Notes: a model not told the origin generated them from the letters alone. A DNA stretch of 28,472 nt from a virus (IMGVR_UViG_3300021090_000086:1-28472), one strand, 5' to 3'; positions 1 to 28,472 are shown, counted from the first letter of the stretch. Program-made: numbers and translations.

Positions 1-1
1 C

Positions 2-853
2 GCGTTTGAGTCAGGCGGGGGTGGTGGAAGTGGTAGCAGTGGCGATTACAACGCAGCAGGCGGTAGCGGTGTGGAGGCTAAGATGTGGACAGGCGCGGGC
101 ACCCCTGCGTCTTTAAGCGGCGCGGGTGGTCCTAGCTTTTACCTCAGTAATCCTCCCGGCGTGCGCTCCGCCGGGGCGGGCGATGGAAACAATGGTGCGA
201 GCGCTAACGCAAATACGGGCGCGGGCGGTGCGGGTGCGTCGGCAGTGGGTTCTCTAGGCTCTACACGCACGGGCGGCACAGGCGGATCAGGTCTTGTGAT
301 TGTGCGCGAGTATTACGCGGCTGTTGGATTAAGCGGCAGTGTAACAGCATTCAACACGACTGGAAGTCCAGGAACGGGTGACGGTTTTGAGTCTGGTACC
401 GTGATCATCTTCGGCCAGACAAACCCTCCAACGGGTTGGCAGAAGATCACGACGCACAACGATAAGGTTCTGCGGGTTGTTTCGGGCACCGTGAGCTTCG
501 GCGGGTCAGTTGATTTTTCAGTCGCCTTTGCGCGCACGGCAACGGACTCACACATATTGACCACTGCCGAGTTGGCGTCACATATGCACGGCATGGTTCA
601 TACGCACAATATCGATCACACGCACAGTGAGCCCTCTGAGGTTAATAACAGAGGGGTGGGTAGTGGTAGTGGTAGAATAACGGAAGGACTTGATTCAGGT
701 GCAGATGGCAACACGATTCAAATAGAGCACAGCGGATCATCCGGCGGATCAAGCGCGGGTAGCACTGACGCGGCCGGATCAGGAACAGGTCACATCCACA
801 ATATTGATCTTCGTGTGAAGTATGCCGACGTGACATTTATGGAGAAGCTTTGA
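2..853 (+). CDS. Glycine-rich phage tail-collar/fibre protein, 5' end cut by window edge
   Basis: The reading frame is open from the first bases, so this is the C-terminal 283 residues of a longer protein. Residues 1 to about 104 are Gly/Ser/Ala-rich and end in GGSGLVIVREY, the usual finish of a phage tail glycine-rich domain. From about residue 132 follows a collar-type domain: IIFGQTNPPTGW, THNDKVLRVVSG, several His-rich turns (SHMHGMVHTHNIDHTH) and the closing LRVKYADVTF. In the family such proteins form fibres or receptor-binding tips, and the His-rich part may bind metal. The stop codon shares one base with the ATG of the next gene. An internal GTG at 71 is unlikely to be the real start because the glycine-rich repeat continues upstream of it. 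Confidence 0.82.
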   Translation, partial: AFESGGGGGSGSSGDYNAAGGSGVEAKMWTGAGTPASLSGAGGPSFYLSNPPGVRSAGAGDGNNGASANANTGAGGAGASAVGSLGSTRTGGTGGSGLVIVREYYAAVGLSGSVTAFNTTGSPGTGDGFESGTVIIFGQTNPPTGWQKITTHNDKVLRVVSGTVSFGGSVDFSVAFARTATDSHILTTAELASHMHGMVHTHNIDHTHSEPSEVNNRGVGSGSGRITEGLDSGADGNTIQIEHSGSSGGSSAGSTDAAGSGTGHIHNIDLRVKYADVTFMEKL

Positions 854-1176
854 TGACTGACAGACAGGTCCCGCTTGGAAGTGAAAAGCTTGTGTGTCCT
901 CTTCACAAGGAGACGATGGACAAGGTGTGTCATAAGTGTCCGTTTTGGGTTCATCTCCGCTGCATGAATCCGCAGAACGCAGACGAAATGATTGATCGCT
1001 GGAATTGCGCGATTGCGTTCATGCCCGTTCTCTTGACTGAGAATGCACGCCAACAAATGGAAACTGCCAAGGAGCTTGGACGCTTTCGGGCTCAAATGGT
1101 GCAGCTAAGTTTAAATCCGATTCCAATCAGTCCAGAAGGTGCAATGCTCGCGAGACTGTCGGGCAAGGAAAAATGA
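853..1176 (+). CDS. Small Cys-rich phage protein, putative metal-binding
   Basis: A 107-residue protein. I chose ATG 853, which overlaps the upstream stop as TGATG; a TTG lies one codon earlier. The N-terminal half has a Cys/His pattern, CPLH at about 15-18, CHKC at 26-29, then single Cys at about 37 and 52, before WNCAIAFMP. The second half looks helical. The spacing suggests a zinc- or iron-sulphur-binding site; that is inference. I recognise the type as a conserved hypothetical protein of phage structural clusters but cannot name a function. Confidence 0.7.
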   Translation: MTDRQVPLGSEKLVCPLHKETMDKVCHKCPFWVHLRCMNPQNADEMIDRWNCAIAFMPVLLTENARQQMETAKELGRFRAQMVQLSLNPIPISPEGAMLARLSGKEK

Positions 1177-1190
1177 AAAGCGAGTGAGCC

Positions 1191-1553
1191 ATGGATTACG
1201 ACGCAGTTCTTTATGATCCAATTTACGCCGTTCAAGGTGTGTCCGCGACGCTTACGATTGGAGCGACGGTCTATGAAGAATTGACCGCGTTGGACAAGAC
1301 TTCGGGGATCGATACGGGCGAGCAAGGACCCTTAGTCCAAACGATTCGCCCTGCGGCGTGCTTTCGGGTTTCCGAACTCCTTTCACGCGGCGTTACTGTG
1401 GCGTCGCTCACGGGTGCAACGTTGGAGATGAACGGTCTTCAATGGAAGGTTAGCAGCCATCGCGCAAAGCCCTCACCCAATGGCGAGGCGAAGGGCGAGG
1501 TTTTCCTGATTCTATTCAAGAAGAGAGTCATTGAAGAATCGGAGTCAGAGTGA
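1191..1553 (+). CDS. Head-tail joining (head closure)-like protein
   Basis: A 120-residue protein starting at ATG 1191, after a 14-base gap. Its size and its place between head-side genes and the tail terminator/tail tube genes fit the small stopper proteins that close the portal. Around residues 58-80 it has FRVSELLSRGVTVASLTGAT, then a short beta-rich C-terminal part ending FLILFKKR and an acidic tail EESESE. The stop codon overlaps the next ATG. The assignment rests on position and length; the family was not confirmed by a search. Confidence 0.6.
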   Translation: MDYDAVLYDPIYAVQGVSATLTIGATVYEELTALDKTSGIDTGEQGPLVQTIRPAACFRVSELLSRGVTVASLTGATLEMNGLQWKVSSHRAKPSPNGEAKGEVFLILFKKRVIEESESE

Positions 1554-1990
1554 TGGACAGGCGTGAAGAAATTTTGGAAGCTATCAAGGCGTTTGCCATC
1601 GCGTTGACTGGCTTCAATGTGTATCGCAACGACTTGAATATTCCAGACGACAAGTTGCCGGCCATTGTGATCTTGGACGCGGATGAAATCGCGGACGAGT
1701 CGAGCTATGGCCGCGGCCGTCCGGCTCAAAGTCCGGTAATCGTTGGAATGACGCCAGAAATTTTCTTCTTATTGCAGGAGGAAACGGAGGCGTGCGGGTC
1801 TGCGTTGAATGCGCTCCGGGGCCGGTTTATCAAGGGGATTTTGAGTGATCCAACGTTGGTTGAACTGTGTCACAACGGAGATATACGATACGAAGCATTT
1901 TCAACTTCGTTCGCGGGCGGTCGTGAGATGAACGGCCAAGCCGGGATTAGTTTCAGATTCAATTATGTTATGCGGCCCGATAAATTTTGA
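1553..1990 (+). CDS. Tail terminator/tail completion-like protein
   Basis: A 145-residue protein. ATG 1553 shares its A with the preceding TGA; a GTG lies one codon upstream. It begins with a helix (REEILEAIKAFAIALTG) followed by alternating strands, LPAIVILDADE and IVGMTPEIFFLLQ, a layout common in siphophage tail terminators. It directly precedes the tail tube gene, the usual place for the protein that caps the tail tube and joins it to the head. The call is contextual. Confidence 0.6.
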   Translation: MDRREEILEAIKAFAIALTGFNVYRNDLNIPDDKLPAIVILDADEIADESSYGRGRPAQSPVIVGMTPEIFFLLQEETEACGSALNALRGRFIKGILSDPTLVELCHNGDIRYEAFSTSFAGGREMNGQAGISFRFNYVMRPDKF

Positions 1991-1993
1991 GTT

Positions 1994-2048
1994 CATGACA
2001 GTCTAACCCCGAAGTTTTTAACCGCGCAACGGAGGCGCGACTGTCATG
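1994..2048 (+). promoter_or_regulatory. Inverted repeat enclosing the tail tube gene's start region
   Basis: CATGACAGTC at 1994-2003 is the exact reverse complement of GACTGTCATG at 2039-2048. The second arm contains the ATG (2046-2048) of the tail tube gene. The Shine-Dalgarno GGAGG (2031-2035) lies in the 35-base loop, where CGCGC (2023-2027) can also pair with GCGCG (2035-2039). In RNA this would fold the start codon into a 10-bp stem. A translational role is inferred. Confidence 0.55.
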
Positions 2049-2606
2049 GCGAGTTCTCCCCAAATCACGAATTACACCATCGGCAAGGGTGAATGCTATT
2101 TCAAGAAAACCGGTGATACCACATGGCGGCATCTTGGCAACGTTCCGGAATTCGAGTTCACGCCCGAAGTAGAAACGCTGGAACACTTCTCTTCCATGTC
2201 GGGCGTGAAGACGAAGGATCGCACCGTGACGCTTTCGAAGAGCGGCACGCTCCGCGTCGTCATGGAGGAATGGACTTCGCGCAACCTCGCGCTTGTCGTG
2301 CTTGGTGATGTGTCGCAAGACGCGGCCGGGCGTGAAGTGATCGAGATTTTCAGTCAAACGGCCATCTCCGGAAAGTTCTTGTTCAAAGGCACGAACGACG
2401 TTGGCCCCCGCTATCAGTGGGAGTTCAACGGCGTCGATTTCCTTCCGGGTTCGTCCATAAATCCGATTGGCGAGGAATGGGGCCAACTGGAAGCGAGCGG
2501 CGAGATTGCTGCCGTCGCGGGCTCCTTCGGCACCATCACCAAGATTGCGGAGGAAGGCGAAGAGGCATCCGAGCCGCTTTCGGAAATCGAGGTCGGTTCC
2601 GAGTAA
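2046..2606 (+). CDS. Major tail protein (tail tube)
   Basis: A 186-residue protein starting at ATG 2046 with GGAGG 10 bases upstream. It is beta-rich: GKGECYFKKTGDTTWRHLGN near the N-terminus, then EFEFTPEVETLEHFSS, TLSKSGTLRVVMEEW and QWEFNGVDFLPG. This is the pattern of siphophage tube proteins, which stack as hexamers to form the tail conduit. It lies just before the G/T chaperone and tape measure genes, the canonical order. The C-terminus is acidic (about residues 168-186, EEGEEASEPLSEIEVGSE). A terminator-like hairpin follows, as expected for a highly expressed gene. Confidence 0.8.
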   Translation: MASSPQITNYTIGKGECYFKKTGDTTWRHLGNVPEFEFTPEVETLEHFSSMSGVKTKDRTVTLSKSGTLRVVMEEWTSRNLALVVLGDVSQDAAGREVIEIFSQTAISGKFLFKGTNDVGPRYQWEFNGVDFLPGSSINPIGEEWGQLEASGEIAAVAGSFGTITKIAEEGEEASEPLSEIEVGSE

Positions 2607-2640
2607 CGAGTTCGCAGAGCCGTTTAAATGGTGCGATGTT

Positions 2641-2682
2641 GGAGGCGGCAACCTACGTGCTCTTGCCGCTTCCATGCATTTT
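2641..2682 (+). terminator. Terminator-like hairpin after the tail tube gene
   Basis: GGAGGCGGCAA (2641-2651) pairs with TTGCCGCTTCC (2663-2673), 11 bp with one G-U pair and an 11-base loop, followed by ATGCATTTT. The T run is short, so it may be a partial terminator that lowers transcription of the chaperone relative to the tube gene. Confidence 0.6.
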
Positions 2683-2702
2683 AGAAAGAAGGATTTGAGA
2701 CA

Positions 2703-3128
2703 ATGGCTGTTGGTCTTTTAGATATTGCGCAATCAACGAGAACCGTTTCCATTGGCAAAGCGGAGGTTCACGTTTCCGGTGTGTCGGCCGCAGGGATTGC
2801 CTATCTTCTTGAGCGCTTCCCAATATTGCGACAACTGTTCGCCGGTCGGGAAGTCTCTATGAATCCCGACCAACTCATGAAGCTAGCGCCCGAAGCGATT
2901 GCTTCCGTGGTCGCATGTGGAACAGGTTACGTGAATTCGCCGGAAGCGGAGAAGATCGCCGCCGGTTTGTCCGCGGGCATTCAACTTGAACTTATTTCCA
3001 CGATCATGGAAGTCACTATGCCCAAGGGCGTCGCGCCTTTTATGGAAAGTCTAACGGGCCTCGCCAACTCGCTAGACGCTTCTGGCAAGGCTCCGGTTGG
3101 GAAATCGCCCAAGCAGTCGAAAACCTGA
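2703..3128 (+). CDS. Tail assembly chaperone, G-type product
   Basis: A 141-residue protein starting at ATG 2703 with AAGGA upstream. It sits between the tail tube and tape measure genes, where siphophages encode the chaperone pair that coats the tape measure during tail assembly. The core is helical (AGIAYLLERFPILRQLFAGR, APEAIASVVACGTGY) and ends in a Lys/Ser/Pro-rich linker, SGKAPVGKSPKQSKT. A second frame, open from 2990 to 3316, overlaps its end and encodes a T-like domain, so a minority of ribosomes should produce a longer G-T protein. Confidence 0.75.
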   Translation: MAVGLLDIAQSTRTVSIGKAEVHVSGVSAAGIAYLLERFPILRQLFAGREVSMNPDQLMKLAPEAIASVVACGTGYVNSPEAEKIAAGLSAGIQLELISTIMEVTMPKGVAPFMESLTGLANSLDASGKAPVGKSPKQSKT

Positions 3129-3316
3129 TTATCGCTGGCCATCCGGCGGCAAATGTTTGGAATTACACTCCGCGTCAAATTGCGGCGTGGCAGTTCATCG
3201 CCGACAAACGAATGCGGCGAGAGAAAGCGAATGACCTTGCGCTAGGTGTCATGGCGTCCCGTGGCGACGTGCGTAAGATCAAGGAGTTTATGCGGAAGGC
3301 GGAGCGCGGCGACTAA
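3041..3316 (+). CDS. T extension of the tail assembly chaperone, reached by -1 frameshift
   Basis: The -1 frame relative to G is open from 2990 to a TAA at 3314-3316 and lacks a convincing start of its own. It encodes a typical T-domain: EIAQAVENLIIAGHPAANVW, NYTPRQIAAWQFIADKRM, then ASRGDVRKIKEFMRKAERGD. A fusion from 2703 with a -1 slip would be 204 residues. No canonical XXXYYYZ heptamer is in phase. The best re-pairing is Phe TTT at 3039-3041 sliding back one base in the run 3038-3041, and I place the start of the extension just after that. The extension's stop overlaps the next ATG as TAATG. The domain is well supported; the slip point is not. Confidence 0.7.
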   Translation, partial: YGKSNGPRQLARRFWQGSGWEIAQAVENLIIAGHPAANVWNYTPRQIAAWQFIADKRMRREKANDLALGVMASRGDVRKIKEFMRKAERGD

Positions 3317-4002
3317 TGAGCACTCTAGGAATCGTTGTCGGTCGGTTGTCGAGTAGCCTTGTGGAAGCGTTTGCAGGAACGCGGCCCACTTCGACTTATC
3401 AGCAAATTGCGGTTGCTGCGACGGCGACAATTAAGGAAGCGGGCGAAATCTTCAAGACGGATGCCCGCGCTGACATTGCCGCCGCGGGCTTCGGATTGAA
3501 GTGGCAAAATGCATTCCGTGTGGTCTATTTCCCGAAGGGTAACCGGACTTCTGTAAACGCCGCCGCATTTGGGTTTCACAAAATACCTTACTCAATCGTC
3601 TTCGAAGAGGGCGCGACGATTCGCGCACGTGCGGGTTTGCTTTGGTTGCCGCTTCCCTCCACGCCGAAGATGGCAGGTCGTAACAAGGCGACTCCGAAGC
3701 GGATGATTCAAGCAGGAATTAAACTGTTCACGATTAAGGGCAGGGCTGGCAAGCCGCTTCTTGCATCCAACATCCGCGTTTCGCGGCGGCAAGCCAACGC
3801 GCCGGTATCCAGTTTATCTATCAACTTGAGCAAGCTGAAACGCGGAGCTTGGAGTGAGAAAGGAATCGCACGGGCCGTTCCGCTGTTCATCGGAGTCGAG
3901 TCGGTGACAGTGCGTAAGCGTTTCAATATTGCAGGTGTGGCGTCGAAGGTGCGCGGTCAACTGGTCGGAATTTACGTCAACAACATTTCGGCGGAGGCGT
4001 AG
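3316..4002 (+). CDS. DUF6441-like minor tail protein
   Basis: A 228-residue protein whose ATG overlaps the previous stop (TAATG). It has the architecture I associate with DUF6441 phage proteins: an N-terminal helix with many Ala/Arg, then YSIVFEEGATIRARAGLLWL, a Pro/Lys segment (PKMAGRNKATPKRM), LLASNIRVSRR, and near the C-terminus AVPLFIGVESVTVRKRFNI. It lies between the chaperone and tape measure genes, so a tail assembly or minor tail role is likely. The family call is from memory of the pattern. Confidence 0.6.
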   Translation: MSTLGIVVGRLSSSLVEAFAGTRPTSTYQQIAVAATATIKEAGEIFKTDARADIAAAGFGLKWQNAFRVVYFPKGNRTSVNAAAFGFHKIPYSIVFEEGATIRARAGLLWLPLPSTPKMAGRNKATPKRMIQAGIKLFTIKGRAGKPLLASNIRVSRRQANAPVSSLSINLSKLKRGAWSEKGIARAVPLFIGVESVTVRKRFNIAGVASKVRGQLVGIYVNNISAEA

Positions 4003-4004
4003 CC

Positions 4005-6629
4005 ATGGCCTGGCGTACAATTAATCAGCGAATTGGCCTTGAGGGTGGAGAGGAAATCCTTAAGGAGCTTCACCGGATCGGCGCGGAAGGAGAGGCCGCG
4101 TTCAAGAAGCTTCGGCAAGCTGCGCAAGGTAGCGAACCAATTAGCGCTTGGCGCGAAGCCGGCGAGAAGTTGCGAGCCCACTTGGGCGAACTCGGCAAAG
4201 CTGCATCTGAGGTTGGCACTGCGTTTTCATCCCTTGGCACTGCGGTTCTGGAATCCATTAGGAACGTTGCAGCAATCGGCGGAGCCGTTATCGCTGCCGC
4301 GGCGGGCTTTGCGTTGTTAGTCAAGAGTGCGGGTGATGTGGCCGATCAATTGCAGGACTCGGCGGACCAGATCGGTACCACCACAAAGGAGCTAGAAAAC
4401 CTGACCTTTGCGGCGGAGCAAGCCAACATCTCCGAAGAGAAGTTTTCGAAGGGGATGCTTAAGCTCAATCGCAGTATGAGTGAGTCGGCGGATCACGCGA
4501 AACAGGAATCGGCCAAGGTTAAGAATGCTCAAGTCGGGTTGCAACGCCAATTGCAAGACCTGAATCGGAAATTCCTCGAATCGGATATCAACACGGTTGA
4601 TGGCTTGGCTAACAACGCCAAGGCGCGAGAGTCGATTCTGCGAAATCATAAGCGGCAGTTGGCGGACGTGCGCCGTGAAGCCAAGCTAAATGAAGACGTA
4701 TTTCAAAAGCTCGGCATTCAAGTCAAGAATGCTGATGGTACGTTTCGCAACACGAAAGATGTGCTCTTCGATCTAGCGGACGCTTTCCAACGTATGCCGA
4801 ATGGGGCGGAGAAGTCCGCCGCTTCGATCAAGCTTTTCTCACGCGAGGGTGCGAAGTTCATTCCGTTTTTGAACCAAGGCCGGGAAGCTATAGAGGCCAT
4901 GATGGAGCAAGCGCAGCGCGTCGCACCTGCGTTTACGGAAATTGAGAAGTCGGCCGGGATCAAAGTTGGCGACGCTTTCGACCAACTTGCCCGCGCATCG
5001 GCTAATTTGAAGAACAAGTTTTTACTGACATTCGCGCCCACGGTAGCACGGGTGTTTGATGCGTTGACGGAGCGTATCGTTTTAACGCGAGATGGCATTC
5101 TGGAATTCGCGCAAACAATGAATGATAAAGTACAACCTATCGTCCAAGACTTCATTGATTTGATGCAGGGGAACGACCATCGAGTCGCCAAGGATTCCAT
5201 CGTGCGGCAATTGCGCGACGGCATAGTCGAGTTCAGCCTTGCGGTCAAGAATGCCGTAACCGGGATCATCATCCCGGCGCTGCTTGCCTTGCTTGCCGTA
5301 TTGAATGAGGTGGCGAAGGCCATCAACTTTATCTTCGGCACGCAATTGACCGGCGGACAGATTGCTGCGGCATTGGTGATCACGAAGTTGATTGGGTTAT
5401 TCGGCGTGCTGCGTGCGGCTATCAATCTCGCCGAGGCATCAGTTAATTTACTCTTCATCGCGTTCCGTCCTCTGCTTCTCGCCGTTGCCGTTGCCGTTGC
5501 TCCATTCGCCGCAATTGCCGCCGCGGGGGTTGCAATCGGATTTGCGCTTGGCGCATTGGTCAATTTGTTGACTGGACGGAGGCTCGATTTTGGATTGTTG
5601 GCAGAAAGGGCGAAGTTCGCTTTCAACGCTATTGTGCAAGGCGTGCAAATTTCTTGGAGACTTATATTAGCGTTCTGGGTGAATGGTATTACCGGCGTGA
5701 TTTCCGAAGTGAACCGGCTTGCTCCGAATGTGCAGCAAGCTCTGCAAGCCGTCCTGACTAGCTTCGCGAATTTCCCGCTGTTCTTGGCGCAAAAGTTTAG
5801 CGAGGGGATTGACGCTATCACGCTCTTCTTCCAGACGAAATTCAACGAAGCGATTGAAGGAGTCAAAACGCTCTTTCTAGGGCTTGTTGAATTCTTCAAG
5901 AGCACCGTGATTGGGCAGTTGGTCACGGCCGTTGTTGAGTTCGTGGCTTTCCTTCCGCAGAAGTTTTCGGAAGCAGTAACAGCGCTTCAAACGCTGTGGC
6001 AAGGCTTCAAGGACTTCTTTACCATCAAATGGGCAGAAGGGGTGCAGTTCCTACAGGATAAGACTCAGGAGTTCTTAACGTGGTTCGGCGGCACGTTTGT
6101 CGGACAGATACTCGCGGGTATCGCTGCAATCGTTGCGAAGATCAAGGAATGGGCCACGGCGCAAGCTTCGGTCAAATCTTCGGGCGCGTCTGGGGCCGGA
6201 TCAAGCGCTCCGGCTGCGCAGCAGCTAGCTGGTGGTGGTTATGTCCGCGGCCCTGGAACGTCAACAAGCGATTCTATTCTGGCTCGGCTCTCTAATGGTG
6301 AGTTTGTAATCCCCGCCGACATTGTTCGTCGGCTTGGTGTGTCGTTTTTCGAAGCCATTAAAGCGACGGGCGGACGATTGCCCGATCTGTCCAAGCTCTC
6401 TCTTGGCAGTATGGACTCGCTTCTTCCCGCCCGCGGCTTTGCGACGGGCGGTATGGTCACCGCGACGGCGGGAGCGCCTGTGGGCGGGCGACCGTTCACG
6501 TTGCAACTTGGCGATCAAGCGTTTCGTTTGGGCAGTGCGCCGAACGACGCAATTGACCAACTTCAAAGGTTTGCCTCCAGGAGCCGCACTAAATCCGCCG
6601 GCCGCAAGCCAACTTGGTTTCAAGGGTGA
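4005..6629 (+). CDS. Tail tape measure protein
   Basis: An 874-residue protein starting at ATG 4005 with GGAGG upstream, the longest late gene. In siphophages this protein sets tail length and helps DNA cross the envelope. Residues about 1-75 form a charged amphipathic start; about 80-110 is a hydrophobic Ala-rich segment; about 125-360 is coiled-coil-like with many Lys/Glu/Gln; about 415-520 holds strongly hydrophobic stretches (GIIIPALLALLAVLNEV, LLLAVAVAVAPFAAIAAAGV). Near 745-785 is GGGYVRGPGTSTSDSILARL followed by SNGEFVIPADIVRRLG, the conserved C-terminal tape measure motif. Size and position agree with the call. Confidence 0.9.
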   Translation: MAWRTINQRIGLEGGEEILKELHRIGAEGEAAFKKLRQAAQGSEPISAWREAGEKLRAHLGELGKAASEVGTAFSSLGTAVLESIRNVAAIGGAVIAAAAGFALLVKSAGDVADQLQDSADQIGTTTKELENLTFAAEQANISEEKFSKGMLKLNRSMSESADHAKQESAKVKNAQVGLQRQLQDLNRKFLESDINTVDGLANNAKARESILRNHKRQLADVRREAKLNEDVFQKLGIQVKNADGTFRNTKDVLFDLADAFQRMPNGAEKSAASIKLFSREGAKFIPFLNQGREAIEAMMEQAQRVAPAFTEIEKSAGIKVGDAFDQLARASANLKNKFLLTFAPTVARVFDALTERIVLTRDGILEFAQTMNDKVQPIVQDFIDLMQGNDHRVAKDSIVRQLRDGIVEFSLAVKNAVTGIIIPALLALLAVLNEVAKAINFIFGTQLTGGQIAAALVITKLIGLFGVLRAAINLAEASVNLLFIAFRPLLLAVAVAVAPFAAIAAAGVAIGFALGALVNLLTGRRLDFGLLAERAKFAFNAIVQGVQISWRLILAFWVNGITGVISEVNRLAPNVQQALQAVLTSFANFPLFLAQKFSEGIDAITLFFQTKFNEAIEGVKTLFLGLVEFFKSTVIGQLVTAVVEFVAFLPQKFSEAVTALQTLWQGFKDFFTIKWAEGVQFLQDKTQEFLTWFGGTFVGQILAGIAAIVAKIKEWATAQASVKSSGASGAGSSAPAAQQLAGGGYVRGPGTSTSDSILARLSNGEFVIPADIVRRLGVSFFEAIKATGGRLPDLSKLSLGSMDSLLPARGFATGGMVTATAGAPVGGRPFTLQLGDQAFRLGSAPNDAIDQLQRFASRSRTKSAGRKPTWFQG

Positions 6630-6632
6630 CCT

Positions 6633-7058
6633 ATGCCCGATACGCTTCTGGTTTTGACGGGAATTGGGGTTGCGCCGTATTCCGCACGCGGGCTCACGCA
6701 GACCCTTGAGCCAATTGACGCGCTAACAGCCCCGAAGCGAACCGTAAATGGCGCATCGGTGGATGTGTCTGCACCGCAGTTTCGGAAGTTTCGAAGCACG
6801 ATTGCTTGCAATGATCAGATGCCGCCCGCCTTCAATGGTATTTGGAAAGGTCAGATTGTCACGGTCGATTGCGTGAAAACGTGGGCTTACCCCACGGGCG
6901 GAACGCCGGATCGAACGGTTGTGCCCGGTTCTTCCGTAACGGCCGAAGGTTTTGTAACCTTTCGTCCGCGATTGGTAATGCGCGTGGTCAACTTCACAAC
7001 AAATGAAGATGAATACGGACACATGACCAATTGGTCATTGGATTTGGAGGAAGTTTAA
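6633..7058 (+). CDS. Minor tail (tail-tip) protein, hypothetical
   Basis: A 141-residue protein following the tape measure after three bases, so it belongs to the tail-tip cluster. It is beta-rich and includes GLTQTLEPIDALTAPKRTVN, a central WKGQIVTVDCVKTWAYP, and a C-terminal FRPRLVMRVVNFTTNEDEYG. Such small proteins after the tape measure often form the distal tail ring, but I cannot tie it to a named family. Confidence 0.6.
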   Translation: MPDTLLVLTGIGVAPYSARGLTQTLEPIDALTAPKRTVNGASVDVSAPQFRKFRSTIACNDQMPPAFNGIWKGQIVTVDCVKTWAYPTGGTPDRTVVPGSSVTAEGFVTFRPRLVMRVVNFTTNEDEYGHMTNWSLDLEEV

Positions 7059-7060
7059 CA

Positions 7061-8953
7061 ATGGCCGCGGGTCCGTTTTTTTTCGCGTGGGCAGGTAGCG
7101 ACGAAACGACATTTAATGAGTCGCATTGGCGTGAAGATGAAGAAGTGTTTTCGTTCGCAATCGAGCACAGCGAAGGGGACTTTGCCGGGCTCGAAATAAC
7201 GATTCGCAATCCGCGAGTTGGTTTCCTTGCGCCCGGTCGTGAGACATGGGCTTGGTTGTCTTATGATCGCGGTTTCATTCAAAGTCCTCCGGATCAGGTC
7301 TCCGAGAGTGAATCCGAATTTGAGCGCGGGAGTGAATCCGAATCAGGGGATATCGTTCCGCTCTTCTTCGGCCGGTTGGTAGCTATCCCGGATGATATTC
7401 ATGAAGAGCTTATAATTCTCCATTTCATCGCGCGTCCGTTGGACTTCGCGGCGCAGAAGATCGCTGTTGCGGATACTAAGCGCGTGCAACCTTATTGGGA
7501 CCCAATTTGGTTTAGCGCTGAAACGCGCGACGATCCAGACAACGTTTTGGAGTCGCGACCGGAGCTTTGGCATATTGATCGGATTACGCACGTTGTTACT
7601 ACATCCAACATTATCATCGGTGAGGCTGGTACGCTTTCATTTGGGGAATCGGATGTGTTTTGGGAGTCTATGTCGATTTCTTATAACAGTTCGTCGACAC
7701 GCGCTGTTGAGGTTGAAGCATCCGTTGCATGGGATCAAACTGCGTCGGGCGAGCTTGATCTTTCAATGCCGGCTCCGTTTAAATGCTTCGATGGGTCGGG
7801 ACTTGAGAATAGTTGGCCAAAGGACGGTGCGAGCGTCGGCGGCGGTTGGATTGTCTTGCATGGCGCGGCGGTGCGTCTCCTAGGGAAGTTGCAAGCTGTA
7901 TGGGGTTTTAGCTTCGGCGTTGGTGCGCCGGGCGGTGGAGCCGATACGGAACACCAAGGTTTTGGTCATGCGGTGATTGTTCCGGAGTATTATGATCATA
8001 TTTCGGATTTGGTGCCGGGTGGCGGCGTGCCAATTACTCGCGCTGTATATGTGCCTGCTTGGTATATGTCTGGAACGCTTGTCTTGCGTTATGAGGCGAG
8101 CCGGAAGCGAAGCGAGCGCATTTCGTTTGTCCTTGAGGCAGATGTTCAATCTATCGTTACAGAGCCCGGTGACGAAGATGTGATTCAGCTTTCATTCAGT
8201 TCGGCGGAAATTGCCTCGCCGATTGACCCAGGTAACGCCCTTCCGATTGGTGATGCGCGCAACCGCGTCTACTTTTCTTCGGTCCGTGGTGCGCAAAGTT
8301 TGGAATACCTGATCATGATCGCGCGGGCCAAGCTCCTAACCAACGCCCGTGCGGTGGATATTGAGTTTGAAATCCCGTTCAATCTTGGGATTGATTCCGA
8401 GTTGTCATGCCGTAAGAACGTTGTGATTACCGATTATCGCCTCCCCGGTGGGTTGGCAGGAGGTAAGGTAAAGTCCTACCGGCTTTCGGCGGATGGTGAG
8501 AGTGGTCAGTTTCTTTGCGGCATAACGATGGGTTGCACTATAGGCAAGGGTAATACGGTCACGGCTTTGCCGGGCAACCCTACCTATTGTGAGGGATACG
8601 TTGAAGGTTATCGAATCTACAAAGACGCTTTCATTATGCCGGTCGTAGGCGAAGTCCTTTATGAGTCGATTGAAGGACTCGGCGCAACGGATGATGGAAT
8701 TGATTTCAACCATCTAACTCCTTTCTCAATTGGTGCATCTTTAAGCGGAGGCCATAGTGCCGCAGATCAAAAGGTAGCGATGGGCGGAACAGCTCCGGAC
8801 CCTGGAACGGTATTTGAGCGGCTCAACACGGTGCCGACTATTTTCACTTTCAAAATACAGCCGGTGACTGGCGGGCCTTTTGAAACCGTATTCTCTCCGG
8901 CAGTTTCATTGCTGATGATTCCAAAGACGATTGATTTAGAGGCGTCACTATGA
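7061..8953 (+). CDS. Tail hub/baseplate-like protein
   Basis: A 630-residue protein. ATG 7061 has GGAGG at 7046-7050; an in-frame upstream start (7031) would overlap the previous gene and lacks this site. The N-terminus has FSFAIEHSEGDFAGLEITIR and IVPLFFGRLVAIPDDI, which look like the beta-domains of tail-tip hub proteins. The remainder is beta-rich and lacks recognisable enzyme motifs. Between residues about 80 and 98 there is a low-complexity acidic insertion with two copies of a DNA 13-mer beginning AGTGAATCC. Likely part of the tip complex that contacts the cell surface; inference from size and position. Confidence 0.6.
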   Translation: MAAGPFFFAWAGSDETTFNESHWREDEEVFSFAIEHSEGDFAGLEITIRNPRVGFLAPGRETWAWLSYDRGFIQSPPDQVSESESEFERGSESESGDIVPLFFGRLVAIPDDIHEELIILHFIARPLDFAAQKIAVADTKRVQPYWDPIWFSAETRDDPDNVLESRPELWHIDRITHVVTTSNIIIGEAGTLSFGESDVFWESMSISYNSSSTRAVEVEASVAWDQTASGELDLSMPAPFKCFDGSGLENSWPKDGASVGGGWIVLHGAAVRLLGKLQAVWGFSFGVGAPGGGADTEHQGFGHAVIVPEYYDHISDLVPGGGVPITRAVYVPAWYMSGTLVLRYEASRKRSERISFVLEADVQSIVTEPGDEDVIQLSFSSAEIASPIDPGNALPIGDARNRVYFSSVRGAQSLEYLIMIARAKLLTNARAVDIEFEIPFNLGIDSELSCRKNVVITDYRLPGGLAGGKVKSYRLSADGESGQFLCGITMGCTIGKGNTVTALPGNPTYCEGYVEGYRIYKDAFIMPVVGEVLYESIEGLGATDDGIDFNHLTPFSIGASLSGGHSAADQKVAMGGTAPDPGTVFERLNTVPTIFTFKIQPVTGGPFETVFSPAVSLLMIPKTIDLEASL

Positions 8954-9291
8954 CCCTGGAAAGAATTGTTCGGCCGTTCCAGACTAATGACGTATTCAAT
9001 GCGCGGCGTCTTCCTATTAGCCAAGCGGTCTCTGGAGAGACTCCGCCTGAAATTCAAATGACGTGGCAGGGTGCTGCGGATGGCACCTATACGGAAGAAG
9101 CCCCGCCCGGTGCTTTGAGTATCGAAGTCACAGAATGGCGTGAGACAGACCGGAAGACGGAGAAGGTTCGAGTCGAGAATCCGGATGATAAGGAGCAGTT
9201 CGTTCAAGTTGAGCGCATAAAGCGGATGACGTTTCAGAACGATACCACGGGTGAACAAATGCGAATGCAATTCAATTGGCCGAGTACCTGA
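8950..9291 (+). CDS. Hypothetical tail-region protein
   Basis: A 113-residue protein whose ATG overlaps the stop of the hub gene by four bases (ATGA), so translation is probably coupled. It is hydrophilic, with VRPFQTNDVFNARRLP at the start, an acidic middle (TWQGAADGTYTEEAPPG) and a charged C-terminus. No known motif. Its position implies a structural or assembly role in the tail tip. Confidence 0.55.
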   Translation: MTLERIVRPFQTNDVFNARRLPISQAVSGETPPEIQMTWQGAADGTYTEEAPPGALSIEVTEWRETDRKTEKVRVENPDDKEQFVQVERIKRMTFQNDTTGEQMRMQFNWPST

Positions 9292-9292
9292 C

Positions 9293-9772
9293 ATGCCGGG
9301 AACGCTTGCCGATCCTGTGAAGCTGGACTTCACGCAAACAATTACCGCGGTTAGCTGGATCACAGATCGCGATCTTTACTTTATTTTCCATTCGACGGGC
9401 TCCGTGGAAAACGAGAGTATCTTTCTTTGGATTGTAGGCCCCGGCGGAGTCGAGCTAACTGGTCCTGATCCTGTTATTTTGGCGTTGCCGGATGGGACTT
9501 TTGAAACCGTTTTTGAGCTAGGCGAGTTGAATGATCAATTTGAGCCAACCGAACCAGACCTTGAGCATATCGTGATCAATATAGAAGCGCGGATTGCACA
9601 ATTAGATGGGCCGGGTGCTACGCTGCAAACACTCTACAAGGTGACGGTATTGGACGAACCTACCAATATAAAGTTTGAAGTTGAGAGTAGCCCGCGCGCG
9701 GTCGGGCCAGTTAGGGAGGTTGTCGCAACGATGACCCTAAAGCGTTCAAACGGCGAAGGCGTATGGAGTTAA
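9293..9772 (+). CDS. Hypothetical tail-region protein
   Basis: A 159-residue protein. I chose ATG 9293, one base after the previous stop, rather than an upstream start at 9251 inside the preceding gene. It is beta-rich (DLYFIFHSTGSVENESIFLW, ELTGPDPVILALPDGTFETV) with many acidic residues and no enzyme motif. It shares the strand and tight spacing of the tail-tip genes. Confidence 0.55.
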   Translation: MPGTLADPVKLDFTQTITAVSWITDRDLYFIFHSTGSVENESIFLWIVGPGGVELTGPDPVILALPDGTFETVFELGELNDQFEPTEPDLEHIVINIEARIAQLDGPGATLQTLYKVTVLDEPTNIKFEVESSPRAVGPVREVVATMTLKRSNGEGVWS

Positions 9773-9776
9773 GATC

Positions 9777-10652
9777 ATGCCTCTTACATTAGGCGATATC
9801 ATTTTCAGCACGACCGATCCTAGCCGATGGGGTGATGGTAAGAACCCGCCCGGCCCCACGCTGCTAACTGATTTCGAAGTTGACCGCAATTTTTGGGCGG
9901 TGCTGCAAGCCATCATCGATTTGCAGAACAATCCAACACAGCCCGCCGAAATTATCGACGTGACGACGATCGGGGATCAAATGACGATCACGCTTGACGC
10001 TATTGATCCGGAGAGTTCGGAAGGAGATTTGATTCAGTTCGTGGTGACGCTTCCCCGAGTGCCGGTCCGCTTCCGCGGTCCGTGGGCTCCTGAGACTGCG
10101 TATTTGGCGGGTGACTTCTTCACCGCGGTTGATGGCCTGTATTTAACAACAGTGAATCACACAAGCTCACTTGCTCCGTTCAACCCAGATGACGGCAACA
10201 TGGTGGGGCCTTTTGCAACCTTGGTGATGCCGTATCAAAATCTATATGAAATTGCGTTCTTCTCGCCGGGCACTCCTGGAACGGGGATCGTTGAAGGCGA
10301 GGCGATCTTTTCACATCGCACGTCTCAGAATTGGTACTTGCTTGCTGGAGCGCCCGGAAGCGTCGGCGGCTTGGAATTCGCCGCAACCGATCCGATCATA
10401 TATCCGGTCTACAAGAATCGCGTTCAAATTGGAAACTTCATCGTCGGCCGTTCATCGGAATCTGAATACAATTTTGGACCTGATTCCGAACTCGTGTCAG
10501 ATGAAGAGTATTCCCAAGCAGGTGTGTTCGATATTGCGGCCGATGTGCAGTTCACACCTAGCGAGCGCTTGCGGGTGCTAAAGCCTGCCGATGATGACTT
10601 GACGGCGCGCGATCTTACAATAACGTTTTGGGGCATCAAAGGAACGCTCTAA
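9777..10652 (+). CDS. Tail fibre/tip protein with a carbohydrate-binding-like module
   Basis: A 291-residue protein starting at ATG 9777. Around residues 100-140 it has FRGPWAPETAYLAGDFFTAV followed by DGLYLTTVNHTSS. This resembles the short repeat shared by phage tail proteins and chitin-binding modules (gpW..gtaYavGD.V...G..Y....nHtS). A Ser/Glu-rich stretch (RSSESEYNFGPDSELVSDEE) lies at about 224-244. It is the last structural gene before the lysis genes, a common position for fibre or adaptor proteins. A surface-binding role is inferred. Confidence 0.6.
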   Translation: MPLTLGDIIFSTTDPSRWGDGKNPPGPTLLTDFEVDRNFWAVLQAIIDLQNNPTQPAEIIDVTTIGDQMTITLDAIDPESSEGDLIQFVVTLPRVPVRFRGPWAPETAYLAGDFFTAVDGLYLTTVNHTSSLAPFNPDDGNMVGPFATLVMPYQNLYEIAFFSPGTPGTGIVEGEAIFSHRTSQNWYLLAGAPGSVGGLEFAATDPIIYPVYKNRVQIGNFIVGRSSESEYNFGPDSELVSDEEYSQAGVFDIAADVQFTPSERLRVLKPADDDLTARDLTITFWGIKGTL

Positions 10653-10674
10653 TTTTCGTTGGTTGAGCTATCTT

Positions 10675-10715
10675 CCCTCTTTCCGGTAACGTGAGTCGTG
10701 TTCCCGGAAAGAGGG
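10675..10715 (+). promoter_or_regulatory. Perfect 12-bp inverted repeat covering the endolysin ribosome binding site
   Basis: CCCTCTTTCCGG (10675-10686) and CCGGAAAGAGGG (10704-10715) are exact reverse complements, separated by 17 bases. The right arm contains the purine-rich ribosome binding site of the endolysin, whose ATG is at 10724. No T run follows, which argues against a simple terminator. It may delay endolysin translation or bind a protein as DNA or RNA. Confidence 0.6.
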
Positions 10716-10723
10716 CCCTTCAA

Positions 10724-11530
10724 ATGGCCACGCGAAATTATGAAGAGGCATTGCGTAGATGCCTAGCCCATGAAGGCGGATATACCAATGATCGCGCGGA
10801 CCCTGGAGGCCCGACGAATTGGGGCATCACGATTCACGACGCCCGCAAGTATTGGAAGCCGAACGCGACGGCCGCGGACGTGCGCGCGATGCCGTTGGCT
10901 ATTGCTAAGAACATCTATCGGCAACGCTATTGGGATATTCAAAAGTGCGATCAGCTTCCCTCCGGCGTTGATTACACAATTTTTGACTATGGTGTGAACA
11001 GCGGTATCGGCCGCTCCGGCAAGGTTCTTCGGCGCGTGCTTGGAATGTCTGATGCTACTCATGTCGTCACGCCGGAAGTCCTCGCCGCGTGCGCGAAGCG
11101 TGATCCAAATCAGCTTGTGCGCGCGATCAATGGCGAGCGTATCAACTTCCTGCATCGGCTTCGGACGTGGCCGGTATTTGGCAAAGGTTGGGGCCGCCGC
11201 GTCGCCGAAGTGCAAGCCGTGTCGCTCGCGATGATCGCCAAGGCCGGGCCGATTGCTGTTCCGCAGACTGAGGGCGCACGGGGCAAGGGCGAGGTTCCGG
11301 AGCCAAAGGGCACGAAAGATGCGATCAAGACCACTTCCGGCGTGGGTAGCGCGGGATGGCTCGCCGCGGCCCGTAATTGGGTTTACGGGCATCCAGTCGA
11401 GACCGCGCTTATTGTGGTCGCTGTGATCGGATTTACTTGGTTCGTCATTTATCAAATCAACAAGCATCGCGCTCGTAAGCAGGACGCGGCAACGCCCGGA
11501 ACTGTCATTGTCCCGGAGCTTGCAGTCTAA
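10724..11530 (+). CDS. Endolysin: GH108-type N-acetylmuramidase with C-terminal transmembrane anchor
   Basis: A 268-residue protein. I chose ATG 10724 because GAGGG lies eight bases upstream; a GTG at 10691 falls inside the hairpin loop. The N-terminal domain has the GH108 signature LAHEGGYTNDRADPGGPTNW, with the likely catalytic Glu in HEGGY. DYTIFDYGVNSGIGRSGKVL marks the muramidase/peptidoglycan-binding part. Family members cut the glycan strand of peptidoglycan. At about residues 227-250 is a hydrophobic helix (VETALIVVAVIGFTWFVIY) followed by basic NKHRARK, so the protein could be held in the membrane. There is no N-terminal signal, and holin-like genes follow. Confidence 0.85.
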   Translation: MATRNYEEALRRCLAHEGGYTNDRADPGGPTNWGITIHDARKYWKPNATAADVRAMPLAIAKNIYRQRYWDIQKCDQLPSGVDYTIFDYGVNSGIGRSGKVLRRVLGMSDATHVVTPEVLAACAKRDPNQLVRAINGERINFLHRLRTWPVFGKGWGRRVAEVQAVSLAMIAKAGPIAVPQTEGARGKGEVPEPKGTKDAIKTTSGVGSAGWLAAARNWVYGHPVETALIVVAVIGFTWFVIYQINKHRARKQDAATPGTVIVPELAV

Positions 11531-11542
11531 GGAGCGTGAGCT

Positions 11543-12019
11543 ATGGATTTGAACAAGGACGGCGTTGATGACTTCTTAGCCGCGCGTATTTGGGCGCGTG
11601 CCAAGTGGACTACGTTCAAAACCGGTCGCGCGCTTGCGTGCTTAGGACGCACGGTGAAGGCGTTCCGCACTTTGTTGTCCGCTGGTTTCCTCCTGGTTAT
11701 CGGGTTCGCGTCCTACGCCGAATCTCTTGATTTGTACTCCATTCTTCGCTCATTCATCAAAGATGAAGAGATATTGGGCGCAGTGGTTGGTGGGCTTGGA
11801 CTATTCTTTGGTGTGCTGACTCTCTTCAAGGATCGCGCCACATCTCAAACCGTCACGATTGACGATGGAGAGACCATCACGGTTGCGGAAGTCAAGAACG
11901 GCGAAGCAACCGTTGGTATGTCTCACGAAGGTGAGATTGTTTCCGAGTCCTCCGAGTCGGAGCCGGCGCGAACTCTCACGATCAAGGTTGAAGCGAAGAC
12001 GGCGCGAGGAGTCGGCTAA
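11543..12019 (+). CDS. Holin-like membrane protein
   Basis: A 158-residue protein 12 bases after the endolysin gene. It has a basic N-terminus and two likely transmembrane segments, about residues 44-62 (LSAGFLLVIGFASYA) and about 77-95 (EILGAVVGGLGLFFGVLTLF). A soluble acidic tail contains IVSESSESEPARTL. Two helices and a place beside the endolysin suggest a holin or holin regulator. No family was recognised. Its stop overlaps the next ATG (TAATG). Confidence 0.6.
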   Translation: MDLNKDGVDDFLAARIWARAKWTTFKTGRALACLGRTVKAFRTLLSAGFLLVIGFASYAESLDLYSILRSFIKDEEILGAVVGGLGLFFGVLTLFKDRATSQTVTIDDGETITVAEVKNGEATVGMSHEGEIVSESSESEPARTLTIKVEAKTARGVG

Positions 12020-12477
12020 TGTCCGTGCTCGATATCGTGAACCCTTATGCTTGGGTGATGAAAGGCATTAAGGGACTCGCAGGAATTGTCAGCAATACGA
12101 TTATACAGCACGGCAACACACAAGCCGCGAAGGAAGGCGCACAGGACCAGCGCGGCGCGGATGTGGTTGCTAATTACTTGTCGGCGGCTAATGAGACCAA
12201 CAGAATAAAGCAGGCATCGCGGACGGAGCGCACGGTTATTGCGGCGTTCCTATGCTTCGTCCTACCCACGGCGATTCATTGGTGGTTCGTCTTGCTCGAC
12301 TCCGTGCCGTTCTTCGTCCCGTACTTCATGGACAAGGCGCATAAAGTTGGATCATGGAAGGTCGCCGCTCCGCCCGGTAAGTGGGCGGACACATATCATA
12401 TGATTATCGGTTCATTCTTCATCGCGGCTCCATCTATAGCTGGAATCTCCATCCTCGCGCGTATGTTTCGGAGGTAG
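12019..12477 (+). CDS. Holin-like membrane protein, GTA-type three-helix pattern possible
   Basis: A 152-residue protein overlapping the previous gene by one base. The N-terminal half is soluble, with Gln/Ala/Asn and RIKQASRTERT. Hydrophobic segments follow at about 75-105 (TVIAAFLCFVLPTAIHWWFV, FFVPYFM) and 128-147 (MIIGSFFIAAPSIAGISILA), ending in a basic ARMFRR. The layout resembles the alphaproteobacterial gene-transfer-agent type holins in which an Arg-rich linker precedes the helices. A role in lysis timing is inferred from context. Confidence 0.6.
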   Translation: MSVLDIVNPYAWVMKGIKGLAGIVSNTIIQHGNTQAAKEGAQDQRGADVVANYLSAANETNRIKQASRTERTVIAAFLCFVLPTAIHWWFVLLDSVPFFVPYFMDKAHKVGSWKVAAPPGKWADTYHMIIGSFFIAAPSIAGISILARMFRR

Positions 12478-12482
12478 CATAG

Positions 12483-12809
12483 ATGGTTCGCCGCGTCTCC
12501 AGGAAGCCGCACAAGGCTGCCATTGATCCGGCGGTGCTCCGTGCGATTGAAGTGGCGGCGGAGCGCGCGGCCACGCGTGCAACGAAGAAGTTTTTACTGG
12601 CTCTTGGAATCAATGCGACCAAGCCCGAAGACGTTATTGAATCGCAGAAGGATTCGAATTTTACCCGCACGCTACGCTTGGGCGCTGAATCAAAATCAGC
12701 GAAGATTAGTATTTCTATAATTGGTTTGGTCTTCTCGATTGCTGGCTATTTGGTGATTAGCGGCATTCATTGGCTTGTTGATTATTTCCGTGCAAAGGGA
12801 TTGCAGTAA
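12483..12809 (+). CDS. Small membrane protein of the lysis cluster
   Basis: A 108-residue protein. The basic N-terminus (RRVSRKPHKAA) is followed by an Ala/Glu/Arg helix (AVLRAIEVAAERAATRATKK) and a single transmembrane helix near residues 78-100 (ISIIGLVFSIAGYLVISGIH). Short proteins of this pattern (soluble helix plus one C-terminal membrane segment) occur beside holin genes in alphaproteobacterial phages. It may be a holin partner or antiholin; the sequence does not decide. Confidence 0.55.
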   Translation: MVRRVSRKPHKAAIDPAVLRAIEVAAERAATRATKKFLLALGINATKPEDVIESQKDSNFTRTLRLGAESKSAKISISIIGLVFSIAGYLVISGIHWLVDYFRAKGLQ

Positions 12810-12810
12810 C

Positions 12811-14493
12811 ATGGCGGGTCATCCGTTCCCCTCTGATGCTGAATTGCGGAAGGATATTGACGCTTATATGCAATCGGGCGGTAATCGTTCCGAAGCGTCA
12901 CGCCTTCGCAACATGCCGCGCAAATCGTTTTGCGACCGGCTAGAGAAGGCGGCGAAGAAGTTTGGCGTTACACTCGGCAAGGTCGTTGATGGCCGCGTGG
13001 ATTATGTTGAAGCGATCAAGCGCCCTCTGCCCAAGGGGCGCAGCGTGGCGCGCTATATCCTCTCATCCTGCCAGAATAACACGCATCCACACCCCGGCTG
13101 GAAGAACCTCTTGGCCTATCGTGATTGGCTAAGTGATGGCCGCGGCACATGCGAGTTCATCCTTGGATCGTTCTCCTACCAAATGGACGCCTACGGTGCG
13201 AAAGCCGTGAAGCGCGGGACCTACAAGCGGCAAGGGAAGCTTTGGTATGCCCCGGAGCTTGTGCCCTATATCAATGATGAATCGATTCAACTCGCGCCCG
13301 GTTTGGTGTGGTGCGGCGAGATGAATATTCTTCCCACGGCGGACAATCCGTTGGTGAAGCTGGAAGACTACAATGGCCGTAGCTCGAATATCGTGCCGCA
13401 TGCGAAGATCGCGATGGAGTCGGTTGGTTCCCTCGCGGACGAAGCTACAAAGTTCAACTACTCAACCGGGACCGTCACACAGCGCAACTACATTCAAAAG
13501 CGCGTGGGCCAGATATCGGAGCGCAAACATAACTATGGTGCACTTATTGTCGAAGTCGATTCGCAAGGTAATTGGTACGTTCGGCAATTGCACATCGGCG
13601 ATAAGGGCGAGATTTACGATATTGGGCCATCCGGATATCGCGGGATCAAGATTCAAAACGAGAAGGTGACGGCGTTGCAAATCAATGAGCCACCTTCCCG
13701 TACATTTCTTGAGGCTGTTAGATGGGGTGATATTCATGCGGTAGAGATGGAGCTTTGGGTGCGTGAAGTGGGTTGGGCAGAAGGCGGAATGGTTGACCAA
13801 CTCGCGCCGCGCAAGCAAATCATGGACGATATCTTTTCTATGCGCTCACGCGGGCATCATGAGCTTTACAACTTCCATCGCACTTATGAAAAGCACGTCA
13901 ACAACGAAGGGTCCGTTGAAGATGAAATGAGTGTCACGGCCGACTTCTTAAAGGAGGCGGATCGGCCCTGGTTAGAAACTGTGGTGGTGCGCTCCAATCA
14001 TTGCCGCCACCTGAACCAATGGCTTAATGAAGCGCACCCGGAGCGTGATCCATTAAACGCGCGTTATTTCCACCATCTCCAAGAGCAAATTCTAGCGGCA
14101 ATGGATTCCGGGGATCGCGACTTCAATATTTTGGAATGGGCTCTTCGCCATTGCGAGGGTGGAATTCCGGATCGGGTTCGCTTCTTGGGCGAGGATGAAT
14201 CCTATATTATCTGTAAGAACTACCACGGCGGGATCGAAAACGGATTGCACGGTGATATTGGGGTGAACAATGCGCGAGGTTCAACTCGCGGCTTGAAGAA
14301 GCTAGGGCGAGCCGTCAGCAAGAACCACGATCACACGGCGGCGATTAGCGGCAGGGTCTATTCCGGCGGTGCGTGTAGCTTGCGGTTCCCTTACATGAGG
14401 GGGCCGAACACGCATTCCATTTCCCACACTCTCGCGTTTGAGAATGCGGCCCGGCAAATCATCACATTCTGGAACGGGAAGTTTCGCGCCTAG
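12811..14493 (+). CDS. Helix-turn-helix plus calcineurin-like metallophosphoesterase phage protein (T5 A1-like group)
   Basis: A 560-residue protein. I chose ATG 12811, right after the previous stop and with AAGGGA upstream, over a TTG at 12775. Residues about 5-45 look like a helix-turn-helix (DAYMQSGGNRSEASRLRNMP). The middle has GEMNILPTADNPLVKLEDYN and TGTVTQRNYIQKRVGQ, which I associate with a group of phage proteins related to T5 A1. The C-terminal half carries phosphoesterase-like motifs: VVRSNHCRHLNQWL (about 391-405), LHGDIGVNNARGS (about 478-491) and KNHDHT (about 502-507). Family members are metal-dependent phosphoesterases. Recognised from pattern; T5 A1 is tied to host DNA breakdown, but that role here is only a possibility. 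Confidence 0.65.
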   Translation: MAGHPFPSDAELRKDIDAYMQSGGNRSEASRLRNMPRKSFCDRLEKAAKKFGVTLGKVVDGRVDYVEAIKRPLPKGRSVARYILSSCQNNTHPHPGWKNLLAYRDWLSDGRGTCEFILGSFSYQMDAYGAKAVKRGTYKRQGKLWYAPELVPYINDESIQLAPGLVWCGEMNILPTADNPLVKLEDYNGRSSNIVPHAKIAMESVGSLADEATKFNYSTGTVTQRNYIQKRVGQISERKHNYGALIVEVDSQGNWYVRQLHIGDKGEIYDIGPSGYRGIKIQNEKVTALQINEPPSRTFLEAVRWGDIHAVEMELWVREVGWAEGGMVDQLAPRKQIMDDIFSMRSRGHHELYNFHRTYEKHVNNEGSVEDEMSVTADFLKEADRPWLETVVVRSNHCRHLNQWLNEAHPERDPLNARYFHHLQEQILAAMDSGDRDFNILEWALRHCEGGIPDRVRFLGEDESYIICKNYHGGIENGLHGDIGVNNARGSTRGLKKLGRAVSKNHDHTAAISGRVYSGGACSLRFPYMRGPNTHSISHTLAFENAARQIITFWNGKFRA

Positions 14494-14846
14494 GGGCAGT
14501 CCGGACGGGCGTACTGATAGCGTCGAATTCCGTCTGGATCGGTTTGAGCGATTGGCTTGCAACGCTCCATCCATTCGCGGTCCCGGGCGCGAGCCGCCGC
14601 ACTGGCCGCTAGGGCGCGTTCTTCGGCGAGGCGTTGTTGATCTAGTCGGTGGAGCCGATCCGCTTGTTGGTCTTCCTCAGTGCGATAGATACCGGCTCTT
14701 CGGTCTTGCTCCTTGATCGCGTCAAGAAGCTCCATGCCTGTTTGATATTCGGAGCAAGGGATTTCAGTGAAGAACCGATTAGTACAGCCCATGGCCGCCG
14801 TAGCCCCGGCGAGGGTCAACAGAGCGGCAAGCGTTATGCGTTTCAT
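14490..14846 (-). CDS. Exported coiled-coil protein, possible lipoprotein or spanin-like
   Basis: A 118-residue protein starting at ATG 14846, with GGAG nine bases upstream inside a 12-bp palindrome. A TTG five codons earlier is less likely. It has a signal peptide, MKRITLAALLTLAGATAAMG, followed by Cys; the site is not a good lipobox. Residues about 45-95 are charged and helical (DQQADRLHRLDQQRLAEERA). Cys pairs occur near both ends. It converges on the late operon; the two genes share a CTAG, so each stop lies within the other. A spanin-like or envelope role is speculative. Confidence 0.6.
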   Translation of the reverse strand: MKRITLAALLTLAGATAAMGCTNRFFTEIPCSEYQTGMELLDAIKEQDRRAGIYRTEEDQQADRLHRLDQQRLAEERALAASAAARARDREWMERCKPIAQTDPDGIRRYQYARPDCP

Positions 14847-14847
14847 C

Positions 14848-14859
14848 GGAGTCGACTCC
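14848..14859. promoter_or_regulatory. 12-bp palindrome over the ribosome binding site of the exported protein
   Basis: GGAGTCGACTCC is a perfect palindrome that contains the GGAG ribosome binding site for the leftward ATG at 14846. It may be an operator or a translational control element, or chance. Confidence 0.3.
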
Positions 14860-14861
14860 AA

Positions 14862-15065
14862 AGTTCAACGCCGGCAATGATCGGCCTAGATCGTAAAATC
14901 TTCCTGAAAACGTGGTGGGACATTCGAGGAAATACGGGCTTGGAAGTCAATGGGATGAAGCGTTGTCCCACTTCTTCCTAACCCGTTGTTTCAACAAGAA
15001 TTTGGAGGCCCGGGCCCGGCCTCTAGCGGCTGGATTTCGTTTTGATTTTGTTAGGATATTTTCAG
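14862..15065. other. Non-coding region beside the integrase, candidate attP
   Basis: No gene is visible here. It holds GTGGGAC (14915-14921) and GTCCCAC (14965-14971), a 7-bp inverted pair whose sequence recurs in the hairpin just to the right, and a GC-rich palindrome GAGGCC-N7-GGCCTC (15005-15023). Phage attachment sites usually lie next to the integrase gene in such gaps. The core cannot be identified without the host sequence. Confidence 0.35.
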
Positions 15066-15094
15066 AAAAGTCCCACTAGCCTATTCAGTGAGAC
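15066..15094 (-). terminator. Rho-independent-like terminator of the integrase operon
   Basis: On the minus strand GTCTCAC and GTGGGAC form a 7-bp stem (one U-G pair, 15070-15076 with 15088-15094, 11-base loop), followed by TTTTC. It lies nine bases past the integrase stop codon. A near-identical copy is at 18018-18046. Confidence 0.65.
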
Positions 15095-15102
15095 AAAGCC
15101 GG

Positions 15103-16203
15103 TCATGTGGGTATATCTCCGGTCTTCGGCGCTTCGAGCATATGCATTGCAGCCCCGGCGAGCCGCTTCTGATCAGCCGCCCGGGTGTAGAGTTCCGCTT
15201 GTTTCAGAGTATCCCAACCGAAGATGGCCATGAGTTGATGCGCAGTCGCGCCGTTCTCCGCTGCTAGGGTCGCGCCGGCCTTGCGGAGCCCGTGGGCTGT
15301 GCAGTTCAGAAGCACTGCTTGGTCGCACCATCGCCGCATTCGGACGTTGAAGCCGCCGTCTGTGAAGGCGCAGCCATATTGGTTAACAAGGTAAGTCAGG
15401 TCGCCGCAGGGGGACGCTGCGATAATCCTCTCAAGGATAGGCAGGAGCGGCAACGTCAACCGCTTCGGTTTCCGGTTACGATTTTTGTGTTGTGTAAATG
15501 TGAGCTTTCCCGCGCGAGCGTGCTGGCGACCGAATCGGATCGCGTCGGAAGGTCGTTGCCCGGTGAACAGCATGAGGGCAAGCGCCAGATACGCCTTGGT
15601 CCCTACTGGGTGACGGCGGATGTATTGCGCGACTTCATCCACATCCCAAGTATGATGCCCGGTTGATCCGGTCTTGAAATAGCTCACGTCGCGCGCCGGG
15701 TTGCTTGGCGTATATTTCTTTTTGAGTCCGAATTTGAAAACGTTGCGGATCGCCTTTAATCGATTATTGGCTGCCTCCGGAACAGCAATTTTCCGGTCAC
15801 GCAAGACTTCAACAGCATCAACGTCAAACTTCGAAATCGGAAAGTCTCGATAGAGCTTCGGCGAACCCGGTGCGATTGGTTCGTCATACGTCGCTTCAAG
15901 AATGAGCTTGTAGCGTTTTTGTGTCTTGGCATCCAACCATTTGTACTCGGAGCATTCGGCGAGGTAGCGAACGCAAAGCCAACGCCACGTATCTAGCTGA
16001 ATCGTAGCTCTCGCGACCGGCGCGATCCCGCTCTTGGCCTCTTCATAGAAGGCCATAAACTCCGGCGTCCAAGGCGTGGCGCGAATGCGTACCTTCTTAC
16101 GGCCCTTGGCGCGGTAGTAAATGCGGATGTTGCCGTGGCGATCCGGGTCTTCAACGCAGCCTTCTGGCAATCGACGGGGCATAGCCTCACATTGTAGCAT
16201 CAT
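15103..16203 (-). CDS. int: Tyrosine site-specific recombinase (phage integrase)
   Basis: A 366-residue protein. I chose ATG 16203, which overlaps the excisionase stop (ATGA) with GGAAAG upstream; ATG 16182 would give MPRRLPEG and 359 residues. Catalytic residues visible: Arg in FTGQRPSDA (about 217), Lys in THQHKNR-like FTQHKNR (about 240), His and Arg in AHGLRKAG (304, 307), Trp in FGWDTLKQ (330, often His elsewhere) and Tyr in AELYTR (339). The N-terminal half is a DNA-binding SAM-like region. It would join phage and host attachment sites. A terminator follows at 15066-15094. The last 23 codons have a diverged relic at 18198-18269. Confidence 0.92.
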   Translation of the reverse strand: MMLQCEAMPRRLPEGCVEDPDRHGNIRIYYRAKGRKKVRIRATPWTPEFMAFYEEAKSGIAPVARATIQLDTWRWLCVRYLAECSEYKWLDAKTQKRYKLILEATYDEPIAPGSPKLYRDFPISKFDVDAVEVLRDRKIAVPEAANNRLKAIRNVFKFGLKKKYTPSNPARDVSYFKTGSTGHHTWDVDEVAQYIRRHPVGTKAYLALALMLFTGQRPSDAIRFGRQHARAGKLTFTQHKNRNRKPKRLTLPLLPILERIIAASPCGDLTYLVNQYGCAFTDGGFNVRMRRWCDQAVLLNCTAHGLRKAGATLAAENGATAHQLMAIFGWDTLKQAELYTRAADQKRLAGAAMHMLEAPKTGDIPT

Positions 16204-16439
16204 ACAGACGCTTTCCAATCGGCCGTGGTGTCCGCCTCTTCGATTGGTAAATCATCAAAAGTTAGGTCTAGGCTGTGAACATCCCACACCTTACGGCCGT
16301 CAATGAGCCTGGGCGGCCCCACGCGGCCATCCTTGCGCATCTCGTCAAACTTGGAGGGGGAGATGCCGATGTAGACGGCCGACTCTTCGCGCGAGAGCCC
16401 GCGCCGGGGGATCGTCCGGGAGGCGGGGCGAGGGCTCAC
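16200..16439 (-). CDS. Excisionase-like helix-turn-helix protein
   Basis: A 79-residue protein. I chose GTG 16439 because AGGAG lies eight bases upstream; TTG starts at 16457 and 16499 would lengthen it. It has RRGLSREESAVYIGISPSKF then RLIDGRKVWDVHSLDL, the MerR/AlpA-like winged-helix pattern of many recombination directionality factors. Its stop overlaps the integrase start, so the two are co-translated. By position and fold it probably directs the integrase towards excision. Confidence 0.75.
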   Translation of the reverse strand: MSPRPASRTIPRRGLSREESAVYIGISPSKFDEMRKDGRVGPPRLIDGRKVWDVHSLDLTFDDLPIEEADTTADWKASV

Positions 16440-16445
16440 GGGAAC

Positions 16446-16466
16446 GGCTCCTATCAATACAGAGCC
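16446..16466 (-). promoter_or_regulatory. Inverted repeat over the excisionase ribosome binding site
   Basis: GGCTC (16446-16450) and GAGCC (16462-16466) form a 5-bp stem with an 11-base loop; the AGGAG of the excisionase overlaps one arm (16448-16452). The same element recurs at 18273-18295, where the excisionase itself is gone. It could hide the ribosome binding site. Confidence 0.4.
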
Positions 16467-16504
16467 AACCCTACGCGCGGCGGGGATAGCCTCAACCAAC
16501 GATG

Positions 16505-16585
16505 CTAAGTCGTCGTCGTCGTCGTCGTCGTCGCAACAATCTCCGCCCTAGTCAGCTTGTCACCAATCTTTGGAATTGTTTTCAC
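16505..16585 (-). CDS. Short ORF ending in poly-threonine, uncertain
   Basis: A 26-codon ORF (GTG 16585, TAG 16505-16507) that overlaps the end of the degraded gene to its right. It begins VKTIPKIGDKLTRAEIVA and ends in eight Thr codons made by a GAC/ACG trinucleotide run (16509-16533). It may be the start of a longer gene whose rest was lost, or not be translated at all. Confidence 0.3.
   Translation of the reverse strand: MKTIPKIGDKLTRAEIVATTTTTTTT
16509..16533. repeat. GTC trinucleotide microsatellite, about eight copies
   Basis: The plus strand reads GTC repeated from 16509 to 16533 without interruption, lying between the excisionase and the degraded small gene. In one minus frame it gives poly-Thr. 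Such a perfect run is unusual for this window. Confidence 0.9.
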
Positions 16586-16723
16586 GATTGAGCCTCTTCA
16601 ATCGAACTGATCACATCATCCAATGATGAAACAGCGTTGTTGAGAGCTCATTTCAAGCTCCGACTTAACTTCTTCCAGCTTGTCGCGGAGCTTGTCGAGT
16701 TCTTTTCGGCGAGCTTTGTTCAT
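16582..16723 (-). pseudogene. Broken copy of the coiled-coil protein gene at 18774-19004
   Basis: From ATG 16723 the first 25 codons match the intact gene (MNKARRKELDKLRDKLEEVK then SELEM). The middle 30 or so codons, NAERDSYDNM to ADAL in the intact copy, are missing, and the join is out of frame, giving a stop at 16616 after 35 residues. In the other frame the lost ending is still readable: NNAVSSLDDVISSIEEAQS and a TGA at 16582-16584. This is a deletion derivative. A 35-residue peptide may still be made. Confidence 0.75.
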
Positions 16724-16896
16724 TGTTCGCACCGCCACGCTTCCACATGCCATTCACCACGGCAGACTTGAAGAAGCCCACACCAACCGGGCTTGCTCCA
16801 TCCCCGGATAGGCTGCATTTGCAATCCAAGCTTACGTAAGAAGGCCCGCGCTTCATCCATGTCCTTCGAAGCAAAATGCAATTCAGCGGTGCTCAT
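16720..16896 (-). CDS. Small protein, paralogue of 19001-19186
   Basis: A 58-residue protein starting at ATG 16896. Its start overlaps the stop of the gene to its right, and its stop overlaps the next ATG at 16723 (ATGA both times). The core is FLRKLGLQMQPIRGWSKPGW followed by GLLQVCRGEWHVEAWRCEQ. The paralogue at 19001-19186 shares GWSKPGW-GLLQVCRGEWH. Function unknown; conserved Trp/Cys residues suggest a small folded domain. Confidence 0.65.
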   Translation of the reverse strand: MSTAELHFASKDMDEARAFLRKLGLQMQPIRGWSKPGWCGLLQVCRGEWHVEAWRCEQ

Positions 16897-17042
16897 GTTG
16901 GAGCCTTCCAGTCCGCTAGACGTTTCTTTAGATAAGTCACGTCCGCCCGGGCCCTTTGGAATGAGCTTTCTGTCTCGTGATATTCACCCCGGAACAAGCT
17001 CGCGTAAGATCGGCCGCCCGTCCAAAATTCTTTCGCTATCAC
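16893..17042 (-). CDS. Small ORF, possible severed end of the gene to its right
   Basis: From GTG 17042 this gives 49 residues (IAKEFWTGGRSYASLFRGEY, then RARADVTYLKKRLADWKAPT). The same frame is open upstream to the TAG at 17079-17081 that ends the Zn-finger-like gene, and the codons between (VYPRPENWDYTP) look coding. It could be an independent gene with a weak GGGA site, or the 3' part of one gene cut by the amber codon. Its TGA overlaps the ATG at 16896. Confidence 0.5.
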   Translation of the reverse strand: MIAKEFWTGGRSYASLFRGEYHETESSFQRARADVTYLKKRLADWKAPT

Positions 17043-17078
17043 CGGCGTATAATCCCAATTCTCAGGTCGCGGATAAAC

Positions 17079-17369
17079 CTATTCGGGTCCTAGTGCGGTG
17101 CTCCAAGCATCGCGAGGTGTGTACTTCATTTCGGCGGGCGGCTCATTGATCAGCCGATTTAAATGCGCAACCTTGCCATCACGATAGAGAGTCGCGGCCT
17201 TGATCGCATCCGGGAGCGCGTCGCATGCAATTTCATATGGACGATAGCGAGCGCCGAAGCATGAAGACGTTTGCCAGCCATCGCCCGGGCGCTTGTAGCC
17301 GTGGTGAGCGATGACGCCCGTGTTGGCTAAGATTGCGCGCCCGCAGATTTGGCAATGCGTGTTGGTCAT
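17079..17369 (-). CDS. Small zinc-binding-like phage protein
   Basis: A 96-residue protein starting at ATG 17369 with TGAGG upstream. The N-terminus has CQICGRAI, then IAHHGYKRPGDGWQTSSC, a Cys/His set (CxxC, HH, C) suited to one zinc ion; I know similar phage hypothetical proteins with this stretch. The C-terminus reads YTPRDAWSTALGPE and ends in TAG. The frame continues open past the TAG. Function unknown. Confidence 0.7.
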   Translation of the reverse strand: MTNTHCQICGRAILANTGVIAHHGYKRPGDGWQTSSCFGARYRPYEIACDALPDAIKAATLYRDGKVAHLNRLINEPPAEMKYTPRDAWSTALGPE

Positions 17370-17373
17370 TGCC

Positions 17374-17598
17374 TCAGTCCTCAAGATCAATAGTGGATGA
17401 CTGTTCAATGTCAGCGGCCAGCTTACGAGCATCCGCTGCTTGTTTCTCGAAACAGGCGATGAATCTTGCGCGGGCTTCTAGAGGCAAGATTTCACCGCGT
17501 TCTGCTGCTTTCGCTGGCGAAAAAAATGCTGCATCTTGCTCATATTGATCCGCCGCAACTATTAAGGCGTTGGCTAGTGTGTGGCGCTTGGCAATCAT
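17374..17598 (-). CDS. Small helical hypothetical protein
   Basis: A 74-residue protein. ATG 17598 has GAGGG nine bases upstream; another ATG at 17613 is possible. It is Ala/Glu-rich and helical: HTLANALIVAADQYEQDAAF and RFIACFEKQAADARKLAADI. It precedes the zinc-binding-like gene by four bases. I do not recognise a family. Confidence 0.55.
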   Translation of the reverse strand: MIAKRHTLANALIVAADQYEQDAAFFSPAKAAERGEILPLEARARFIACFEKQAADARKLAADIEQSSTIDLED

Positions 17599-17648
17599 CG
17601 GAATGGCCCTCATTCATTAGATGGCTGGTATGACGCGGTGTTATTGGA

Positions 17649-17840
17649 CTAGCTCCCGAACATTCCGCCGGTCCGCTGGCGCGCGGTCTCGCCTGATCCC
17701 TGCCGTTCACCAGCTTGAAGCTTGGCGCGCATCTGCGCCACTAAATTGGACGCGGGCTTCTTCTCCGGTTCGCCGCGCATCGGACGGGATGTGAAGTGCG
17801 CGTCCTTGGTGATTGAGTAGAACTGTCTCCAAATGCTCAT
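17649..17840 (-). CDS. Small conserved protein, paralogue of 19479-19661
   Basis: A 63-residue protein starting at ATG 17840 with AGGAG eight bases upstream. It shares RQFY(S/T)I and then FTSRPMRGEPEKKP and LVAQMRAKL with the 60-residue protein at 19479-19661; the C-termini differ. It lies directly behind a promoter copy at 17902-17929. In the other duplicate a DUF932 gene sits between promoter and paralogue. Function unknown. Confidence 0.65.
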   Translation of the reverse strand: MSIWRQFYSITKDAHFTSRPMRGEPEKKPASNLVAQMRAKLQAGERQGSGETARQRTGGMFGS

Positions 17841-17847
17841 GACGACA

Positions 17848-17869
17848 ACTCCTGTTTCCAGAAAGGAGT
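17848..17869 (-). promoter_or_regulatory. Hairpin over the ribosome binding site of the 63-residue protein
   Basis: ACTCCT (17848-17853) and AGGAGT (17864-17869) are complementary with a 10-base loop; one arm carries the AGGAG ribosome binding site. One arm comes from the DUF932-type leader and the other from this gene's own leader, so it arose at the deletion junction. Confidence 0.35.
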
Positions 17870-17901
17870 ATCGCAAAATTGTAAACAGAAGTCCATTTCC
17901 A

Positions 17902-17929
17902 GTTATAGGGGTGCCTAACGCCGGGTTAA
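17902..17929 (-). promoter_or_regulatory. Leftward promoter, copy 1
   Basis: On the minus strand TTAACC (17924-17929) and TATAAC (17902-17907) are separated by 16 bases, a sigma-70-like arrangement. The surrounding 110 or so bases match 20866-20974 closely. It would drive the 63-residue protein gene and those to its left, including excisionase and integrase. Confidence 0.55.
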
Positions 17930-17964
17930 TGCCCTACTTTTTCAGGGTTTACGGCGTATGTCCG
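17926..17964 (-). pseudogene. Last 12 codons of a copy of the 94-residue protein gene
   Basis: The minus strand reads RTYAVNPEKVGH and a TAA, matching the end of the gene at 20935-21219 (RTYAVNPEKIGH). Nothing of the rest of that gene is here. It is a relic carried along with the duplicated promoter and marks the right end of duplication copy 1. Confidence 0.75.
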
Positions 17965-18017
17965 GGCCCGGCTTCCATCTGATAAATTCCGATTTGATTT
18001 TGTTAGGATATTTTCGG

Positions 18018-18046
18018 AAAAGTCCCACTAGTCCCTTCGGTGGGAC
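18018..18046 (-). terminator. Rho-independent-like terminator, second copy
   Basis: On the minus strand GTCCCAC and GTGGGAC form a perfect 7-bp stem (18022-18028 with 18040-18046), followed by TTTTC. It matches the integrase terminator at 15066-15094 and would end the leftward transcript of duplication copy 2. Confidence 0.65.
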
Positions 18047-18201
18047 CCGGCCTTGACCCGTTTTCGTTCACGTCGGCTAGGTGGTTGATCCTGCGAACCT
18101 CCTGGACGACGTTTTCCAGGTAGGGATAGCGCTTGTAGGGCGTCAAACCAAGCGAGGAAGGCGCGCTGCGCCTTCTGGCAGGCATCGGGGAGGTTAGTCA
18201 T
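18028..18201 (-). CDS. Small ORF behind the integrase relic
   Basis: A 57-residue ORF from ATG 18201. Its start overlaps the stop of the integrase relic as ATGA, the coupling seen between real genes here, and GGAG lies about ten bases upstream. It begins MTNLPDACQKAQRAFLAWFD and ends in a basic tail (SRRERKRVKAGSHRRD); the stop falls in the terminator stem. A 60-residue ORF in another frame (18003-18185) is the alternative. No homologue is recognised. Confidence 0.4.
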   Translation of the reverse strand: MTNLPDACQKAQRAFLAWFDALQALSLPGKRRPGGSQDQPPSRRERKRVKAGSHRRD

Positions 18202-18272
18202 GGAATGGCTTCTCCAGTCTTTGGCGGCTCAAGAAGCATATGCATTGCTTCCCCGGCGAGCCTCTTTTGATA
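18198..18272 (-). pseudogene. Integrase 3' relic
   Basis: The minus strand reads QKRLAGEAMHMLLEPPKTGE and AIP then TGA, clearly the end of an integrase like that at 15103-16203 (QKRLAGAAMHMLEAPKTGD). Directly to its right comes the excisionase leader, so about 1.3 kb holding the rest of integrase and excisionase is missing. Confidence 0.75.
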
Positions 18273-18330
18273 CGGCTCCTGTCAAATACAGAGCCAACCC
18301 TACGCCCGGCGGCGACCGTCTCAACCAACG
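18273..18330. repeat. Second copy of the excisionase leader sequence
   Basis: This segment, beginning CGGCTCCTGTCAAATACAG, matches 16446-16505 with a few changes, including the GGCTC/GAGCC stem. No excisionase follows. The rest up to 18435 holds no gene I can support. Confidence 0.7.
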
Positions 18331-18435
18331 AAGCGAACAGTTGAATCTAGGGCAGAGCCATGACGCGGGCAACGGCATATGCGCCGCGGTTGTGTAATCT
18401 TTCATGATCAACAAAGCTTTGTGCATCTGAGCGTT

Positions 18436-18777
18436 TTAGATTTTTGATTGTCCAATCAGGAAGCTGGCCGGGTCTATGATGACTTTTTTAGACGCATCAA
18501 AAACAACCCAATGCCAGTTCTTACGCCTCATGTTGGCTTTGAGTAGAGCATTGTGTTTTAGTGTTTCAACGTTGTCCGGACCAAGAGGTTTAAACCGATC
18601 AGATAAAATCTTTACGCCAAGGCGTCGAAGAGCGCGAATACAGGCTTTCGCGTTTATTGGCTTACCATACTCACTAGAGCGGAACGCAGCCTTGGCATCC
18701 TCATAGGAAACCCTAGCCAACATCGCGACACATGCGATTCCACAATCGGTACGGTTTCGTTGGGCAATTCTGATCAC
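18436..18777 (-). CDS. C39-like cysteine peptidase family protein
   Basis: A 113-residue protein starting at GTG 18777, overlapping the previous stop as GTGA. It opens with QRNRTDCGIACVAMLARVSY, the Cys-helix of the papain-like C39 fold (probable nucleophile in DCGIAC). NWHWVVFDASKKVIIDPAS near residues 87-105 supplies the His and Asp. It consists of the bare domain, with no signal peptide or ABC transporter. Such short proteins in phages are usually of unknown substrate; a protease or an inactive relative are both possible. It is present only in duplication copy 2. Confidence 0.75.
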   Translation of the reverse strand: MIRIAQRNRTDCGIACVAMLARVSYEDAKAAFRSSEYGKPINAKACIRALRRLGVKILSDRFKPLGPDNVETLKHNALLKANMRRKNWHWVVFDASKKVIIDPASFLIGQSKI

Positions 18778-19004
18778 GACACAGCCTCATCAACTGAACT
18801 GATCGCATCATCCAACGATGAAACCGCATTGTCGAGAGCGTCGGCCGCGGCTTCGGACTGTGTTCCGCGCTCGCCTTGCTGCAAGCTCTCTGGCATGTTG
18901 TCATAGGAATCGCGTTCAGCGTTGGCAAGCATTTCAAGCTCTGACTTAACTTCTTCCAGCTTGTCGCGGAGCTTGTCGAGTTCTTTTCGTCGGGCCTTGT
19001 TCAT
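18774..19004 (-). CDS. Small coiled-coil protein, intact copy
   Basis: A 76-residue protein starting at ATG 19004, which overlaps the stop of the gene to its right. It is highly charged: NKARRKELDKLRDKLEEVKS, then an acidic ending (AADALDNAVSSLDDAISSVD). A broken copy lies at 16582-16723. Probably forms a helical hairpin or dimer; function unknown. Confidence 0.6.
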   Translation of the reverse strand: MNKARRKELDKLRDKLEEVKSELEMLANAERDSYDNMPESLQQGERGTQSEAAADALDNAVSSLDDAISSVDEAVS

Positions 19005-19186
19005 CGCTCGCACTCCCAAGCCGCAGCATGCCACTCGCCACGGCAGACTTGAAGTAGTCCAAGCCAACCGGGCTTGCTCCAACCGCTCACGGGATGCCGC
19101 TGCAATCCGAGTCCGCGCAAGAAGTCGCGCGCTTCATTCTCGCTAGTCGAAGAGAAATGCAACGCGCCGTCATGGTCAACGGTCAT
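19001..19186 (-). CDS. Small protein, paralogue of 16720-16896
   Basis: A 61-residue protein starting at ATG 19186, overlapping the stop of the gene to its right (ATGA). It has FLRGLGLQRHPVSGWSKPGW then GLLQVCRGEWHAAAWECER, closely like the 58-residue paralogue, with an N-terminus of its own (TVDHDGALHFSSTSENEA). Function unknown. Confidence 0.65.
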   Translation of the reverse strand: MTVDHDGALHFSSTSENEARDFLRGLGLQRHPVSGWSKPGWLGLLQVCRGEWHAAAWECER

Positions 19187-19350
19187 GACACATTCCAAAA
19201 CTTTATCAGTCGAATCCGCTCACGCCATTGTCGTATTGTGCGTATTGTCTTGATAGCATTTCGAATTTGGTTGCGCACCCATTTGCCATGCACCGTATGA
19301 TGACGATCTCCCAATAAAGATTTCAGCCCGGCATTAAGCGTTGGACTCAT
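19183..19350 (-). CDS. Small basic hypothetical protein
   Basis: A 55-residue ORF from ATG 19350, ending in a TGA that overlaps the ATG at 19186. It is very basic (GKWVRNQIRNAIKTIRTIRQ, then WRERIRLIKFW) and could bind nucleic acid. A longer version from TTG 19437 would overlap the neighbouring small ORF more. Supported by the ATGA coupling only. Confidence 0.4.
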   Translation of the reverse strand: MSPTLNAGLKSLLGDRHHTVHGKWVRNQIRNAIKTIRTIRQWRERIRLIKFWNVS

Positions 19351-19486
19351 GGCCTGCAAGATGCCGTAAGCAATCTGCCCGGTCATAACCAAGGCTCTTC
19401 GCTTGCGCAAAGCACGCTTCAAAATTGTTGCCAGCAAACCCAGCGAGCAATTTTTCAGCGGCAGACGGACCAGATTTCTTAAGCAT
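19334..19486 (-). CDS. Small hypothetical protein
   Basis: A 50-residue ORF from ATG 19486, overlapping the end of the gene at 19479-19661 by eight bases. It reads like a compact helical protein (KKSGPSAAEKLLAGFAGNNF, SLGYDRADCLRHLAGHE). Unknown function; it overlaps the next ORF by 17 bases. Confidence 0.4.
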   Translation of the reverse strand: MLKKSGPSAAEKLLAGFAGNNFEACFAQAKSLGYDRADCLRHLAGHESNA

Positions 19487-19661
19487 TGGTCCGCCTAAAC
19501 GCGCCGCGTTGCTGCACGGGTTCGTGCTGTTCGCCGGTCAACTTAGCGCGCATCTGCGCCACTAGATCGGACGTGGGCTTCTTCTCCGGTTCGCCGCGCA
19601 TGGGACGCGACGTGAAGCGTGCCGTTTCGTTGATCGTGTAGAACTGTCTAGGGATGGCCAT
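19479..19661 (-). CDS. Small conserved protein, paralogue of 17649-17840
   Basis: A 60-residue protein starting at ATG 19661 with AGGAGAGG upstream. It shares RQFY, FTSRPMRGEPEKKP and LVAQMRAKL with the 63-residue paralogue. It follows DUF932 after a hairpin (19690-19715). Function unknown. Confidence 0.65.
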   Translation of the reverse strand: MAIPRQFYTINETARFTSRPMRGEPEKKPTSDLVAQMRAKLTGEQHEPVQQRGAFRRTNA

Positions 19662-19689
19662 AGGGGCCTCTCCTGCTTCTGGATGGGGA

Positions 19690-19715
19690 GGCCCCCGGCC
19701 GTGCGGCCAGGGGCC
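19690..19715 (-). terminator. GC-rich hairpin after the DUF932 gene
   Basis: GGCCCC (19690-19695) pairs with GGGGCC (19710-19715), and inner GGCC (19697-19700) with GGCC (19705-19708), around GTGC. It lies between the DUF932 stop and the next ATG. There is no T run, so it may protect or attenuate the transcript more than terminate it. Confidence 0.45.
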
Positions 19716-19725
19716 ATTTGCTTCG

Positions 19726-20826
19726 CTAGGCCGCTAGGGCCATCTCGCGCCATTCACTCGCCGGGAGTTCGATCACGTTCGCGCCGAGCCGTTCGAATTC
19801 TGTGGCCCGGTCGTAATCGTCCAGGTCTTGCGCGGCGCGCGTGACGGCGTTGTAGAGGCCGAAGCGGGATAGGTCGCCGCCTTCGATCAGATGTCGGAGG
19901 ATGCTAGTCCCTTCGCCTTCGGTCATGCCGAAGCGCTTGGTGGTGAGGTTCACGACCTTGACCGGATCGCCTTCGATCTTGTGCGAAGCGGTCTCCGCGA
20001 TCTTGTCGCAAAGCGAGTCGAAGGAAGCGCGCTGGAACGCACCCTTCACGATATCGGTGACTTGAGCCCAAAGGGCGTCATTGGTCTTCCGGCGCGTCGC
20101 GTCGGACAATAGCGCGTAGATGTCTTCGCCACCGATTTCGTGCTTGCCTCCAACGTGGTACTTGCGAGTTGAGCGCTCACCGAACGTCGCGAGGTTGGAA
20201 CAGAAACCGTCGTATACGCCACCAAGAACTGAAAGCGCGCCCATCCCGACTTCACTGTTAGAGATGGTGACGGCGGGAGAAAGACAACGGACGATGTTAT
20301 GTCCGCCGTCGCCAAACTTGCCGCCGATGGCCTTCAACTCGCGTTCAATCTTGCGATCCACCGCCTTGATGTAAAGGCGACGGTCCGTAATTTCGGACGA
20401 CATAACCGCAAGGTCCATATCCATGAGCGCCGGAAGCACGGCTTCCGCAAGCTCTTCGTTCTCCAACGGCCGATAACGATCTGAGAGGAACGCGCGAGCC
20501 GTCCCGTCCAGCGTGCGAACCATGCGCGCAACGGGCTCCTTGCCGAACCATGCGTTGACGTTGGTACAGAGCAACGCCGGATCACTGGTCAACATGCGGT
20601 CGTAATACTTCTTCGGGATATCGACGTGTTCCGCAATCTGTTGATTGGCGATGCTGTTGACTCCGACTTCGAAGGCGTCGGCGATTTGAAGGTGAACCCG
20701 CGCGGTGGAGAGCAACGGGGCTTTGATCATGGTGACGTGATCGGTTTTCACAACCACGTCTTTCTTGGCCGCGGCCCGGCGCTCGATTTCGCGGGCTAGG
20801 TCTTGAAGGCTCTTTCCGGATTTCAT
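19726..20826 (-). CDS. DUF932 family phage/plasmid-like protein
   Basis: A 366-residue protein starting at ATG 20826 with GGGAGA upstream. It has the DUF932 pattern: IAEHVDIPKKYYDRMLTSDP near residues 64-83, LDGTARAFLSDRYRPLENEE (about 105-124), SNSEVGMGALSVLGGVYDGF in the middle and a helical C-terminus. Related proteins are common in phages and plasmids; their role is unsettled, with replication or anti-defence use suggested. It has its own promoter at 20911-20938 and is missing from duplication copy 1. Confidence 0.8.
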   Translation of the reverse strand: MKSGKSLQDLAREIERRAAAKKDVVVKTDHVTMIKAPLLSTARVHLQIADAFEVGVNSIANQQIAEHVDIPKKYYDRMLTSDPALLCTNVNAWFGKEPVARMVRTLDGTARAFLSDRYRPLENEELAEAVLPALMDMDLAVMSSEITDRRLYIKAVDRKIERELKAIGGKFGDGGHNIVRCLSPAVTISNSEVGMGALSVLGGVYDGFCSNLATFGERSTRKYHVGGKHEIGGEDIYALLSDATRRKTNDALWAQVTDIVKGAFQRASFDSLCDKIAETASHKIEGDPVKVVNLTTKRFGMTEGEGTSILRHLIEGGDLSRFGLYNAVTRAAQDLDDYDRATEFERLGANVIELPASEWREMALAA

Positions 20827-20910
20827 TGACTGTCTCCCTTACGGCGTGATTGCCGGGTCGTTACTTCCGAAAAGGAGTATCTCAAAACCTAAAACAGGAG
20901 TCCATTTCCA

Positions 20911-20938
20911 ATTATAGGGGTGCCTAACGCTAGGTTAA
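20911..20938 (-). promoter_or_regulatory. Leftward promoter, copy 2
   Basis: On the minus strand TTAACC (20933-20938) and TATAAT (20911-20916) are 16 bases apart. The -35 overlaps the stop codon of the 94-residue protein gene. CCTA-ACGC-TAGG, partly between the boxes, is a possible operator; its right half is changed in the other copy. It should drive DUF932 and the genes to its left. Confidence 0.6.
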
Positions 20939-21219
20939 TGCCCTATTTTCTCAGGGTTTACGGCGTATGTCCGGAGCTTGGCCCCGAACTCCGCTACGGC
21001 CATTTTGATGATTCGATATCGGCGGCCCCGGTCCGTGATCTTGTTCCTCTCCAATAGCCGACGCAGCGCGAGCACATGCACCATGAAGAGGACGCCTATT
21101 TGCTCTTCGGGTGATAAATCAAACTGTTGCAACATCGTGTCGGCGGCGTGCATCGCGCTATTGAGTCGGAGTTTGCGGCTCTCAGGCTCCGTCGCGGGCT
21201 CCGTCTGTGTCTCTGTCAT
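20935..21219 (-). CDS. Hypothetical helical protein
   Basis: A 94-residue protein starting at ATG 21219, overlapping the previous stop (ATGA). An acidic N-terminus (TETQTEPATEPESRK) leads to helices, LSPEEQIGVLFMVHVLALRR and RYRIIKMAVAEFGAK. Its last 12 codons are repeated at 17926-17964. Unknown function; may be a small regulator. Confidence 0.55.
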   Translation of the reverse strand: MTETQTEPATEPESRKLRLNSAMHAADTMLQQFDLSPEEQIGVLFMVHVLALRRLLERNKITDRGRRYRIIKMAVAEFGAKLRTYAVNPEKIGH

Positions 21220-21701
21220 CGGGTCTTTCCCTTCGCACTGTGCGGCCGTTTCTGAGGCAAGGTGCCATGCTCAAAGCCGGGTGCTCCGTTGCGGACCTTG
21301 GCGGCCGTCCAACGCAGCGTGATTCCTTCGCATGTCCATTTTGGCTTTCGAAGCCGATGCCGGACGCGCTTGATGATTTCAGGGTATGCGAGACCAATGG
21401 AAAGCAAGGTCTTTGGATCGCGTTTCTTAGCCGCGCGCTTGCTCACCACTTCACCGGTCTTCGCGTCTTCATAATGGGATATAAAGGCGAGCGCTTCCAA
21501 AATCGCGTCACGGATCGGTTGAAGACGACGTAGCCGCTTGGCCTTTCCCTTCTTGGGCTCCGGCGGGATTGGCTTATAGGTTCGCAGGATCGCGACACGC
21601 TCAACCAACTTGCAGCGAGAATCGCCCCATGCGCGAAGAGGCGCGAAGCCTCGCGGCTGTGCTAGCTGATTATGGACGGCGACAAGATCGGGAATGTTCA
21701 T
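21216..21701 (-). CDS. Hypothetical phage protein
   Basis: A 161-residue protein. ATG 21701 overlaps the stop of the nuclease gene (ATGA); an upstream ATG at 21734 adds 11 residues. It begins NIPDLVAVHNQLAQPRGFAP, a start I know from phage DNA-region proteins of unknown function. The middle and end are very basic (KKGKAKRLRRLQPIRD, VRHRLRKPKWT), so DNA binding is plausible. It ends overlapping the 94-residue protein start. Confidence 0.6.
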   Translation of the reverse strand: MNIPDLVAVHNQLAQPRGFAPLRAWGDSRCKLVERVAILRTYKPIPPEPKKGKAKRLRRLQPIRDAILEALAFISHYEDAKTGEVVSKRAAKKRDPKTLLSIGLAYPEIIKRVRHRLRKPKWTCEGITLRWTAAKVRNGAPGFEHGTLPQKRPHSAKGKTR

Positions 21702-22186
21702 CGTGGAAAAAGGGATGGGTTGTTGTAGCGGCATGAAATTGCCCTCTTCAAAATATCAACTTGCGAAATTCGTTTTGTGAAAATGCCGGTGTTGCAACAC
21801 GCAACCATCAATTCCGCTTCCGTGAGTCCGCGTTTCAGTTGCGGACCAAGCGGACCGGGTGCGAGGTACAAAGTACGCTCCGAAAAGGAGCCGACTTGCA
21901 GAAGCCAAAAGACATTAGCCCCGAGCGCCCAACGGCGCGCGAGCCATTCAATCTGTTCCTCCCTGTTCTTGAGTTTAAAGCGAATTGGAGTTGTACGGCG
22001 TGCGGGCCGCTCTTGCGATTTCAGTTCAAGCCAAAATTGACCTTCACAATCGGGGAGCCTTAAGTACCCTTCAACGTCGGGCATCCCCCTCATAACGAGA
22101 TTTTCGATGCGATTGATGTGGAGCGCTTCGCCTAGTGATCGGCGAGCACCTGAGAGCCATGACCACAAGGATTTTTCAAGCGCCAT
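21698..22186 (-). CDS. PD-(D/E)XK nuclease, VRR-NUC-like
   Basis: A 162-residue protein. A central domain has MRGMPDVEGYLRLPD followed by GQFWLELKSQERP, that is, the PD...ExK catalytic pattern (Asp near residue 36, Glu and Lys near 54-56). FKLKNREEQIEWLARRWALG and VFWLLQVGS complete the fold. Relatives are holliday-junction resolvase or VRR-NUC structure-specific nucleases; it probably processes phage DNA joints. It overlaps its right-hand neighbour by 11 bases. Confidence 0.75.
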   Translation of the reverse strand: MALEKSLWSWLSGARRSLGEALHINRIENLVMRGMPDVEGYLRLPDCEGQFWLELKSQERPARRTTPIRFKLKNREEQIEWLARRWALGANVFWLLQVGSFSERTLYLAPGPLGPQLKRGLTEAELMVACCNTGIFTKRISQVDILKRAISCRYNNPSLFPR

Positions 22187-22568
22187 TGCGGGCTCCGAAG
22201 ATCGCGGAGGCTTCGCATTTGCCGGGCAGAATGGCCGTGATGGTGTTGTTTGAAAATGCGTAGCCTATGCCATGGTCCCGATGAATCGCCGTCCAGTACG
22301 CAAAGACGTTTTGGCGAGTCATCTCGAAATTCGCCATGCACGCGCCAACGGTTCGGCCGGTCGGGTCGTCAAGGAACCAACGAAGGAAATCGGCTCGCTT
22401 GCTTTTGGTCTTGACCAGCTTTCGGAGCTTCGGCGCAGCGGACTTGCCGCCGTCGCGCGGCCGGGCTGTTGATTTGATCACTCTTTGGAGCAGCGCCGCG
22501 GCCGGCGGCGCTATAACAACCAATTGCGGATCATGGCTCCGCACGATGACGGGCAGGATAACACGCAT
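22176..22568 (-). CDS. Hypothetical DNA-binding-like protein
   Basis: A 130-residue protein starting at ATG 22568. An Ala/Lys/Arg-rich middle (KSAAPKLRKLVKTKSKRADF) leads to a C-terminal domain with TVGACMANFEMTRQNVFAYW and HGIGYAF, resembling a winged helix. Possibly a DNA-binding regulator; not confirmed. Confidence 0.5.
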   Translation of the reverse strand: MRVILPVIVRSHDPQLVVIAPPAAALLQRVIKSTARPRDGGKSAAPKLRKLVKTKSKRADFLRWFLDDPTGRTVGACMANFEMTRQNVFAYWTAIHRDHGIGYAFSNNTITAILPGKCEASAIFGARNGA

Positions 22569-22634
22569 GAAATTGGTTTCCGAAAATAGACTGTCTCTGA
22601 AACACGAAATAGGTAGCTGAATCCGGAAACAAGG

Positions 22635-22853
22635 TCAAGCCCTTCGGCGGCGACATTCGCGCTCACTAGGGATCGTCATCCCCTCTTCACTTCGGAGCCT
22701 ATTCCGATACCAATTAATCGAGGCTAGGCTGTATGTGGTCCTGGGATGGACTTTCTTGACCGCAGTTAGAACCTCCGCGTTGATCCTTCCGCACTTCAAG
22801 GATGCGATGATGATTTCCCGCACTGTGCGGGTCTTCTTTTTGCGTTTTGGCAT
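22635..22853 (-). CDS. Small basic phage protein
   Basis: A 72-residue protein beginning MPKRKKKTRTVREIIIASLK and containing TTYSLASINWYRNRLRSEEG. I have seen this WYRNRLR-type motif in other phage proteins, often at the ends of larger proteins. A nucleic-acid-binding role is likely given the charge. It starts four bases after the exported-protein gene. Confidence 0.55.
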   Translation of the reverse strand: MPKRKKKTRTVREIIIASLKCGRINAEVLTAVKKVHPRTTYSLASINWYRNRLRSEEGMTIPSERECRRRRA

Positions 22854-22857
22854 GCCT

Positions 22858-23124
22858 TTACGATCCTTGGACTATATAGAGGCAAAGGGGCCTGCCGTTA
22901 TCGCAAACATGGTAATCCCCGTCCTGAGAGGGACGGACTTGCTCATCTCTGAAAACATGCCCGGTGGGGATGTACCGCCAAACACGGGGCTCAATCTCTT
23001 CAACATCGCTTGCAGGAACCGGGGCACAGTCGTTTCCGCTGCAACACGCTGATTCATACCAAAAGTGGGAGCGAGCGGGTATGATGAAAGCAATCAGACA
23101 TAGAGCTACGATTAATCGCTTCAT
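22858..23124 (-). CDS. Exported Cys-containing hypothetical protein
   Basis: An 88-residue protein. ATG 23124 has AGGAG eight bases upstream and begins a signal peptide, MKRLIVALCLIAFIIPARS. The mature part is HFWYESACCSGNDCAPVPAS and VCDNGRPLCLY, with several Cys that may form disulfides in the periplasm. Similar exported proteins occur in rhizobia and their phages; function unknown. An exported protein in a replication operon may act on the host envelope. Confidence 0.65.
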   Translation of the reverse strand: MKRLIVALCLIAFIIPARSHFWYESACCSGNDCAPVPASDVEEIEPRVWRYIPTGHVFRDEQVRPSQDGDYHVCDNGRPLCLYIVQGS

Positions 23125-23135
23125 CGTCAAATCTC

Positions 23136-23480
23136 CTATATGGAAATTGCAAAAGGTTCGTAAGCGGCGGAAATGCGGTCCCACTTCAACAATGTGATTG
23201 TGCCTCCTGTTCGTCCGCCCGCGATCAAAACCGCGGCGGCAATGGCGACGGGATCGCCAACGGCTAGAATGAAATCCTCTTGTGAGAAAGATTGAAGGAC
23301 GGCGGAAAGTTGTTTGATGGCTTGTGCCATCCGATCTTTGAAGATGTTGCCCGGTCCAAGCATGAAGACCAATTGGCCATACACCGCCGCGGGCGTAAGA
23401 TCGTATTTTGGAACAAACTCACGCTTATCCCGACAATAATAAGCCGGTTGTTGAACAACGAAGACGCGGGGGTTTTTCAT
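23136..23480 (-). CDS. Hypothetical phage protein
   Basis: A 114-residue protein starting at ATG 23480, overlapping the previous stop (ATGA). It contains RVFVVQQPAYYCRDKREFVP, VYGQLVFMLGPGNIFKDRM and a hydrophobic Ala-rich GDPVAIAAAVLIAGG near residues 75-89. I recognise no domain. It is part of the replication operon by coupling. Confidence 0.55.
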   Translation of the reverse strand: MKNPRVFVVQQPAYYCRDKREFVPKYDLTPAAVYGQLVFMLGPGNIFKDRMAQAIKQLSAVLQSFSQEDFILAVGDPVAIAAAVLIAGGRTGGTITLLKWDRISAAYEPFAISI

Positions 23481-23677
23481 TGCACGCCGCCCTGAGAAGG
23501 CAACCGCTCTGCAATTTGTTCGATTGTCGCCCTAGCAATGCGCGTTGCGAATTCAATGATTGCTTCGTCGGAGACGCGAAACATGGTCACGTCTTCGTCA
23601 ATGACTTCGAAGCCCAATTGCATTGCGGCTTCCAAAATGAAGTGATGTTGTTCGGTGAATTGGTCTCGCGTGATCAC
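23477..23677 (-). CDS. Small acidic hypothetical protein
   Basis: A 66-residue protein overlapping both neighbours by four bases (ATGA). It includes GFEVIDEDVTMFRVSDEAII and a helical ATRIARATIEQIAERL. Function unknown. The coupling indicates a real gene. Confidence 0.6.
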   Translation of the reverse strand: MITRDQFTEQHHFILEAAMQLGFEVIDEDVTMFRVSDEAIIEFATRIARATIEQIAERLPSQGGVQ

Positions 23678-25188
23678 AATGACAGTCCTTCTAAAAAATC
23701 CCGGAGGCCCGTTCCCGCAATGGCGTCCGCAACGTTAATCCGCTTTGTGACCACCGAACGAATGTATGCATCAGGACCGGGCGCTTCGAAATCAACGACT
23801 TCAATATTCTTGCCGCCTATCTTCGTCGCGCGCTCCATAGCCTGTTGTCGCAAGCGAGCGCTGAAAGTGTGCGAGTACCAAATAATCTTGGAGGCAACGG
23901 ACATATCTTGACCGCGCCCACCTGACTTAGCGTGTCCGACAAGAGGCTTTATGCTCCTATTTTCACGGAATGATGTGAGAGCATTTAGCTTTTCCTTGTC
24001 GGACACTCGACCATGGTATTCGGCGACTTTATGCCCGTCAGCCAACAAACGCGCCACCACGAAATCAATATCCGGCTGAAACTGGCACCAAATAATCACC
24101 TTGCCGGGCGCTAGATAAACCTCTTTGGAGAGCGCTTCGAGTCGCGGATTCACGCCTGGAATCTTTTTCATCTGGCCGAATTCATCAAACACAAATCCGC
24201 TGAATACCTGTTGCAATTTTCCAAGCCGCGCCGCGCGCTCGCCGACTGACACGCGCTCCTTCCCAATGCTTACAATGTAACCGCGGTGAAGCTCGCGATA
24301 GACTTCCATTTGCTCCGGTGAAGGCGTGATCTTGCGCAGCACCGGAACAAGGTCGGGCATGTCCGTACAATCTTCGCGCAACACAACGCTTGTGAGCCGC
24401 GCCATTCGCTTGCGCAGATCGTCTTCGTTCTTATATCCAACTACTTTTGCGAAGCTTCGGCCGCGGATGTTGCGAGTTTCTTCAACGGCATATTGCGCTT
24501 TGAAGTCTGCATACGTATCGAAGCCAAGCGCGCCCTTTTCCAACAATTCAAATTGGCTAAACGCGGCAAGTGGGCTCCCGGTGATCATCGTTCCGGATAG
24601 GATATCTCGGAACAAGCAATGACGCGCCATGGCGCGGGCCATCTTGGTACGTTTACTGCCCGGCGTTCCAAAGTCATCGCTTTCATCAAAGATTGCGAGG
24701 ACGCGGCGATGCTTAAGGAAACGCGCGACGGCTTTCCGCACGTCTGGCCGTGTCATGCTTTCAGAGTTGATCGCTAGCCACATAAGCCGCGAGTTACTCT
24801 TAATAGTGGCGAGCTGTCGCCACCATTGCGCTTGCCGCGCATGCCATGCTTCATGCTCCGCTTTGGGAAGGCGCTTGACCGCTTTGATACCTGAGATGAC
24901 TGAGCGCCACACAAGCCCATCATGCGGGACACCATCCCACATATGAATCGGCAATTCACGTTCGATCCAATTAGCATGAACGCCGTTGGGAGCGAAGATC
25001 AACACGCCGTCAATCAAGCCGCGCTTGTAGAGATGACACGCGCGATCAATTTCCGCTTTGCTCTTGCCTGTTCTCATACTCCATGCCAATGCCTTGCACG
25101 GAGCGTCAACGCGCAATTCAAATTCACGCAATTGATGCTCATAACACTTGGTTTTGAAGTTTGCAGATAAAAGAGCTTCGGTGCTCAT
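23674..25188 (-). CDS. SNF2/DEAD-type superfamily 2 helicase
   Basis: A 504-residue protein starting at ATG 25188. Motifs in order: Q-like YEHQ (16-19), Walker A SMRTGKS (37-43), motif Ia VLIFAPNGVHANW, Walker B IFDESDD (about 165-171), motif III SGTMITGSP (about 199-207), KVIIWCQFQPDIDFVVARLL in the second lobe, and motif VI near 455-470 (RLRQQAMERATKIGG). Such phage helicases unwind or translocate on DNA in replication or recombination. Coupled to the HNH gene upstream. Confidence 0.85.
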   Translation of the reverse strand: MSTEALLSANFKTKCYEHQLREFELRVDAPCKALAWSMRTGKSKAEIDRACHLYKRGLIDGVLIFAPNGVHANWIERELPIHMWDGVPHDGLVWRSVISGIKAVKRLPKAEHEAWHARQAQWWRQLATIKSNSRLMWLAINSESMTRPDVRKAVARFLKHRRVLAIFDESDDFGTPGSKRTKMARAMARHCLFRDILSGTMITGSPLAAFSQFELLEKGALGFDTYADFKAQYAVEETRNIRGRSFAKVVGYKNEDDLRKRMARLTSVVLREDCTDMPDLVPVLRKITPSPEQMEVYRELHRGYIVSIGKERVSVGERAARLGKLQQVFSGFVFDEFGQMKKIPGVNPRLEALSKEVYLAPGKVIIWCQFQPDIDFVVARLLADGHKVAEYHGRVSDKEKLNALTSFRENRSIKPLVGHAKSGGRGQDMSVASKIIWYSHTFSARLRQQAMERATKIGGKNIEVVDFEAPGPDAYIRSVVTKRINVADAIAGTGLRDFLEGLSL

Positions 25189-25625
25189 GGCCCAGCCCTT
25201 CTAAAGGAGGCCCCAACCTTGTCGGTCCATCGTCCTTTGCAGAAATTATAGATTAGAGACACAACACGGGTATTTCGTTTTGTGTAGCCTTTACGCGGCT
25301 TGATTTGATCAAGTGAGGGCTGCCAAGGATGATAGCGAGTTTTTGTGCTCTTTCCCCAATTCAGACGATGGCCAGTTACAGAACATCGCATCGGGCGGCA
25401 CATCATCGCTATATCGTCATAGGTAAGGATGAACGGAATTCCGAACAGCCGGGCACGTTCTCGCGTGTCGTGATACAAGGCGCGGACTGGATATCGATTT
25501 CGGTAGCGGCGTTTGTAGCCCGGATTGCGTTTATACCAATCACGGTTGCCAGCACGCCGTTCTTCCTTTTTATGTTCGGGAAGACTGGCTCTCCATGCGC
25601 GATGATATTCGGGATTGTAGGTCAC
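25185..25625 (-). CDS. Free-standing HNH-type endonuclease
   Basis: A 146-residue protein whose ATG overlaps the polymerase stop (ATGA) and whose stop overlaps the helicase ATG. The N-terminus is basic (KRNPGYKRRYRNRYP). The C-terminal part has CRPMRCSVTGHRLNW, then WQPSLDQIKPRKGYTKRNTR, an HNH-like betabeta-alpha fold of the SLDQI...GYT..N type seen in phage nucleases, in which the usual first His of the motif is replaced. It may be a homing nuclease. Its place next to an intein-bearing polymerase gene suggests a link, which is inference. Confidence 0.7.
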   Translation of the reverse strand: MTYNPEYHRAWRASLPEHKKEERRAGNRDWYKRNPGYKRRYRNRYPVRALYHDTRERARLFGIPFILTYDDIAMMCRPMRCSVTGHRLNWGKSTKTRYHPWQPSLDQIKPRKGYTKRNTRVVSLIYNFCKGRWTDKVGASFRRAGP

Positions 25626-28372
25626 TTCCTATATCTCTCATAAGTCTTAGCTTCCGCGCTGATTGGGCAACCTTTGTAGCAAGCAGGCATCGCGGACATG
25701 AGCGCTTCGAATTCGCCCCGGTCACCCTCGCCGTCATCCGCCTCCGAAACAACTTCGTCATGTACGGAGATGAGCAAATCGTAAGTGGGATGCGCTTCAA
25801 GTTCGATCTTCGCCGAAGCGAGCACGTCCCGCGCAATCGCTTGCGTTATGTTCTCACAATTATGAACGATTAAGCAGCGGGTTCGGTCCGCAGAGCGAAT
25901 AACAAACCGATTCCGTGGACCGCAGTTCGAAAGATCGAATACCCGCGCTTGTGTCGATAATAGGCGGTTGACCTTGATACGCCGTGGTTGCTCCCCGCAT
26001 AATGCATAGCGGTCAGGTAATGAAACCGCTGCTCTGTTATATCGATTGCCCGATGATGCATATTTCCAACCTCTATCCGTCAAAACTTCATGATCAGGCG
26101 TCATCCACATTCCATCGCAACTGATTACTTCCTTGATACCATTGAATGCGACTCCGCCGTGGTAAACCCACTCAACTCCATCCCACACGCGGTCTTGCAT
26201 GCGAACCTCTTGGATCGGAACCCACCCATATTCCGTCAACACATCCGTCTCTTCGGCAATGCAAAGCTTGCCGCCGTAGGAGCTTTGACGAGTCCACTTT
26301 TTCGTCTTTTGATCAATCCCCATGAAGCGCAACGACGGCCGCGACTCGCCCCATGAAGTCTTGGCCATCTTAATTTCAGGATCGCAATAGTTGAGTGTGC
26401 GGCCAGAGGGCAGACGACATTTAAGGAAGCGACCTTTCATGTACCAAGTTACAACGCCGCACTTTATCTTGCGCTGCTCAATCGGCTTGCCTTGGAGCCG
26501 CACGGCTTGTATCGCCGCGGCCTCCTGGTCCTTCCACATCTGCGGCACTTCCGGATAACGACTGCGGTACGTGTCAACGGTGAACTTGCACAATGCGAGT
26601 TCGTGGATGATCTTTTCCGGGTCCTCGCGTTCATCGGTCAATCGACGCTTGGACATAGAGGCTTCGCGACACGCAGCCTTGTGCTTCTTAGCGTCGTAAC
26701 CATCGTCCTTGGTGAAATCGGCTTGCGACGGGAAGAGCTTCTTGTGAACGATCCGCTCATATTTGGCGAGCCGCGCCGCACCCATCATCTTGAGCACGTC
26801 TTTCCGTGTAAGATAAATGTTATAGGTGCGCAGTGTGATCAGGAATTTGATGTAACCCATTCCATAACCAAGGCCCAACACGGCGACCTTACCGAAGTCG
26901 CGTTGTGTGGAGCCCATAGCATTGATGACTTGAGCAATTCGAGCCTCTGGGTTTTTTGCGAGAGCTTTTTCATCCTTGACGATTTGGTAGCCGTAGATTC
27001 CAGACGCCATGTCGCAATAAATGTCGCCGCCCTCGAAGAATACGTTCAATGCCGCTGTTGCGCCGCTCTCCCAAAGCACGCATCGCGCTTCAATGGCCGC
27101 ATAGTCCGCGGTCCAAAGCTTGCGACCGGGCGGGGCTATGATCGAACCACGCAAACACGACGCAATTAGATTCATCGCGTCGTCCTTGCCGTCTAGGAAT
27201 TCACACCATTGTAAATCGCGCGACTTGATCGCCGCGCAAGCCTCATCGATGGAGATACCTTTGACGAATTTGCCTTTAGGCAAATTGTGTATTTGTATGC
27301 CGCGACCGGCAAAGCGGCCCGTTCTCTCTGCGCCGCAGTACAACAGAAGCTCGCGGGCTCTGTTGTCTTCATCAACACACTCCAACATGCGTTGATATTT
27401 GTTCGTGGAGGTGCGGTTGACTTCCTTGACAATTTCAATGACGCGGCGGCACCGCGGCGAAAGCTCCATGCGGTCAAGAATCCATTCAAGGGTCTTTGCT
27501 TTGGTGTCCGGCAGTTGAATCAATTCTTCGTTGGCTAGCCAATTCTTGATAACAGCGCGTTGCGTTGCGGACTCGATACCGGTCATCTCCCGTAGCTCGG
27601 CATTCGCTTTGATCTTGGCGCGGGCAACAAGGTGAAGAGCGGCTTTAGCTAGATCAACATCAATGAGCACACCACGACGATTCATCTTCTGCGTGATGTG
27701 CCAAACGTTTTGCTCCATCGGAGATAGATCGGGGAGAGCATTCGACAATCCCATTTCAGCGCGAACGTCTTGTTTGTTGTAGCTCCAAATCTGTTCGATG
27801 CCTTCAACGTCTTCATTCCAAACTAATTCATCATCGCCGAATATCTCGCGCTCCGCCTTCGTTAGCTTTTTGGGCTTGCTGTATTTCTTCAACAGCGCTT
27901 CGCCGCGCGGGTCCTTCTTGACGGCGAGGTTGAGCGCACTAATCGCGCCATCCAAGGCGCGGGGCAGGGCGTGTGCCGCGGCTTTGGCGGCGGAGCACAG
28001 CCATTGATCTTCATAAATCTCCGGCCAACCGTGTTGAGGGACGGCGACGTGTTCCCAAACGTAGGTTTCAAATGCGGCGTTGTGCGCTTCGATCTTGCCG
28101 CCGGTCGCGATGTACGCAAACAAATCCTCCGGCGGTGCGCTCTCTTCGATACCAATAGCCGGGTGCGCTCTATGCCAAAGCTTCGGCTCCTTCGGGTCCA
28201 TACCGGGCAGATGATATGAGAGGCAAAGGAGTTGGGTTGAAGGATGCTTGGAATAGAGCCACGCGCCACGGCCCTTGCGTCCTGCTAGTTCGCAAGCACT
28301 GCGAGTTTCAAAATCAATAGTGCAGCGGGGAGGGCGCTCGGGCCGCCCGCGCGAGCGGACTAGTGCGGCCAC
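25622..28372 (-). CDS. Family A DNA polymerase with 3'-5' exonuclease, intein-containing
   Basis: A 916-residue precursor starting at GTG 28372, 781 residues after splicing. Exonuclease motifs: IDFET (19-23), HNAAFETYVW (97-106) and YNKQD (198-202). Polymerase motifs: A, TADYAAIEAR (421-430); B, RDFGKVAVLGLGYGMG (491-506); C, SVHDEVV (869-875). This is the phage replicative polymerase, with proofreading. An intein (residues 704-838) splits GGKL from CENITQA between motifs B and C, so activity needs splicing. The gene heads the leftward operon and overlaps the HNH gene by four bases. Confidence 0.92.
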   Translation of the reverse strand: MAALVRSRGRPERPPRCTIDFETRSACELAGRKGRGAWLYSKHPSTQLLCLSYHLPGMDPKEPKLWHRAHPAIGIEESAPPEDLFAYIATGGKIEAHNAAFETYVWEHVAVPQHGWPEIYEDQWLCSAAKAAAHALPRALDGAISALNLAVKKDPRGEALLKKYSKPKKLTKAEREIFGDDELVWNEDVEGIEQIWSYNKQDVRAEMGLSNALPDLSPMEQNVWHITQKMNRRGVLIDVDLAKAALHLVARAKIKANAELREMTGIESATQRAVIKNWLANEELIQLPDTKAKTLEWILDRMELSPRCRRVIEIVKEVNRTSTNKYQRMLECVDEDNRARELLLYCGAERTGRFAGRGIQIHNLPKGKFVKGISIDEACAAIKSRDLQWCEFLDGKDDAMNLIASCLRGSIIAPPGRKLWTADYAAIEARCVLWESGATAALNVFFEGGDIYCDMASGIYGYQIVKDEKALAKNPEARIAQVINAMGSTQRDFGKVAVLGLGYGMGYIKFLITLRTYNIYLTRKDVLKMMGAARLAKYERIVHKKLFPSQADFTKDDGYDAKKHKAACREASMSKRRLTDEREDPEKIIHELALCKFTVDTYRSRYPEVPQMWKDQEAAAIQAVRLQGKPIEQRKIKCGVVTWYMKGRFLKCRLPSGRTLNYCDPEIKMAKTSWGESRPSLRFMGIDQKTKKWTRQSSYGGKLCIAEETDVLTEYGWVPIQEVRMQDRVWDGVEWVYHGGVAFNGIKEVISCDGMWMTPDHEVLTDRGWKYASSGNRYNRAAVSLPDRYALCGEQPRRIKVNRLLSTQARVFDLSNCGPRNRFVIRSADRTRCLIVHNCENITQAIARDVLASAKIELEAHPTYDLLISVHDEVVSEADDGEGDRGEFEALMSAMPACYKGCPISAEAKTYERYRK
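25859..26263 (-). mobile_element. Mini-intein, 135 residues, no endonuclease domain
   Basis: In-frame insertion at polymerase residues 704-838. It begins with Cys (CIAEETDVLTEYGW, block A), has GMWMTPDHEVLT (block B with T..H), ARVFDLSNCGPRNRF (block F-like) and ends LIVHN before Cys+1 (block G). Only about 44 residues separate B and F, too few for a homing endonuclease. All nucleophiles and the penultimate His are present, so it should splice. Removal restores the conserved GGKL-CENITQA. At 135 residues it is near the smallest known. Confidence 0.85.
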
Positions 28373-28394
28373 TTGATAATTCCGATCATGACAG

Positions 28395-28472
28395 CTAGGT
28401 GGTTAGATCAAGATCAGGATCGCCGAGAAAACTTAGAACAGTCCGCATCGGCGTTGTGTGCTGAATGGGGCT
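28395..28472 (-). CDS. End of an upstream gene, cut by the right edge
   Basis: A frame open from the window edge to a TAG at 28395-28397 reads RTVLSFLGDPDLDLTT at its end. Only 25 codons are visible. It may be the C-terminus of the gene before the polymerase. No identification is possible. Confidence 0.35.
   Translation of the reverse strand, partial: SPIQHTTPMRTVLSFLGDPDLDLTT

Follow-up and report, generated by a model that had tools for sequence, protein, structure and literature searches.

Two diverged copies of an early and integration module lie one after the other in a 28,472-nucleotide viral record (IMGVR_UViG_3300021090_000086), the whole of which we call the window. Every gene of copies A and B is on the minus strand (Table 1). 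To judge from its layout, each copy is a complete operon with a sigma-70-type promoter, small genes, xis and int (only remnants in copy B) and a terminator. In copy A, the promoter p_A is followed by the RQFY gene, two private genes, S2, an S1 pseudogene, the xis leader, xis, int and the terminator t_A. Copy B begins with p_B, a phrog_1362 family gene, RQFY, a variable stretch, S2 and S1, and continues with a C39-peptidase-like gene, the xis leader, an int remnant, a 57-aa ORF and the terminator t_B.

Table 1 Features of the duplicated region and segments shared by copies A and B
Feature	Position	Strand	Remarks
Copy A	15010-17965	-	head to tail with copy B
Copy B	17962-20974	-	head to tail with copy A
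Repeat, terminator	A 15010-15094 / B 17962-18046		82%
Repeat, int end	A 15116-15173 / B 18211-18271		80%
Repeat, xis leader	A 16444-16508 / B 18272-18337		86%
Repeat, S1 end	A 16574-16647 / B 18766-18839		81%
Repeat, S2 + S1 start	A 16649-16881 / B 18930-19162		80%
Repeat, RQFY	A 17721-17858 / B 19542-19679		78%
Repeat, promoter	A 17856-17965 / B 20865-20974		88%
t_A, copy A terminator	15010-15094	-	hairpin then TTTT, 3′ of int; CCGG at outer edge
Tyrosine integrase (int), copy A only	15103-16182	-	ATG (MPRR) at 16182; ORF open from 16218
AlpA/Xis-like regulator (xis), copy A only	16200-16439	-	most likely GTG start at 16439, behind AGGAG
xis leader, copy A	16444-16508	-	86% to 18272-18337; probably non-coding
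S1 pseudogene, copy A	16582-16723	-	aligned to intact B gene: 89-bp net deletion, frame shifted
S2, copy A	16720-16896	-	66% aa identity to S2 of B
Two genes private to copy A	17079-17613	-	17079-17432 (phrog_11549) and 17374-17613
RQFY gene, copy A	17649-17840	-	68% aa identity to RQFY of B
p_A, copy A promoter, with G remnant	17856-17965	-	-35 TGGACT 17890-17895; -10 GATACT 17867-17872
A/B junction	17962-17965		CCGG common to both ends
t_B, copy B terminator	17962-18046	-	82% to t_A
57-aa ORF, B only	18028-18201	-	ATG overlaps int stop (ATGA)
int C-terminal remnant, B	18199-18271	-	reads QKRLAGEAMHMLLEPPKTGEAIP, then stop
xis leader remnant, B	18272-18337	-	abuts int remnant; counterpart of A 15174-16443 deleted
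C39-peptidase-like gene, B only	18436-18777	-	PF03412 5e-4
S1, intact, copy B	18774-19004	-	phrog_4068 1.6e-24; one homologue in each of 4 relatives
S2, copy B	19001-19198	-	paired with S2 of A
RQFY gene, copy B	19479-19661	-	paired with RQFY of A
phrog_1362 family gene, B only	19726-20826	-	between promoter and RQFY
p_B, copy B promoter, with 3′ end of gene G	20865-20974	-	-35 TGGACT 20899-20904; -10 GATACT 20876-20881
Gene G, intact	20935-21219	-	directly upstream of copy B; 35-39% matches in L093 and L142

When the whole window was compared with itself by BLAST, seven direct-repeat segments were found, all collinear (E 2e-8 to 3e-56), and no other repeat at E <= 1e-3. The segments are 58-233 bp long and 78-88% identical, and the shared part amounts to only ~730-760 bp of each ~3-kb copy, the remainder being copy-specific. 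The sequence-only reading had proposed a diverged tandem repeat at 15010-20974 with six segments in constant order and a dot-plot line at an offset near 2952. The repeat and its order are confirmed, the number of segments is seven, and the offset of 2952 holds for the first segment only. The other six lie at 1821-3098, which breaks the line, because the gaps between segments are filled with different, unrelated genes. The same reading had pointed to a CCGG shared with both ends at the join. This is borne out: CCGG is present at each of 15010, 17962 and 20971, which gives the inner junction four bases in common with both outer ends. On one side the junction interrupts gene G, and on the other it meets the outer edge of the terminator. 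Of 143 loci compared (window included, 2.2 Mb), few have diverged collinear direct repeats of similar summed length, and the repeat in the window has more segments than any other.

The integrase of copy A matches the catalytic domain family PF00589 (3e-9; 37.3 bits against a Pfam cut-off of 27.1) and phrog_1 (1e-28). It is of the phi2LM21 type, with 46.5% identity to the integrase of Sinorhizobium phage phi2LM21 and 65% to that of a Bradyrhizobium iriomotense locus, L024. As in the window, an AlpA/Xis-like regulator precedes a tyrosine integrase of this family in both, and L024 also has a GTCCCAC...GTGGGAC hairpin behind int. However, we found no relation to the rest of the module in either. 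The regulator of the window matches phrog_25900 (1e-11) and, more weakly, the excisionase families phrog_66 and phrog_9834. What had been labelled an excisionase leader is probably non-coding: xis most likely begins at the GTG at 16439, and when the leader is read from the upstream TTG, the differences between A and B break the frame or are non-synonymous. Between this leader and the S1 pseudogene, copy A alone has eight GTC triplets in a row (16509-16532). The t_A hairpin has a folding energy of -11.3 kcal/mol (z -2.8), whereas t_B folds no better than shuffled sequences.

Both copies have a promoter-like site, TGGACT-N17-GATACT, just behind the end of gene G. A different sigma-70 reading, TTAACC-N16-TATAAT, was dropped in favor of this arrangement, which recurs in related phages. 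The upstream edge of copy A still contains the final 12 codons of another gene G, otherwise lost (RTYAVNPEKVGH vs RTYAVNPEKIGH). One of the two private genes of copy A (17079-17432) has a 61% protein homologue in L091, near the module-distal end of that locus. This gene, on the minus strand and matching phrog_11549, also has 73-79% DNA matches in large Caulobacter/Brevundimonas phages, e.g., CcrRogue.

The copies were previously said to differ by an integrase and excisionase in one and DUF932 and C39 genes in the other. The difference in content holds, but the supposed DUF932 gene has no DUF932 match in Pfam (E <= 0.1) and no match in NCBIfam. It belongs instead to PHROG 1362 (4e-39), a family of unknown function, and is 63-67% identical to proteins of four IMG/VR contigs. 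The C39-like gene scores 20.2 bits against PF03412, just under the curated Pfam cut-off of 22.

Some of these differences are losses. Since the int remnant of copy B abuts the xis leader, int and xis appear to have been removed by one 1.27-kb deletion that spared the last int codons. Conversely, S1 of copy A is, by its alignment to the intact gene, disabled by a frameshifting 89-bp net deletion. The proposal of reciprocal gene loss thus holds for int and xis and for S1. It probably does not extend to the phrog_1362 gene. In copy A, nothing separates the promoter leader (GGAAACAGGA; ...CTCCTTTCTGGAAACAGGAG) from the RQFY start, and in L141-L143 a similar leader likewise meets the first small gene without a gap. 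In copy B, the leader seems to be in two halves, one on either side of the phrog_1362 gene. An insertion into B therefore accounts for this gene better than a loss from A does.

Phages with 64-70% identity to the DNA-transfer gene that adjoins copy A (12775-14493) provide a comparison. We used L093 (G409), from a 60-kb contig, and L088/L141 (G406), L089/L142 (G407) and L091/L143 (G408), in which L141, L142 and L143 come from three 54-59-kb IMG/VR records. L093 and L141-L143 share with the window the late gene for the DNA transfer protein, the helicase, a number of small genes and S1, and the order of these genes is unchanged. L141-L143 also share PolA (58-65%), whereas the L093 locus ends short of it. 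Gene G, which anchors the synteny, has a similar sequence in L093 and L142; in L141 and L143 we recognized it from its position and C-terminus. In contrast to the window, all four have one module and a single S1, in the order helicase, small genes, G, promoter, S1, and none has a collinear multi-segment tandem repeat at the module site. A promoter-like TTGAC(T/C)-N17-(-10 box) with a CCTTT-rich leader follows the G stop codon once in each of the four and twice in the window. The relatives with a single copy that the earlier reading had suggested looking for thus exist, and two marks of a tandem duplication or a join are present: microhomology at the ends and single-copy relatives at the same place.

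The relatives differ from the window in other respects. Their integrase, located near the module in L093 and at the contig end in L141-L143, is unrelated to that of the window by tblastn, and S2 and RQFY are absent from the four IMG/VR relatives. A small gene outside the module of the window (14490-14861, minus strand) partially matches L093:15898-16239, which is inside the module beside S1. The location of this gene may have shifted among the relatives.

Apart from weak matches (E 0.0005-0.01, one per genome) that we presumed to be chance, phage records, IMG/VR and 399 genomes of the L024 host family gave no relative of S2 or RQFY. Nor did these collections yield a phage with only A-like or only B-like S2 and RQFY. 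Given this lack of relatives in everything searched, A and B cannot be placed on tree branches. Searching IMG/VR with one protein at a time, either the integrase or the helicase, also gave none. Searches of 398 + 385 genomes with the module DNA gave mainly integrase and xis fragments and matches to the GTC run, along with a few further short, weak matches (E 1e-4 to 1e-3). A pattern search with the promoter DNA had one match, in L019, which we rejected as chance.

The sequence-only reading allowed for either an old duplication or the joining of two related phages. The near-identical copies that would mark a recent tandem duplication are absent, given 78-88% identity and dS 0.83 in the intact genes. 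We considered when A and B diverged relative to their gene losses, using the coding scraps orphaned in one copy, where they should drift: the int end (orphan in B) and the S1 and G ends (orphans in A). These scraps, which total only ~50 codons and were chosen by BLAST similarity, have a pooled dS of 0.47, dN of 0.10 and omega of 0.20, close to the omega of 0.22 for S2 and RQFY, which are intact in both copies. The changes in the scraps are mostly synonymous and in-frame. In the int end, B has an in-frame codon insertion, 6.5 of 10 changes are synonymous, and frame and stop are kept. B also shares EP with L024 (EDAMHLIEP), whereas A has EA.

The observed synonymous fraction was 0.54, compared to 0.34 in simulations in which the genes were lost at the moment of duplication and then drifted, a scenario that can thus be rejected (P about 0.003). 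No more than ~60% of the divergence came after the losses at the 5% limit, so at least ~40% preceded orphaning. Because the synonymous fraction exceeds the expectation for immediate loss, much of the divergence predates the losses, and therefore arose while both versions still worked. Two separate phages are the simplest setting for this, and two side-by-side integrases in one genome seem less likely. A join between phages predicts that the copies diverged largely before redundant genes were lost, and the data agree with this (omega 0.20, P 0.003), although up to ~60% of the divergence may be later.

A true tandem duplication of ~2.95 kb within one lineage, by slippage or template switching at CCGG, would have to have kept both copies functional for a long time before reciprocal loss. 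The junction microhomology is exactly what such an event would leave, the order and boundaries agree, and G+C is equal in the copies (55%), which is neutral toward a join. A long-kept pair of functional copies would also produce the identical codon pattern, which counts against the join, as do the failure to find phages with only A-like or only B-like S2 and RQFY and the small number of orphan codons. However, the pre-orphaning divergence would require two int genes to have coexisted, four relatives lack the duplication, and a 3-kb repeat in one genome is prone to collapse. Identical 3-kb tandem repeats collapse readily via homologous recombination. The codon evidence and the one-copy relatives thus favor a join, and we regard a long-functional duplication as possible, if rather unlikely.

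We consider it probable that the region is a partial diploid, created by the end-to-end illegitimate joining of two related temperate phages, X and Y. Recombination would have been illegitimate because the identity at the junction is only 4 bp. X and Y would have carried a matching operon at a matching place. During coinfection, or through a large deletion between tandem X and Y prophages, gene G of X would have been linked by its 3′ end to the Y terminator at its outer edge, giving the order late genes, t_A ... p_A, t_B ... p_B, G and replication genes. Such a genome would be only ~3 kb longer than usual. Its modules, already ~20% different and patchy, would not have collapsed by homologous recombination. 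Redundancy, or separate earlier histories, could account for the int-xis deletion in B and the S1 frameshift in A. The product would have two tandem operons, in which p_A is expected to drive xis and int, and p_B to drive S1, the phrog_1362 gene and the C39-like gene.

The join at 17962-17965 could instead be an artifact, a chimera produced when sequences of two related phages in one sample were assembled or amplified. The 28.5-kb record, all of which is the window, is most likely a fragment, since the relatives lead us to expect a genome of about 60 kb, and the join was not found in any second record. However, only 4 bp are common at the join, and 4 bp is too short for an assembly k-mer overlap. 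Moreover, both operons are complete and correctly oriented, with cuts within ~100 bp of the outer edges of promoter and terminator, which is rare for random chimeras. A chimera thus appears very improbable.

The motif GTCCCAC/GTGGGAC occurs six times in the window versus 2.2 expected, including at 14915-14921, 14965-14971, 15070-15076 and 18022-18046, around the terminators behind int. Based on this distribution, the motifs are possible integrase arm sites. The integrase itself might have made the join, by recombining the attP of Y, near its terminator, with a secondary site where gene G of X ends. The join adjoins the best-conserved stretch of the terminator segment (GAAAATATCCTAACAAAATCAAA), a place where one would expect an attP downstream of int, and the GTCCCAC motifs cluster near it. 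However, a 4-bp junction is shorter than the usual core of a tyrosine recombinase. The attachment site of phi2LM21 is in a tRNA-Phe gene and int of L024 is beside tRNA-Leu, whereas the window has no tRNA gene that could serve a tRNA-type attP. We give this site-specific event hardly any credence.

Mosaic temperate phages that arise by homologous, relaxed homologous or illegitimate recombination between related phages are well described (PMC8136500), as are recombinants between two temperate phages (PMC10700106). As in our preferred explanation of a join, related temperate phages exchange DNA in these cases, and the lysogeny module is affected. In the window, however, the module is not swapped; both versions are kept in tandem with complementary losses, which is the less usual feature. 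The string “duplicat” is absent from PMC10700106, and we found nothing on point in the literature on hybrids from tandem prophages. If two phages were joined, the window catches phage mosaicism midway, with both lysogeny modules present and complementary losses under way. It would offer a concrete system in which the resolution of such joins can be tested, and the codon analysis offers a means of distinguishing a join between phages from duplication within a phage plus decay.

Selection might also have kept both copies, an ancestral early and integration operon having been split into a lysogeny operon (p_A with xis and int) and an early operon (p_B with S1, the phrog_1362 gene and the C39-like gene). 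We find this quite doubtful; if true, it would be a phage case of module duplication followed by division of labor, with diverged promoters.

Elsewhere in the window, a free-standing HNH endonuclease gene (25185-25625, minus strand) is located directly behind the polymerase gene, and we found no homologue of it in L141-L143. The polymerase gene, PolA (25622-28372, minus strand), has a 136-residue insert at 25856-26263 (KL^CENITQ). The PolA proteins of L141-L143 align on both sides of this insert but do not have it. The insert looks like a mini-intein (C704 ... HN|C840).
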